Of a DNA stretch of 55,251 bases, positions 1 to 55,251 are shown piece by piece. Both the position numbers and the translations under genes were made by a program. The stretch is from an uncultured Oscillospiraceae bacterium (GTDB lineage: Bacteria > Bacillota > Clostridia > Oscillospirales > Oscillospiraceae), in NCBI GenBank assembly GCA_951801655.1, contig CATONV010000008.1, positions 1 through 55,251 of the forward strand, read 5' to 3'. Position 1 is the first letter of the stretch, and every line of letters starts with the position of its first letter. The notes under the pieces were generated by a model, which saw only the letters and a program-made list of their open reading frames with translations, had not been told where the DNA came from and did not search any database.

Positions 1-782
1 ACCTGGAGGACATCGCCGCCCCCCGGTGCTTTGAGATCGAGCGGAAGCTGAAAGAGCTGTGCGACATTCCTGTGTTCCACGACGACCAGCACGGTACTGC
101 CATTATTGTGCTGGCCGGGCTGACCAATGCCCTGCGGCTGGTGGGGAAGAAAAAGGAGGAGGTCCGGGTGGTCTTTTCCGGGGCTGGCTCCGCCGCTATC
201 TCCATTACAAAGCTGCTCCTGCTGGCCGGGTTTACCGACATTACCCTGGTGGACAGGTTCGGCGCGGTGTATGAGGGCTGTGACCAGCTGAACTGGGCTC
301 AGCAGGAGATCGCCAGGGTGACCAACCGGGACAGGCGGCAGGGCACGCTGGCCGATATGATGAGAGGGGCCGATGTGTTTGTTGGGGTCTCCGCCCCCAA
401 TCTGGTGACCCCGGAGATGGTGTCCACTATGAATCAGGACGCTATTGTCTTTGCCTGCGCCAACCCCACCCCGGAGATTTTCCCCGACGACGCCAGGGCG
501 GGCGGCGCCCGGGTGGTGGCCACCGGCCGCAGCGACTACCCCAACCAGATCAACAACGTGCTGGCCTTCCCGGGGTTGTTCCGGGGGGCGCTGGACGTCC
601 GGGCCAGCGATATCAACGAGGAGATGAAGCTGGCCGCCGCCCGCGCCCTGTCCGAACTCATCTCTGACGAGGAGCTGCGGAACGACTACATCATCCCCCA
701 GGCCTTCGACCCCAGGGTGGGCCCTGCCGTGGCCAAGGCTGTGGCCGAGGCCGCCCGGAAATCTGGCGTGGCGAGACTTTAA
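1..782 (+). CDS. NAD(P)-dependent malic enzyme, 3' part
   Basis: Oxidative decarboxylation of malate to pyruvate in the cytoplasm. The gene is cut by the window edge: the frame is open from base 3 to the stop at 782 (about 259 residues), so the ATG at 72 is only an internal Met-free valine/phenylalanine region and not a start. The segment before it reads EDIAAPRCFEIERKL and then FHDDQHGTA, the conserved malic-enzyme signature leading into the NAD-binding domain. GAGSAAISI (near codon 62 of the visible part) is the Rossmann nucleotide-binding loop, and FACANPTPEI and ATGRSDYPNQINN are typical C-terminal motifs. The family is normally about 380-400 residues, so roughly two thirds is visible. 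Cofactor preference cannot be read from this fragment. Confidence 0.93.
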   Translation, partial: LEDIAAPRCFEIERKLKELCDIPVFHDDQHGTAIIVLAGLTNALRLVGKKKEEVRVVFSGAGSAAISITKLLLLAGFTDITLVDRFGAVYEGCDQLNWAQQEIARVTNRDRRQGTLADMMRGADVFVGVSAPNLVTPEMVSTMNQDAIVFACANPTPEIFPDDARAGGARVVATGRSDYPNQINNVLAFPGLFRGALDVRASDINEEMKLAAARALSELISDEELRNDYIIPQAFDPRVGPAVAKAVAEAARKSGVARL

Positions 783-823
783 CCGACGGTTCAGCGGAAA
801 GGCGAAACAAAGGTGGTGTTGGA

Positions 824-1171
824 ATGTTTCACGAAATTTGCATCTACGAGGCAAAAATTGATAAACAGGATGAAATTGAAGCTTTAATGAAAGAGGTTGC
901 CGCCTTCTACCGTTCACAGCCCGGAGTGATTGATGTGAAATACATCAAACGTACACACCGGCAAGAGAGCTTTAACGCCGTCAAAGAGGGAAAACCGCCC
1001 ATTCGCCTGACAAAATGGGTGGGCAAGGTCACCTACATTCTGCACTGGACCCTTGAAGACGAAGAAGCCCATGTCCGTGTTTCAAAGCTTGGTCTGGAGC
1101 TGTTTTACAAAAGATGGAATCGCTGCTTAACCACAATGCCCAAAATTTTGCTGGGCGAGGATATCGTGTAA
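824..1171 (+). CDS. small protein, probable dimeric alpha-beta barrel
   Basis: A 115-residue cytoplasmic protein preceded by AAAGGTGGTG at a normal distance from the ATG. The pattern EICIYEAKIDKQDEIEALMKEV followed by FYRSQPGVIDVKYIKR looks like the ferredoxin-like fold of antibiotic-biosynthesis-monooxygenase / dimeric alpha-beta barrel proteins (inference from pattern, no catalytic residue identified). It lies 41 bases after the malic enzyme gene and 20 bases before a dihydrofolate-reductase-like gene, on the same strand. No specific function can be assigned. Confidence 0.7.
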   Translation: MFHEICIYEAKIDKQDEIEALMKEVAAFYRSQPGVIDVKYIKRTHRQESFNAVKEGKPPIRLTKWVGKVTYILHWTLEDEEAHVRVSKLGLELFYKRWNRCLTTMPKILLGEDIV

Positions 1172-1191
1172 CACACGTGAAAGGAGAGACC

Positions 1192-1716
1192 ATGAGTATA
1201 TTTTTCTACGGCTGTGTCACCTTGGACGGCTATCTGGCCGACAAAAATCACGGCCTGTCCTGGCTCCACGAGACGGGCAGCCCAGAGGAAACGGACTGCG
1301 ACCGCTTTTACAGTGCGATGGACGTTACTATCATGGGCAAACGGACCTTTGAGGAGATCGCCCAACTGGAGGACGCCGCCAGCGTTTACCCCACCACGGA
1401 GAACTATGTTTTCACCCACGCTGACAGCCTGCCCCAGGCGGGGTTCGTCCCGGTTAGGGGAGACGTTGCGGAGTTTGTGGCAAGGCTGGAACCGGACAAA
1501 AATATCTGGATCGTGGGCGGGAACACCATCCTGGCCCCGCTGTTGGAGAGGGACATGGTGGACCATCTGATTGTCCAGGTCGCCCCCGTGCTGCTGGGGG
1601 AGGGCATTCCCCTGTTTACCCAGAAGGAGGGACAGATGCGGTTCCGCCTGGACGAGGTAAAGCGGTATGGGCAGTTCGCGGAGTTGATTTTCAGCCGAAG
1701 CGAACATGAAGTATGA
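1192..1716 (+). CDS. dihydrofolate reductase family (RibD C-terminal-like) protein
   Basis: A 174-residue protein of the RibD C-terminal / YwjB type, which share the NADPH-binding fold of dihydrofolate reductase. Family marks: the N-terminal YGCVTLDGYLAD strand-turn, VTIMGKRTFEE, and IWIVGGNTILAPLL with the GG nucleotide-binding turn, then a C-terminal strand with VAPVLLGEGIPLF. The start at 1192 is chosen because AAAGGAGAGACC precedes it; an in-frame ATG at 1114 lies inside the previous gene. The reaction is probably NADPH-dependent reduction of an unknown pterin- or ribityl-type substrate; a true folate role is unlikely without other folate genes nearby. The last 11 bases contain a possible upstream start of the next gene. 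Confidence 0.85.
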   Translation: MSIFFYGCVTLDGYLADKNHGLSWLHETGSPEETDCDRFYSAMDVTIMGKRTFEEIAQLEDAASVYPTTENYVFTHADSLPQAGFVPVRGDVAEFVARLEPDKNIWIVGGNTILAPLLERDMVDHLIVQVAPVLLGEGIPLFTQKEGQMRFRLDEVKRYGQFAELIFSRSEHEV

Positions 1717-1726
1717 GGCGCGCCGG

Positions 1727-2377
1727 ATGGAACATCTTTTCAAAAAAATCGACACCCAGGGGATCACCTATTTAGAGACACTGTCCGGAAGCCGTGAATG
1801 GTACTGGGGCACGGACTACATACACGGCGACCTGTATGAGGCGGAGGAGCTGTTCCGGGATGGGCACCCTGTGAACCGAAACAAGCTGCTGTTCGTCCAT
1901 GACCCGGATGGAACGGTGGTCCAGCCGGTCATTGCGCAGAAGGGTCAGTATCTGGGGCGTCCAATCTGTTATGAGGGCAGGATCGCAATCCTGATGGTTG
2001 ATTTCCCCGCCGGGCAGATTATTGTCATACAGTTTGACGGCGCGCTGGAGAACATGATAGAGAGGACTGAGATTCCCCTGTCCGCAGTGAAGAACTGCTA
2101 CAATCTGATGCTGGAAACCGCGCCGCTGATGGTGACGCGGCAGGGGAACGAGGATACCTTTCAAATTCTGTGGCCGGAACAGGTATCTTTTGAAATCGGC
2201 GAGAGGGAATCCTTCTGGATTCGGCATGGAGACAAACTGTATTTTTCCACATGGCAGGAGGAACCGGAGTATCGGGAGGAGATCATTGTGCGGAAACTGG
2301 AGACGGGGGAGATCATCGACCGTTTTCCAGGGGTCTCTATGACTATGCCGGACGGCCGGTTGTGGGTTTTAACCTGA
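1727..2377 (+). CDS. hypothetical protein, 216 aa
   Basis: I do not recognise this protein. It is soluble, acidic and rich in beta-strand-like segments (for example PVIAQKGQYLGRPICYEGRI and EREEIIVRKLETGEII-type stretches), without signal peptide, membrane helix or Cys cluster. The start at 1727 is favoured by GAGG eight bases upstream; an in-frame ATG at 1706 would overlap the preceding reductase by 11 bases and has a poor ribosome site. It is the last gene before the T-box promoter at 2396 and is probably co-transcribed with the two genes before it. Confidence 0.7.
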   Translation: MEHLFKKIDTQGITYLETLSGSREWYWGTDYIHGDLYEAEELFRDGHPVNRNKLLFVHDPDGTVVQPVIAQKGQYLGRPICYEGRIAILMVDFPAGQIIVIQFDGALENMIERTEIPLSAVKNCYNLMLETAPLMVTRQGNEDTFQILWPEQVSFEIGERESFWIRHGDKLYFSTWQEEPEYREEIIVRKLETGEIIDRFPGVSMTMPDGRLWVLT

Positions 2378-2395
2378 AAATGCTCTGATTTCCGG

Positions 2396-2424
2396 TTGAC
2401 AAAGAAACAAAACTGTGGTAGAGT
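2396..2424 (+). promoter_or_regulatory. sigma-A promoter of the T-box operon
   Basis: TTGACA (2396-2401), 17-base spacer, TAGAGT (2419-2424). It starts 19 bases after the upstream stop codon and would place the transcript start near 2431, just before the conserved first elements of the T-box leader. Confidence 0.75.
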
Positions 2425-2429
2425 GTGTG

Positions 2430-2695
2430 TCACTGCGACGAAAAGGACAAGTAGCGCCGCGATTTCCCGCACAGAGAGCCCTTGGGTTGGTGGAACAGGG
2501 GAGGGGAGCGCCGTGTGAATACCCCTTGGAGCAGCCGCCCGAACCGCAAAGGCGCAGTAGGGGACAGGCCGGGGAGCGCCCGTTACCGCGCCGGAGCCAC
2601 GAGCTCCACGAGGTCCGTCCCGCGAGGGGCGGGCGAACCAGAGGTGGTACCGCGTCATGACGCCCTCTGTCCGATTTTCGGGCAGAGGGTTTTTT
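2430..2695 (+). ncRNA. T-box leader, predicted tyrosine-specific
   Basis: A tRNA-sensing leader RNA. Visible elements in order: the AGAGAG bulge motif with the GGTTGGTGGAA distal loop (2471-2495), the specifier loop GTGTGAATACCCC with TAC at 2520-2522 followed by TTGGAG, and the T-box proper, GGTGGTACCGCG (2643-2654), whose TGGT would pair with the ACCA end of a tRNA with A at the discriminator position. A terminator hairpin with a T run closes it. The specifier reads as tyrosine, which agrees with tyrS being the second gene of the operon. Uncharged tRNA-Tyr is expected to stabilise the antiterminator. The call of T-box is firm; the specifier assignment rests on the conserved GAA-NNN-C context and is less certain. 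Confidence 0.88.
2663..2695 (+). terminator. T-box regulatory terminator
   Basis: Ten-base stem CCCTCTGTCC / GGGCAGAGGG (2663-2672 with 2680-2689, one G-U pair) followed by six T. It competes with the antiterminator that contains the T-box sequence just upstream. Confidence 0.9.
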
Positions 2696-2712
2696 GTAAG
2701 GAAGTGATTGTT

Positions 2713-3564
2713 TTGTCAGCGCGTCAACGGGGAACGCTGTTTGTGTTCCTGGCCGCTGTACTGTACAGCATTGGGGGATTGTGCATTAAATTGATCCCCT
2801 GGGGCGGCATGGCCATTAACGGCGGACGTACCGCCATTGCCTTGGCGGTAATCGGTCTGTATCTCCGACTGACCAACCATAAGCCGAAAATGAACCTGTG
2901 GGTTCTGGTGGGCGCGTTGTCTGTCTGCGGCACCAACACGCTGTTTTCCATCGCCAACAAGCTGACTACTGCGGGCAACACCATTGTGCTTCAATTTACC
3001 GCGCCCATCTTTGTGATTTTGTTCTCCATTTTGTTTTTTGGAAAAAAACCACAAAAATTGGATCTGATGGCCTGCGGTTTTGTGCTGGGCGGGGTACTGC
3101 TGTTTTTTGTTGACAGCTTGTCCGCCGGGGGAATGCTGGGAAATGTGACGGCCCTGCTGTCCGGGGTGGCCTACGCCGGGGTGTTTTTGATGAACGACAT
3201 GCCCGACAGCAACCCAATCTCCTCCGTCTTCTGGGGGGACGTGTTCAGCGCGGTGATAGGTCTGCCTTTTCTGGGATATGAGACGGACTTTTCCGGAAAG
3301 ACTTTGGCGGCCTTGCTGATTCTGGGGGTGTTTCAGGTGGCGGTGGCCTATATCCTGATGGTAGAAGGCCTGAAAACCACTCCGCCAGTCACGGCCAGCC
3401 TGGTGTCGGGCATCGAGCCGGTTCTCAATCCCGTTTTGGTGGCGGTGTTTTACCATGAGATGCTCGGCCCCGTGGCCCTGGTGGGGGCGATGATTGTGGT
3501 GGGCAGCGTAGTGCTGTATAATGTAATACTGACCCGGCAGACTGCGGAAGAATATCAAACCTAG
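2713..3564 (+). CDS. EamA-family (DMT) transporter under T-box control
   Basis: A 283-residue inner-membrane protein with about ten hydrophobic helices in two EamA halves (internal repeat, each with glycine-rich helices such as FVLGGVLLFF and VALVGAMIVVGSVVLY). Members of this family export or import amino acids and small metabolites. The start is taken as TTG at 2713 with AAGGAAGTG upstream; GTG at 2704 sits too close to that site, and reading further upstream runs into the T-box RNA. It lies between a leader read as Tyr-specific and tyrS with no terminator in between, so tyrosine or a related aromatic compound is the best substrate guess (inference from regulation only). Confidence 0.85.
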   Translation: MSARQRGTLFVFLAAVLYSIGGLCIKLIPWGGMAINGGRTAIALAVIGLYLRLTNHKPKMNLWVLVGALSVCGTNTLFSIANKLTTAGNTIVLQFTAPIFVILFSILFFGKKPQKLDLMACGFVLGGVLLFFVDSLSAGGMLGNVTALLSGVAYAGVFLMNDMPDSNPISSVFWGDVFSAVIGLPFLGYETDFSGKTLAALLILGVFQVAVAYILMVEGLKTTPPVTASLVSGIEPVLNPVLVAVFYHEMLGPVALVGAMIVVGSVVLYNVILTRQTAEEYQT

Positions 3565-3606
3565 GGCTGTGAGGCCCCTGCAATACAAGAAAGGAGAGGA
3601 AATACT

Positions 3607-4830
3607 ATGACCTGTTATGAGGAACTGAAGGCCCGCGGGCTCATTGCCCAGGTGACCAACGAAGAGGAAATTTCCAAGATGATAAACGAGGGGAAGGCGG
3701 TGTTTTACATCGGCTTTGACCCCACCGCCGACTCTCTCCACGTGGGCCACTTTATGGCCCTGTGCCTTATGAAGCGGCTGCAGATGGCGGGCAACCGGCC
3801 CATCGCCCTCATCGGGGGCGGCACCGGCATGATTGGCGACCCCTCCGGACGCACCGACATGCGCTCTATGATGACCGAGGAGACCATCCGCCACAACTGC
3901 GACTGCTTCAAGAAGCAGATGGAACGGTTTATTGAGTTTGGCGAGGACAAGGCCATGATGATTAACAACGCCGACTGGCTGCTCAAGCTGAATTATGTGG
4001 AGGTCCTGCGGGAGGTGGGGGCCTGCTTCTCGGTGAACAACATGCTCCGGGCCGAGTGCTACAAGCAGCGCATGGAGAAGGGCCTCAGCTTCCTGGAGTT
4101 CAACTATATGATTATGCAGTCCTACGACTTCTATTATCTGTTCCAGAACTACGGTTGCAACATGCAATTCGGCGGCGACGACCAGTGGTCCAACATGCTG
4201 GGGGGTACCGAGCTCATCCGCCGCAAGCTGAGCAAGGACGCCCACGCCATGACCATCACCCTGCTGCTCAACTCTGAGGGAAAAAAGATGGGCAAAACCG
4301 CCAAGGGCGCTGTTTGGCTGGACCCCAACAAGACCTCTCCCTATGAGTTCTACCAGTATTGGCGCAACGTGGGGGATGGAGATGTTCTCAAGTGCCTGCG
4401 GATGCTCACCTTCCTGCCCCTGGAGCAGATCGACGAAATGGACCGCTGGGAAGGCAGCCAGCTGAACACTGCCAAGGAAATTCTGGCCTTTGAGCTGACC
4501 AAGCTGGTCCACGGAGAGGAGGAGGCTGTCAAGGCCCAGGAAGCAGCCAAGGCCCTGTTCGTGGGAGGCGGCGATATGTCCAACGTGCCCACCACCCAAC
4601 TCACTGAGGCTGACCTCACCGACGGTGCCATCGGCGTGCTGGACCTGATGGTCAAATGCAAGCTGGCTCCCTCCAAGAAGGAGGCCCGCCGCCTGGTGGA
4701 ACAGGGCGGGGTAGAGGTCAACGGCGAGAAGGTAGACGCCGCAACCGTCAGCTACACCGCCGCCGACCTGTCCGGGGACGGCCTGATGCTGAAAAAGGGC
4801 AAAAAGGTGTATCACCGCGCCCATATGTAA
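3607..4830 (+). CDS. tyrS: tyrosyl-tRNA synthetase
   Basis: Charges tRNA-Tyr with tyrosine at the expense of ATP. The 407-residue length fits the bacterial TyrS family. The class I HIGH motif is HVGH (residues 45-48) and the KMSKS loop is KMGKT (227-231). [12 protein letters not shown] and [12 protein letters not shown] are tyrosine-binding signatures. The last 65 residues form an S4 RNA-binding domain ([17 protein letters not shown]). AGGAGAGG precedes the start. It follows the EamA gene by 42 bases with no terminator and should share the T-box leader. Confidence 0.97.
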
Positions 4831-4837
4831 GAAAACC

Positions 4838-4872
4838 GGCCAGGGAGAGGTAATTTTCGCCTCTCTCTGGCC
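4838..4872 (+). terminator. hairpin after tyrS
   Basis: A 13-base stem (4838-4850 with 4860-4872, one G-U pair) and a 9-base loop, seven bases after the tyrS stop. There is no T run directly behind it, so it may act as a weak terminator or a 3'-end protecting hairpin. Confidence 0.6.
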
Positions 4873-4943
4873 TGATCTGGAGGAAAAATTTTGAATTGTG
4901 ATCTCTAAGTCGAGAACAGAAACGGATTACTTTTCTCGCTCTG

Positions 4944-4972
4944 TTGACCGGACCAGGAAATCGTGTTATACT
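4944..4972 (+). promoter_or_regulatory. sigma-A promoter of the tyrosine recombinase gene
   Basis: TTGACC (4944-4949), 17-base spacer, TATACT (4967-4972). Transcription would start near 4979, giving a leader of about 125 bases before the recombinase start at 5104. Confidence 0.8.
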
Positions 4973-5003
4973 GCTTCAAAACAGGAACAAGAAAGGGGGG
5001 ACG

Positions 5004-5094
5004 GCAGTTCCTCAAATTGATTTGCATTATTAGGTCAACAAAATAAAAATTTTGTTGACCTGAATGGAGGCTGAACCTCTATTTTGAGGACTGC
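5004..5094 (+). promoter_or_regulatory. nested stem in recombinase leader, SD-sequestering
   Basis: Two nested inverted repeats. The outer one pairs 5004-5016 with 5083-5094 (12 pairs, one bulged T); the inner is the perfect 13-base repeat 5032-5044 / 5049-5061. The only plausible Shine-Dalgarno for the recombinase, GAGG at 5086-5089, is inside the outer stem, 14 bases before the ATG. As RNA this would hide the ribosome site; as DNA the inner part looks like a recombinase or regulator binding dyad. The function is inferred from pairing alone. Confidence 0.6.
5033..5060. repeat. 28-bp dif-like dyad, copy 1
   Basis: Two perfectly inverted 11-base arms, GGTCAACAAAA and its complement, around a 6-base AT-only centre. 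11-6-11 is the architecture of Xer recombination (dif) sites, and the right arm TTTTGTTGACC loosely resembles the XerD-side arm of known dif sites. It lies 43 bases upstream of a Xer-type recombinase gene. A related copy is at 50191-50218. It could instead be a regulator operator or only a stem in the leader RNA. Confidence 0.5.
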
Positions 5095-5103
5095 AAGCCG
5101 TTT

Positions 5104-6093
5104 ATGGACTACCGCACCGAAACGCCGCCTATTCTTCGGGAATTTCTGGTCTACCACGAGACCATCCAGGGACATTCCCGAAAAACAGTCGACGAATATT
5201 ATTTAGACCTGCGAAACTTTTTCCGTTTTCTCAAGAAAAACAGAAATTTGGTTCCTCAAAGCATTGCGTTGGAAGACATCTCCATCGACGATGTTGATCT
5301 GACTTTGGTGCAGGACATTACATTGACAGAGATCTATTCCTACATGAACTACTTGTCTCGGGACCGCGGCCTGAACAATACGTCTCGGGCCCGTAAAGTG
5401 GCCACCATTCGGTCGTTCTATAAGTACCTGACTAATAAAGCCAAGCTGCTTAAGACCAATCCGGTCCAGGATCTGGACTCACCCAGATTGAAAAAATCCC
5501 TGCCAAAATATCTGAACTTAGACGAGAGTATGGAGCTTCTGGACAGTGTGGACGGAAAAAATTCTACCCGTGATTACTGTATTCTGACATTGTTTCTCAA
5601 CTGCGGCCTGCGTATCTCTGAACTGGTTGGGCTGAACAAAACAGATGTTCGGGACGATCAGCTGCGGGTACTGGGCAAGGGTGGCAAGGAGAGAATCCTC
5701 TACCTCAACGACGCCTGCCAGCAGGCACTGGAGAATTGGCTCACTGAGAGGGACACCCTTACTCTGGTGGATCAGAATGCCCTGTTCGTCACGCTTCAAA
5801 ACCGGCGGCGGATCTCCACCGCAGCAGTCCACAAGCTGGTGAAAAAGCATCTGACTGCCGCCGGGCTGGACAGTACCCAGTATTCCTCCCACAAGCTGCG
5901 CCACACCGCCGCCACCCTGATGCTGCAAAACGGCGTGGACGTGCGTACCCTCCAGGAAGTGCTGGGCCACGATCATCTGAACACCACCCAGATTTACACC
6001 CATGTGGACAACGAAGACCTGCGTGTTGCCGCCCGGGCCAATCCCCTGGCAAAGGTTCGGAAAAAACGTCAAAAAGAGAAATCAGGCGGCTGA
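5104..6093 (+). CDS. Xer-type tyrosine recombinase
   Basis: Site-specific recombinase of 329 residues. The N-terminal SAM-like core-binding domain (about residues 10-115) is followed by the catalytic domain with all key residues in place: R170 (GLRISEL), K192 (GKGGKE), H263 and R266 (HKLRH), H289 (LGHDH) and the nucleophile Y298 (QIYTH). This is the XerC/XerD layout, slightly longer than the usual 295-300 residues. A second Xer gene (xerD) is at 15663, so this may be the XerC partner or a single-site recombinase. The start at 5104 has only GAGG at long spacing, held in a predicted stem. A dif-like dyad lies just upstream. Confidence 0.93.
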   Translation: MDYRTETPPILREFLVYHETIQGHSRKTVDEYYLDLRNFFRFLKKNRNLVPQSIALEDISIDDVDLTLVQDITLTEIYSYMNYLSRDRGLNNTSRARKVATIRSFYKYLTNKAKLLKTNPVQDLDSPRLKKSLPKYLNLDESMELLDSVDGKNSTRDYCILTLFLNCGLRISELVGLNKTDVRDDQLRVLGKGGKERILYLNDACQQALENWLTERDTLTLVDQNALFVTLQNRRRISTAAVHKLVKKHLTAAGLDSTQYSSHKLRHTAATLMLQNGVDVRTLQEVLGHDHLNTTQIYTHVDNEDLRVAARANPLAKVRKKRQKEKSGG

Positions 6094-6118
6094 TTCTACA
6101 AAAGAGGAGAGGTTTTAT

Positions 6119-6469
6119 ATGTATGAGATTTATTTTTCCATTGTCATGCTGGCCCCCGCAGCTATGCTGATTGTGGGGCTGATGTGGAAAATTTCCCCTC
6201 CCCCCTACCAGTCCAAGGGTCTGGCTTACAGCACGGAGATCACCCGAAAGAATCCGGATGCCTGGGCCGCAGCCCACCGCCACTGTGCCAGGCTGTGGAT
6301 GCGCACGGGTATCATCAGCGGCGGGGCCAGCGCCTTTTTGATGATCCTTTTTAAGGAAAACTATTCCGTCTTTTGGATGTGGCTCATTGTCGGCCAGATG
6401 GCGCTGTTTTGTGTGTCAGTGTTTATGATCGACCTGTTGCTGAAAAATCAATTTGACGGCGACCAATGA
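6119..6469 (+). CDS. small membrane protein, SdpI-like
   Basis: A 116-residue protein with three predicted membrane helices (about residues 5-25, 63-82 and 85-108). The central stretch RKNPDAWAAAHRHCARLW resembles the conserved NP-x-W-x-x-A-x-R-x-x-x-x-LW segment of SdpI/YhfL-type membrane proteins, some of which give immunity to the SDP toxin (family knowledge). The start at 6119 follows GAGGAGAGG by seven bases. The gene follows the recombinase by 25 bases and ends at a convergent terminator. The specific role is unknown. Confidence 0.72.
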   Translation: MYEIYFSIVMLAPAAMLIVGLMWKISPPPYQSKGLAYSTEITRKNPDAWAAAHRHCARLWMRTGIISGGASAFLMILFKENYSVFWMWLIVGQMALFCVSVFMIDLLLKNQFDGDQ

Positions 6470-6470
6470 A

Positions 6471-6500
6471 AAACCGCCTGTCCAACCGGACAGGCGGTTT
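6471..6500. terminator. bidirectional terminator
   Basis: Perfect 13-base stem (6471-6483 with 6488-6500), AACC loop, with A and T runs on both flanks. It lies between the convergent SdpI-like and DUF362 genes. Confidence 0.92.
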
Positions 6501-6504
6501 TCCT

Positions 6505-7635
6505 TTACACTTCAATCAGCTCATAGCTTCGACAGCCCAGACCGATTTTTTCCGCGTGCTCCAGACAGCTGCGCCACTCAGACTCCGGAGTAGAGTTGGT
6601 AAAGTGGTCGTGGTGATCGTGGAAATTGGGGTCGGCCAAGTGCCGGGCCAGCTGACTGCCCGGCATAGGTTCGGCAGCCAGACATGCGTCCACGCAGGCC
6701 TGATCCAGGGCCAGTGGGTCAGTGGACACGAACATCCCCAGATTAGGCAGGATGGGTACGTCGTTCTCTCCATGGCAGTCGCAGTTGGGAGATACGTCCA
6801 CAATCAGGGAGATGTGGAATTGGGGCCGACCGGCCACCACGGCTTTTGTGTATTCCGCCATGCGGCAGTTCAGGGCCGCCTGGGCGTTGTCATTGACGAA
6901 ATAGATGGCGTCGAAGTTGCAGGCGCCCAAGCAGCGTCCGCAGCCTACGCAGTGCTCCGAATCCACGGACATTTTCATGGTCTCCTCATGAAAAACCAGT
7001 CCGCTGTTCGCGCACTCCCGCTGACAGCGGCGGCAGCCCCGGCAGGACTCGGTATTGATTCTTGGTTTGCCGCTGGCATGCTGCTCCTTTTTGCCCGCCC
7101 GGGAGCCGCAGCCCATTCCAATATTTTTGATGGTCCCGCCGAAACCGGTCATCTCGTGGCCCTTAAAGTGTGTCAGGCTGATGAAGACATCGGCGTCCAT
7201 AATGGCCCGGCCGATCTTGGCCTCGGTAACATACTCGCCTCCTTCTACAGGGATGGCCACGTCGTCCGTCCCCTTCAGTCCGTCTCCGATGAGAATGGGA
7301 CAGCCCACTGTAAGCGGGGTGAAACCGTTCTCCCAAGCGCACTCCAGATGCTCCAGAGCGTTTTTGCGGCTGCCGGGATACATGGTGTTGCAGTCGGTGA
7401 GGAAGGGTTTTCCACCTAGCTCCTTCACCACGTCCACCACGGCGCGGGCATAGTTGGGCCGCAGGAAGCTTACGTTGCCCAGTTCACCAAAGTGCATTTT
7501 AATGGCTACAAATTTGCCTTCCAGATCCAAGTTTTGAATACCGGCCCGCTTGATTAGCTTTTTCAGCTTGGCGGGCAGACCGTCGCCAAAGGCCTGGGTG
7601 TGAAAATCGGTAAAATAAACCTTTGCTTTCTCCAT
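6505..7635 (-). CDS. DUF362 protein with two 4Fe-4S clusters
   Basis: A 376-residue iron-sulfur protein. The N-terminal DUF362 region (about 1-185, with VAIKMHFGELGN and LTHFKGHEMTGFGGTIKNI) precedes a ferredoxin module with two CxxCxxCxxxC sets: CRGCRRCQREC (near 205) and CVGCGRCLGAC (near 235). The remainder returns to a DUF362-like segment. Such proteins are common in anaerobes and are thought to handle electron transfer, but no substrate is known. A good AAGGAGC site precedes the ATG at 7635. It is the last gene of the minus-strand run and has its own intergenic space of 71 bases upstream. Confidence 0.88.
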   Translation of the reverse strand: MEKAKVYFTDFHTQAFGDGLPAKLKKLIKRAGIQNLDLEGKFVAIKMHFGELGNVSFLRPNYARAVVDVVKELGGKPFLTDCNTMYPGSRKNALEHLECAWENGFTPLTVGCPILIGDGLKGTDDVAIPVEGGEYVTEAKIGRAIMDADVFISLTHFKGHEMTGFGGTIKNIGMGCGSRAGKKEQHASGKPRINTESCRGCRRCQRECANSGLVFHEETMKMSVDSEHCVGCGRCLGACNFDAIYFVNDNAQAALNCRMAEYTKAVVAGRPQFHISLIVDVSPNCDCHGENDVPILPNLGMFVSTDPLALDQACVDACLAAEPMPGSQLARHLADPNFHDHHDHFTNSTPESEWRSCLEHAEKIGLGCRSYELIEV

Positions 7636-7706
7636 GATCGAAGCTCCTTCTTAGTAGATGTATCTGAACTATATCATATGAAGTACCCTTTAAGTCAAGG
7701 GGAAAG

Positions 7707-8648
7707 TCAAATTTTTCCCCGCTTGGCTTCCACAATCCCTGGAATGATGGAGAAAAGTGACCCCACCACAATAAGGACTACACCGATAAACATACTCTGG
7801 GATATTTCCTCCCCGTGAACCACCCAGGCCAGCAGGGGCGACAAAGAGGGTTTGAAAAAGTAAACCAAAGACACCACGCTGGCCGGCTGATATTCCATGG
7901 CCAGAAAGTAGGCACAGAAACCAACACCTGCCACGCCCACAGACACATAGAGAACATATGGTAGATTTGCCAAAGTGTACCCAGCTAAAATAGGAATATT
8001 GGCAAAGCTGTCCAGTCCCACGTTGCGGAACAGCTGGGCCAGCGCGGGGATATGGGTGAAAAGGATAAACATCAGCACAATCAAGTTGCCAAAGAGAAAG
8101 CTGAAGCAGGTGACCACCGCTCCGCCGAACTCCGCCACCTTCCGCTTGCCCATCACGCCGTACAGAGAGAAGAGAAGGGTGGACAGCAGCGCGAGGAATA
8201 CTCCGGTCATGTTCAGCCTAGTGTCCCAGGGACTGATGATGACGACTGTACCAATAACCTCTAAAACCAGTGCGGCAATATGCCGGGGCCTGATGGGTTC
8301 CTTCAACAAGAAAAAGGCCAAAAAAGTGACAAATACTGGGTTACAGCTGAACATTACTGCCGCCACGGAGGAGTTGGTATAGCTCACCGCCATCTGAAGA
8401 ACAGGCATACAAATGGCGATGCCGATCAGTCCCAGCAGGGCGAAGTATACGACGCTCTGCCGGTCCAGCCGCTTTCCCCGTTTTCTCAGGTTGTGCAGCG
8501 CCACCGGCAGCAAAAATACAAATCCGATGGCAAACCGGCACAAAGTCAGTTGAACCGGATTGATCTGCCCTGCGATGAATTTCAGCACTACCTCAAAGGT
8601 GGTAAACATCACCACCGCCACGGCGATATAGAGATAGCCTTTTTTCAT
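7707..8648 (-). CDS. EamA-family (DMT) transporter
   Basis: A 313-residue inner-membrane transporter with ten hydrophobic helices in two EamA repeats (conserved SVAAVMFSCNPVFVTFLAFFLL and PASVVSLVYFFKPSLSPLL helices carry the family prolines). It lies 25 bases downstream of ligA on the same strand and is probably co-transcribed with it. It differs clearly from the T-box-controlled transporter at 2713. The substrate cannot be predicted. Confidence 0.88.
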   Translation of the reverse strand: MKKGYLYIAVAVVMFTTFEVVLKFIAGQINPVQLTLCRFAIGFVFLLPVALHNLRKRGKRLDRQSVVYFALLGLIGIAICMPVLQMAVSYTNSSVAAVMFSCNPVFVTFLAFFLLKEPIRPRHIAALVLEVIGTVVIISPWDTRLNMTGVFLALLSTLLFSLYGVMGKRKVAEFGGAVVTCFSFLFGNLIVLMFILFTHIPALAQLFRNVGLDSFANIPILAGYTLANLPYVLYVSVGVAGVGFCAYFLAMEYQPASVVSLVYFFKPSLSPLLAWVVHGEEISQSMFIGVVLIVVGSLFSIIPGIVEAKRGKI

Positions 8649-8673
8649 TGGAACCCTCTCCCCTTTTATCTCT

Positions 8674-11302
<2,629 letters not shown>

Positions 11303-11318
11303 TGGTAAATTTCCTTTT

Positions 11319-12038
11319 CTATGATTTGACCGCCCCGGTCTCCAACTGTAAATAGGTGTCCGGAACCTGGCCCACGATCACCGTCTCGGCCACACACAGA
11401 CGGGTGTGGAGATGAGTCTCCACCTCCCCGCCGGGGAGCAGCAGCTTCATGGGGATGTCTACCTCAAGCCAGATGCGGTGGAGGGTCTGGTTCACGCCTG
11501 CGGAGGTGAGTTGGCTGTCAAACTCCGTGCGCACCGTCCCCACAGTCATAGACTTGGCCTTGATGGCTGGGCCCTTGGCCCACAGGGGTTCCAGGTCGAA
11601 CAGGCTGCCCAGGGGCACTTGGACATCAGACACGTCCACTCCCTCCAGCGCCTCCAGAATGGCGGCAGTTAGCTCCGCCCGGAGGAGATTCATCCCAGCC
11701 ATGTCGGTGGTCAGAGCGGTGATGGCGCCACCCTCATCCCGCTGGATGGTGACGAAGTCGCCGTAGCTTACCTGCCGGGCGGCCAGGTCGGCAGTAACGG
11801 CGTTTTCTACCACGGCAGTCATGGTATTCTGTGCCTGAGCAGAAGCGATCTCCGCTACCGCGGGGCGCAGCTTGGTTTCCAGCAGGGCGATAATCGACCC
11901 GGCTACCACAAGCGCCACCGCCATGGTTATCAGGGTCGGGGGAATTTTCAGTTCAGGACCAGGGCCCGTCCACACTGGTTTCCTACGGGCTGCCGGCCTG
12001 CGCATATACCGGACAAACTCTCGCCGCCAGGGCCCCAT
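11319..12038 (-). CDS. yunB: sporulation protein YunB-like
   Basis: A 239-residue protein with an arginine-rich N-terminus, one membrane helix (about 32-52, PPTLITMAVALVVAGSIIALLE) and an extracytoplasmic domain. VPLGSLFDLEPLWAKGP, SQLTSAGVNQTLHRIWLEV and GQVPDTYLQ match YunB, a sigma-E-controlled sporulation protein of Bacillus of unclear biochemical role. The start is preceded by GGGGGTGAGG. It lies 16 bases upstream of the VanZ-like gene on the same strand. Confidence 0.88.
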   Translation of the reverse strand: MGPWRREFVRYMRRPAARRKPVWTGPGPELKIPPTLITMAVALVVAGSIIALLETKLRPAVAEIASAQAQNTMTAVVENAVTADLAARQVSYGDFVTIQRDEGGAITALTTDMAGMNLLRAELTAAILEALEGVDVSDVQVPLGSLFDLEPLWAKGPAIKAKSMTVGTVRTEFDSQLTSAGVNQTLHRIWLEVDIPMKLLLPGGEVETHLHTRLCVAETVIVGQVPDTYLQLETGAVKS

Positions 12039-12088
12039 ATCCTCACCCCCTATAAGGTCAGGATATTCCCAAGCGGGCTTGACCTATG

Positions 12089-12415
12089 CTACCAGTCCCG
12101 TTCCCGGATGGCCTCCTCCACATCGATTGGAATACCAAACCACTTCAAAATGTAGCCCACAGTTGTTCCGATACAGTCACGGGCCACGGTCTCGATCTCG
12201 CTGTCGTTCTCGTCAAATTCATTCTGCAGGTCATTTACCGCGCAGACCGCCTCGTCCAGCTTCTTTTGGATGACCTCAGTATCAGTCTCGCCGTACTCCA
12301 GCAGGTCAATGACCTTCTGAAGCTCCGCCTTCACTTTGTCCACCAGAAAATCAGGGTAATAATCGTCCTGGTACATTTCATCCAACAGCTTATAGTTCGC
12401 ATCAAACGCTTTCAT
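12089..12415 (-). CDS. DUF5713-like protein
   Basis: A 108-residue acidic helical protein. YYPDFLVDKVKAELQKVIDLLE and the acidic tail VDEEIRE-type region match the DUF5713 pattern (recognition from memory). The start at 12415 follows GAGGGGAAC; the ATG at 12430 overlaps that ribosome site. No function is known for the family. It sits between the methionine gamma-lyase family gene and yunB. Confidence 0.72.
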   Translation of the reverse strand: MKAFDANYKLLDEMYQDDYYPDFLVDKVKAELQKVIDLLEYGETDTEVIQKKLDEAVCAVNDLQNEFDENDSEIETVARDCIGTTVGYILKWFGIPIDVEEAIRERDW

Positions 12416-12438
12416 TTCTGTTCCCCTCAATATAAATA

Positions 12439-13704
12439 TTAAACAGAGGACCCCAGCAGTTCCTGGACTGCCAGCAGGACACCCAGCTTGCCCGACTCGT
12501 AGGTCAGGCCGCCCTGGAGGTAGACGGTATAGGGCTCCCGCATGGGGGCGTCGGCGGACAGTTCAATGGACGCCCCCTGAATGAAGGCCCCCGCCGCCAT
12601 GATGACCTGACAGTCGTACCCAGGCATGTCCCAGGGCTCCGGGGTGACATAGGAATCCACCGGCGCGCCGAACTGGATGCCTTTGCAGAACTTTTTCAGG
12701 GCCTCCGGCTCTCTCATGTGGATCATCTGGATGATGTCGTGGCGAACCTCCGAGGAGTGGGGCTGGGTCTCGTAGCCCAGCGACTCCATCACCTTGGCGG
12801 CAAAGACGGCGGTTTTCACCGCCTGGGCCACCGTGTGAGGAGACAGGAACAACCCCTGATAGAGCAGCCGATTCTGTCCCAGCGTACACCCGCACTCCCC
12901 GCCGATCCCGGGCACGGTGAGCCGCATGGCGGCCCCCTCCACCAGGTCCCGCCGGCCGGCGATGTAGCCTCCGGTTGGGGCTAGACCGCCACCCGGGTTT
13001 TTTATCAGGGACCCAACCACCAGGTCGGCCCCTACGTGGGTAGGCTCGATGGCCTCCACAAACTCGCCGTAACAGTTGTCCACCAGGATGACGGCGTCGG
13101 GGTTGGCCTCTTTGATGACGCGGCACATCTCCCCAATCTCCGCCACCGACAGGGACGAACGGGTGGAGTAGCCCTTGGATCGTTGGATGAGTACCGCCTT
13201 CACACGGGTGTCGGCGGCGGCCTTTGCCATCCCCTCCAGGTCGGGCTGGTTGTCAAGCAGTTCCACTTGTCTGTACTCTACGCCGTAGTCTTTCAGGGAG
13301 CCGTGCCCTTTATCCACCGCCCCCACCACACCCAACAGGGTATCGTAGGGCGCACCCACGGCAGACAGCAGTACATCCCCCGATTTCAGCGCACCAAACA
13401 GGGCGCAGGCGATGGCGTGGGTGCCATTCACAAACTGAATCCGCACCAGGGCGGCCTCAGTGCCGAAAAGATCGGCGTAAATTTCGTCCAGTTTGTCGCG
13501 GCCCAGGTCGTCGTAGCCGTAGCCGGTGGTGCCAGCAAAATAGCCGTCGGCCACCCGGTGCTTCTGAAAAGCTGCCAATACCCGAGCGGTGTTCTCCTCG
13601 GCGATGGCGTCAATCCGGGCAAATTCCTTTGTCAATTGACTCTGTGCTTGGCTGCCCAGGGCCGTGACACGGTTGCTTATCTGTAAATGCATTTTACTTG
13701 TCAT
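12439..13704 (-). CDS. methionine gamma-lyase family PLP enzyme
   Basis: A 421-residue fold-type I pyridoxal-phosphate protein of the family formerly called aluminium resistance protein. Marks: RIQFVNGTHAIACALFG (cofactor phosphate region), ILVDNCYGEFVE with the aspartate that contacts the PLP ring, and GADLVVGSLIKNPGGG with the Schiff-base lysine. The family is related to cystathionine gamma-lyases but its reaction has not been settled. The first ATG (13704) has AGGA directly before it; a second ATG at 13692 is an alternative start. It follows murD by 33 bases on the same strand. Confidence 0.88.
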   Translation of the reverse strand: MTSKMHLQISNRVTALGSQAQSQLTKEFARIDAIAEENTARVLAAFQKHRVADGYFAGTTGYGYDDLGRDKLDEIYADLFGTEAALVRIQFVNGTHAIACALFGALKSGDVLLSAVGAPYDTLLGVVGAVDKGHGSLKDYGVEYRQVELLDNQPDLEGMAKAAADTRVKAVLIQRSKGYSTRSSLSVAEIGEMCRVIKEANPDAVILVDNCYGEFVEAIEPTHVGADLVVGSLIKNPGGGLAPTGGYIAGRRDLVEGAAMRLTVPGIGGECGCTLGQNRLLYQGLFLSPHTVAQAVKTAVFAAKVMESLGYETQPHSSEVRHDIIQMIHMREPEALKKFCKGIQFGAPVDSYVTPEPWDMPGYDCQVIMAAGAFIQGASIELSADAPMREPYTVYLQGGLTYESGKLGVLLAVQELLGSSV

Positions 13705-13737
13705 TCCTGTCTGTTTAGTGTATATATGTTCGAAGCG

Positions 13738-15123
13738 TTACAACTTATTCACCAACTGCTTGAACATCTTTCCGCGCTCCATAAAGTTTTTGAACTGGTC
13801 GAACGCCGCACAGGCCGGTGACAACACAACAACATCGCCGTCTTTCGCGATGTCATGGGCGGCGGTTACGGCGCAGGCCAGGTCCGCTGTCTCGATCAGT
13901 TTCATGCCGCTTTCTCCATAGCCCTCCGCTTCCTCCACCGCCTTTTTGATGGCGGGGGCGGTGTCGCCGGTGAGAATGAGTGCCTTAACCTGGCGGACAA
14001 TCTCTACCCCAAGTTGTATAAAGGGAACACCCTTGTCGTATCCGCCGGCAATCAGGATCAGCTTTTGCTCAAAGGAATCCAGGCAGGCCATCGTCCGGGT
14101 GGGGCTGGTTCCAATGGAGTCGTTGTAGTATTTTACCCCGTTCAGCTCCCGCACCAACTCGATACGGTGCTCTACCCCGGTAAACCGCTGGGCTACCGCC
14201 CGAACACACTTGTCCGGAACGATACCATCCACCGCCGCGATGGCCGCCATGTAGTTTTCTATGTTATGGACGCCAGGAATGCGAATATCGGGCAGCGGCA
14301 GGACCTCGCGGCTGCCCATCCCGTTGGTCAGCCAGATCGCGTCGTCCCGCAGGTAGACCCCCTCCTCCAGCTTCTGCTTGCGGCTGAACAGCATCGTCTG
14401 TCCGACCGCCGCTTTGGCCAGAGACCGGGTGATGTCGTTGTCATAGTTAAAGACGGCGCGGTCCTGGGTACTCTGGTGACAAAAGATGTTCAGCTTGGCC
14501 TCGGTGTACTCCTCCATCGTGTGGTGGTAGTCCAGGTGATTGGGGGACAGGTTGGTAAACACCGCCACATTGGGGCTGCGGTCCATGGTCATCAGCTGGA
14601 AGGATGACAACTCCACCACCGCCACATCCTCTGGAGTCATGCCGTCCACGTCCGGAAGCAGAGGCCGGCCGATGTTACCTCCAAGATAGACATTCAAGCC
14701 GGCCTCTTTCAAAAATTCGCTGATGAGAGTAGTAGTGGTGGTCTTGCCGTCACTGCCCGTCACGCCGATAATTTTGCAGGGACACAGCTGGAAAAACAAC
14801 TCCATCTCAGAGGTGAGAATACTCCCCCCTGCCACTGCTTTTTTCAGCTCCGGAACATTGGGACTGAGGCCGGGGGTGCGAAAAATAAGATCGGCCTTGT
14901 GGACTTTGGATAGATAGTCCGGCCCCAGCCGCAGTCTGGCCCCCAGGCTCTCCAGCTCAGCGGCCTGCTCCTCTACCCGTTCCCGTGGGGATTTGTCACA
15001 GACAGTTACCTTCAGCTCGGCACGCAGGAGGGTTCGGATCAGCGGGGTGTTGCTTACGCCCATCCCAATCACGGTAATGGATTTGCCGCGCAGGGTCTCC
15101 AAATAATCAGATGTGGTGGACAT
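13738..15123 (-). CDS. murD: UDP-N-acetylmuramoylalanine--D-glutamate ligase
   Basis: Adds D-glutamate to UDP-MurNAc-L-Ala in cytoplasmic peptidoglycan synthesis, using ATP. The 461-residue length is normal. Domain 1 is a Rossmann-like UDP-binding domain (VIGMGVSNTPL), domain 2 has the Mur ligase P-loop GVTGSDGKTTTT and the LGGNIGRPL motif, and domain 3 has YYNDSIGTSPTRTMACL. The start at 15123 is set by GGAGG seven bases upstream; an in-frame ATG at 15141 overlaps that site. It lies outside a dcw cluster and is followed by a PLP enzyme. Confidence 0.96.
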   Translation of the reverse strand: MSTTSDYLETLRGKSITVIGMGVSNTPLIRTLLRAELKVTVCDKSPRERVEEQAAELESLGARLRLGPDYLSKVHKADLIFRTPGLSPNVPELKKAVAGGSILTSEMELFFQLCPCKIIGVTGSDGKTTTTTLISEFLKEAGLNVYLGGNIGRPLLPDVDGMTPEDVAVVELSSFQLMTMDRSPNVAVFTNLSPNHLDYHHTMEEYTEAKLNIFCHQSTQDRAVFNYDNDITRSLAKAAVGQTMLFSRKQKLEEGVYLRDDAIWLTNGMGSREVLPLPDIRIPGVHNIENYMAAIAAVDGIVPDKCVRAVAQRFTGVEHRIELVRELNGVKYYNDSIGTSPTRTMACLDSFEQKLILIAGGYDKGVPFIQLGVEIVRQVKALILTGDTAPAIKKAVEEAEGYGESGMKLIETADLACAVTAAHDIAKDGDVVVLSPACAAFDQFKNFMERGKMFKQLVNKL

Positions 15124-15159
15124 GAAAGGTCCTCCTTCCATTATTTTCGTCTCCTTATT

Positions 15160-15188
15160 ATATTACCATATTTCACCGGATAATTCAA
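15160..15188 (-). promoter_or_regulatory. probable murD promoter
   Basis: On the minus strand TTGAAT (15188-15183), 17-base spacer, TAATAT (15165-15160), overlapped by a TATAAT at a less suitable distance. It lies between the upstream terminator and murD. Confidence 0.5.
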
Positions 15189-15202
15189 TCACAACCCAGC
15201 TG

Positions 15203-15235
15203 AAAAGGGCCCGCGCGGCATTTGCCGTGCGGGCC
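15203..15235 (-). terminator. terminator of the spoIIM-xerD unit
   Basis: A 12-base GC stem (15208-15219 with 15224-15235, one G-T pair), ATTT loop, followed on the minus strand by CTTTT. It lies 17 bases after the coiled-coil gene. Confidence 0.85.
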
Positions 15236-15252
15236 GCCTGATTCTTCCGACT

Positions 15253-15642
15253 TTATGCCAGCTGAAGTTCGCGAATTTCCTGGCTGTGGCGCTTGACGGT
15301 CAGCTCCAGAACCTCGACCCGTTCTTCCAGAGGATCGAACTCTTCGTGGGGTACAAACCGGTTCCACAGCGCCTGCTGCCCCTCCAGAAGCAGATCCAGC
15401 GTACGCTTCAGCTCGGTGTCTATATACACCCGCACCCCCATCACCCGGTCCTCCAGGCTGCCCACTCTCTGGTCCAGGGCGCCCACCTTGGATTCCAGTC
15501 GATCCATTCGCTGTTCCAGACGTGTGTAGTTCTCCCTCATGCCCCGGACATCCTCTTTCAGCTCATGGATATCCTGCCGCATGGGCTCCATTTTGGCCTC
15601 AATTACCTGGCCTATGGCTTGAAGCAGTTCCTGGTCAGTCAT
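15253..15642 (-). CDS. coiled-coil protein, 129 aa
   Basis: An unrecognised protein that is almost entirely heptad-patterned: residues 15-70 (for example LKEDVRGMRENYTRLEQRM and LESKVGALDQRV) and again 100-128. No membrane segment or signal peptide is present. It resembles small DUF-type coiled-coil proteins annotated only as hypothetical in Clostridia. It follows xerD by 20 bases and precedes the terminator, so it is the last gene of the spoIIM-xerD unit. Confidence 0.78.
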   Translation of the reverse strand: MTDQELLQAIGQVIEAKMEPMRQDIHELKEDVRGMRENYTRLEQRMDRLESKVGALDQRVGSLEDRVMGVRVYIDTELKRTLDLLLEGQQALWNRFVPHEEFDPLEERVEVLELTVKRHSQEIRELQLA

Positions 15643-15662
15643 GGTTCTCTCTCCTTATCTGT

Positions 15663-16550
15663 CTACGCCCGGGGATGGGCCTTTTTGTATACGTCTTTGA
15701 TCTTTTGGTTTATCAGCTTGGAATAAATCTGGGTGGAGGAAATATCCGCGTGGCCCAGCATCTCCTGTATGGAGCGCAGGTCGGCGCCGTTTTCCAGCAG
15801 ATGGGCAGCAAAGGAGTGGCGAAGCGTGTGAGGGGTAATATCCTTCTGAATGCCCGCCTTCTCCTGGTAGTACTTGATCAGCTTCCAGAACCCCTGGCGA
15901 CTCATGCGCTCGCCGCTCATATTGACGAACAGGGCCGTCTCATCCACTGAGTCCACCAGCTGAGGGCGGACATTATTTATGTACTCGCTTAATGCCCGGA
16001 TAGCCGTGGGGTACAGCGGAATGATCCGTTCCTTCCCCTTGCTGAAGCATTTCAGTATTCCGCCGGGCAGATTCAGGTCGTCCACATCCAGCTCGATCAG
16101 CTCGCTGACTCGAATCCCCGTGGCGTAAAGCAGCTCCAGCATGGCCCGGTCCCGGTAGCCCTTCAGGTCGGTGCACTCCGGCTGGTCCAAAAACAGCTCT
16201 ACCTCTTTGTTGGACAGCACCTGGGGCAGTTTACGCTCCACCTTGATGGGAGACACGGTTTTTGCCGGGTTCTGCCCCACGTAGCCCTTGCCAACCATGC
16301 AGGAGTAGAACGATTTGATTGAGGCCACCGAACGGGTGACTGTGGCGGGAGACTTGCCCCGCTTTACCAGAGAGTTGGCGTAGTCCTCCACATCTCGGGT
16401 TACCACTTGGGTAAGGTCCACCCCGCGCCCGTCCATAGCCGCGGCAAACTGGTTGACATCCCGGAGATAGGAGCTGACCGTGTTGGCCGAGGCCTGCTTT
16501 TCAGTTTTTAAAAAGTCCTCATAGGCCGACAGCAATTCAGACACGTCCAA
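15663..16550 (-). CDS. xerD: tyrosine recombinase XerD
   Basis: Resolves chromosome dimers at dif together with a partner recombinase. The 295-residue length is that of XerD. The catalytic set is complete: R in ATGIRVSEL, K in FSKGKERI, HTLRHS, LGHADIS and the tyrosine in TQIYSK. The neighbour spoIIM, immediately upstream by 18 bases, is the usual xerD neighbour in Firmicutes. The other Xer gene of this window is at 5104. Confidence 0.93.
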   Translation of the reverse strand: MDVSELLSAYEDFLKTEKQASANTVSSYLRDVNQFAAAMDGRGVDLTQVVTRDVEDYANSLVKRGKSPATVTRSVASIKSFYSCMVGKGYVGQNPAKTVSPIKVERKLPQVLSNKEVELFLDQPECTDLKGYRDRAMLELLYATGIRVSELIELDVDDLNLPGGILKCFSKGKERIIPLYPTAIRALSEYINNVRPQLVDSVDETALFVNMSGERMSRQGFWKLIKYYQEKAGIQKDITPHTLRHSFAAHLLENGADLRSIQEMLGHADISSTQIYSKLINQKIKDVYKKAHPRA

Positions 16551-16568
16551 AACTCCTCCATTTAAAAG

Positions 16569-17189
16569 TTAGAGAATGACCCGGGCCAATCCCCTGAGCA
16601 GTACCGGAACCACCCAATACTCCAGCAGTCCCGCCGCCAGAACCAGCCCCGTACATAGGCAGCCCCGGAACCAGCACGCCCCAGTGAGAGGAAGACCGGC
16701 CCGGCCCTCCCCCAGGGACTGGCGCAGCAGCTGACGGGAGAACAGAAATCCTGGCACACCCAACATAAACAGGGCGGGCGCCCACAGCAGCGCGGGCAGA
16801 CCAAGCAGCACAAAGGCGGGCAGCAGTCCCCTTCCGCCAAACACCCGGCAAAAGCACGCTACCGGGAAGGAAAAGAAGAAACCTCGCACTCCAAAAAGCA
16901 CCGGAAGTCCCACCAAACCCAGCGCCGTCAGACTCAAGACCAGAACGGCCAGCAGATATTTTACCTGTCCCCACAAAAGCGTCCACAGACTTCTGGGCAG
17001 CCTGCCGCCCTGAGCCAGGGCCAGGTAGTCGGCTAAGTAGGTACTCAGCTCCTCAGCACCCGCCCCGCTGGACAGAGAAGCCAGCAGACAGCCCGCTGTC
17101 CCTCCTGCCAGGAAAGCAAGCGCCAGCAGGGCCAGGGCACTACTCTGTTCTGACGGCAAGTCCCATTTTCTTTGGATCCTCATTCCCAT
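16569..17189 (-). CDS. spoIIM: stage II sporulation protein M
   Basis: A 206-residue protein with five to six hydrophobic helices. In Bacillus, SpoIIM works with SpoIID and SpoIIP in the mother-cell membrane to drive peptidoglycan thinning and engulfment. LWGQVKYLLAVLVLSLTALGLVGLPVLFGVRG-type glycine-rich membrane segments (about 70-100) are typical. The ATG at 17189 follows GAGGTG by six bases; a GTG at 17198 would start inside that site. It is the first gene of the unit with xerD and the coiled-coil gene. Confidence 0.85.
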   Translation of the reverse strand: MGMRIQRKWDLPSEQSSALALLALAFLAGGTAGCLLASLSSGAGAEELSTYLADYLALAQGGRLPRSLWTLLWGQVKYLLAVLVLSLTALGLVGLPVLFGVRGFFFSFPVACFCRVFGGRGLLPAFVLLGLPALLWAPALFMLGVPGFLFSRQLLRQSLGEGRAGLPLTGACWFRGCLCTGLVLAAGLLEYWVVPVLLRGLARVIL

Positions 17190-17380
17190 AGGCGTCACCT
17201 CAGCACAGCTTATGAGAGAGAGGGGAAAAATAGACGCCGGTTTCAGAGGTCTTCTCGGTTGGTAACTCTTACTATAGCCCCTTCCGCGTTTTTTCGCAAG
17301 GGGGTTTTGCGATTTTCTCCATTTTTGCCAATTCCATCAACTTGTTATGTTAATTGTGTTATGTAAACTGAAGAACCAAA

Positions 17381-17417
17381 GAAGTACCGGGGCCCCGATT
17401 CAGGGCCCCGGTACTTC
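17381..17417 (-). terminator. terminator of the SCIFF maturase gene
   Basis: Perfect 15-base stem (17381-17395 with 17403-17417), 7-base loop, followed on the minus strand by TTTGGTTCTT. It lies 57 bases after the scfB stop. The remaining intergenic DNA from 17190 to 17380 shows no gene. Confidence 0.85.
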
Positions 17418-17473
17418 TAAATCTGGTGTTTTACCGCACCATTTGCGCTACATATTGGTAAACCCTTGCGGCC

Positions 17474-18895
17474 TCAGCGATTGCGGCGATTGCATTCCGT
17501 ATTATTACATTCTGTATACTCCTGTGTTCCCATCCCCGCAGCAATCGCGTTGAGGGCAATGGCGCACTCCAGACGTTTCCTCTCCATGGCGCAGGCGACC
17601 TCATTTGAGCTTATTATGTCGCCATTGACAAGCAGATTTGAGGCAGAACAGCCCCCGCTACAGTAAAATCTGGCCCAGCACTCCCGGCAGGCCGGGCGGG
17701 TATACACATTCTGTTGGGCAAATTGACCAGAAATCTCCATGTCAAAGGAACCGTCGTGAACGCTGCCCATGCGAAACTCCTCTTTCCCCACAAACTGGTG
17801 ACAGGGGTAAATGTCCCCATCAGGGGTAATGGCCACGTATTCACAACCAGCCCCGCAGCCCCGCAGCCGCTTAATGACACAGGGGCCCTGGGCCAGGTCC
17901 ACATTGAAGTGGAAGAAGTTGATATCCTCCCTGTCTCTCAGGAGCCGGGCCAATGTCTCATACTCCTCCTCTACCCTTCTCAAATCTTCTTCCCGAATGG
18001 CAAAGGGATCGTCAGCCGGACCGCTGCACGGCTCAACCGACACATGGCGGAATCCCAGGTCGCCCATATGAAGCACATCCTGGGCAAAATCCAGACTCTC
18101 CCGGGTAAAGGTACCCCGGACATAGTAGTCCTTGGTTCCCCGCCCCGCTACCAGCTTTTGAAACTTGGGGACGATTACCTCGTAGCTCCCCTTTCCGTTT
18201 ACTGTGGGGCGCATCCGGTCGTTGGTCTCCTGGCGGCCATCCAGGGAGAGTACCACGTTGGACATTTCCCTGTTGATATAGTCGATGGTCTCGTCGTCCA
18301 GCAGAATGCCGTTGGTTGTGATCGTGAAGCGGAACACCTTGTCATTCTCTTTCTCCAGAGACCGGGCGTATTCCACCGTTCGTTTTACGGTGTCCATAGC
18401 CATCAGAGGTTCACCGCCAAAGAAGTCGATTTCGATGTTTCGCCGCTTGCCCGACTTGGCCACCACCCAATCAATAGCCTTCTTTGCGGTTTCGAAATCC
18501 ATGGTCATCCGGTGGCCGGTGCCGAAGTCGCCGGTAGAGGCGAAGCAGTACCTGCACCGCAGATTGCAGTCGTGGGACACATGGAGACACAGGGCTTTTA
18601 CCACCGCTGCCTTGGGCAGGGCCATGGCGGCCTCCGGGTCCAAGTAGTCGTCGGTGGTGAAGAGCAGTCCGGCGTTTTGCAGAACCCGCAGTTCCTGCCA
18701 GCCCTCCTCCAGCTCCCCAGGTGCGTACTGAGACAGTTGTTCCACCAAAGTCTGCGGGATCCTCCCCTCCCCTATCGGTCCCTCGCCGATTAACGTGAGC
18801 AAATCATAGGTCAGCTTGTCCAGCACGTGGACCGCTCCGCTGTTGACGTCCGCCGCCAGGTACTGACCCAGGGCGGTAAAGGTATGTACCATCAT
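17474..18895 (-). CDS. scfB: SCIFF peptide maturase, radical SAM/SPASM
   Basis: Installs thioether cross-links in the SCIFF peptide encoded next to it, using radical S-adenosylmethionine chemistry. The 473 residues contain an N-terminal peptide-recognition region (about 1-90), the radical SAM cluster CNLRCRYC (near 108-115), FFGGEPLM, and a C-terminal SPASM domain with auxiliary-cluster cysteines (CGAGCEYVAITPDGDIYPC and CRECWARFYCSGGC). The start at 18895 follows AAAGGAGA by seven bases; ATG 18916 is upstream of that site. A terminator-like hairpin separates it from scfA. Confidence 0.95.
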   Translation of the reverse strand: MMVHTFTALGQYLAADVNSGAVHVLDKLTYDLLTLIGEGPIGEGRIPQTLVEQLSQYAPGELEEGWQELRVLQNAGLLFTTDDYLDPEAAMALPKAAVVKALCLHVSHDCNLRCRYCFASTGDFGTGHRMTMDFETAKKAIDWVVAKSGKRRNIEIDFFGGEPLMAMDTVKRTVEYARSLEKENDKVFRFTITTNGILLDDETIDYINREMSNVVLSLDGRQETNDRMRPTVNGKGSYEVIVPKFQKLVAGRGTKDYYVRGTFTRESLDFAQDVLHMGDLGFRHVSVEPCSGPADDPFAIREEDLRRVEEEYETLARLLRDREDINFFHFNVDLAQGPCVIKRLRGCGAGCEYVAITPDGDIYPCHQFVGKEEFRMGSVHDGSFDMEISGQFAQQNVYTRPACRECWARFYCSGGCSASNLLVNGDIISSNEVACAMERKRLECAIALNAIAAGMGTQEYTECNNTECNRRNR

Positions 18896-18920
18896 CTGTG
18901 ATTCTCCTTTTGACATAAGT

Positions 18921-18950
18921 AAAAGGCAGGCGCAAAAGCGCCCGCCTTTT
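18921..18950 (-). terminator. partial terminator between scfA and scfB
   Basis: A 13-base stem with one mismatch (18921-18933 with 18938-18950) and a four-base loop, ending on the minus strand in CCTTTTACTT. It lies 13 bases after the scfA stop. It would let most transcripts end after the peptide gene and some continue into the maturase. Confidence 0.85.
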
Positions 18951-18963
18951 CAGGCTTTGTGAT

Positions 18964-19104
18964 TTACTTGTTCTCGCACTTCTGGTTGGCGACAGTGCAG
19001 GAAGTCTTGCAGGCGGACTGGCAAGAGGTCTGGCACTCACCGCAGCCGCCCTTGGCGGCGCTGGCCTTCAGCGTGGCTCCGTTCAGCGTCTGGATATGTT
19101 TCAT
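18964..19104 (-). CDS. scfA: SCIFF ranthipeptide precursor
   Basis: A 46-residue peptide (six Cys in forty-five residues). It begins MKHIQTLNGATLKASAA, the conserved leader, followed by a core with Cys at 21, 24, 28, 32, 36 and 43 (CGECQTSCQSAC and so on). The family is nearly universal in Clostridia and is modified by the adjacent radical SAM enzyme with Cys-to-Thr thioether links; its physiological role is not settled. An AGGAGGAG site precedes the ATG and a strong promoter lies directly upstream. Confidence 0.97.
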   Translation of the reverse strand: MKHIQTLNGATLKASAAKGGCGECQTSCQSACKTSCTVANQKCENK

Positions 19105-19157
19105 TTTATTTCTCCTCCTGTTTGGTTGCTTACAGCATTTTCTGCTATAGTGGAAGC

Positions 19158-19186
19158 ATTATAACACAGCGCTCCGGGAATTTCAA
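19158..19186 (-). promoter_or_regulatory. scfA promoter
   Basis: On the minus strand TTGAAA (19186-19181), 17-base spacer, TATAAT (19163-19158). It begins directly after the stop codon of the TIGR04086 gene, so the peptide has its own strong promoter. Confidence 0.85.
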
Positions 19187-19609
19187 TCACCTTCTGCGTT
19201 TTTTCTTCGGTTTTCTTGCCAGCAGTCCCGGGATGGCCCCGCCGCACAGGCAGGCGCACAAAATCCCGGCCCCTCCGTTGGCGATGGAGGCCCCCTGATA
19301 GGCGATCAGTCCTGCGGTGAGCAGCAGCAGAAACAGCACCGAGCCCACACCCAATCCAGCCAGCAGAGACCGCCCCTCCACCCGGCGGACGGCGTAGATC
19401 CCCCCGGCAAGCCCGCCCAGAACGCAGACGCCCAGCACCGCTCCGTACATGGCGTCTACCGGCATCACGCCCACTGATACCAGCACTGCGCAGACCAGCA
19501 GGGCCAGGATGGTGGTTACCCCAGCCAGCACTCCGCCTTTGAGTACCTCGCACATGGCGTTGAGCCACTGGCTGCCCAGCTCCTCCGGACGCCGTTCCTT
19601 CTTCTTCAT
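19187..19609 (-). CDS. TIGR04086 family membrane protein
   Basis: A 140-residue protein with four hydrophobic helices (about 20-42, 48-72, 80-102 and 106-128) between a charged N-terminus and a KPKKKRRR tail. The size, layout and position upstream of scfA match the TIGR04086 family, defined by its neighbourhood with SCIFF. No biochemical role is known. The ATG at 19609 is chosen over a GTG at 19618 that sits inside the GGGAGG site. Confidence 0.88.
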   Translation of the reverse strand: MKKKERRPEELGSQWLNAMCEVLKGGVLAGVTTILALLVCAVLVSVGVMPVDAMYGAVLGVCVLGGLAGGIYAVRRVEGRSLLAGLGVGSVLFLLLLTAGLIAYQGASIANGGAGILCACLCGGAIPGLLARKPKKKRRR

Positions 19610-19676
19610 AAAAAACACCCTCCCCCACGGTTTGGTAAAACCTATGCAGGGAGGGTGAAAGACATGCCTATTTGTT

Positions 19677-19955
19677 TTAGTTAGCGGGCTGCTCGGTGGA
19701 TACGTTCTTGCTGGACACGGCCCACTTGGTAATTTCGATGCGCACGCGGTCGGCGCTGGTCTCGATCACAATGGTGCTCTCGTCCACCTTACAAATGGTG
19801 CCCACGATACCGCCGATGCTGGTGATCACGTCGCCCACCTTCAGGGAGTCACGCAGGTTCTGGGCCTCTTTTTTCCGCTTGCTCTCCGGACGGATCATAA
19901 AGAAGTACAGCATAGCCAGCATCAGTACAATCATCAGGATAAAATCAGGGGTCAT
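19677..19955 (-). CDS. yajC: preprotein translocase subunit YajC
   Basis: A 92-residue single-pass membrane protein that associates with SecDF in protein secretion. One N-terminal helix (ILMIVLMLAMLYFFMIRP, residues 6-23) is followed by a conserved SH3-like cytosolic part (LKVGDVITSIGGIVGTICKV). It has its own promoter and lies between tgt and the SCIFF genes, the usual order in Clostridia. Confidence 0.95.
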   Translation of the reverse strand: MTPDFILMIVLMLAMLYFFMIRPESKRKKEAQNLRDSLKVGDVITSIGGIVGTICKVDESTIVIETSADRVRIEITKWAVSSKNVSTEQPAN

Positions 19956-20021
19956 AAAATCTCCTCCAAAATCAAAAGATCACTCTGTCAACAGCTTATC
20001 CATATTGACGCAGTAAAAAAT

Positions 20022-20050
20022 ATTATAGCGGATAATTCTTCGGTTGACAA
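20022..20050 (-). promoter_or_regulatory. yajC promoter
   Basis: On the minus strand TTGTCA (20050-20045), 17-base spacer, TATAAT (20027-20022). It lies 67 bases upstream of the yajC start. The rest of 20051-20190 shows no gene. Confidence 0.85.
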
Positions 20051-20190
20051 GCCCTTTTGTCAAATTTCTCCGGCAGGATTCCCGGGAGTCCTTTCGCTAC
20101 CGCAGACGGCGGCGCCCCTCCCCATTCATAATAGGAGGAAGTTTCATGCTTCCCCTCGTCAAAGGGAATTCGGCAGCGGGCGGAGGAATT

Positions 20191-21327
20191 CTAATCCTGA
20201 CATGGCCGATCCAGCAGCCCGGAATATCGGGCCCGGAAGTCCTCAAAAGTCCCATTGTCCAGGTGTTCCCGGATGCGGGCCATCAGTTCGTTGTAGAAAT
20301 GCAGGTTGTGAAGAACCGCTAGGCGCATGGCCAGCATCTCCTGGGCCACCACCAGGTGGCGCAGGTAGGCTCGGGAGAAGGACCGGCACATGGGACAGTT
20401 GCAGGAAGGGTCAGCGGGTCTCTCGTCCAGCTTATACTTCTCATTCTTGATGTTAATGGTGCCCCTCCAAGTGTACAGCTTACCGTGGCGGGCATTTCGG
20501 GCGGGCATAACGCAGTCGAAGAAGTCGATCCCACGGGCAACCCCCTCGATGATGTTGGAGGGTGTGCCTACCCCCATCAGATACCGAGGTTTTTCCACCG
20601 GCATGTGGGGTTCCACCGCGTCGATGATGTCATACATCACTTGTGTGGGTTCCCCCACGGCCAGACCGCCGATGGCGTAGCCGTCGCAGCTCAGCTTGGA
20701 AATTTCCTCCATGTGCCACACACGCAAATCAGCATAGGTTCCCCCCTGGTTGATACCGAACAGCTGCTGCTGAGGGTTGACCGTCTCCGGCAAGGTGTTT
20801 AACCTGTCATGCTCTGCAATACAGCGCATCAGCCACCTTGCCGTCCGTTCGCAGGAGGCTTTTACATACTCGTAGGGGGACGGATTCTCCACACACTCGT
20901 CAAAGGCCATGGCAATGTCGCTGCCCAGGTTGGATTGGATGCGCATGGACTCCTCCGGGCCCATAAAGACACGCCGACCATCGATGTGGGAGGCAAAGGT
21001 GACGCCCTCCTCCTTGATCCTCCGCAGGCCGGACAGGGAAAAGACCTGAAAGCCTCCGCTGTCGGTGAGGATGGGGCCGTCCCAGTCCATAAATTTGTGG
21101 AGCCCGCCCATCTGACGGACTACCCCGTCCCCGGGACGCAGGTGGAGGTGGTAAGTGTTGGACAACTCCACCTGACAGCCGATCTCCTTCAAGTCGTGGG
21201 CAGACACCGCCCCCTTGATGGCACCCTGAGTGCCCACATTCATAAACACCGGGGTCTGAACCACCCCGTGGGCGCAGGTAAATCTTCCACGCCGGGCTTT
21301 TCCCTCTTGCTTCAATACCTCAAACAC
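20191..21327 (-). CDS. tgt: tRNA-guanine transglycosylase
   Basis: Exchanges guanine-34 for a queuosine precursor base in tRNAs with GUN anticodons. The 378-residue length is normal. Family marks: TPVFMNVGTQGAIKG near the N-terminus, TDSGGFQVFSL with a catalytic aspartate, GYAIGGLAVGE substrate loop, DCVMPARNARHG with the nucleophilic region, and the zinc site CNCPMCR...H. The start is GTG with AAAGGAGA upstream. It overlaps the zinc-ribbon gene by 16 bases. queA, the next enzyme of the pathway, is at 23469, separated by a sigma factor pair. Confidence 0.97.
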   Translation of the reverse strand: MFEVLKQEGKARRGRFTCAHGVVQTPVFMNVGTQGAIKGAVSAHDLKEIGCQVELSNTYHLHLRPGDGVVRQMGGLHKFMDWDGPILTDSGGFQVFSLSGLRRIKEEGVTFASHIDGRRVFMGPEESMRIQSNLGSDIAMAFDECVENPSPYEYVKASCERTARWLMRCIAEHDRLNTLPETVNPQQQLFGINQGGTYADLRVWHMEEISKLSCDGYAIGGLAVGEPTQVMYDIIDAVEPHMPVEKPRYLMGVGTPSNIIEGVARGIDFFDCVMPARNARHGKLYTWRGTINIKNEKYKLDERPADPSCNCPMCRSFSRAYLRHLVVAQEMLAMRLAVLHNLHFYNELMARIREHLDNGTFEDFRARYSGLLDRPCQD

Positions 21328-21569
21328 AAAAAATCTCCTTTAACGCAGCGATGTGCCCTTTTAGACTTTCTGATCGCTTCCACATCTCTCATATTGACCC
21401 ATTCCTCTGTGTACCCACAGGAACAGCAGATATACCGGTCCACCTCGACGACGGAAAAAATACTTGCGCCGAGCATAATGTTATTTCCGGTGCCGTAGCC
21501 GCGAACTTCTCCGTCTATAATTAGGATATCAGACCCGCTGCACTTTGGGCAAACCTTCTGGTTTTTCAT
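21312..21569 (-). CDS. zinc-ribbon protein, 85 aa
   Basis: A small protein with two CxxC pairs (CPKCSGSDIL at residues 7-10 and CCSCGYTEEW near 48-51) that form a zinc ribbon. The core VEVDRYICCSCGYTEEWV is typical of short Firmicute nucleic-acid-binding zinc ribbons. The start at 21569 follows AAGGAGAA. It overlaps tgt by 16 bases and the broken TfoX-like gene by 4 bases, so the three are coupled. Confidence 0.8.
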   Translation of the reverse strand: MKNQKVCPKCSGSDILIIDGEVRGYGTGNNIMLGASIFSVVEVDRYICCSCGYTEEWVNMRDVEAIRKSKRAHRCVKGDFLCLRY

Positions 21570-21844
21570 AGAAAATTCTCCTTCCACGGTTTCCCGGGCA
21601 GTCTATCAAAAAACATCCGCAGCTCCGCCTTGCGTTCCGGGGTGAGTTGTGTCTTGCGGACGCCCAGAACAGCCCCCTCCAGGGCGGTGAGTCTGTGGAA
21701 GCAGACGTCCAGTCCCTTGGCCTTCATGCGCAGACAGGCCATCTCCGTTCCCAACTTTTTCAATTACTCTGAATCCCGAATTTCCACCTCGTTGAGCAGC
21801 CGGGTCAGCTCCGGGCCGATGTTGGGCAGCCTGGTCAGTTCCAT
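21566..21844 (-). pseudogene. TfoX C-terminal-domain gene with in-frame TAA
   Basis: Reading from ATG 21844 (GGGGGG upstream) gives MELTRLPNIGPELTRLLNEV...RDSE, then a TAA at 21766-21764, and the same frame continues LKKLGTEMACLRMKAKGLDVCFHRLTALEGAVLGV to 21566. Together the two parts match the helix-hairpin-helix TfoX C-terminal domain (about 92 residues), in which this position is normally an ordinary residue. A single G-to-T change (GAA to TAA) would explain the break. The second part could restart at TTG 21763 but has no good ribosome site. Pseudogene, sequencing error or a split protein are the options. Confidence 0.82.
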
Positions 21845-21934
21845 TGCGGATGCCCCCCTTTCTTATCTCAGTTCCCTTATTCTACCGTAGACCGCCCCCC
21901 ATGTCAAATGATTATAAAAAATTTCCCCCAATCG

Positions 21935-21963
21935 TGAAACATTTCGGGGTTTTCTGGTGTATT
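21935..21963 (+). promoter_or_regulatory. possible ECF-type autoregulatory promoter
   Basis: TGAAAC (21935-21940), then an 18-base spacer and GTATT (21959-21963), 38 bases before the sigma factor start. TGAAAC is the typical ECF -35 element; the spacing is somewhat long and the -10 is weak. It would give autoregulation of the sigma / anti-sigma pair. Confidence 0.45.
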
Positions 21964-22000
21964 CTTAGTGAAAGGACCTTTCAAGAAAGGAGGCACAGCT

Positions 22001-22477
22001 GTGGACGAACAGGAACTGGAACGGCTGGCGGGTCAGTACGCCGATATGATCTACCGCATCGCCCTTAACGACACCCGGTCCCCCGCCGATGCGGAGGACA
22101 TTTTGCAGGAAGTGCTCTTGTCCCTGTTCACCACTACTCCCACCTTTGAAAGCCCGGAGCAGGAAAAGTACTGGCTGATCCGGGTAACGATGAACAAGGG
22201 AAAGAATCACTGGCGATCTCTGCTGCACCATTCCACCCTCCCCCTGGAGGAGGCGGACGGCTATCTCTCCCAGGAGCCGGACCACCGGGCCCTGCGGGAG
22301 GCGGTAGCCGCTCTCCCCCGGAACCAGCGGCGGGCGGTGGACCTGTACTACTTCGAGGGCTATTCCACCAGCGAGATCGCCGCCATTCTCAACGCCAAAG
22401 AGGCCACTGTCCGCACCTGGCTGCACCGGGGACGGCAGAGGCTGAAAAAATACCTGACAGAGGAGGTAACACTATGA
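22001..22477 (+). CDS. ECF-type RNA polymerase sigma factor
   Basis: A 158-residue sigma-70 family factor with only regions 2 and 4. Region 2 (about 1-65) includes YADMIYRIALNDTRSPADAEDILQEVLL, and region 4 (about 95-150) contains LPRNQRRAVDLYYFEGYSTSEIAAILNAKEATVRTWLHRGR, a clear helix-turn-helix. The GTG at 22001 is chosen because AAAGGAGG lies seven bases upstream. It overlaps the next gene by ATGA, the usual sigma / anti-sigma coupling. The pair is inserted on the opposite strand between tgt and queA. Confidence 0.93.
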   Translation: MDEQELERLAGQYADMIYRIALNDTRSPADAEDILQEVLLSLFTTTPTFESPEQEKYWLIRVTMNKGKNHWRSLLHHSTLPLEEADGYLSQEPDHRALREAVAALPRNQRRAVDLYYFEGYSTSEIAAILNAKEATVRTWLHRGRQRLKKYLTEEVTL

Positions 22478-23430
22478 CGGACCAGGAACTGTATCGCACG
22501 GCCTTTACGGTCAAGGTCCCAGAAGGGACGGTACAGCGGGCACTGGAGAAAGCGAACAGCAGCACAAAGCCCCGCCGCCGCGGGGCGGCGCCCCGGATGC
22601 TGCTGGCCGCCGCCCTGGTCGTGGCGCTACTGGTCACCTCGGTCAGCGCCGAGATCAACAGCGGCACTGTGACCAACCTGCTGGCCCCCTATTTTGGCAG
22701 CGCGCGTACGGAGCTGCTGGAGAAGTTCGGTCGTCCCGTTGGGGCCAGCGCCTCCGCCGACGGATACACCATCACCGCCGACGCCATCATCGGCGACCGC
22801 GGCTGTATACAGATTATCTACACCCTCACCCGCGAGGACGGCCAACCCATCCCGGAGCGCGTCAAATTCTTGGATATCGACTACGCCATTCCAGGCGGCA
22901 GCACAAGCTGCTCCACCGTCTATCCCCGCCAAATTTCCTCCTCTCCCAGCAGGGGACGATTCTATCAAAAGTTCTTTGCTGAGTTTGGCTTTTCCCGCAA
23001 GGTCCGGGTCTCTTTCGGGCGGCTGGTGGCTTCCGATGATCCGGACCAGGAGTCTCTGGCGGAGGGGCCCTGGGAGTTGTCTTTCGTCCGGCGCTACCCG
23101 GACACCACCCGCAGCGTACCGGTAAACGGCCTCACTGTCACGGAACAGTCCGGCCAGAGACTCCATATCCGCACCCTCTCGTTCTCCTGCCTCGGACTGA
23201 CCATCACCGGGACCACCGAGTCTGACGTTCGGCAGGAGCCCACTGCGTCTGTTACTATGAAGGACGGTTCCGTTCTGCCGCTGGACACGGGTTTCTCGGC
23301 CGAAGGTTCCGGCCCTGTCTGGTCATTTGACTGCCACGCCAGATATCGGGATCAGGACGGCTTTGGGCTGCTGGACCCGGACAATATTGCCGCCATCACC
23401 TTGTGCGATGTCACCATTCCGGTCCAATAA
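22474..23430 (+). CDS. membrane anti-sigma factor, DUF4179-like
   Basis: A 318-residue single-pass membrane protein: short cytoplasmic N-terminus (1-40), one helix (RMLLAAALVVALLVTSVSA, about 41-60) and a large extracytoplasmic domain with beta-rich segments. Its position, ATGA overlap with an ECF sigma gene and topology make it the cognate anti-sigma factor, probably of the DUF4179 type common in Clostridia (family from memory). Two Cys (TSCSTVY and SFSCLGL) lie in the outer domain. A terminator follows directly. Confidence 0.82.
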   Translation: MTDQELYRTAFTVKVPEGTVQRALEKANSSTKPRRRGAAPRMLLAAALVVALLVTSVSAEINSGTVTNLLAPYFGSARTELLEKFGRPVGASASADGYTITADAIIGDRGCIQIIYTLTREDGQPIPERVKFLDIDYAIPGGSTSCSTVYPRQISSSPSRGRFYQKFFAEFGFSRKVRVSFGRLVASDDPDQESLAEGPWELSFVRRYPDTTRSVPVNGLTVTEQSGQRLHIRTLSFSCLGLTITGTTESDVRQEPTASVTMKDGSVLPLDTGFSAEGSGPVWSFDCHARYRDQDGFGLLDPDNIAAITLCDVTIPVQ

Positions 23431-23437
23431 CACGAAA

Positions 23438-23470
23438 GGCGCTCCGCCGCGGCGGAGCGCCTGCATTTTT
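23438..23470. terminator. terminator between anti-sigma gene and queA
   Basis: Perfect 11-base stem (23438-23448 with 23451-23461) around a GC pair, followed by CTGCATTTTT. AAA on the left side allows some activity on the minus strand. It separates the convergent anti-sigma and queA genes. Confidence 0.85.
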
Positions 23471-24491
23471 ATGAGATGAACATTGCGTCTCCAAAGGAGA
23501 AAAATCGGTATTTTTCCCGTACCGCCTCCTCGTAAGCAGCCAGAACGTTCTCCCGTCCCGCCAAGGCGGACACCAGCATGATGAGGGTAGACTGCGGCAG
23601 GTGGAAGTTGGTGACAAGGGCGTCGAGTACCTTAAATTTGTACCCCGGATAAATAAAGATACTGGTCCACCCAGAACGTTCCGACATGGCGCCGTCTTCC
23701 GCCGCGAGACTCTCCACCGTACGGCAGGAGGTGGTGCCCACGCAGATCACCCGCCCGCCATTTCGCTTTGTTTCGTTGATGACATTGGCGGTTTCATGAG
23801 AAATCATACAGAACTCGGAGTGCATCTCGTGGTCCGCAATATCTTCCGCTTTGACAGGGCGAAAGGTCCCAAGTCCCACATGGAGTGTAACGCAGCAGAC
23901 CTTTACACCTATTTTCTGTACCTGCTCCAACAGCTCGGGGGTGAAGTGAAGTCCGGCGGTGGGGGCGGCGGCGGAGCCCATCACTCTGGAGTAGACGGTC
24001 TGATACCTCTCCTGGTCCTGAAGCTCCGCTTTGATGTAGGGCGGCAGGGGCATCCGGCCCAGATTCTCCAAAATTTCCAGAAAAATGCCCTGGTAGTGAA
24101 ACCGGACGGCACGCTTTCCGTCCTCCAACTCGGCTTCCACGGTGGCGGTGAGCCGACCATCCCCAAAGATCACCTGGGCCCCCGGCTTCAGCTTCCGTCC
24201 TGGGCGTACCAGGCACTCCCACAGGTCGCCGCCTTTATCGACAAGGAGAAGCACTTCACAGGCCCCGCCGGTGGGGCGATGGCCGATCAATCTGGCAGGC
24301 AGCACACGGGAGTCGTTGAGCACCAGGCAGTCTCCCGGCCGCAAAAATTGGGGAAGGTCGTAGAAGTGGTGGTGAGCGACAGCCCCGGTGGTCCTGTCCA
24401 GGGTGAGCAGCCGGGAAGCATCCCGGCGCTTCAGAGGGGTCTGAGCGATGAGCTCCTCTGGGAGTTGAAAGTCAAAATCTGCTGTTTTCAA
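23469..24491 (-). CDS. queA: S-adenosylmethionine:tRNA ribosyltransferase-isomerase
   Basis: Transfers and isomerises the ribosyl group of S-adenosylmethionine to form epoxyqueuosine in tRNA. The 340-residue length fits. Signatures: [24 protein letters not shown] at the N-terminus, [30 protein letters not shown] and [16 protein letters not shown]. It follows the SpoIID-like gene by 19 bases and pairs functionally with tgt at 20191. Confidence 0.97.
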
Positions 24492-24510
24492 AGGCGTACA
24501 TCCTCACATT

Positions 24511-26295
24511 TTAATAGTGGGTTACCCGGACACCCGGGAAATAGAACTCAATAATCTCGCTGTAGGAAAACCCCCGGCGGGCCATAGCGTTGGCGCCGTA
24601 CTGGCTCATGCCCACCTGGTGGCCCCAGCCGCCGCCGTTAAAGGTATAGGTGCTGTCCGAGACGGTGACCGTCCCGCTCCCGGGCTGGGCAGGAGTATTC
24701 CCGCCTGTCCCGGCGCCGCTGATTTCAGATACCGTTCCGGTTCCGGAGATGACAAAGGCGCTTCCGTCTGTCTGGGATACCGTCCCTCCCCCGGAAATCG
24801 CATATTTTCCGCCCAGACTGTCCAGCCGACCGGTGTCGTTGACAGAGATTCCCCCGCTACCGGAGGGATCTGTCTGCGCGGATGACGTTCCCGCACTGTT
24901 TACCGTAAAGCGGATGGAATTGACCCCAAATCGGCTGCGGATCTTGTCCACGCCGATGGTACTGCTTTGGCCATTGGCCCAGCGGACCACCACTTGGAGC
25001 ACGTTGCCCAGCTGGGAGTAGGTCAGCTCCAGACCTTTGACCGAGGTGCCAACCCCCAATCCGTACTTTTGGAGCTGCTGAGTCAACTGGGCGGCGGTGT
25101 AGATTTTGGTCCAGGGAGACATATCATTGCGGTCATCCAGATCGGCCTCGTAGGGGTCCACCACGCCTCGGAGATAGGGATACTCGTTGACTGTGTCCGT
25201 CCCCCAGATATTTTTGGCGTCTTCGCTGGCCCCGCCGAAACTAGAGACGTAAAAGACCTCGGCCACTTTTCCGTTGTACTTGGCCACCATCCCCGCCGTC
25301 TCCGCTACCGCCCTTTTGCTGACCTCGCTGGGGCCGTAGTCAGGCTTGTTGCTGCCCATACCGTGGTAGACTTGGCAGCTGTCGGAGGGGCAAATGTCAA
25401 AGCCGTAGCTGTCGTGCTTGCCCAGGTTCTTCATCACGTAGGTTCGGGCGCACACGGCTTGGGCTTTCAGGGCCTCCAGAGGCCACTCACGGCCCATCTC
25501 GTAGCAGACAACGCCGTTGATATAGTCCTCCAGTGGCAGCACGTTGACCACGGTGAGGTTTCCGCCACCCCGCCGGTGGTACTGGAAGCCCCCCCGGTAC
25601 TTGTAGCCGGCAAACCAAGTACGGGTCTCTCCCACCCCGGTGACGTCAGGCTGAACGGCCAGGCGCCCCGACTCGCCGTCGTCGTACTGGAACAAAATCT
25701 GATTGGTGCCCGTTTTGACCACACTCATGCCGTAGGAGCTGGTGCCAACCACCTGCACCGCGTCGGACAGACCGGCCATGGCGGACTGGGCGGCCTCTTT
25801 GGAGGTATAGGCCCCCACCCGGACCTGATAAGCCCCGTTGATCCAGGCCACAAATCCGCCGTAGCTCTCCGCGGCGGCAGCCGCGCCGGCGTAGTCATAA
25901 AAACTGCCGTCCAGCTGAATATGGAAACAGCCCACCGTGGTGTTGCTGATAACGGAGCTGGAATAGGTCGTCTTATCCTGCGCGGAGTCGCGTCCGTAGG
26001 AGAGGTTTTGTGTCTTCAGCACCGCAACCTGGGTAACCGCGGCATCGGTGCGGGCCAGCTCCACAAAATTCAGCCCGCTGTCGTAGTAGCCGAAACGGTA
26101 GCCCGCACCATAGCTGGTATTATTCTCCAAATGGGCTGCCTCCAGCTCCCCGGTGGGCACATGCGTGCTGGAGGAGGCCAGCCCCACCCGAATCATAACG
26201 TCTCCGTTCCGATTAACGGTCGCCGCCCAGGCCGGTGGAACCATCAGACACACCGCCAGAAGGGCGGCGGCAAACTGCATTAATCTTTTACCCAT
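24511..26295 (-). CDS. SpoIID/LytB-domain protein with SPOR repeat
   Basis: A 594-residue secreted protein. Signal peptide about 1-24 (QFAAALLAVCLMVPPAWA). A SPOR-like region (about 140-180, YQVRVGAYTSKEAAQSAM) precedes a SpoIID domain (about 230-420, LPLEDYINGVVCYEMGREWPLEALKAQAVCARTY), and the C-terminus has GGGWGHQVGMSQYGANAMA, another SpoIID motif, after a Gly/Ser/Thr-rich linker (430-545). SpoIID-type proteins are lytic transglycosylases or amidase activators acting on peptidoglycan. ATG 26295 has GGGG six bases upstream; ATG 26307 is an alternative. It is upstream of queA. Confidence 0.9.
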   Translation of the reverse strand: MGKRLMQFAAALLAVCLMVPPAWAATVNRNGDVMIRVGLASSSTHVPTGELEAAHLENNTSYGAGYRFGYYDSGLNFVELARTDAAVTQVAVLKTQNLSYGRDSAQDKTTYSSSVISNTTVGCFHIQLDGSFYDYAGAAAAAESYGGFVAWINGAYQVRVGAYTSKEAAQSAMAGLSDAVQVVGTSSYGMSVVKTGTNQILFQYDDGESGRLAVQPDVTGVGETRTWFAGYKYRGGFQYHRRGGGNLTVVNVLPLEDYINGVVCYEMGREWPLEALKAQAVCARTYVMKNLGKHDSYGFDICPSDSCQVYHGMGSNKPDYGPSEVSKRAVAETAGMVAKYNGKVAEVFYVSSFGGASEDAKNIWGTDTVNEYPYLRGVVDPYEADLDDRNDMSPWTKIYTAAQLTQQLQKYGLGVGTSVKGLELTYSQLGNVLQVVVRWANGQSSTIGVDKIRSRFGVNSIRFTVNSAGTSSAQTDPSGSGGISVNDTGRLDSLGGKYAISGGGTVSQTDGSAFVISGTGTVSEISGAGTGGNTPAQPGSGTVTVSDSTYTFNGGGWGHQVGMSQYGANAMARRGFSYSEIIEFYFPGVRVTHY

Positions 26296-26336
26296 AATGT
26301 ACCCCATTTCTCCAGATTCTTTGGACGTTAATTCTA

Positions 26337-26365
26337 TTGACACCCACAAAAAACCATGGTACGAT
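26337..26365 (+). promoter_or_regulatory. promoter of the asd-dapA-dapB operon
   Basis: TTGACA (26337-26342), 17-base spacer, TACGAT (26360-26365). The transcript would start near 26372, leaving a leader of about 177 bases before asd. It lies in the intergenic space shared with the divergent SpoIID-like gene. Confidence 0.78.
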
Positions 26366-26428
26366 AGTTTAAATATTGAGGGCTGCGGCATGCGTTAAGC
26401 AAAATTGCCCTCCCCGACATTATAGTAC

Positions 26429-26481
26429 AAAATCAGCCGCTTGAAAAGCCGCTGATTAATTTTTTTCATCCGGCTGATTTT
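26429..26481 (+). promoter_or_regulatory. attenuator-like leader upstream of asd
   Basis: A terminator hairpin (AATCAGC 26431-26437 with GCTGATT 26451-26457, plus two inner GC pairs) is followed by seven T (26460-26466). The same left arm, extended to AAAATCAGCC (26429-26438), can instead pair perfectly with GGCTGATTTT (26472-26481), which would block the terminator. No plus-strand gene lies upstream, so this terminator can only act on the asd leader. An upstream GAGGGC / GCCCTC pair (26378-26383 with 26407-26412) adds structure. It does not look like the lysine riboswitch; the ligand or factor is unknown. Confidence 0.65.
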
Positions 26482-26548
26482 GGAAGGAAAATTCATCTAT
26501 TTTTGTGCCGGATCATAGAATGTTCCGGGCCGATTTGGAGGGTACATT

Positions 26549-27649
26549 ATGGAAAAATATAAAGTAGGCATCATTGGTGCCACCGGCATGGTGGGCCAGC
26601 GTTTCGTCACCCTGATGGAAAACCATCCCTGGTTCCAACTCACCGTCCTGGCGGCCAGTCCCCGTTCGGCTGGCAAGCCCTATGAGCAGGCCGTTTCCGG
26701 CCGCTGGGCCATGAGGTCCCCCATCCCCGAGGAGGCCAAGGCCCTGGTGGTGCTGGACGCCCAGGCCGATGTAGACAAGATCGCTGGCATGGTAGATTTC
26801 GTTTTCTGCGCCGTGGACATGAAAAAGGACGAGATCAAGGCTTTGGAAGAGCGGTATGCCAAGGCTGAGTGCCCGGTGGTGTCCAACAACTCCGCCAACC
26901 GCTGGACCGAGGACGTGCCCATGGTGGTTCCTGAACTCAACGCCGACCACATCAAAATTATTGACGCTCAGCGCAGGCGCCTGGGTACCAAGCGGGGATT
27001 TATCGCCGTCAAATCCAACTGCTCCATTCAAAGCTACACCCCCCTGCTCACTCCTCTGATGCGGGCGGGCTACGAGGTGGAAAGCGTGCTGGCCTGCACC
27101 TATCAGGCCATCTCCGGCGCCGGCAAAACCTTTGAACGCTGGCCTGAGATGGTGGACAATCTGATTCCTTATATCGGCGGCGAGGAGGAGAAGAGCGAGC
27201 AGGAGCCCCTGAAGGTGTGGGGCCGCATCGAGGGCGATAAGATCGTCAAGGCCGCCGGCCCCGCCATCACCACCCAGTGCCTGCGGGTACCCGTGTCCGA
27301 CGGCCACACCGCCGCCGTGTTCGTCCGCTTTAAAGAGGGCAAAAAGCCCGCCGAGGAGCAGATCAAAGAGATCTGGAAGAACTTCAAGGGCCGGGCCCAG
27401 GAGCTGGACCTCCCCTCCGCTCCCAAACAGTTTATCCACTACTTCGAGGAGCCGGACCGTCCCCAGGCCCATACCGACCGGGAGCTGGAGGGCGGCATGG
27501 CCATCTCCGCCGGACGCCTGCGCCCCGACAGCCAGTACGACTATAAATTTGTGGGCCTGTCCCACAACACCCTGCGCGGCGCCGCTGGCGGCAGCGTCCT
27601 GCTGGCCGAGCTGCTGTGCGCCGAGGGGTATATCGACCACAGAGTATGA
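26549..27649 (+). CDS. asd: aspartate-semialdehyde dehydrogenase
   Basis: Reduces aspartyl phosphate to aspartate semialdehyde with NADPH, the branch point to lysine/diaminopimelate, threonine and methionine. The 366-residue length is normal. Marks: VGIIGATGMVGQRF nucleotide-binding loop, NNSANR, the catalytic cysteine in KSNCSIQ and the histidine in VPVSDGHTA. GGAGGG precedes the ATG. It is the first gene of the operon and its stop overlaps the start of a lipoprotein gene (ATGA, 27646-27649). Confidence 0.97.
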   Translation: MEKYKVGIIGATGMVGQRFVTLMENHPWFQLTVLAASPRSAGKPYEQAVSGRWAMRSPIPEEAKALVVLDAQADVDKIAGMVDFVFCAVDMKKDEIKALEERYAKAECPVVSNNSANRWTEDVPMVVPELNADHIKIIDAQRRRLGTKRGFIAVKSNCSIQSYTPLLTPLMRAGYEVESVLACTYQAISGAGKTFERWPEMVDNLIPYIGGEEEKSEQEPLKVWGRIEGDKIVKAAGPAITTQCLRVPVSDGHTAAVFVRFKEGKKPAEEQIKEIWKNFKGRAQELDLPSAPKQFIHYFEEPDRPQAHTDRELEGGMAISAGRLRPDSQYDYKFVGLSHNTLRGAAGGSVLLAELLCAEGYIDHRV

Positions 27650-28236
27650 GACGGATAATACCAATCTTGGTGCTTGCTCTGCTGCTGACTTCCTGCTCAC
27701 CCCGCAGCGTGGGAAGCAGCAGCAGCTCCAGCCCTGTGGACACTTCGATCGGATCAGATTCTGAACTGAGCAAATCCGCCCCTGCCGTCCAGTTCAACAG
27801 TGAGTTGGGTTGTTCGGTCACCTATGACCCCGAGCTTTTTACGGCAAGGGATTATGAGGATGAGTACCAGAAGCGCATCACGCAGTTTATTGTGGAGTCT
27901 AGCTGGGAAAACGCTGGCTTTACGCTTAACGTCCGGGTAACCCTCCTGGACGCCTCTTCTGTTGAGGAAGCGGTAAATCAAATGTGCGGCTCAATGAACC
28001 TGGACACAGCCCACGAAGTAGGTATCCGTAATGAAGCAATCCGTGAGGAAGTGACATTCGGCTCTGGAGACTACTCCGCAACCCACTTGGCTTATAACGA
28101 ACAGTACGCTGTCGGAGAGATTTATGTGACGGAACAAAGCGGCAATGTATTTTCGGTGGAAATTTCCAGTTATTATCAGCCTTCTGAGGAGCTGCTTGCA
28201 AGCGCGTACGCAATATTGGATTCTGTGACATTTTAA
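27646..28236 (+). CDS. putative lipoprotein inside the lysine operon
   Basis: A 196-residue exported protein with a clear lipobox: hydrophobic segment IIPILVLALLL followed by TSC (Cys16), then a Ser-rich linker (20-32) and a soluble domain (about 45-196) of unknown type containing SVTYDPELFTARDYEDEY and EIYVTEQSGNVFSVEISSYY. Its start overlaps the asd stop by ATGA, so translation is coupled, and dapA follows after 24 bases. I do not recognise the domain. Its presence between asd and dapA is unusual and hints at a surface role tied to wall precursor or lysine supply (inference). Confidence 0.85.
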   Translation: MRRIIPILVLALLLTSCSPRSVGSSSSSSPVDTSIGSDSELSKSAPAVQFNSELGCSVTYDPELFTARDYEDEYQKRITQFIVESSWENAGFTLNVRVTLLDASSVEEAVNQMCGSMNLDTAHEVGIRNEAIREEVTFGSGDYSATHLAYNEQYAVGEIYVTEQSGNVFSVEISSYYQPSEELLASAYAILDSVTF

Positions 28237-28260
28237 ATTTTTTGGAAAGGATGCTTTCTT

Positions 28261-29148
28261 ATGAGAACTCCCGTCTTCACTGGCTCCTGCCCCGCTCTTG
28301 TCACCCCCTTTGACGACCACGGCACCATCAACTACGACGCCTTCGGCAAGCTGATCGACGACCAGATTGAGGCTGGGGTGGACGCGGTATGCGTCTGCGG
28401 CACCACCGGCGAGTCGGCCACCATGTCCATCCGGGAGCACATCGCCGCCGTGGAGTTCTGCGTCAAGCGGGTGGACCACCGGGTCAAGGTGATTGCCGGC
28501 GCGGGGAGCAACGACACCTCCGCCGCCGTCTACCTGTCTCAGCACGCCCAGGACTCCGGCGCGGACGCCCTGCTTCACATCACCCCCTACTACAACAAGG
28601 CCAGCCAGACCGGCCTCATCAAGCACTACGAGTACATTGCCGACCGTACCGAACTGCCCATCATCCTCTACAACGTGCCCGGCCGTACCGGCGTGTCCTT
28701 TACCGCCGACACCTACCAGGTGCTGTCTCAAAATGAGAAGATCAACGGCGTGAAGGAGGCCAGCGGCAACTTCTCCCTGCTGGCCCACACCCGCTATCTC
28801 TGCCCCGACGACTTCTACATCTGGTCGGGCAACGACGACCAGGTGGTGCCTATGATGGCCCTGGGGGCCAAGGGCGTGATCTCGGTGGCCTCCAACATTA
28901 TTCCCCAGGTCATGGTGGAGATGAGCCACCTGTGTCTGGACAACGACTTCGCCGCGGCTTCTCGTCTCCAGATCAAATATATGGACCTGATCGACACTTT
29001 GTTCTGTGAGGTCAACCCCATCCCCATCAAGGCGGCCATGAACCTGATGGGGATGGAGGCCGGCCCCCTGCGTCTGCCCCTGTGCGATATCTCCGACAAG
29101 AACCTGGCTGTCCTGCGCGCCTCTATGGAGAGGATGGGTCTGCTGTAA
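28261..29148 (+). CDS. dapA: 4-hydroxy-tetrahydrodipicolinate synthase
   Basis: Condenses pyruvate with aspartate semialdehyde in the diaminopimelate/lysine pathway. The 295 residues form a TIM barrel with the family signatures VCGTTGESATMS, the tyrosine region ITPYYNKASQTG, LYNVPGRTG and the Schiff-base lysine in NGVKEASGN. GGAAAGGATG precedes the start. It is the third gene of the operon and also feeds dipicolinate for spores. Confidence 0.97.
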   Translation: MRTPVFTGSCPALVTPFDDHGTINYDAFGKLIDDQIEAGVDAVCVCGTTGESATMSIREHIAAVEFCVKRVDHRVKVIAGAGSNDTSAAVYLSQHAQDSGADALLHITPYYNKASQTGLIKHYEYIADRTELPIILYNVPGRTGVSFTADTYQVLSQNEKINGVKEASGNFSLLAHTRYLCPDDFYIWSGNDDQVVPMMALGAKGVISVASNIIPQVMVEMSHLCLDNDFAAASRLQIKYMDLIDTLFCEVNPIPIKAAMNLMGMEAGPLRLPLCDISDKNLAVLRASMERMGLL

Positions 29149-29159
29149 ATTTATAATAC

Positions 29160-29181
29160 GGCGCGCCGGGGTCGTCGCGCC
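29160..29181. repeat. GC-rich palindrome between dapA and dapB
   Basis: GGCGCG (29160-29165) and CGCGCC (29176-29181) flank a 10-base GC-rich centre and TACGG occurs on both sides. It is 11 bases after dapA and has no T run. The form is that of REP-like intergenic palindromes, but I see no second copy in this window. Confidence 0.4.
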
Positions 29182-29201
29182 CTACGGAAGGAACAAAAAT
29201 C

Positions 29202-29957
29202 ATGCTGAAGATAATCATTTCCGGCTGCAACGGCCACATGGGCCGTGTGGTGGAGGCCCTGTGCGCCAACGATCCCGCCGTGGAGGTGTGCGCCGGCTTC
29301 GATGTGTTGGGCACCTCCGACCGGGACTTTCCTGTCTACACCTCCCCCACCCAGTTTACCGGTGAGGCCGACGTGGTAATCGATTTCTCCTCCCCCGCCG
29401 CCCTGAACGGTCTGCTGGAGTTTGCCAGAACTCGACACGTCCCCTTGATACTGGCCACTACCGGCTACTCCCCGGAGCAGGTGGCCCAGGTGGGAGCCAC
29501 CGCTATACAGGTGCCCATCTTCCGCTCCGCCAATATGTCTTTGGGCATTAACGTACTGCTGGAACTGGTGAAGAAGGCCGCCTCCGTCCTGGGAGACAGC
29601 TACGACATAGAGATCGTGGAGCGCCACCACCGGCGGAAGGTGGACGCCCCCTCTGGCACCGCTCTGATGATCGCCGACGCGGCGGTGGAGGGCTGCGGCC
29701 ACGAGACGCAGTACGTCTACGAGCGCCACTCCACCCGCCGCCCCCGGGACAAGAAGGAGATCGGCATCTCCGCCGTTCGTGGCGGCACCATTGTTGGTGA
29801 GCACGAGATCATCTTCGCCGGACACGATGAGATCATGGAGATCAAGCACACCGCCCTCTCCCGGGAGATCTTCGCCCAAGGGGCAATCGCCGCCGCCAAA
29901 TTCATCGCCGGCGTGGAAAAGCCGGGATTGTATGACATGAGCTATTTAGTTAAATAA
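29202..29957 (+). CDS. dapB: 4-hydroxy-tetrahydrodipicolinate reductase
   Basis: Second diaminopimelate-pathway enzyme, NAD(P)H-dependent. The 251-residue length is normal. Marks: IIISGCNGHMGRVV nucleotide-binding loop, ATTGYSPEQ, IVERHHRRKVDAPSGTAL with the substrate-binding and catalytic HH-R-K set, and ISAVRGGTIVGEHEIIF. AAGGAAC precedes the ATG. A strong terminator follows directly and ends the operon. Confidence 0.97.
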   Translation: MLKIIISGCNGHMGRVVEALCANDPAVEVCAGFDVLGTSDRDFPVYTSPTQFTGEADVVIDFSSPAALNGLLEFARTRHVPLILATTGYSPEQVAQVGATAIQVPIFRSANMSLGINVLLELVKKAASVLGDSYDIEIVERHHRRKVDAPSGTALMIADAAVEGCGHETQYVYERHSTRRPRDKKEIGISAVRGGTIVGEHEIIFAGHDEIMEIKHTALSREIFAQGAIAAAKFIAGVEKPGLYDMSYLVK

Positions 29958-29998
29958 GTGAAAACGCCTCTGTTTTATGAAGCAGAGGCGCTTTTCAC
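29958..29998 (+). terminator. terminator of the asd-dapB operon
   Basis: CGCCTCTG (29965-29972) pairs with CAGAGGCG (29983-29990), extended by GTGAAAA / CTTTTCAC with one bulge. It begins directly after the dapB stop. Confidence 0.88.
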
Positions 29999-30015
29999 AT
30001 AAAAAGGAGTTTACT

Positions 30016-30222
30016 ATGACCGCCTGCCCATTCTGCGGAGAAGGTCCCATATATCAAGCAGTTGTAAAAGAAAACCAGGAGACAATCTATATCTGTGCGG
30101 AATGTGATACTGTATGGAGGCGTTCAGGAGAAAACTTTGAACTTACAAATTATACAAGCTATATGCGCAGGCTTGGAAAAGGCCCGCTATGGGATGAGCT
30201 AGAATTAATTTCTGTGGCGTAG
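30016..30222 (+). CDS. small zinc-ribbon protein, 68 aa
   Basis: A soluble protein with CPFCGE (residues 4-9) and CAEC (near 30-33), two CxxC pairs that should bind one zinc ion. The rest, including SYMRRLGKGPLWDEL, is not recognised. The ATG at 30016 follows AAAGGAG by five bases. It lies just after the dap operon terminator and before the ankyrin gene. Confidence 0.78.
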   Translation: MTACPFCGEGPIYQAVVKENQETIYICAECDTVWRRSGENFELTNYTSYMRRLGKGPLWDELELISVA

Positions 30223-30281
30223 AAATGAAAGAACTATATTTGCTTTTCCGATAAAACCTTCCACACAGGGGGCAGCAGAAA

Positions 30282-31172
30282 ATGAATAAACCGTTTAAGG
30301 ACATTGTACACGATATGGATATGGACGATGGTTCCTTGCTCTACGCCTGTCATGTCAACGACATGAGTCTGATCCAGGAGCGTATCAAGGGTGCAAAGCA
30401 GAAGCAGCTGAAACAGCGCCATGACAATATCGGCCTGCCGCTTCACGCCGCCGCAGTCAATGAAAACTATAAAGCAGTTGAGCTTCTGCTGTCTCAGGGA
30501 GCTGACTTGAGCTGGCGTAATCTTGTGGACAACAATGCTATGCTTCACTGTGTTGTCAATGGTAAGCTGAGGATGGCAAAGTACCTCATCGAGAGGGGAA
30601 CCGATGTCAATGCACAGGGCAGTCACCGGTATACCGCACTGCATTATTTGATGTTTCGCACTTCCTGGAACAAAGATTTTGCGGAATATTTATTGCAAAA
30701 GGGTGCTGACATAAATTCATTTGCCTGGGATAAAGAGCGGCCCATTATGACAGCGGCTGGGTATGGCTGTATGGAGGGTCTGCAATTCCTGCTGGACCAC
30801 GGCGCAAATACTGACCGGCTCCCCTTGGCCTGTGGTTGGGCTCTATCCGCAGGGCGTACAGAGATTACCCGTTTTCTTTTTGAGCGGGGTATTACGCCAG
30901 AAGAGATTATTGCTCAGGGGCAGGGAATCGAAAAAGGCTGTATCCACCGTGCCGCAACCAGCTTCGGCGTATGGAAAGAAAATATTCCTATGGTTGAACT
31001 CTTGTGTCAATATGTGGATGTAAAAAAATCTCCTAAGCGCCAAACAATGATCATGGGTGAAGCTACCAAACTAAGCCCGCTGGACTATGCCAAAGAGCTT
31101 TTCGCCCAAAATCCACAATATACATACCTCCAGAAGCACATTGAGGTTATGGAGCAAAATTGTACTAGATAA
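30282..31172 (+). CDS. ankyrin-repeat protein
   Basis: A 296-residue cytoplasmic protein with at least five ankyrin repeats (about residues 20-210): examples are LPLHAAAVNENYKAVELLLSQGADL, ALHYLMFR...FAEYLLQKGADIN and MTAAGYGCMEGLQFLLDHGAN. The C-terminal 90 residues are less repetitive. Ankyrin repeats mediate protein-protein contact; no enzymatic domain is present. AGGGGG precedes the start. The partner is unknown. Confidence 0.9.
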   Translation: MNKPFKDIVHDMDMDDGSLLYACHVNDMSLIQERIKGAKQKQLKQRHDNIGLPLHAAAVNENYKAVELLLSQGADLSWRNLVDNNAMLHCVVNGKLRMAKYLIERGTDVNAQGSHRYTALHYLMFRTSWNKDFAEYLLQKGADINSFAWDKERPIMTAAGYGCMEGLQFLLDHGANTDRLPLACGWALSAGRTEITRFLFERGITPEEIIAQGQGIEKGCIHRAATSFGVWKENIPMVELLCQYVDVKKSPKRQTMIMGEATKLSPLDYAKELFAQNPQYTYLQKHIEVMEQNCTR

Positions 31173-31243
31173 GCAGAACTCTACGGAGAGGCGATTGCTT
31201 TTTTCTCAAAGACCTGTTACCCTGCTTTCAGGAGGTGGGACAC

Positions 31244-31831
31244 ATGGACCAAGTGAAAACCGGCAGGCTCATCCGGACCCTGCGCGCCCAAAAGGGGCTG
31301 ACACAAAAGAAACTGGCTGAGGCCATCGGCGTGGGTGACAAAGCGGTCAGTAAGTGGGAGAGGGGCCTGGGGTGCCCGGATGTGTCCCTTCTTCCGGAAC
31401 TATCAAGGGTTTTAGGCGTCGGGCTGGAGGCCCTTCTCTCTGGACAGCTGGACGCCAACGACCAGGAAAGAGGCAATATGAAAAAACTGAAATTTTATGT
31501 CTGCCCCGACTGTGGCAACCTGATAACCGCCGCAACAGGGGCGGGGGTCTCCTGCTGCGGGAAGACGTTGCTCCCGCTGGAGTCTCAAAAGGCGGGGGAC
31601 ATGGACAAGCTGTCAGTGGAAAAAGTGGATGACAGCTGGTGGTTTATCTCCTCCCCGCACCCAATGACCAAGGAGCACTTCGTCTCCTTCGTGGCCCTGC
31701 TCACCGGAGATACGCTGTTCCTCCGTCGTCTTTACCCCGAGTGGGACCTGCAAACCCGCATTCCCTGCTTTGGCCACGGAATTCTGCTGTGGTACTGTAC
31801 CCGGCACGGGCTGTTCCAACAAATCATTTAA
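31244..31831 (+). CDS. XRE regulator fused to desulfoferrodoxin-like domain
   Basis: A 195-residue fusion. Residues 5-60 are an XRE helix-turn-helix (LIRTLRAQKGLTQKKLAEAIGVGDKAVSKWERG). Residues 82-110 contain CPDCGN...CCG, as in the rubredoxin-type N-terminal domain of desulfoferrodoxin, and the end has HPMTKEHF and CTRHG, matching four of the ligands of the superoxide reductase iron centre. The first histidine (usually in HVPV) and the nearby lysine seem missing, so it may be a redox or metal sensor and not an active reductase (inference). The ATG at 31244 follows AGGAGGTG. tcdA follows after 21 bases. Confidence 0.8.
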   Translation: MDQVKTGRLIRTLRAQKGLTQKKLAEAIGVGDKAVSKWERGLGCPDVSLLPELSRVLGVGLEALLSGQLDANDQERGNMKKLKFYVCPDCGNLITAATGAGVSCCGKTLLPLESQKAGDMDKLSVEKVDDSWWFISSPHPMTKEHFVSFVALLTGDTLFLRRLYPEWDLQTRIPCFGHGILLWYCTRHGLFQQII

Positions 31832-31852
31832 TCTGTAAAGGAGGACGGACAC

Positions 31853-32596
31853 ATGCCAGACCAGTTTACCCGTACCCGCCTGCTCATTGGGGACGAGTCC
31901 CTGGAGAAGCTGAAAAAGGCCAGGGTAGCCGTCTTCGGTGTGGGGGGCGTAGGCGGCTATGCCGTTGAGGCGCTGGCGCGGTCAGGTGTAGGTACTTTAC
32001 ATCTCTACGACGATGATACCGTTTCCGAGAGCAACCTGAACCGGCAGATAGCCGCCCTTCACTCCACTCTGGGCCAGCCTAAGGCAGAGGTGATGGCCCG
32101 GCGGGTACGGGACATCAACCCGGAATGTCAGGCGGAGGCTTTTCGGCTGTTTTATCTTCCTCAGAATGCGGATAAGGTTGATTTGTCCCAATACGACTAC
32201 GTGGTGGACTGCATCGACACGGTAACCGCTAAGCTGGAGCTTGTGACAAGGTGTAATACCTTACAGGTGAAGATTATATCTGCCATGGGTACCGGCAATA
32301 AATTTGACCCCTCTGCCCTGGCCGTCACCGATATCTCCAAGACCCAGGGCTGTCCGCTGGCCCGCACCATGCGCAAGGAACTGCGCAAACGGGGGATCAA
32401 CCACCTCAAGGTGGTTTACTCCACTGAGACGCCAGTCTCTCCCTCGTACTCTGCGGATTTTGAGCCGCCGGGGACCACCGACACCCGCCCCGGCTCCAAC
32501 GCCCGGCGGGATACGCCCGGTTCCACGCCCTTTGTCCCCGCTGCCGCCGGCCTGCTGCTGGCCTCAGTGGTTGTCCGGGAGCTGGGCATATTTTAA
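31853..32596 (+). CDS. tcdA: tRNA threonylcarbamoyladenosine dehydratase
   Basis: An E1-like ATP-dependent enzyme that cyclises t6A-37 in tRNA. The 247-residue length fits. Marks: the GVGGVGGYAVEALARSG nucleotide-binding loop (about 29-45), DDDTVSESNLNRQ, VDCIDTVTAKLEL and SAMGTGNKFDP. AAGGAGG precedes the start. The proposed catalytic Cys lies in KTQGCPLAR. A terminator follows after six bases. Confidence 0.94.
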   Translation: MPDQFTRTRLLIGDESLEKLKKARVAVFGVGGVGGYAVEALARSGVGTLHLYDDDTVSESNLNRQIAALHSTLGQPKAEVMARRVRDINPECQAEAFRLFYLPQNADKVDLSQYDYVVDCIDTVTAKLELVTRCNTLQVKIISAMGTGNKFDPSALAVTDISKTQGCPLARTMRKELRKRGINHLKVVYSTETPVSPSYSADFEPPGTTDTRPGSNARRDTPGSTPFVPAAAGLLLASVVVRELGIF

Positions 32597-32602
32597 GACA
32601 AC

Positions 32603-32640
32603 ACAGTGCCGACCCGTTGGGCCGGCACTGTTTGTATTTT
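32603..32640 (+). terminator. terminator after tcdA
   Basis: ACAGTGCCG (from 32603) pairs with CGGCACTGT (to 32631), with CCC/GGG inside and one A-C mismatch, followed by TTGTATTTTTTG. Confidence 0.85.
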
Positions 32641-32661
32641 TTGAAGCATTTTAGGTATACT
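32632..32661 (+). promoter_or_regulatory. possible promoter of the Cys-rich mini-gene
   Basis: TTGTAT (32632-32637), 18-base spacer, TATACT (32656-32661), partly inside the terminator tail of tcdA. It is 64 bases upstream of the 59-residue ORF. Confidence 0.5.
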
Positions 32662-32725
32662 AGAAGAAAAACATATATTTTTCTTATCTATTAATAGAGA
32701 ACAGAATAGCAAGGAGGGATCAGCT

Positions 32726-32905
32726 ATGAGTCTCATCGCCTGCACCGACCCCTGCGTATACCAGAAGGACGGCTACTGTTCGTTGTCCCGGGCCGCCTCC
32801 GCCGGAGAAACAGGGCAGTCCAGGTGCGTCAACTTTGTTCCGGTCCGACCATCAAAGCAGGGCAGCCATCGCCTCGCGAATGTTGGACACCCGGATCAGC
32901 TCTAA
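32726..32905 (+). CDS. Cys-rich mini-protein, 59 aa
   Basis: A short ORF with an excellent AAGGAGGG site eight bases before its ATG. It reads MSLIACTDPCVYQKDGYCSL, then a Cys at about 37, so four Cys in the first 37 residues. The start resembles short Clostridial proteins of the same opening pattern (CTxPCxYQxDGYC) with no known role. The C-terminal third overlaps the 3' end of radA on the other strand by 54 bases, so the tail may be specific to this strain. Confidence 0.7.
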   Translation: MSLIACTDPCVYQKDGYCSLSRAASAGETGQSRCVNFVPVRPSKQGSHRLANVGHPDQL

Positions 32906-34222
32906 GCCCTCGGGGGCACTCAGCTTCCCCTGTGTGCGCTTTGGAACCATGCACTTTGTAAATCCTAAACGCTTTACTTCAGCCAGCCGCTGCCCCAGGG
33001 CGCTGGCCGCCCGCAGCTCGCCGGTGAGACCCACCTCTCCGACGGCGGTCAGATCGTTGGGGACGGGCTTGTCCCGAAAGCTGGAGGCCAGCGCCAAAAT
33101 GGTGGCCAAGTCGGCGGCGGGCTCCTCTAAATACAGCCCGCCGATAACATTCAAGTAAGCGTCACAGCCGCCTATCATCAGTCCGCCCCGCTTTTCCAGC
33201 ACGGCCAGCAGGAGAATGGACCGGCTGTAGTCAAATCCGTTGCTCACCCGGCGGGGGGTTCCTAAACTGGAAGGCACCACGAGGGCCTGAATTTCTGCAA
33301 GGACAGGCCGCGCCCCCTCCATCACACAGGTGACACAGGTGCCGGGGGCTCCGGTGGGCCTGCCGGCCAGCATGGCCTCAGACGGGTTGGGTACCTCGGT
33401 GAGTCCGCCCTCCTCCATCTCGAAAACGCCAATTTCGTTGGTGGCTCCAAAACGATTTTTTGCCGCCCGGAGGATGCGGTAGGCCATGTGCCTCTCTCCC
33501 TCGAAGTAGAGGACGCAGTCCACCATATGCTCCAGTACCTTGGGTCCGGCAATGGAGCCCTCCTTGTTCACGTGGCCGATGACAAAAACGGTGATATTCT
33601 CCCCCTTGGCCAGCTGCATCAGTGTTAAGGTACATTCCTTTACCTGGCTTACGCTGCCTGGAGCAGAGGTCACATCCCCGTGGTAAAGTGTCTGGATGGA
33701 GTCCACAATGAGCACATCGGGCTGGAGCTGGTGAACGGCGTCTGTCAGATTTTCCAGATTGGTTTCGGCCAGCAGATACAGCCCCTCGCCCCACACCCGC
33801 AGACGCTCCGCACGGAGCTTGATCTGCCTCTCCGATTCCTCGCCGGATACATACAGCACCTTGGCGAAACGGCACAGATTGTCGCAGATTTGAAGCATTA
33901 GGGTGGACTTGCCGATGCCCGGCGCCCCCCCTACCAACACCAGAGAACCCCTTACCGCTCCTCCGCCCAGTACCCGGTCCAGCTCCCCCATGCCGGTAGC
34001 GAAGCGCAGCTCATCAGTGGTCTCCACCTCTCTCATGGGGCGAGGGCGGCTGACTGCCACCCCGGTCACGGATCCCCCCTTGATTGGAGAGGACCGCTTG
34101 GCGGGCTTCTCCGCCGGCTGCTCCACAATGGTGTTCCAGGCCCGGCACGCCGGGCACTGTCCCGCCCACTTGGGCAGCTCGTTGCCGCACTCGGTGCAGT
34201 AAAATAAGGTTCTAGCCTTCAT
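32852..34222 (-). CDS. radA: DNA repair protein RadA/Sms
   Basis: Helps process recombination intermediates as a RecA-like branch-migration helicase. The 456 residues contain the N-terminal zinc finger (CTECGNELPKWAGQCPAC), the Walker A loop VGGAPGIGKSTL (near 100), the RadA-specific KNRFG motif (AAKNRFGATNE) and a C-terminal Lon-like domain. GGAGAAGG precedes the start. Its own promoter is at 34252-34280. In Bacillus and relatives radA lies next to disA; here the neighbour is cwlD instead. Confidence 0.96.
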   Translation of the reverse strand: MKARTLFYCTECGNELPKWAGQCPACRAWNTIVEQPAEKPAKRSSPIKGGSVTGVAVSRPRPMREVETTDELRFATGMGELDRVLGGGAVRGSLVLVGGAPGIGKSTLMLQICDNLCRFAKVLYVSGEESERQIKLRAERLRVWGEGLYLLAETNLENLTDAVHQLQPDVLIVDSIQTLYHGDVTSAPGSVSQVKECTLTLMQLAKGENITVFVIGHVNKEGSIAGPKVLEHMVDCVLYFEGERHMAYRILRAAKNRFGATNEIGVFEMEEGGLTEVPNPSEAMLAGRPTGAPGTCVTCVMEGARPVLAEIQALVVPSSLGTPRRVSNGFDYSRSILLLAVLEKRGGLMIGGCDAYLNVIGGLYLEEPAADLATILALASSFRDKPVPNDLTAVGEVGLTGELRAASALGQRLAEVKRLGFTKCMVPKRTQGKLSAPEGLELIRVSNIREAMAALL

Positions 34223-34251
34223 AGTTCCTTCTCCTTTGTGAATATGGGACC

Positions 34252-34280
34252 ATTGTAGCAGATTTGGAAGGCGTTGTAAA
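34252..34280 (-). promoter_or_regulatory. radA promoter
   Basis: On the minus strand TTTACA (34280-34275), 17-base spacer, TACAAT (34257-34252), between the cwlD stop and the radA start. Confidence 0.8.
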
Positions 34281-34285
34281 TCCTC

Positions 34286-34987
34286 TCAGCTGTTTGATGT
34301 CAGCCAGGCGGCGGCAACCACGGCGGACAGCTTGCGCTGGTAGTCCTCGTCCCGAAGCATAGCCTCCTCTCCGGGGTTGGTGAGAAAACCGCACTCAATG
34401 AGGACGGCGGGACAGGTAATGTGGTTCATAATGTAGACGCTGTCGGGGATCCGCTTCACCGCCCTCTCGTTATCCGGCTGGAGGGCGGCTTTTATGCTGT
34501 TCTGAAAGTGTTCCGCCAGAGACTGAGACCCCTCAGTCGGGGCATAGAAGACGTGGGCGCCGTGATAGCGGCTGCCAGGATAGGTATTCTGGTGGATACT
34601 GAGAAGGGTTCCCCCCTCCACCTCTTCAATGGCCGCTACCCGGTTTTTCAGGTCAGATCGCTTCTTTTCCCGCAGAGTGTTGGCGCTGTCATCATGAAGG
34701 GAGACATCTGTCTCCCGCAGCACAACTGGATCCACCCCGTAGAGGCCCAGTATATCCCGCAGCTTGAGTACGATGGACAGGTTGATTTGACTCTCTGGAA
34801 CTCCCGTAATGGACACCGCCCCCCCGTCCTCGCCTCCATGACCTGCGTCCAGAATCAGCGGCGCTGTCCGGCGCAGCACGTCCATCTCCATGGCGGGTTC
34901 CACCAGACTGTTCAGCCGTCCCAGGGCCAGGGCCAGCAGCATAACCGTACCCAAAAGCGCCCCTGCCAGGAGAATACCCTTTTTCAA
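34286..34987 (-). CDS. cwlD: N-acetylmuramoyl-L-alanine amidase, CwlD-type
   Basis: A 233-residue exported amidase, in Bacillus needed to make muramic lactam in spore cortex. An N-terminal membrane anchor / signal (LLAGALLGTVMLLALALG, about 5-25) precedes the Amidase_3 domain with zinc ligands in ILDAGHGGEDGG, the glutamate in EVEGGTLLSIHQN and CGFLTNPGEE. The TTG at 34987 is favoured by GGAGGAGG eight bases upstream; a GTG at 34996 is directly inside that site. Gene context: divergent from the cotJ operon. Confidence 0.9.
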   Translation of the reverse strand: MKKGILLAGALLGTVMLLALALGRLNSLVEPAMEMDVLRRTAPLILDAGHGGEDGGAVSITGVPESQINLSIVLKLRDILGLYGVDPVVLRETDVSLHDDSANTLREKKRSDLKNRVAAIEEVEGGTLLSIHQNTYPGSRYHGAHVFYAPTEGSQSLAEHFQNSIKAALQPDNERAVKRIPDSVYIMNHITCPAVLIECGFLTNPGEEAMLRDEDYQRKLSAVVAAAWLTSNS

Positions 34988-35132
34988 TACGACCACCTCC
35001 TCCCTATCCTATGGGACCCGGTCGCCTGGTATGCGTGTACCCATTAGAGAGCGGCCTCATAGAATGGTCTGAGGGGGACGCTTGCTCTCCCCGCACTCGT
35101 CCTCCTTGATTGAATGAAGGAGGGATTTTCCC

Positions 35133-35633
35133 TTGTTTATGGAGAACAACAACAGCTCTCGGCCTGCCTCCGGCGCCCCGAACGGAGTACAGGCAGCCCA
35201 GGCCGGCTGTCCGGATACCAACGGAACGCTCCCGTCCTGCGCGGGTTTGGCTGTGCCCTACGTGCCCTTTCAGCAGAACAATCCGCAAAAATACGCCCAG
35301 TCTGAGGCGTTGAGCAACGGCACCCTGTTCCCGGGACTGAATCTGCCCTTCCACCTGGCGGTGGAAGGCTCCGCACTGCCCGCTACCCCCCTGGCTGAAC
35401 TCCAGGCGCTGGAGTTCGTGGTACTGGAACTGAGTCTTTACCTGGACACCCACAGGGATGACACCGAGGCCTTTAACTTATTCAAGCAATTCTCCGCTAT
35501 GGAGAAAGCGGCCAGAGCAGCCTATGAGTCCAAATATGGCCCCATCACTAGGGAGGCCTCCGCCGCAGGCAGCAGCTATCAGTGGCTGTCTGAGCCCTGG
35601 CCCTGGAATTTTGCGCAGAATGAGGTGAAATAA
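35133..35633 (+). CDS. CotJA-CotJB fusion, spore coat
   Basis: A 166-residue protein that joins two normally separate coat proteins. Residues about 35-75 carry the CotJA pattern (LAVPYVPFQ, then SNGTLFPGLNLPF), and residues about 86-160 the CotJB pattern (LEFVVLELSLYLDTHRDDTEAF, YESKYGPI, EPWPW). The TTG at 35133 has AGGAGG eight bases upstream; ATG at 35139 is an alternative. The next gene starts immediately after the stop. A sigma-E-like -10 (CATAGAAT, 35058-35065) is present but the -35 is poor. Confidence 0.82.
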   Translation: MFMENNNSSRPASGAPNGVQAAQAGCPDTNGTLPSCAGLAVPYVPFQQNNPQKYAQSEALSNGTLFPGLNLPFHLAVEGSALPATPLAELQALEFVVLELSLYLDTHRDDTEAFNLFKQFSAMEKAARAAYESKYGPITREASAAGSSYQWLSEPWPWNFAQNEVK

Positions 35634-36260
35634 ATGTTTCATTATGAGAAAAAACTGCAGTTCCCAGTGAAAATCGCTACCCCTAATCCCAAACTGGCTG
35701 CTTTTATCATCAGTCAGTACGGTGGGCCGGACGGCGAGCTGGGTGCCTCTATGCGTTACCTGTCCCAGCGGTACTCAATGCCATATGCCGAGGCCAAAGG
35801 ACTGCTCACTGATATCGGCACGGAAGAGCTGGGCCATATGGAGATGGTGGCAGCCATTGTCCACCAGCTGACTCGGAACCTGACCGACGAGGAGGTCCGG
35901 GCTACCCCCGCCTTCGCCCCCTACTTCGTAGATCATACCACCGGCGTCTACCCCACCGCCGCCTCCGGCTTCCCTTGGACCGCCGGCTCCATCCAGTCCA
36001 CCGGAGACCCGATCGCTGACCTGACGGAAGACTTGGCTGCGGAGCAGAAGGCCCGCGTAACCTACGACAACATCCTGCGGCTGTCGGATGACCCGGACGT
36101 GAACAATGTCATCCGCTTTCTCCGGGAGAGGGAAATCGTCCACTTCCAGCGGTTCGGCGAGTGCCTGCGGCTGTGCAAGGAGAAAATGGACACTCGGAAT
36201 GTGTACCTCACAAACCCGGCGTTCGACAAAATTCAGCCTCGGCCCGCCGCACAAGGCTGA
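35634..36260 (+). CDS. cotJC: spore coat protein CotJC, manganese catalase family
   Basis: A 208-residue ferritin-like four-helix protein of the manganese catalase family, placed in the inner spore coat. Metal-ligand-type motifs are DIGTEELGHMEMV (residues 60-73) and the region AAEQKARVTYDNIL / REREIVHFQRFGE. The start codon directly follows the stop of the CotJA-CotJB gene, so the two are coupled. A clear terminator ends the operon. Confidence 0.93.
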   Translation: MFHYEKKLQFPVKIATPNPKLAAFIISQYGGPDGELGASMRYLSQRYSMPYAEAKGLLTDIGTEELGHMEMVAAIVHQLTRNLTDEEVRATPAFAPYFVDHTTGVYPTAASGFPWTAGSIQSTGDPIADLTEDLAAEQKARVTYDNILRLSDDPDVNNVIRFLREREIVHFQRFGECLRLCKEKMDTRNVYLTNPAFDKIQPRPAAQG

Positions 36261-36263
36261 CAA

Positions 36264-36297
36264 AAAAGGGATCGGGCCAAAAGCCCGGTCCCTTTTT
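36264..36297 (+). terminator. terminator of the cotJ operon
   Basis: A 13-base stem with one mismatch (AAAGGGATCGGGC with GCCCGGTCCCTTT) around CAAAA, followed by TTTTT. It marks the left edge of the accessory island. Confidence 0.9.
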
Positions 36298-36395
36298 CAC
36301 ATTCGCTTAAGACGGCGGATTGCCTTGGAATTTACCCCCAGCAGCCGCAGGACGCCCTGAGAAACATTGTCCACCTGTTTGCCGTTCACATCCAA
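36297..36395 (-). other. possible gene remnant at island edge
   Basis: On the minus strand a 32-codon open stretch reads LDVNGKQVDNVSQGVLRLLG then VNSKAIRRLKRM and ends at 36297, with a stop codon just upstream and no ribosome site. It could be the truncated 3' end of a gene lost when the island arrived. I do not recognise it and it may be chance. Confidence 0.25.
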
Positions 36396-36451
36396 GGGAT
36401 ACGTTTACTGCACTTGGATTCGAAAAAGAGCAAAAAATGCCTGCTGAAGTA

Positions 36452-36520
36452 TTATTTTAGCCGATGTCCTCTTTTAATTCAATATGCGGTAGCTGAAACA
36501 GCCAAATTTCGCTAAAATAA
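36452..36520. repeat. inverted repeat upstream of the serine recombinase
   Basis: TTATTTTAGC (36452-36461) and GCTAAAATAA (36511-36520), perfect 10-base arms 49 bases apart, ending 39 bases before the serine recombinase start. Res or inversion sites of small serine recombinases usually lie at this place, so this AT-rich stretch is a candidate site; it might also be only promoter DNA. Confidence 0.4.
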
Positions 36521-36559
36521 ACTGATATTCCACAAATAATTCTTAGGAGGAAATCAGGA

Positions 36560-37204
36560 ATGTCAAGAACATTTGGCTATGTCCGCGTATCCACCAAGGG
36601 ACAGAAAGAGGACCGGCAGTTGATCGCGATGAGGGAATTCGGAATTCCCGAGGAACACATTGTAATAGAAAAGCAGTCCGGAAAAGACTTTTCCCGCCCG
36701 GTCTACCTCCGTCTCACAGAGGCGCTGGAGACCGGAGACGTGCTGGTTGTCAAAAGCATAGACCGCTTGGGCCGCAATTATAAAGAAATCCTGGAGCAGT
36801 GGGCCGGCCTCACCAAAGAGAAGGGAGTCGCAATCGTTGTGCTGGATATGCCTCTGCTGGACACCCGTGCAGACCGGGACCTCACAGGCATCCTGGTAGC
36901 GGACATCGTACTCCAGATTCTCAGCTACGTAGCCCAGACAGAACGGGACTTTATCCGTCAGCGGCAAGCCGAGGGCATTGCGGCAGCCAGGGAGAGGGGG
37001 GTGCGCTTCGGGCGGGAGCGCATCCCCATGCCCGAACACTTTTCTGAACTGGCGGAGGACTGGTGGTATGGCAGGGTCAGTGCGGTGCAGGCCGGCAGAG
37101 AATTGGGGATTTCCCGTACCACATTTAAAAATCGGGCCGAGGAATGGGGCGTGGCCGAAGGTCTTGAGCGGCGAGCGGTAAGATGGCCGCCGTCCGGCAG
37201 ATGA
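36560..37204 (+). CDS. small serine recombinase (resolvase/invertase)
   Basis: A 214-residue recombinase. The catalytic N-terminal domain (1-140) has the nucleophile in YVRVSTKGQ (Ser12) and the arginine motif SIDRLGRN; the long E-helix is DIVLQILSYVAQTERDFIRQRQAEGI. The C-terminus (155-205) has a helix-turn-helix of the Hin type (VSAVQAGRELGISRTTFKNR). All expected residues are present, so it should be active. AGGAGG lies eleven bases before the ATG. It sits at the left edge of the RADAR-like island and is probably its mobility or inversion module. Confidence 0.93.
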   Translation: MSRTFGYVRVSTKGQKEDRQLIAMREFGIPEEHIVIEKQSGKDFSRPVYLRLTEALETGDVLVVKSIDRLGRNYKEILEQWAGLTKEKGVAIVVLDMPLLDTRADRDLTGILVADIVLQILSYVAQTERDFIRQRQAEGIAAARERGVRFGRERIPMPEHFSELAEDWWYGRVSAVQAGRELGISRTTFKNRAEEWGVAEGLERRAVRWPPSGR

Positions 37205-37281
37205 CCCGGCTATGATCTCCTCTAGAGTAATAAAAAGGACTATTTTATACAAAATTTGAATTTTACGTTTTAAAGGTACTC

Positions 37282-37310
37282 TTGACTGCCTGTCTCCGGT
37301 GTGATATAAT
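37282..37310 (+). promoter_or_regulatory. promoter of the RADAR-like operon
   Basis: TTGACT (37282-37287), 17-base spacer, TATAAT (37305-37310). It is the strongest promoter in the island; the transcript would start near 37317, at the foot of a long hairpin. Confidence 0.85.
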
Positions 37311-37319
37311 GGCAACGGT

Positions 37320-37377
37320 TTTGTGCATTATGCCATGTTGCAAATATTTTTCATTAGTCGCCGGCATATTGCACAAA
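37320..37377 (+). promoter_or_regulatory. 5' leader hairpin of the RADAR-like operon
   Basis: A 15-base stem with one mismatch (37320-37334 with 37363-37377) and a 28-base AT-rich loop, starting at the predicted transcript start. It leaves about 65 further leader bases before the chosen start at 37443. It may stabilise the message, regulate it, or serve as a binding site. Confidence 0.65.
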
Positions 37378-37442
37378 GAAGCGTCTCTTCCTCCTTTGCG
37401 TCACTGGGGATGCCCTGTTTCCGCAAGGGTTATTGTATTCCC

Positions 37443-39494
37443 ATGGATGAATATTTATGCATAGGCCCAGAGAGGGTGGTTGTAGTGGGTGTCCACGACT
37501 CGAGGACATACTTTTCCAGAATAGCCAAGGAAATACTGGGCAGCGATTATGAGAGCTTTGTGCGCTTCTTCGTCAGTCTCTTTTCGAGCTGCCTTGAGTT
37601 GGAACGTGCGGGGGCTAATAAATATTTTTTTGTTGCCTTTCTCACCCGCAGGTGCCATGTACTTTTCGAAATTTTTTCGGAAATATTATTTCTGCTCGAT
37701 GACCACCCCCTCCTGCGTAGCTATGGAATTACTGCAAAACGCGCAAAATCGATCATCGAGGAGCACTTCATCACAGACAACAATCTGGTGGCCCAAGCCG
37801 GCAAAATCGCCGATATCTACTCTGAGTTTGAAGTGTTTCCCGAGGTTATCATCGCGGACGAGATCATACTGCACGGTCGGGCTGTCAATAGTCTTCTGCT
37901 GCAGTATGAGCGTGCGGTTATGGGACGACTGAGCTGCAAGCCCGAAATGAGCGAGTCCCGCCGTTCCATCGCGATGGAATGTCTGGTCAATTCCATTCAG
38001 CTGCGTATTTATGCTCAGAATGACGAGCCCCTGCTGCTGCTGTCCCGCTACCGCCACCAGCTCGTCTGCGACCGGCTCTGTAACCCGATCCAGGTCCGGG
38101 AGCTGTCGAAAAAATTTGCGTCCCTTGTCAACAACAGCAATGTCAACAATGTTACCTACTCCTGGAACTTTAAAATTCCCAGCTATCATGCCTCCAAGTG
38201 GGAATACCTCCCCCCTCCCCCGCACTTCACTCAGGTCAGAACACATCAAAAACGGATTTATCAGACCTGCTACTTGTGGGCTTACCCGAATCCCCGCCGT
38301 CCCAAGGCGGTGTGTACCATTCGTTGGAGGCGCCTCAGCGCCGCCTCCGGGGAACTGCGGGACCTTATGGTAATTCCGTTCATCATATTTGATCATGTCC
38401 CCAGAGAAAATCTGGTACGTTTGCACCGTCGCCTCTGTCAGGATTTGCGGGAACTAAAAAATGCATCAGACTTCCTTACCAGTTGTGATCTCTACGCCGT
38501 CGGCCCCTGTGAGGAGCATTATCTGTGTTGGATCTCCGAAACCAACGACCTGATGCTTACCTACCTGCTACTCAAACGCTTCGCCGGAAACTCCCTTTCG
38601 CTGCTGACAAAAAATCTGCAGACCGCCCTTCTTGCCCGTAACTTTAAGAGAATCTCCCGGAAAGGGGCAGATCATCAGCAGATAGTAAATGCTTTGAAAG
38701 AAATCTGGTCCTGGGAACCTCCCTGTCAGGATCAGTTGGAACAGTACTTTGACATCCTGCTGGAGGGAGCTCAGCCCCTGTGGACCTCCGAAGAGTTGGA
38801 GTGCATCCCCAACTGTGTTACCGTGGGGAACACGCCGGAAGATCGGCTGCTGACCCGCGCTGTGGAGGATACCATTGCCGCCATTGGATACGAGGCGGAG
38901 CAAAACGCCTGCGAGAAGTACTCCAGCGGAATTTTCTTCTCCGATCAGACCCTGGCTGACTGGGGACGGCGATACTCCTGTGCGGAGGCGCTGTCCATCT
39001 GCGCCCGGTTCTGGGAAAAGGCGGAAACCGGAAAACCGCTAAACCGTTACGGCACTCTGGGTCTGATCGTTCAGCACATGGATCTTGGTATTATTGGAAT
39101 GAATCCTTACCACACCGGCCCGTCTGATACGCTGTACACCATGGTACGGGCGGGAGAACACAGCCTTTTCATCAAACCTACCCGCTATCAGGATTATATC
39201 CCCGTCCTGATTGCCATCGATAAGAGATGCCACGATAGCCAGCTGAATCTGCGCCGCGAGTTGGAGAGATTTATCAGCTGCCTCCCTGCTGCGATGTTAG
39301 ACGTGACGGTCGATGAGCTGTATGGCTTTATGCGAAGTCTCAAACGGGCAAACCAGAAGATCAAGGATTGGGATTTTTTGCTGTTCGACCAGATCAGCCT
39401 CCAGGATAGACGGCATGAAAGCCGTGCGCTGGAGTATCTGTCCAAGAGCTTTGCCAAACAGGTCTTTTTGCTCCAGGAATATCGAAAAATCTAA
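37443..39494 (+). CDS. unknown 683-aa protein, first gene of the RADAR-like operon
   Basis: I do not recognise this protein. It is soluble, mixed alpha/beta, without signal peptide, membrane helix or Walker motif. Near the N-terminus it has ERVVVVGVHDSRTYFS. At about 135-147 it reads VIIADEIILHGRA, which loosely recalls the PRPP loop of phosphoribosyltransferases (hydrophobic strand, two acidic residues, glycine turn), a weak resemblance only. A Cys-rich middle (about 270-400) and an IVQHMDLGIIGMNPYHT segment (near 545-560) are notable. The ATG at 37443 is chosen because the promoter start is near 37317; a GTG at 37323 would leave almost no leader. No close ribosome site is visible for either. 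It precedes rdrA by 58 bases with only a hairpin between, so it is probably part of the same defence unit. Confidence 0.8.
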   Translation: MDEYLCIGPERVVVVGVHDSRTYFSRIAKEILGSDYESFVRFFVSLFSSCLELERAGANKYFFVAFLTRRCHVLFEIFSEILFLLDDHPLLRSYGITAKRAKSIIEEHFITDNNLVAQAGKIADIYSEFEVFPEVIIADEIILHGRAVNSLLLQYERAVMGRLSCKPEMSESRRSIAMECLVNSIQLRIYAQNDEPLLLLSRYRHQLVCDRLCNPIQVRELSKKFASLVNNSNVNNVTYSWNFKIPSYHASKWEYLPPPPHFTQVRTHQKRIYQTCYLWAYPNPRRPKAVCTIRWRRLSAASGELRDLMVIPFIIFDHVPRENLVRLHRRLCQDLRELKNASDFLTSCDLYAVGPCEEHYLCWISETNDLMLTYLLLKRFAGNSLSLLTKNLQTALLARNFKRISRKGADHQQIVNALKEIWSWEPPCQDQLEQYFDILLEGAQPLWTSEELECIPNCVTVGNTPEDRLLTRAVEDTIAAIGYEAEQNACEKYSSGIFFSDQTLADWGRRYSCAEALSICARFWEKAETGKPLNRYGTLGLIVQHMDLGIIGMNPYHTGPSDTLYTMVRAGEHSLFIKPTRYQDYIPVLIAIDKRCHDSQLNLRRELERFISCLPAAMLDVTVDELYGFMRSLKRANQKIKDWDFLLFDQISLQDRRHESRALEYLSKSFAKQVFLLQEYRKI

Positions 39495-39502
39495 TTAAAA
39501 TG

Positions 39503-39537
39503 GATGGGCCAAGGGGTTTTTAACCACTTGGCCCATC
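39503..39537 (+). promoter_or_regulatory. hairpin before rdrA
   Basis: A 16-base stem with one mismatch (39503-39518 with 39522-39537) and a TTT loop, eight bases after the upstream stop and just before the GGGGGGAGA ribosome site of rdrA. No T run follows, so it is not a standard terminator; it may be an RNA processing or translation-control element. Confidence 0.7.
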
Positions 39538-39552
39538 AAACGGGGGGAGACT

Positions 39553-42552
39553 ATGAATATCAAGCCGGATACCTTTATTACCATTAAACAGGGCGAGGAA
39601 TATCAATCCCGCGAGGAAAACATTTATCAAAAAAACTCTTTTTTTGCCGCCTCCTACCGCCAGGCCGCAGACTGCCTAAAAGAGATCATCGCGGCAAACC
39701 GATTATTTAAAGGCAATTCGGGCAGCCCCTGTGTGGACGACCAATCTGACGCCGCCATCAACCAGCATCTTTTGGGGTATCCCAATAATATTATTGCATT
39801 TTGTGCGGAGAGAGGCCAGGGAAAAACCAGCGCCATGGTCTCTTTCTCCAAGGCTTTGCGGGAACTCCACCCTTCCACTGCTCCGCAGGCCTACTGTCAG
39901 GATGCGGCGGAGGAGGATTCTTGCCTGGAGAGAAAGTCCGACTTTTGGAAGACCAACGACGACTTTAATGTTCAGGAGTGCCACTTTGTGGTGATCGACA
40001 GCATTGATCCCACCACCATGGAGTGCAACGATTCCATCATTAAGGTAATCCTCTCCAGGATGTTTAACCAGTTCCAGACAGAGTGGGAAAAACGGATGGA
40101 AGAGCCGGCCTTTGACCGCAATCACAGGGAGAGCAAGCAGTCGGAGCGGATCGAACTGTTGAAAATGTTCCAAAAGTGCTACCATAATTTGCAGGTTATA
40201 GACAGCAAAACCTACAGTCCGGAGGATGACCTGCTGGAACAGATGATGGAACTGGGCAACAGCTCCAATATGCGTGGCGCCATGTTCCGCCTCATCCGTA
40301 AATTTTTAAGGTTTATGTGCCGGAACAGCTGCCAAGCCTACCTGGTTGTCCAGATAGACGACGCAGACTTCAACATTGACCTGGCCTACAAAATCATTGA
40401 CGATATCCGCCGCTATCTGGTTCTGCCCCAGGTGATTGTCCTTCTCTCCGCCAACATGTCCCAGCTGGAGACCACGGTGGAACAGTACTTTATTCACCAG
40501 TACGAGACCTCCATTAAAAACAAAGGTCTGGCCACTGTAGCCCGCTGCCACGATATCGCCGAGAGGTACATCAGCAAGGTGATTCCCGGCTATCACCGGA
40601 TCTACCTGCCAGACCTGCAGAAGGCCCTGATGACAGAGTATGAACATCTTCAGGTCAAGTATCTGGATTCCAAGGGGCACAACATCCTGGACGAGAAGGC
40701 GCGAAAACCAGACGAGAACATAATGGAAGCGGAGGTGGTTTACTCCTACCAGAACCAGCTCCTGCGCTTCCTCTATCAGCGTACCGGGATCATCCTGCTT
40801 AACCCGGAAAACTTCCTTCACAATCTTTTGCCCGGCAACATGCGGGAGCTGACCCACTTCCTGGCCTATTTCAATCAAATGGAGAAGCTGGGTATCGATT
40901 ATTTTACCCTGGTCGACTATTTTTCCGGACAAAAGCCCTTTGACCACGGAAAAATTGCGACCTGGCGCAGAAATTTGGCCCTGACTGAGCGTTACCTGCT
41001 GGAGCTGTGGGCGCCCGTCAACCTGCGCGCCGAGGGACACACCATCCTGCGCAGCCTGCGTAACGAGGCCGACGAGAACAAAAATCGATACCTGCTGCAA
41101 ATTCTCCCTGACTACTATGGACGCGAGCGGGTGGAGTTCAATCGGATCAGCGGAGCGTTTGCGCTGACAGAGGCGGAGTACCGTGACGGTTTTATCCAGA
41201 CTTGTCAAAATCATGGTCTCTCGATTTATGGTATGCCGAAGGAAGATGCCAACGAGTCTGGCGCCTCTGGGGAAGAAAAATCGGAAATTGAACGATCGGA
41301 ATCCGATATTTTTGACTCCGAATGCGAAAACGCCTCCTATGCGGATGTCTGTGAAGCCCTGAATGTTCTGTCTGCCCTCCCGGGCAACAACCGGCAGTAT
41401 AAGTTGATCTATGCGCTGCATGTGTTTTACACGATCCGCCTGCATCAGCTCTTATTGGACCAAATTGAGCTCTCGGAACCTATCGTAGAACTCAGGCTGG
41501 AGGAACTGGGGCGTTCTGCAGGCGACGACGTGCCGCCTGAGATAAATATTCAGGTGGATAACCATCTGGTACGATTTTTAGCGGATGTTCTGTATAAACG
41601 GAAGGATCTGTGCCGGAAGCCGCAAGGCTTTGCGCTGTGGCAGTATGATCTTAATATTGCTGATCTGCAAAAAGTCTGTGGTGCCGAAACTTCTCTCAAT
41701 TATGATTTCTTTAGCTTGGTCGCCACCTTCTGCCGAAACATCAAGCCCGTTAATCACAGTTATGTCAGTCTTCCAATTGTCAATGAGGAATTTAAAGGTC
41801 TAACTGACGAACATGATTTGCTTCGCTTTAATTTCTTCTACTCTAACCTACGGGATATTGACATGCTTAATTCCGTAAATCCAAAAAGTTGGAGAGAATA
41901 TTGCAGAGATAATCATTTGCGCCAAAAAATGGTTGGTTCTTTTGCGCTTTTGTTGAATTGGGATGTACAGTATACGTTACTTAGAAATTTACGGTATCAT
42001 AAGCTGAATGCCAATGATATTTTGGAGAGTATGCGTGGTGTCTATACCGGGGAAGATACGCTTCGGTTGTTAGAACAAATCAGTTATCTTACTGATCAAC
42101 CACGCTATAAAAATGTCTTTAAAGTGTATGACGACTATCTGCAAGCAAAAGAGTTTGGCTATGGAATTCATCATACTCTTTTAGGTCAAACGAGTATAAT
42201 ATTGTCTCAGATAAGAACAAATATTGCTTCCGCTAGAAGATTTATCAACAAAGTTTTGGAAAATCCGTCTCAAATTGAAACGTCTAAACAGCCTGATACG
42301 GAAATTGACCATAAGCAAATTAAAGTTCGAGACCTTGTTGAGCAGAATTGGATCAGCGATTACATTATTAACATTCATCAAATGATAGTCCCCCTGATAT
42401 ATCTGCAAGGCGGCAAACTGACAGAAGAAAAACAAAATATTCGTGACTTCACATTAGCTCAGACAGAAGAGCTTTTGGACAAATATATCGAAATATTAGA
42501 CGTTCAAGAGAAGAAAAGCGCGAAGCACTACCAAACCAAAACTGACAAATAA
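39553..42552 (+). CDS. rdrA: RADAR ATPase RdrA-like
   Basis: A 999-residue P-loop ATPase. Walker A is ERGQGKTSA with K91; the Walker B strand is YLVVQIDDADF with D269-D270; LLSANMSQLE follows as a sensor-like strand. This KAP/AAA-type core with a long helical C-terminal part fits RdrA, the ring-forming ATPase that works with the deaminase RdrB in RADAR. The identification rests on the ATPase features, the length and above all the adjacent deaminase. The last third (from about 41690) is visibly more AT-rich than the first two thirds, with codons unlike its neighbours. rdrB follows after 44 bases. Confidence 0.82.
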   Translation: MNIKPDTFITIKQGEEYQSREENIYQKNSFFAASYRQAADCLKEIIAANRLFKGNSGSPCVDDQSDAAINQHLLGYPNNIIAFCAERGQGKTSAMVSFSKALRELHPSTAPQAYCQDAAEEDSCLERKSDFWKTNDDFNVQECHFVVIDSIDPTTMECNDSIIKVILSRMFNQFQTEWEKRMEEPAFDRNHRESKQSERIELLKMFQKCYHNLQVIDSKTYSPEDDLLEQMMELGNSSNMRGAMFRLIRKFLRFMCRNSCQAYLVVQIDDADFNIDLAYKIIDDIRRYLVLPQVIVLLSANMSQLETTVEQYFIHQYETSIKNKGLATVARCHDIAERYISKVIPGYHRIYLPDLQKALMTEYEHLQVKYLDSKGHNILDEKARKPDENIMEAEVVYSYQNQLLRFLYQRTGIILLNPENFLHNLLPGNMRELTHFLAYFNQMEKLGIDYFTLVDYFSGQKPFDHGKIATWRRNLALTERYLLELWAPVNLRAEGHTILRSLRNEADENKNRYLLQILPDYYGRERVEFNRISGAFALTEAEYRDGFIQTCQNHGLSIYGMPKEDANESGASGEEKSEIERSESDIFDSECENASYADVCEALNVLSALPGNNRQYKLIYALHVFYTIRLHQLLLDQIELSEPIVELRLEELGRSAGDDVPPEINIQVDNHLVRFLADVLYKRKDLCRKPQGFALWQYDLNIADLQKVCGAETSLNYDFFSLVATFCRNIKPVNHSYVSLPIVNEEFKGLTDEHDLLRFNFFYSNLRDIDMLNSVNPKSWREYCRDNHLRQKMVGSFALLLNWDVQYTLLRNLRYHKLNANDILESMRGVYTGEDTLRLLEQISYLTDQPRYKNVFKVYDDYLQAKEFGYGIHHTLLGQTSIILSQIRTNIASARRFINKVLENPSQIETSKQPDTEIDHKQIKVRDLVEQNWISDYIINIHQMIVPLIYLQGGKLTEEKQNIRDFTLAQTEELLDKYIEILDVQEKKSAKHYQTKTDK

Positions 42553-42596
42553 CTCCTTTACTGGCGAAACCTCATAGAAAAGAGAGAGAAAAAACT

Positions 42597-45266
42597 ATGA
42601 CGGAAACGCAAGCGCACATCCGGGTGCTGTTCCAGCAGGCCCAGCCGGAACTGTTGCTACGGACAATCCAGGACAGGTCGTCCGAGAGGCATCTTCCCCT
42701 TCTCAGCGCCCAGGGCCTCTCCCAGGAGGGCTATCTTCACTGTGCCCGGGCGGCCATGCTGGAACGCTCCGAGGACGAACTGTCTCAGTTCTACTATGAC
42801 TTGGCGGACTATCTGCGCACCAGGCCGACTGGCGGTATTTTCTCCCTACTGGGCATATACTCTGAGGGGATTCTTCGATTTTCCGCCGGAGTGCCCCGTT
42901 GCAGGATGGAAAAACTTCTGGACTGGCGGGAGCTGTCTCTGGAGCTGGGCCAGGACCTGTTCACCTGTGCTGGGCTGGCCTGGGAGGACTGCCGCGAGGG
43001 GTGCAGGACCACCAATTTCTGCTGGCCAACCGCCATCCGCATCGACTGTGCCGAGCTGTACGACATGTTATCCCGGCAGCTGTCGGAAAACCACTACCAC
43101 CTCAACGGTTCTACCCAGTGCTTCCCGCTGTCCTGGGCCTTTCTGATGAACCATCCGTCCAAAATCGCCCAGTATTTTTCCGACAGTAAATTTAATGAAA
43201 ATCTGCGGCAGGGCGCCCATTTCGGCCCCGGCGACAATGTAATGCCCTGGAAAGACCGGGTACTCTGCGCCGCCTGGCTGAGGACCTGTCTCTTTCAGTG
43301 TATCCGTGACCCAAATTATATTGCCAAATGCAGGCTGGACCGTTTTTTGGACTCCCTCGCCCCATTGAGAAATACCCAGCAGCAGGTGGAGAGTCTGCGC
43401 TTTCTCTATGGCGCACAGTTCGAGCAGCCGGACGGGCTGACCAAATGCCTGGACTACGCCATCCCCACCGACGTGGAACTGGAGTGCCGCTATGCCACTC
43501 GACTCCTGGCCGGGGAACGCCGTCTTCTCTACGACTGCTTTAAGGTCTGTTATAGTACAAAAGGACTTACCTCAGAAGGGCAGCATGTGTTTCAAAACCT
43601 TTTCTATCTCTATCTTTTGATCAAGATACAATTCCGCCGTGAGCTCATCCAGAGTAACCAACGCTATGGATTCCGCAATTTTTCTGAGTATCAGGACCGC
43701 AAGGCCCATGTCTGGGGCGACTTCCCTGAATACTGGAGCGAGTCCTACCGGCTGTCCATCTCGGCGGTACTGGATGTTCCTGTCCACTCTTTGGAAATGC
43801 GGGTCATGACCGGCTTTAACGCCGACCAGCTGAAGCAAAACATCCTGTTGCCAGATCGGTATTCCTATTTCCATCTGCTCCAGCTGAAGGGGGGCGCAGA
43901 GCGGCTGGAGCCAGGCAGTACCAGCCGCTTTCACACATACGCCCAGGAGCAGGATAGCCACTTTTTTGTTCTGCACTTTGCCAAGTCGCCGCTGGAACGG
44001 ATATCGGAGGAGGATTTCTCAGATTTTCTCCCAAAGGCACGCTACCACCCCCTGCGGACCTCAGTGGAGAAGCAGGCCAAGACCATCGCCCGCTCCATGG
44101 AGAGTGCGGGCTACCTGTGCAGCCGTGTCCGCGGGATTGACGCCGCCTCCCACGAGGTTGGCTGCCGTCCTGAAGTCTTCGCTACCGCGTTTCGCTTTCT
44201 CCGGAACTTCTCCCCGACCGGCCCGGCCCTGTTCCCCCGCTTCTGGCCCCTTCTTGGTGTAACCTACCACGCGGGGGAAGATTTTCTGGACATCGCGGAC
44301 GGACTGCGAGCCATTGACGAGGCCATCTGTTTTCTGGACCTGCGCTGCGGAGATCGAATCGGCCATGGCCTGGCCCTGGGCATCTCCCCCCGGGACTACT
44401 TCCGTCTCAAGCAGATGCGCATGATCCTGCCCGCCCAGGACCTGCTGGACAACCTGGTCTGGCTACTGTTCCGCAGTCTGGAGTGGGACATCTCCATGTC
44501 TCATATGCTCCGCGTCCAGCTGGAGCAGCGGGCCGAGGAGCTGTTTCGGCGGCTGTACTGGAAAAATACCCCCGATGCCACCCTGCGGGACTATTTCCAC
44601 AGCTGGCTTCTGCGTGGAGACGACCCCTCCCCTCTGAGCTGGCCCTCGGAGGAGCCTCCCAAACGGGCGGACGCCCGCTCTCAATTTCTCCGCTATCCCA
44701 AATTCAGGGAGCGCGTCCGGCGTCCTGACGAACCGGACCTGACGCTGTTGCGGCGTGATCGCCACGTCCGGCAGCTGCTGTACCGCTACCAGTTCGGCCG
44801 GGAAGAGCGCCTGGCCAGTCAGGCCCCGGAGAGCTTTCTCATTACGCCGGCCTATGTCGAGCTGATCGTTCAGTTTCAGGAGCAGATGATGCGGCGGCTG
44901 ATGGACCTGGGTATCTGCATCGAATGCAATCCCTCCTCCAACGTCCTGATCGGCACATTCCGCAAATATGAGAAGCACCCCATCTTCCGCTTTAACAGCT
45001 TTGGGCTCCAGGTCCCGGAGCACAAAGACGGCAACATCCAGCTGCGGGTCTCCATCAACACCGACGATCAGGGAATCTTTGACACCTCTCTGGAGAATGA
45101 GTACGCGCTGCTCTACTGCGGTATGTGCGCCCGTCGGGACGAGGCGGGCAATCCGGTTTTCAGTCAGGACGCCGTCTACGGCTATCTGGACCACGTGCGT
45201 GCCATGGGCAACGGGATGGTCTTCCCCAAGGCCCAGCTTCAGTATCTGTCCCGGCTGTACGACTGA
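42597..45266 (+). CDS. rdrB: RADAR adenosine deaminase RdrB-like
   Basis: An 889-residue, highly divergent member of the adenosine deaminase superfamily. All metal and catalytic motifs can be placed: HYHLNGS (H166 and H168), HAGED (H558, E561), RIGHG (H590) and NTDD (D823-D824); ECNPSSN before it is another family motif. A long insert separates the first two. In RADAR, RdrB deaminates adenosine (in RNA or nucleotide pools) to inosine during phage infection, assembled with RdrA. The active site looks intact. It overlaps nothing; a membrane protein gene follows after 14 bases. Confidence 0.87.
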   Translation: MTETQAHIRVLFQQAQPELLLRTIQDRSSERHLPLLSAQGLSQEGYLHCARAAMLERSEDELSQFYYDLADYLRTRPTGGIFSLLGIYSEGILRFSAGVPRCRMEKLLDWRELSLELGQDLFTCAGLAWEDCREGCRTTNFCWPTAIRIDCAELYDMLSRQLSENHYHLNGSTQCFPLSWAFLMNHPSKIAQYFSDSKFNENLRQGAHFGPGDNVMPWKDRVLCAAWLRTCLFQCIRDPNYIAKCRLDRFLDSLAPLRNTQQQVESLRFLYGAQFEQPDGLTKCLDYAIPTDVELECRYATRLLAGERRLLYDCFKVCYSTKGLTSEGQHVFQNLFYLYLLIKIQFRRELIQSNQRYGFRNFSEYQDRKAHVWGDFPEYWSESYRLSISAVLDVPVHSLEMRVMTGFNADQLKQNILLPDRYSYFHLLQLKGGAERLEPGSTSRFHTYAQEQDSHFFVLHFAKSPLERISEEDFSDFLPKARYHPLRTSVEKQAKTIARSMESAGYLCSRVRGIDAASHEVGCRPEVFATAFRFLRNFSPTGPALFPRFWPLLGVTYHAGEDFLDIADGLRAIDEAICFLDLRCGDRIGHGLALGISPRDYFRLKQMRMILPAQDLLDNLVWLLFRSLEWDISMSHMLRVQLEQRAEELFRRLYWKNTPDATLRDYFHSWLLRGDDPSPLSWPSEEPPKRADARSQFLRYPKFRERVRRPDEPDLTLLRRDRHVRQLLYRYQFGREERLASQAPESFLITPAYVELIVQFQEQMMRRLMDLGICIECNPSSNVLIGTFRKYEKHPIFRFNSFGLQVPEHKDGNIQLRVSINTDDQGIFDTSLENEYALLYCGMCARRDEAGNPVFSQDAVYGYLDHVRAMGNGMVFPKAQLQYLSRLYD

Positions 45267-45280
45267 TTCAGGAGGACACT

Positions 45281-45889
45281 ATGGGCGATTTTATCAAAGA
45301 CCTGAATATCATCGATTTTCTTGGGATGCTGCTGCCCGGCAGCCTGTACGTGATGGCGGCCAGGGATATGCTCCCTGTGGAAGAGCTGATGGGTTACTTC
45401 GGCGAAAACCCCGGAACCGCCCCCCGGATTACGCTGCTGATCGTGGCAGGTTATGTGATTGGGATGATCTTTCACGAGGTGGGCGATCTGCTGGAAAAGC
45501 TGCTGTGGATCTGCCCTCTCTTTGATCCCAGGACCTATGCTGCGGAACAGACCACTCTGGTCAGACAGGTGCGCGACCAGATCTCCGTCAGCCAGGGGGA
45601 CCCTCTGGAGTACATCCGCAAACGGGACCGAATCTTTCTCTCGGCGGTGGAGGGCAAAACAGACCTGCGCAAACGCAACCTCTTTGAGGGCTTTCGCACC
45701 ATGGCCCGCAATCTTCTGCTGGTCCTGCTCATGCTGCTCCTCTACCCGGGACTCTCTTTTCAGGAGAGGTGGCAGTCCGTTCTCTACACCGTGGCCTGTG
45801 TGATCCTCTTCCTGCGCTACTACCACTACTCTTTGCTCAAGTATAAATACAGCTACGAGGACCACCTGAACGAGGAGCAGGTCCGCTGA
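45281..45889 (+). CDS. small membrane protein, RADAR accessory candidate
   Basis: A 202-residue protein with two N-terminal helices (about 10-30 and 46-66), a charged cytosolic middle (70-145, RKRDRIFLSAVEGKTDLRKRNLF) and two C-terminal helices (about 148-166 and 172-190). Known RADAR loci often carry a third, membrane-spanning subunit of SLATT or Csx27 type; position and topology fit such a role, though I cannot place it in either family. The ATG at 45281 follows CAGGAGG. Confidence 0.75.
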   Translation: MGDFIKDLNIIDFLGMLLPGSLYVMAARDMLPVEELMGYFGENPGTAPRITLLIVAGYVIGMIFHEVGDLLEKLLWICPLFDPRTYAAEQTTLVRQVRDQISVSQGDPLEYIRKRDRIFLSAVEGKTDLRKRNLFEGFRTMARNLLLVLLMLLLYPGLSFQERWQSVLYTVACVILFLRYYHYSLLKYKYSYEDHLNEEQVR

Positions 45890-45921
45890 AATCCCACACC
45901 AGAAAAGAGGGAACGCCTTTG

Positions 45922-47724
45922 ATGACCTGCGTCCGCCGACTCCGGGCGGTCCGGCCGCTGCGCTGGGCCGGCTGGGCCAGTTTATGCCTTTTTCCCCTAT
46001 ATTGCTGTCTGGTCTTGGAGTACTACAATGCCGGTCGGCTGGAGTCTTTGCTCACCTTCTGGCAGAAGCACACGCTCCCCTCTCTGTTCGGAGTGCTGGT
46101 ATGCTGTGTTCTGTTTTCGATCGTCCTTCTCCTCTTCGGTCGGGCAGCGCCGGCCTGCGGCGTAGTGGGCAGCCTGTCCATTCTGCTGGCCTTCATCAAC
46201 TACATGAAGCTGGCCCTAAACGGAGACCATTTTTTCCCCAAGGATGTTCTCATGGCCGGCAAGGCAGGTTCTCTCCTCTCCTTTCTCAGCGGCGGGCTCC
46301 CAAAGTACATGGTCCCCGCCATTCTCCTGTTGGTATTCTGGTGCGCCGTCCTGGCGGTGTTGGGCCTGCGCCTGCCCATCCCCCAGACTGAGAGGCTGTT
46401 TTTTGCCGCCTCCGCCGCGTCGCTGTGCGCTGTTTTCTGCTCCGGACAGGCCCGGATGACCGACCTGCTGGAGAGGTTCACCATCCACACCGAATTTACC
46501 ATGCTCCAGAGTCTGAACTATGAGGAAAACGGATTTATCGGCGCCTTTGCCCTCAACCTGAACAGTATGGGTCTCCAGCAGCCCAGAGGGTACTCCCAAG
46601 AGTATGTAAATCAGCTGCTGGCCGGCTATGAGTGGACAAAGGCTGCCGGGGAAGCTTTCGATGTCATTCTTGTCCTCAGTGAGAGCTTCTGGGATCTGAG
46701 GGAGCTGCCCGGTCTCTCCTTCAGCCAAAATCCCTTGCCCCGCTACGATGAGCTGCTCAGCCGGGACAACTGCTACAGCGGTTCTCTGTTCACCAACGCC
46801 ATCGGCGGCGGGACGGTGCGTCCGGAATTTGAGATTCTCACCGGCCTATCTACTGAGACTCTGCCCAGCGGCGCTACTCCCTACGAGTACGTAGACCATC
46901 CCCTGGAGAGCTACGTGTCCAACTACAGGGACGCCGGCTACCGCACATTGGCCATGCACCCCTACGACCCCAGCTTCTACACCCGGAAAACCGCCTACCC
47001 CTTTCTGGGCTTCGACGATTTCTACGGCTGGGACGAGCTGGATCAGATGGGAGAACTCACCTACAAGCGGGGCTACACCACAGACCAGTCCTTTGAAGTT
47101 CTCATCGAGCAGGCACTGGACCAGTCGGAACAGCCCACCTTCCTCTTTGCCATCACCATGCAAAATCACCAGCCCTTCAACCCGCTGCCCCAGGAGGAAA
47201 TCACCCTGACGGTTACTTCGGACAGGCTGTCACAGGCAAATCTGGACGCGGTGACCACCTACGCTCAGGGTCTCTGCGACGCCGACCAAATGCTGGGAAC
47301 ACTGGCCGACTATGTGGACAGCCGGGAGAGGCCCACTTTGCTGATCTTCTTCGGTGACCACAAGCCCACCCTGGGGGCAAATTATGCGTCCTACGATGAG
47401 AGCGGCTACTTCTCCGCCGCGGACAACTATAACTTCCAGGCCCGAAAAAAGATGTACTCTACCCCCTTCCTCTTCTACTCCAACCGGGAGCTTGACCCCG
47501 GCCTGTTCGCCCAGAACACCGGAAATGAGCTGTCCAGCTACTACCTGCTGGATGTTGCAGCCCTGTGTACCGGCTTTCAGCGCACCCCCTATATGAATCT
47601 GCTGTTGGACTGCTATGAGGTCGCCCCCTTCTATAATGAGAGGCTTGTGATGGACATGACCTCCGAACTCTGGGAGTCCGTCCGAGCCCGGCACTGCGTC
47701 ACCTATGAAAGGCTTCACGGATAA
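45922..47724 (+). CDS. LTA synthase-like sulfatase-fold membrane protein
   Basis: A 600-residue protein with about five membrane helices in residues 15-185 and an extracellular sulfatase-type domain (about 230-590). Marks of the lipoteichoic acid synthase / phosphoglycerol transferase family: ILVLSESFWD with a metal-binding glutamate, GGGTVRPEFEILTG with the nucleophilic threonine, and FFGDHKP with the Asp-His metal ligands. It transfers glycerol phosphate or a similar group to a membrane or wall polymer. It follows the membrane protein by 32 bases and ends at the first strong terminator of the island, so it may be part of the same transcript. Confidence 0.88.
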   Translation: MTCVRRLRAVRPLRWAGWASLCLFPLYCCLVLEYYNAGRLESLLTFWQKHTLPSLFGVLVCCVLFSIVLLLFGRAAPACGVVGSLSILLAFINYMKLALNGDHFFPKDVLMAGKAGSLLSFLSGGLPKYMVPAILLLVFWCAVLAVLGLRLPIPQTERLFFAASAASLCAVFCSGQARMTDLLERFTIHTEFTMLQSLNYEENGFIGAFALNLNSMGLQQPRGYSQEYVNQLLAGYEWTKAAGEAFDVILVLSESFWDLRELPGLSFSQNPLPRYDELLSRDNCYSGSLFTNAIGGGTVRPEFEILTGLSTETLPSGATPYEYVDHPLESYVSNYRDAGYRTLAMHPYDPSFYTRKTAYPFLGFDDFYGWDELDQMGELTYKRGYTTDQSFEVLIEQALDQSEQPTFLFAITMQNHQPFNPLPQEEITLTVTSDRLSQANLDAVTTYAQGLCDADQMLGTLADYVDSRERPTLLIFFGDHKPTLGANYASYDESGYFSAADNYNFQARKKMYSTPFLFYSNRELDPGLFAQNTGNELSSYYLLDVAALCTGFQRTPYMNLLLDCYEVAPFYNERLVMDMTSELWESVRARHCVTYERLHG

Positions 47725-47726
47725 AG

Positions 47727-47761
47727 GCAAAGGAGAGACCCCGGCAGGGTCTCTCCTTTGC
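47727..47761. terminator. bidirectional terminator at the island's right edge
   Basis: Perfect 15-base stem (47727-47741 with 47747-47761), CGGCA loop, with TTTAT on both strands. It separates the sulfatase gene from the convergent radical SAM gene. Confidence 0.92.
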
Positions 47762-47762
47762 T

Positions 47763-48617
47763 TTATACTCTGAACCGGCTGGCAAAGCCGCATCGGCGGC
47801 ACAGTGCCTCTCGGGCGTTCCTCTGGGAAAAGCCGTTGTAAATCGCCTGGGCCCGGGGACTGTTTAAAATTTCCTCCAGCGTCTGGTTATAGAGGTTTCC
47901 CAGAGGGACATCCCCCTCGTGGTCCAGACAGCAGGGCACCACTGTCCCGTCCCACAGCACCCCCACCTGGTCCCGCAGACCATAGCAGAAGCAGTGCCCG
48001 TCCCCTTCCGGTGCGGACAGGTCAGGCCAGTTGAATTTTTCCCCCCACTCCAGATAAATGCCCGGGATCAGGGTGGTTCCGCGGCGCCCCTCCCGCCATG
48101 GCCCGGGAAAAGCCGCCTCCAGCGCAGCTAGGATTTCCCCGTTGCGCCGCCTGGCGCCCCGCGTGTCTGCGCCGTCTAAATTCCAAAGCCGGAGGGCACA
48201 TTTCTTCCCCGCGTCGCAGGCCCTTCGGGCAAAGCCAATACAACTCTCCAGATAGTTCTCCAGGCCCTCTCTCTCGTTGCCCTCAAAGGAGTGCAGGGAA
48301 ATACTCACCTTTTCCACCGCCGGACTGGCACAGAGACTCTCTTCCCACCGGTCCAGCAGGGTGCCGTTGCTGGTGATTATCACCCGGAAGCCCAGATCCG
48401 CCCCGCAGGCCAAAATGTCCTCCAGCCGGGGATGGAGCAGCGGCTCACCCATCAGATGGAGGTACAGGTACTCCGTGTGAGGGCGCAGCCGCCCTGCCAG
48501 CGTCCGAAATTCCTCTGGAGTCAGAAAACCCGGCTCTCTCCTGGTTCCAGGGCAGAACTCACAGCACAAATTGCACACGTTTGTAATCTCCAAATAGGCT
48601 TTTCTCAGCCGCCGCAT
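47763..48617 (-). CDS. radical SAM/SPASM protein
   Basis: A 284-residue iron-sulfur enzyme. The radical SAM cluster is CNLCCEFC (residues 14-21), followed by LHLMGEPLLHP and IITSNGTLLD; the C-terminal SPASM-like part has WDGTVVPCCLDHEGDVPLGN and CRRCGF. Such short members modify peptides or act in cofactor or sugar pathways. No small precursor peptide gene was seen next to it. The ATG at 48617 has AGGAG very close; a longer frame to 48863 lacks homology to the family. Confidence 0.85.
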   Translation of the reverse strand: MRRLRKAYLEITNVCNLCCEFCPGTRREPGFLTPEEFRTLAGRLRPHTEYLYLHLMGEPLLHPRLEDILACGADLGFRVIITSNGTLLDRWEESLCASPAVEKVSISLHSFEGNEREGLENYLESCIGFARRACDAGKKCALRLWNLDGADTRGARRRNGEILAALEAAFPGPWREGRRGTTLIPGIYLEWGEKFNWPDLSAPEGDGHCFCYGLRDQVGVLWDGTVVPCCLDHEGDVPLGNLYNQTLEEILNSPRAQAIYNGFSQRNAREALCRRCGFASRFRV

Positions 48618-48726
48618 TCTCCTGTCACTCCCTGCATGCCTCTTTTCCCCGCTTCCGCAGAAGGCTTTTAACCTGTTTTCGTAACCAAAGATTCTCTGTT
48701 CACTATACCACAGTCGGAGGTTCGAG

Positions 48727-49224
48727 TCAACGGTAGGCACCCAGGATGTGAAGAAAGCGCGACTCCCGGACGGGGTAGGTGGACAGGGGACGGTAGTCAG
48801 CATTCTCAGAGTGGGCGGCCACCAGGATATTGTCCGGGGCGGGCGTACTGCCCACCGACACAATCACAGGATTGTGGACAAACGGCCCTGGAACAAAACG
48901 AATCTGAACAAAATCGCCGGGGCAAACCTGTTCCAAAGGGACCTCCTCCGCCACCGGGCCAGGGCTCTCTTTTTTCCGGGTGAGGAAATTATAAAAATAG
49001 GGCACTCCCGTCCAGGCGGGGGCACGGCTGTACTGGCTGCTGTAGTACCAGCCGAAGGTGGGCGTATAGTTCATCACCCCGGTTCCCGCGTAGAGACACT
49101 GGGAGGCGAAGTTGGTGCAGTCGCCTCCCAGCTCGTCAAAGTTGTAAAAATTGGGGTTCCGATGGTAGGCCCAGCGGTGGGCGTAGTCCACCGCCGCCTG
49201 GCGGTCATAGGGGCACAGCGTCAT
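48727..49224 (-). CDS. amidase-domain (Amidase_6) protein
   Basis: A 165-residue protein of the putative amidase type found in Clostridia. Marks: AAVDYAHRWAYHRNPNFYNFD, then GGDCTNFASQCLYAG with the presumed catalytic cysteine, and later histidines (AHSENADY). The domain is thought to cut peptide or wall amide bonds. No signal peptide is visible. AAGGAGG precedes the start at eight bases. Confidence 0.88.
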   Translation of the reverse strand: MTLCPYDRQAAVDYAHRWAYHRNPNFYNFDELGGDCTNFASQCLYAGTGVMNYTPTFGWYYSSQYSRAPAWTGVPYFYNFLTRKKESPGPVAEEVPLEQVCPGDFVQIRFVPGPFVHNPVIVSVGSTPAPDNILVAAHSENADYRPLSTYPVRESRFLHILGAYR

Positions 49225-49278
49225 AGGGAAAACCTCCTTTTCCCCTATGCTATGCGGGTGGACCAGGAAAAGTGCTTG

Positions 49279-50058
49279 TCACCTCGGCGCCCACTGAATC
49301 ACATCTCTGACCCAGCCCCACATACGGGGAAACTCTGCCTTGACCAGCATCCAGATTTCCTCTGTCGTGTACCCGCTTCCCGGAAAGAAAGCAAACCAGC
49401 CGGAGGCTTCCTTGGTCCCGACCGCAATGTGCCCGTAGGCGGAACCGCCGATGGCCAGCCCACTGGACCAAGCCCCGCCGCCGATGGCCAGATAGTTGGA
49501 GAATGCGCCGCCCCCCATTGCCAACCACTGTCCCACGGCGCAGCCGCCCACCGCAAAGCCGCCTACCGCCATTCCCCCCAGGGCCAGCAGTCCCAGGCTG
49601 AATCCTCCGAAGGCCAGAAGCAGTCCCAGCGCAACGCCGCCCAGGGAGATCAAACCCAGAGAGCAGCCGCCGATGGCTATCAAACCCACAGCGCAGTTGC
49701 CGATGGCAATAATCCCTTTGGCCAGCTGAGGACCGAAGCCCAGACGGATGTGGATCAGTGGCAGGCCAAACACCTTTATATGACTGATATATTCATAGTA
49801 TACGCCCAGGGACTTCATCTCTGAAAAAGTCTGGCGATACGAGGAAGCCACCTCTTCTTCCCTCTCCAGGCCTACCAGACGGTCGATCGACATGTTGAAG
49901 AGTTTGGCCAGCTCCACCAGCTTCTCCAGCTCCGGGGTACTCTGGCCCATTTCCCACTTGGATACCGTCTGACGGGTGACGCCGATCTGACTGCCCAGCT
50001 CCTCCTGGGACCAGCCCCGCTGCTTGCGCAGGGTCATTAAATGTTCCGCAAAGTTCAT
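49279..50058 (-). CDS. XRE regulator with glycine-rich hexapeptide-like repeats
   Basis: A 259-residue protein. Residues 4-58 are an XRE helix-turn-helix (EELGSQIGVTRQTVSKWEMG). Residues 105-225 consist of short repeats of the pattern AIGG-x-A-x-G (for example AIGNCAVG, ALGGMAVG, AIGGGAWS, AIGGSAYG), which may form a solenoid or membrane-associated hairpins. The ATG at 50058 follows AGGAGGG by six bases. A promoter lies at 50082-50111. Its targets are unknown. Confidence 0.85.
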   Translation of the reverse strand: MNFAEHLMTLRKQRGWSQEELGSQIGVTRQTVSKWEMGQSTPELEKLVELAKLFNMSIDRLVGLEREEEVASSYRQTFSEMKSLGVYYEYISHIKVFGLPLIHIRLGFGPQLAKGIIAIGNCAVGLIAIGGCSLGLISLGGVALGLLLAFGGFSLGLLALGGMAVGGFAVGGCAVGQWLAMGGGAFSNYLAIGGGAWSSGLAIGGSAYGHIAVGTKEASGWFAFFPGSGYTTEEIWMLVKAEFPRMWGWVRDVIQWAPR

Positions 50059-50081
50059 CAGGAACCCTCCTTTTCTCCCCC

Positions 50082-50111
50082 ACCATAGCAGATTTTTACC
50101 CGCCCCGTCAA
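50082..50111 (-). promoter_or_regulatory. promoter of the XRE gene
   Basis: On the minus strand TTGACG (50111-50106), 18-base spacer, TATGGT (50087-50082), 23 bases before the XRE start. Confidence 0.65.
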
Positions 50112-50154
50112 CCAAAAGCCCCTGGAAATTTGTCAACGAAAGTTAACATATGCC

Positions 50155-50189
50155 AAAACAGCCCTGCGGAATCTGTTCGCAGAGCTGTT
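50155..50189 (-). terminator. terminator of the AraC-type gene
   Basis: AACAGC + CTGCG (50157-50168) pair with CGCAG + GCTGTT (50178-50189) with one mismatch; on the minus strand it is followed by TTTT. It lies 20 bases after the AraC stop. Confidence 0.75.
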
Positions 50190-50190
50190 A

Positions 50191-50218
50191 GGTCAACAAA
50201 AACTAGATTTTATTTACC
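50191..50218. repeat. 28-bp dif-like dyad, copy 2
   Basis: The left arm GGTCAACAAAA is identical to that of copy 1 at 5033 (14 identical bases counting TTA before it), then a 6-base centre ACTAGA and a right arm TTTTATTTACC that matches copy 1 at 9 of 11 positions. The 11-6-11 layout is kept. It covers the last codons and stop of the AraC-type gene. Confidence 0.4.
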
Positions 50219-51064
50219 TCTTGCCTTCTGAATGGGCAGCCAGACCTGAAACTGCTGTTCCTCTGTACCTGGCGCACTGAGATAGACCTCCACATCCGGG
50301 GCCTGAGCCCACTCGTAGCCCGAATCGGGCAGCCATTCGGTCACGACCCGCTTTTGCAGCTCCTGGATGGCCATGGGCTGCTTGCTCTGGCCGGAAAACA
50401 CCGCCCAGGTGGCGGCGGGGACGGTCCACTCGTGCATTCCCGCCAGAACGGGCGCGTCGGAGGCCACGGCAATATAGTAGTAGCTCTCCTCTTCACTGTG
50501 ACAAGTACTTACGCCTAACACCCCTGGCATCTCGGGGACCATCAGAGGGATCAGTTCCCCGATTCTCTGCCCTGCCGTACTCCAGAACTGGGGCACAACT
50601 TGGAAGCTTTCCTCCACGTCCGCAGGCAGAGAAGTTCGGAGACCGACAATACGAAATGCGGCCTTTTTCACAATCTGATACTCCATTTCAGCGTCTCCTT
50701 TGAGCACAAATTTGAAGCGGATACGTGGAAAGGCTTTTAGCTTTACGCCGTCTTGTCTTGCCAGAGAGGGGGCCACACCGTGGATCGCCTGAAAAGCCCG
50801 GTTAAAGGCGGTGGGAGAGTCGTAGCCGTAGCGCAGCGCCACGTCCAACACCTTCTCTCCCTCCCGCAGATCGGCTGCCGCCCGGGTCATACGCCGGCGG
50901 CGGATGTACTCCTTCAGAGGGACACCGGCCAGGTAGGAGAACATCCTCTGAAAATGGTAGGCCGAGCAGCCGGCCAGCCGGCTCAGCTCCTCCAGACTGA
51001 TTGTCCCATCCAGATTTTTTTCCAGACAGTCCAGCGCCTCGTTCCAGTTCTTCAGCCAATCCAT
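50210..51064 (-). CDS. AraC-family regulator with GyrI-like domain
   Basis: A 284-residue regulator. The N-terminal AraC DNA-binding domain (1-105) has two helix-turn-helix motifs (SLEELSRLAGCSAYHFQRMFSYLAG and VLDVALRYGYDSPTAFNRAFQAIHG). The C-terminal part (about 130-284) is a GyrI-like small-molecule-binding domain ending in VEVYLSAPGTEEQQFQVWLPI. Such proteins often control multidrug or detoxification genes. The ATG at 51064 follows AAGGAG at about 10 bases. Confidence 0.92.
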   Translation of the reverse strand: MDWLKNWNEALDCLEKNLDGTISLEELSRLAGCSAYHFQRMFSYLAGVPLKEYIRRRRMTRAAADLREGEKVLDVALRYGYDSPTAFNRAFQAIHGVAPSLARQDGVKLKAFPRIRFKFVLKGDAEMEYQIVKKAAFRIVGLRTSLPADVEESFQVVPQFWSTAGQRIGELIPLMVPEMPGVLGVSTCHSEEESYYYIAVASDAPVLAGMHEWTVPAATWAVFSGQSKQPMAIQELQKRVVTEWLPDSGYEWAQAPDVEVYLSAPGTEEQQFQVWLPIQKARGK

Positions 51065-51150
51065 TCGTATCAACTCCTTGCCCTTATAGTATATCTCCTC
51101 TCCCCCGCCCCTTCCTCGCTTTTCAGGTGCGGAAAAAGGGAGTACCCTTC

Positions 51151-52593
51151 TTACTTTGAGGCCATGTACTCCTGGCAGGTAACAAATTGCACAGACACAT
51201 CCCAGGCCACATCTCGGTAGACCAGGAAGCAGATATCCCCCTTGTTCAGCTGTTCGTTGACCGTCCAGCCTGGGAATGGAACCAGCGGCAAGGTCAGCTC
51301 CTGGGCCCCGCGGTCCACTTGAAGTCTGGCACTGTCCAGCCGCTGGTGGTACACCTGAAAATTGGCATAATAGACGCCGAGCAGCAGGATACAGGCCGCT
51401 GCTCCGGGCGCCCAAGCAAACTTGGGCGGCTTCAGCCCCAGTCTTCGGGCCTCCCGCCACAGCAGGGACGCAACAATCATCAGTACCGCGTAGCTTGGAA
51501 AGAGGGCCCGGGATTCCACCGGGGACACCAGCAGAAGCGGGCCGTTAACGACGCACAAGGCCAGTGCCCCGGCCAGAACCTGGACCCGGACCGCGCCGCC
51601 GCGCCACTGGGCCAGCAGGGCCAGCCAGATCAGCGCCAGTCCACAGGCCAAAAGCATCCGTTTGACGCCGTGGACGCTGTAATCATGGACAGAATCCAAC
51701 AGGGTGTCCACCAGGCAGAGCATATGGACGGGAACCAGCAGGGCAACCCAGGGTTTCCAGACGTTCCCCTGCCGTTTTACAAGCCATACCAGCAGAAAGC
51801 TGATGAGCAGGGCGGCCGCCACAGGACGGACCAGGGCCTCCGTCATGACAAAGGTCAGATTCCGGCGAATGAGCTCCAGCCCCATGGCCCGGTTGTCGCT
51901 GCCCACCTGCGTGTAGCCCGGGTTGGCAAACATAAGCGCCGCGCCTAAGATGGCCCCCAGTCCGGCGGCCAGAGAGGCGGGCAGGCGTACCCTGTCGCGC
52001 AGAAAGGCGTACCCTGCGCAGATAATCCCGCCCAGACAGATCAGGATTGTAACCGGTTCCATGAAAAAACAGCTGCACAGGCTGGTCAGAAAGCACAGCG
52101 CAGGCCGATCTTTTTGGAGAAGCTCCAGCAAGATCAGGATGCCCACCATGGGAAGAAGATAGTTGACGAAGGCCGCCCCCCAGGAGTAGACCTGCTGCCA
52201 GATCCCCCTGGGAGCCAAGGCTACCAGGGAAAAGGCCAAGGCGAAGCCCTCCCACTTCCAGCCGGGAGAGGGGGCAAACCGCCTGCCCAGCAGAAGGGTC
52301 ATCCCGGCCAGCACGCCGCCCATGAACAGTCCCCGCAGCCACCCCAGGGGGGTAAAATACAGCTTGCCCTGTATGACACCGATCAGGTTGCCCAGATACC
52401 GTCCGTTGGCGGGAACACCGTAAGCGTGCATGTCCTCCGGGTTAGGCCGGGTGAGCAGAAAGTCCTTCAGCGAATCGTATTGCCAATAGTCAAAGTAACA
52501 GTCGTCGCACTCTGGGACAAAGAGCAGTCCCAGAAGGAAAAACAGTCCCAACAACAGAACCGGCCCCCAAAAACGCTTTCGCCGCTGTTCCAT
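51151..52593 (-). CDS. polytopic membrane protein, DUF6056-like
   Basis: A 480-residue protein with about twelve membrane helices and short loops. The early PECDDCYFDYWQYDS loop, acidic residues after the first helix, recalls the catalytic Asp/Glu loop of GT-C glycosyltransferase-type proteins such as DUF6056 (resemblance, not proof). Its role is probably in cell-surface glycan assembly. The ATG at 52593 has GGGAGGAGG upstream. It is 29 bases after the fba terminator region with no separate promoter seen. Confidence 0.72.
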   Translation of the reverse strand: MEQRRKRFWGPVLLLGLFFLLGLLFVPECDDCYFDYWQYDSLKDFLLTRPNPEDMHAYGVPANGRYLGNLIGVIQGKLYFTPLGWLRGLFMGGVLAGMTLLLGRRFAPSPGWKWEGFALAFSLVALAPRGIWQQVYSWGAAFVNYLLPMVGILILLELLQKDRPALCFLTSLCSCFFMEPVTILICLGGIICAGYAFLRDRVRLPASLAAGLGAILGAALMFANPGYTQVGSDNRAMGLELIRRNLTFVMTEALVRPVAAALLISFLLVWLVKRQGNVWKPWVALLVPVHMLCLVDTLLDSVHDYSVHGVKRMLLACGLALIWLALLAQWRGGAVRVQVLAGALALCVVNGPLLLVSPVESRALFPSYAVLMIVASLLWREARRLGLKPPKFAWAPGAAACILLLGVYYANFQVYHQRLDSARLQVDRGAQELTLPLVPFPGWTVNEQLNKGDICFLVYRDVAWDVSVQFVTCQEYMASK

Positions 52594-52636
52594 ACGGCCT
52601 CCTCCCTCCCCAGGATCCTTCAGATCCTCGGTTATG

Positions 52637-52673
52637 AAAAAAGGGCGACACCTCATCGGTCGGTCGCCCTTTT
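52637..52673 (-). terminator. fba terminator
   Basis: AAAAGGGCGAC (52639-52649) pairs with GTCGCCCTTTT (52663-52673); on the minus strand a run of six T follows. It lies 19 bases after the fba stop. Confidence 0.9.
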
Positions 52674-52691
52674 CCTAAATTAAACTGAGAT

Positions 52692-53663
52692 TCAGGCCTT
52701 GCCGTTGCACCCCAGGACATCCACCAGCTTGTGGCGGACCAGCTCCTTGATGTTGGCGCGGGCGGGCTTGAGGTACTGACGGGGATCGAAGTGATCGGGA
52801 TGCTCGCTGAAGTACTGACGGACGGTGCCGGTGAGGGCCAGACGCAGGTCGGAGTCGATGTTGATCTTGCACACAGCACTCTCAGCGGCCTTGCGCAGCT
52901 GGGCCTCGGGGATACCCACGGCGTCGGGCATCTTGCCGCCGTTGGCGTTGATCATCTTCACGTAGTCCTGGGGCACGGAGGAAGAGCCGTGAAGCACGAT
53001 GGGGAAGCCGGGCAGACGCTTGACGACCTCGTCCAGGATGTCGAAGCGCAGGGGGGGCGGGACCAGCTCGCCGGTGGCGGGGTCACGGGTACACTGAGCG
53101 GCGGTGAACTTGTAAGCGCCGTGGCTGGTGCCGATGGCAATGGCCAGGGAGTCGCAGCCGGTCTTGGAGACAAACTCCTCGACCTCTTCGGGGCGGGTGT
53201 AGTGGGAGGCTTCGGCGGAGACGTTCACGTCGTCCTCCACACCGGCCAGAGCGCCCAGCTCGGCCTCGACCACCACGCCGTGGTCATGGGCGTACTCGAC
53301 GACCTTCTTGGTGCCCTCGATGTTCTCGGCGAAGGGCTTGGAGGACAGGTCGATCATGACGGAGGTGAAGCCGTCGTCAATGCAGGACTTGCAGGTCTCG
53401 AAGCTGTCGCCGTGGTCCAGATGGAGCACGATGGGGATCTCGGGGCACTCGATGACGGCGGACTCCACCAGCTTCACCAGATAGGTGTGGTTGGCGTAGG
53501 CGCGGGCACCCTTGGAGACCTGAAGGATCACAGGGGCCTTCTCCTCGCGGCAGGCCTCGGTGATGCCCTGGATGATCTCCATGTTGTTGACATTGAAGGC
53601 GCCGATGGCGTAACCGCCGTTATAGGCCTTCTTGAACATTTCGGTAGAAGTAACAAGGGGCAT
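52692..53663 (-). CDS. fba: class II fructose-bisphosphate aldolase
   Basis: Cleaves fructose 1,6-bisphosphate into two triose phosphates, zinc-dependent. The 323-residue length fits. Marks: VLHLDHGDSFETC (metal-binding histidine), VVVEAELGALAG, IAIGTSHGAYKF and VLHGSSSVP with metal histidines. GGAGG precedes the ATG at 53663. It faces away from the PPi-phosphofructokinase gene at 54285, so two consecutive glycolytic steps are encoded divergently. Confidence 0.97.
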   Translation of the reverse strand: MPLVTSTEMFKKAYNGGYAIGAFNVNNMEIIQGITEACREEKAPVILQVSKGARAYANHTYLVKLVESAVIECPEIPIVLHLDHGDSFETCKSCIDDGFTSVMIDLSSKPFAENIEGTKKVVEYAHDHGVVVEAELGALAGVEDDVNVSAEASHYTRPEEVEEFVSKTGCDSLAIAIGTSHGAYKFTAAQCTRDPATGELVPPPLRFDILDEVVKRLPGFPIVLHGSSSVPQDYVKMINANGGKMPDAVGIPEAQLRKAAESAVCKINIDSDLRLALTGTVRQYFSEHPDHFDPRQYLKPARANIKELVRHKLVDVLGCNGKA

Positions 53664-53695
53664 GGGAATAACCTCCTTATAATAATGTCCCTTTT

Positions 53696-53723
53696 ATTTT
53701 ACCACATTTTCCCCAGATTGCAA
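53696..53723 (-). promoter_or_regulatory. fba promoter
   Basis: On the minus strand TTGCAA (53723-53718), 16-base spacer, TAAAAT (53701-53696), 33 bases before the fba start. Confidence 0.65.
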
Positions 53724-53737
53724 CAGCACAGCAGAAA

Positions 53738-53766
53738 AAAACTCCCGCCTGTCCGACGGGAGTTTT
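53738..53766 (-). terminator. terminator of the DUF3784 gene
   Basis: AAAACTCCCG (53738-53747) pairs with CGGGAGTTTT (53757-53766); on the minus strand seven T follow. Confidence 0.88.
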
Positions 53767-53795
53767 GTGGGATTTGTGAATCGACCATTATTGGT

Positions 53796-54110
53796 CTATT
53801 TTTTGATCCGGTCTCCTGTATTGATATAGATGATACCGCCAATACTGACGATAAAAGCCAACCCGAGTCCAAGCCATAAAATCCACATTTTATCGAATAT
53901 ATCGCTCAGCATGATGATGAAAAAGCAACCCGCAATGGCAAACATCAGTTTTCCCACACATCTGCAAAGTTTCTTTTCGTCGATCTTCTCTTTTTCTGCT
54001 TTTGAGGCGGTGTTATATCCGGCAATCAAAAAAGCGCCCTTCCCCTTCAAAAATATGACACCCAGAATCACGAGCGATCCGACAACCGCCCCATGGATGG
54101 CCAGTAACAC
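53796..54110 (-). CDS. DUF3784-like membrane protein
   Basis: A 104-residue protein with three membrane helices (about 5-25, 53-72 and 75-95). The first loop GKGAFLIAGYNTASKAEKEKIDEKKLCRCVGK is the DUF3784 signature. No function is known. The GTG at 54110 has GGAGGGG five bases upstream and gives the usual family length; an ATG at 54152 would add 14 residues without a good ribosome site. Confidence 0.8.
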   Translation of the reverse strand: MLLAIHGAVVGSLVILGVIFLKGKGAFLIAGYNTASKAEKEKIDEKKLCRCVGKLMFAIAGCFFIIMLSDIFDKMWILWLGLGLAFIVSIGGIIYINTGDRIKK

Positions 54111-54194
54111 AATATCCCCTCCAATCACCGCTTTTCCCTGTGATTTTACCATCGTCAGCCTAAAAATTCAATACAAGGTCGGCTATTCTTTCCG

Positions 54195-54223
54195 TTTACA
54201 ACTCCGGAAATTTTTGCTATAAT
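54195..54223 (+). promoter_or_regulatory. promoter of the PPi-phosphofructokinase gene
   Basis: TTTACA (54195-54200), 17-base spacer, TATAAT (54218-54223), 61 bases before the ATG at 54285. Confidence 0.88.
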
Positions 54224-54284
54224 ATCCTCGCTTAGATTTATCACCTGCTCCACAGAGGATATTTTGAATTTGGAGGTAATCAAC

Positions 54285-55251
54285 ATGAGCAACACATTAA
54301 AGGGCGCCCTGATTATCGGTCAGTCCGGCGGTCCCACTTCCGTTATCAACGCCAGCGCCTACGGCGTGATCCGCACCGCTCTGGACTGCCCCGACATCAC
54401 CGCCGTCTACGGCGCTGCCCACGGCATCAAGGGCGTTCTCAACGACAAGCTGTACGACATGGGCCAGGAGGACGCCAAGGAGCTGGAGCTGCTGCTCAAC
54501 ACCCCCTCCTCCGAGCTGGGCTCCTGCCGCTACAAGATCGCCGACCCCGACGCCGACGACACCGACTACAAGCGCATCTTGGAGATTTTCAAGAAGTACG
54601 ACGTGCGCTACTTCTTCTACAACGGCGGCAACGACTCCATGGACACCTGCAACAAGATTTCCAAGTATATGCAGAAGGTGGGCTACGAGTGCCGCATCAT
54701 GGGCGTGCCCAAGACCATCGACAACGACCTCTTCGGCACCGACCACTGCCCCGGCTTTGCCTCCGCCGCCAAGTATATCGCCACCTCCTGCGCCGAGGTG
54801 TACAAGGACGCCCGGGTGTATGACACCGGCATGGTGACCATCATCGAAATCATGGGCCGTCACGCCGGCTGGCTGGCCGGCGCCGCCGCTCTGGCCGGGG
54901 TCGTCGGCTGCGCCCCCGACCTGGTCTACCTCCCCGAGGTGGACTTCGACATGGACAAGTTCCTCTCCGACGTGGACCGCATCTTCAAGGCCAACGGCAA
55001 CTGCATCGTGGCCGTCTCCGAGGGCATCCACTACGCCGACGGCTCCTTCGTCTCCGAGGCTAAGACCTCCGCCACCGACGGCTTTGGCCACGCCCAGCTG
55101 GGCGGTCTGGCCTCTCTGCTGGCCAGCGTGGTCAAGGAGAAGACCGGTGCCAAGGTCCGCGGCATTGAGCTCTCCCTTCTCCAGCGCTGCGGCGCTCACG
55201 TGGCCTCCCGCACCGATATTGACGAGTCCTTCCTGGCCGGCAAGACCGCCG
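54285..55251 (+). CDS. PPi-type 6-phosphofructokinase, 5' part
   Basis: Phosphorylates fructose 6-phosphate, probably with pyrophosphate instead of ATP. The window ends inside the gene (322 complete codons visible of a usual 400-420). IIGQSGGPTSVINAS is the phosphoryl-donor loop, GGNDSMDT replaces the ATP-type GGDGS, and VPKTIDND carries the lysine that marks PPi-dependent enzymes, followed by MGRHAGWLA. TGGAGG precedes the ATG and a strong promoter lies upstream. It is divergent from fba. Confidence 0.92.
   Translation, partial: MSNTLKGALIIGQSGGPTSVINASAYGVIRTALDCPDITAVYGAAHGIKGVLNDKLYDMGQEDAKELELLLNTPSSELGSCRYKIADPDADDTDYKRILEIFKKYDVRYFFYNGGNDSMDTCNKISKYMQKVGYECRIMGVPKTIDNDLFGTDHCPGFASAAKYIATSCAEVYKDARVYDTGMVTIIEIMGRHAGWLAGAAALAGVVGCAPDLVYLPEVDFDMDKFLSDVDRIFKANGNCIVAVSEGIHYADGSFVSEAKTSATDGFGHAQLGGLASLLASVVKEKTGAKVRGIELSLLQRCGAHVASRTDIDESFLAGKTA

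Follow-up and report, generated by a model that had tools for sequence, protein, structure and literature searches.

Introduction

RADAR is described as a two-protein system in the abstract of PMC9994260, and a subtype with Csx27 (rdrABC) was named in PMC7699616. An immune conversion of ATP to ITP by an adenosine-deaminase domain is also known from Cad1, the CARF-adenosine deaminase, which acts in type III CRISPR as a single effector fused to CARF (PMC11645235). Here, we describe an operon from an uncultured Oscillospiraceae bacterium that lies in a stretch of 55,251 nucleotides (the window) and consists of four genes: orf1, which encodes a phosphoribosyltransferase (PRTase)-like protein, rdrA, rdrB and a Csx27-like membrane gene (Table 1). 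With the Csx27-associated RADAR of PMC7699616 it has in common the adjacent rdrA and rdrB genes followed by a Csx27-like membrane protein, but the window operon has an additional PRTase-like gene at its front. The AAA+ core and the deaminase active site of the E. coli and S. suis RADAR systems (8fnu, 8fnt, 8fnv and 8hr7) align with those of the window, whereas ORF1 is without a counterpart in the two-protein system described in PMC9994260. In type III retrons, compared here by their description in PMC12548924, a PRTase-like protein is likewise tied to an anti-phage system; the partner of that effector is a reverse transcriptase, whereas ORF1 lies beside rdrAB.

Table 1. Positions of the genes, the predicted domain and the signals of the RADAR block and its left flank in the window.
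Feature	Position	Strand	Basis or remark
Strong hairpin terminator, left edge of the RADAR block	36262..36300	+	3' of Mn-catalase (cotJC-like) gene; -25.5 kcal/mol, z -6.9
Small serine recombinase, 214 aa	36560..37204	+	Pfam Resolvase 1.2e-29; neighbour of the RADAR block
Promoter-like site TTGACT-N17-TATAAT, 5' of ORF1	37282..37310	+	Consensus match only, 11/12 positions
ORF1, 683 aa from ATG 37443	~37443..39494	+	Conserved third gene of one RADAR clade
Predicted PRTase-like domain of ORF1, residues ~23-233	37509..38141	+	AF2 model, VIA-align, hhalign with shuffle control, conservation
Loop D139-E140-x4-G145-R146 of ORF1	37857-37880	+	PRPP-loop region
Stable hairpin between ORF1 and rdrA	39503..39537	+	-25.4 kcal/mol, z -4.7 for 39495-39552
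rdrA, 999 aa, AAA+ ATPase of RADAR	39553..42552	+	Walker A K91, Walker B D269-D270
rdrB, 889 aa, RADAR adenosine deaminase	42597..45266	+	H166, H168, H558, E561, H590, D823
Csx27-like membrane protein, 202 aa (RdrC type)	45281..45889	+	Family assignment by iterated profile

Identity of RdrA, RdrB and the membrane protein

The initial annotation had proposed a RADAR locus at 37282..45889 that encodes a P-loop ATPase, a protein of the adenosine deaminase superfamily and a membrane protein. All of these genes were found, the first two as ORFs of exactly the proposed place and length, but the gene list was incomplete, as ORF1 had been missed. That RADAR, an anti-phage system, is present here in a divergent copy is supported by profiles, by alignment to the solved RADAR structures and by the predicted fold of RdrA. 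The rdrA and rdrB genes are adjacent on the same strand, with 44 bases between them. In an alignment of 61 RdrA rows, which comprised the window protein and 60 of the 68 RdrA ORFs with a length of 740 aa or more, the residues that had been assigned to the Walker A and B motifs were among 10 invariant columns. The profile, the structure alignment and the predicted fold relate the window protein to RADAR RdrA and not to other ATPases. Its identity to the characterised RdrA proteins is very low (11-15% in the Foldseek alignments). With regard to the C-terminal alpha-helical lobe of RdrA, the profile match to 8fnu extends to position 807 of 839, but the structure model is poor beyond approximately residue 660.

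The metal and catalytic residues that had been placed in RdrB proved invariant in six aligned RdrB rows. When the numbering is read off the alignment, H166/H168 correspond to chain residues 152/154 and E561 to residue 501 of the E. coli RdrB structure 8fnv; H152/154A and E501A are among the mutations reported in the structure paper (PMC9994260). The RdrB profile gave 2.4e-57 to RADAR RdrB versus 5.7e-8 to the best other deaminase, and the Pfam A_deaminase model covers just 77 residues of the window protein. The PADLOC CARF_ADA model also matches it (1.1e-11), but the RdrB models score far higher, which sets it apart from Cad1. In the HMM search that had been recommended, both proteins match the RADAR families, though below the NCBIfam curated cut-offs (65.8 of 600 bits for RdrA and 209.3 of 800 bits for RdrB), which are a naming rule and not a defining feature of RADAR. 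The ten other RdrB relatives that were tested all fall below the cut-off as well, with NCBIfam RdrB as their sole match at E ≤ 1e-15. Because the window RdrB and all ten of these relatives miss the cut-off, RADAR may be under-counted in annotation.

The third annotated product had been called a four-helix membrane protein. Its 202-aa frame is present, nested in a longer GTG-started frame, but a simple hydropathy scan gave two segments above the threshold rather than four helices. The proposal that it occupies the place of a SLATT- or Csx27-type accessory agrees with its membership, via homologues, of a Csx27-like family: PADLOC Csx27 was matched by the homologues in L069 (4.2e-11), L013 (0.0018) and L010 (0.022), while the window protein itself had no match to PADLOC Csx27 (only PDC-M48A at 0.0013) or to Pfam. 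A Csx27-family membrane protein beside rdrAB, as in the Csx27-associated RADAR, is therefore recognised through homologues only.

Distribution of ORF1

ORF1, the first gene of the operon, is a third component that is conserved in one RADAR clade. Its start is approximate, as the open frame permits starts from 37323 onward. Divergent homologues, which are 14-29% identical to the window ORF1, were found in 24 of the 85 context loci (22 of them distinct), and each one immediately precedes rdrA. In the RdrB tree, which omits four duplicate loci (L031, L034, L055 and L063), a clade of 29 rows with an SH-aLRT of 95 comprises 23 ORF1 rows, five rows that are cut at a contig end and L014. Inside this clade, ORF1 is present in 23 of the 24 rows with readable upstream DNA; outside it, ORF1 is present in none of the 47 readable rows, among which L042, L076, L083 and L086 have just 0.9-2.1 kb before rdrA. 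L082 was counted as cut: its contig begins at the first ORF, which has no TPR-set match. A distant ATPase in L057, which was labelled rdrA by profile, is outside the counts. Placed on the tree, the ORF1 label needs seven changes for the 23 rows compared with a shuffled mean of 20.2, and 0 of 500 shuffles were as low. The sole exception in the clade, L014, has a truncated rdrA, and decay and poor assembly are inseparable there because of 32 ambiguous bases, many of which are within rdrA.

In 10 further RADAR loci, the slot upstream of rdrA is occupied by a TPR-type gene. Genome G367 contains one orphan ORF1 that lacks rdrAB. The ORF1-bearing clade, which is mostly Clostridia, is read here as an unreported RADAR subtype; no paper joining a phosphoribosyltransferase and RdrB was found in the open-licence PMC literature. 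The window ORF1 had no match in Pfam, NCBIfam, PADLOC or PHROG. Across the family, PADLOC gave none at E ≤ 0.1 in 23/23 members, PHROGs gave no ORF1 match at E ≤ 0.1, and Pfam at E ≤ 1 returned 15 families, no PRTase among them, with no family in more than one member and a best E of 0.017. A PDB profile search with three ORF1 members gave nothing at E ≤ 10.

Predicted fold of ORF1

PRTase-type proteins are known in conflict systems from comparative genomics. The N-terminal domain of ORF1 is predicted to have a phosphoribosyltransferase-like fold: in the VIA-align comparison of its AF2 model, all 50 listed entries look like PRTase-fold proteins, and Foldseek alone leaves the fold unsettled. The hhalign comparison of the domain (16 of the 23 ORF1 rows) with HPRT (8 of the 12 HPRTs found by motif) scored 29.8 at a probability of only 21%; the highest score among 200 column shuffles was 22.3, and the reversed alignment gave 13.7. 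This points to a sequence relation to a PRTase family around the PRPP loop. In this region, D139 is conserved in 21 of the 23 ORF1 rows, D/E140 and G145 in all 23 and R146 in 20. The HPRT loop in related genomes reads D-S-G-N-T or D-[ST]-G-x-T, and the full catalytic loop is absent in ORF1: at position 143 the Asp, which we take to be the catalytic Asp of the HPRT loop, is replaced by a hydrophobic residue in 22 rows and by S in one, position 144 carries H, Y or C in 21/23, and T or S occurs at position 147 in 4/23. By prediction, ORF1 has its fold and an aligned PRPP-loop region in common with the PyrR, HPRT and UPRT phosphoribosyltransferases, but it differs from them in approximately 450 further residues and in lacking most of the catalytic loop. 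A fold search of BFVD with ORF1 gave nothing at E ≤ 0.001, with a phage HPRT in row 3 (E 0.35).

Proposed role of ORF1 and alternative explanations

Following the mechanism given in PMC9994260, and by homology, the RdrA AAA+ ring would dock onto the RdrB deaminase shell, and phage infection would lead to an RdrA-driven conversion of ATP/dATP to ITP/dITP by RdrB, which would limit phage growth; the window operon presumably acts in defence. The PRTase-like domain of ORF1 would most likely bind PRPP or a nucleotide as a phosphoribosyl ligand, and ligand-bound ORF1, putatively in contact with RdrA or RdrB, may license the RdrA-RdrB complex or its expression as a nucleotide-state sensor. We consider this explanation as a whole, i.e., a four-gene divergent RADAR operon with ORF1 as a sensor ahead of the effector, to be likely; the sensing role taken alone is tentative and falls somewhat short of an even chance. 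Such a role would link nucleotide-pool sensing to a nucleotide-deaminating defence. Because ORF1 marks a whole RADAR clade, has a predicted nucleotide-binding fold and fills a slot that is TPR-filled in sister loci, it is a concrete candidate for the role of infection sensor or of second effector.

As a second effector, ORF1 would be an active PRTase-type enzyme that spends PRPP or phosphoribosylates a target during infection beside RdrB. The PRTase-like fold, the acidic pair and the Gly-Arg conserved in the PRPP-loop region and the PRTase-type effectors of type III retrons (PMC12548924) are in line with this possibility, which is rather unlikely considering that the D-S-G-N-T residues of the HPRT loop are mostly replaced.

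The junction between ORF1 and rdrA bears on two further possibilities. Stable hairpins, at a threshold of z ≤ -2.5 that was chosen after the junction scores were seen, occur behind ORF1 in 10 of the 23 loci and behind rdrA in none of the 23; these counts omit the duplicates L031 and L055. Some of the hairpins carry a T run, and together they suggest a partly separate transcript for ORF1 and rdrA. This, like the orphan ORF1 in G367, would suit a clade-specific passenger or a protein whose nucleotide salvage protects the host, in either case outside the RADAR reaction; however, ORF1 immediately precedes rdrA in 22 further distinct loci of such low identity and is confined to one RdrB clade, which makes this explanation unlikely. 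The same degree of doubt applies to a PyrR-like switch, in which ORF1 would read the PRPP or nucleotide state and, on its distortion by phage replication, would both activate RdrA-RdrB and relieve a hairpin attenuator that separates orf1 from rdrAB. If that were true, a metabolic nucleotide-sensing fold would have been turned into the trigger for a defence that destroys nucleotides.

It is also conceivable that the N-terminal domain is another Rossmann-like sensor, e.g., SAVED/CARF-like, that reads a signal nucleotide. The ORF1 domain profile matched two SAVED-domain PDB entries, at E 0.0071 and 0.014, and PRTases were absent from its sequence matches at E ≤ 10; the Foldseek result leaves room for such a fold. 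In hhalign, however, four SAVED proteins from related genomes, which make an alignment of only four divergent rows, scored 16.6 at a probability of 0.2%, about equal to the highest score among 60 column shuffles (16.5), whereas HPRT stood clear of its shuffles and VIA-align listed PRTase-like folds throughout; we regard a SAVED/CARF-like domain as quite improbable. That the locus is not RADAR at all, but a metabolic adenosine deaminase with an ATPase as its neighbour, is hardly credible: the scores far below the NCBIfam cut-offs are common to the RdrB relatives, the A_deaminase match is short, the RdrB profile strongly prefers RADAR RdrB, and both the profile and the structure model of RdrA point to RdrA.

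Boundaries and neighbouring features

The block had been placed between two strong terminators, of which the left one is present and the right one was not found: in a scan of 45860-47900, the sole terminator-like site falls within the next gene, and the gap between the RADAR block and that gene lacks a stable fold (z -0.49). The adjoining small serine recombinase gene is indeed there, but it is not a recurrent RADAR partner (2 matches in 1029 context ORFs), and on this count its role as the mover of a standard cassette was rejected as a general feature. It falls inside a 9.7-kb stretch that genome G805 is without. A phage, virus or plasmid origin was rejected on the ORF1 and RdrB searches of such collections: tblastn with ORF1 against the phage and plasmid collections gave no match at E ≤ 0.01, and RdrB had no match in phages at E ≤ 0.001, no relatives among 43 pattern matches in viral contigs and seven plasmid records, one with at least 80% coverage of RdrB.

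Promoter-like sites were not enriched over the region (7 versus a shuffle mean of 7.6). The hairpin between ORF1 and rdrA in the window has no T run behind it, the left terminator scores as terminator-like on both strands, and TG precedes the second hexamer of the promoter-like site in front of ORF1.

The RADAR locus and its first gene

The initial annotation had placed a RADAR-like locus at 37282..45889; this observation was confirmed and its interpretation as RADAR is supported. Two side claims needed correction. The rdrA, rdrB and membrane-protein genes had been named, while ORF1, the gene directly 5' of rdrA with a predicted PRTase-like N-terminal domain, lies inside that range and had been left unnamed. 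The source genome assembly has 2.5 Mb in 150 contigs and is 89% complete.

Features of the window and of related loci
Feature	Position	Strand	Remark
Mn-catalase gene	35634-36260	+	Pfam Mn_catalase, 1.7e-55
Strong hairpin terminator	36262-36300	+	
Small serine recombinase gene	36560-37204	+	
Promoter-like site	37282-37310	+	
ORF1	about 37443-39494	+	
Stable hairpin, ORF1-rdrA junction	39503-39537	+	
rdrA	39553-42552	+	
rdrB	42597-45266	+	
Membrane-protein gene	45281-45889	+	202 aa
Sulfatase-family gene	45919-47724	+	
L098 (genome G367), orphan ORF1 homologue	7372-9492	-	706 aa
L012, first-gene slot	2608-4542		644 aa
L033, Csx27-like gene	2238-2951	-	3' of rdrB, opposite strand
L077, gene 3' of rdrB	11610-12269		219 aa

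Genome contigs were scanned with an RdrB alignment, and the best 80 loci from at least 510 relatives together with five further loci made up 85 context loci. A profile search found an ORF1 homologue in 24 of these RdrB-chosen loci (22 distinct), and in all 24 it was the gene directly upstream of rdrA. Since RdrB had served to gather the context loci, linkage was examined a second time independently of it. ORF1 was present in four of the 400 genomes of the window's family (the window's own, G340, G383 and G367) and in one of the 391 genomes of the class, which was the window's own. It occurs together with rdrAB in G340 and G383. In G367, the homologue is an orphan: rdrA and rdrB were absent from the 15 kb read of its 70.8-kb contig, and this genome is not among the six with an RdrB match. 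ORF1 is therefore rare, and it is linked to RADAR mostly, not always. By their record titles, most hosts are Clostridia, and one (L019) is Muribaculaceae.

A quick maximum-likelihood tree of 82 RdrB rows, which has no bootstrap, long branches for L012 and L013, an uneven letter make-up and two near-copy pairs (L018/L020 and L036/L053), confined the ORF1 rows to one 29-row clade (SH-aLRT 95). This clade comprises 23 ORF1 rows including the window, five rows cut off by the contig end short of the slot, and L014, in which no remnant of ORF1 was found and whose rdrA is full of ambiguous bases, its profile match beginning only at position 131. The ORF1 label changed seven times for 23 rows, part of these changes being contributed by cut rows, compared to a shuffled mean of 20.2, and none of the 500 shuffles was as low. 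Outside the clade, none of the 47 rows in which the DNA upstream could be read carried ORF1 (37 'other' and 10 TPR-type); six more rows were cut, counting L082, which was reassigned after the tree run. The ORF1-type subtype was absent from the protein-family libraries that were searched (Pfam, NCBIfam, PADLOC and PHROGs), and no report of a RADAR subtype with a PRTase-like third gene was found in the literature searched. The new content is a RADAR subtype that carries a conserved PRTase-like third gene.

The TPR-type first genes (406-479 aa) lie upstream of rdrA in 10 BLAST-linked RADAR loci that form their own single clade in the RdrB tree (L068, L069, L070, L072, L073, L074, L075, L078, L079 and L080). 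TPR models matched weakly (E<=0.1) in eight of the nine that were scanned. The start of the L074 protein presumably resembles a TIR domain; no TIR match was found for it in Pfam. In L012, a row just outside the ORF1 clade, the slot holds a protein distinct from the TPR-type genes, with a TPR_12 match (1.9e-6) and, by eye, a P-loop-like stretch. In L050, L059, L062 and L063, from Chryseobacterium, Flavobacterium and a Fusobacteriaceae assembly, two neighbouring ORFs (about 310-333 and 480-696 aa) take the place of a single RdrA, and the break lies at roughly the same position; real split genes, frameshifts and programmed events are candidate explanations.

In 10 of 23 loci (two of which are near copies and one of which is exactly at the threshold), the 100 bases 3' of ORF1 contained a fold of z<=-2.5, compared to 0/23 for the 100 bases 3' of rdrA. 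Besides the window, these were L009, L011, L016, L024, L027, L028, L035, L036 and L053. By eye, several hairpins are terminator-like with a T run, which the window hairpin lacks. No common sequence was seen across the loci, and at very short ORF1-rdrA gaps the hairpin was mostly absent. It may set different levels for ORF1 and rdrAB, or work as a switch.

Proposed mechanism

According to PMC9994260, RdrA assembles into a heptameric AAA+ ring and RdrB into a dodecameric shell, with ATP and dATP being converted to ITP and dITP in response to infection. By homology, the RdrA ring and RdrB shell of the window locus would perform the same conversion on infection. For ORF1, we favour a role as a sensor or regulator of the nucleotide state; taken alone, we consider this step plausible at somewhat less than even chances, the main rival being that ORF1 is a second effector. 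The sensor or regulator role is suggested by the degenerate catalytic loop in a predicted phosphoribosyl-ligand fold, by the first position in the operon and by the filling of the same slot with other proteins in other RADAR loci.

The membrane-protein gene

A Pfam search assigned the window membrane protein to no family; its sole match was PDC-M48A (0.0013), which the L069 protein matches too. An iterated profile search found relatives in five of the 85 context loci, four of them distinct (L010/L034, L013, L033 and L069), which is a patchy distribution across RADAR loci. All three of the four distinct relatives that were scanned matched PADLOC Csx27 (L069, 4.2e-11; L013, 0.0018; L010, 0.022). 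From these matches, we read the family as Csx27-like, which corresponds to RdrC in the Csx27-associated RADAR named by PMC7699616. The L077 protein, encoded 3 bases 3' of rdrB, has one hydrophobic segment and matches a PADLOC model classed Effector, TIR (1.3e-6).

Genomic setting

In the congener G805, 190 bases separate the 3' part of the Mn-catalase gene from the sulfatase gene (81% identical DNA). In the window, the corresponding interval is 9.7 kb long (36229-45931) and contains both the recombinase gene and the RADAR operon. Judged from this one genome, the block has therefore been acquired or deleted between these genes. The comparison with G805, whose Mn-catalase gene is itself interrupted, did not establish a boundary repeat.

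The Mn-catalase gene, which we take to be cotJC-like, is split in many congeners, where 5-27 kb separate the two halves of the split gene on the same contig. The break lies near codons 131-138 in six genomes (G370, G275, G801, G795, G790 and G819) and near 61-68 in two (G342 and G815). The arrangement is reminiscent of the intervening elements in sporulation genes (gerE, sigK and spsM), and cotJC was not mentioned in the literature found on these elements. The intervening DNA amounts to 12.8 kb in G370 and 5.6 kb in G275, and large serine recombinase genes adjoin the break in L139, L146, L148 and L150.
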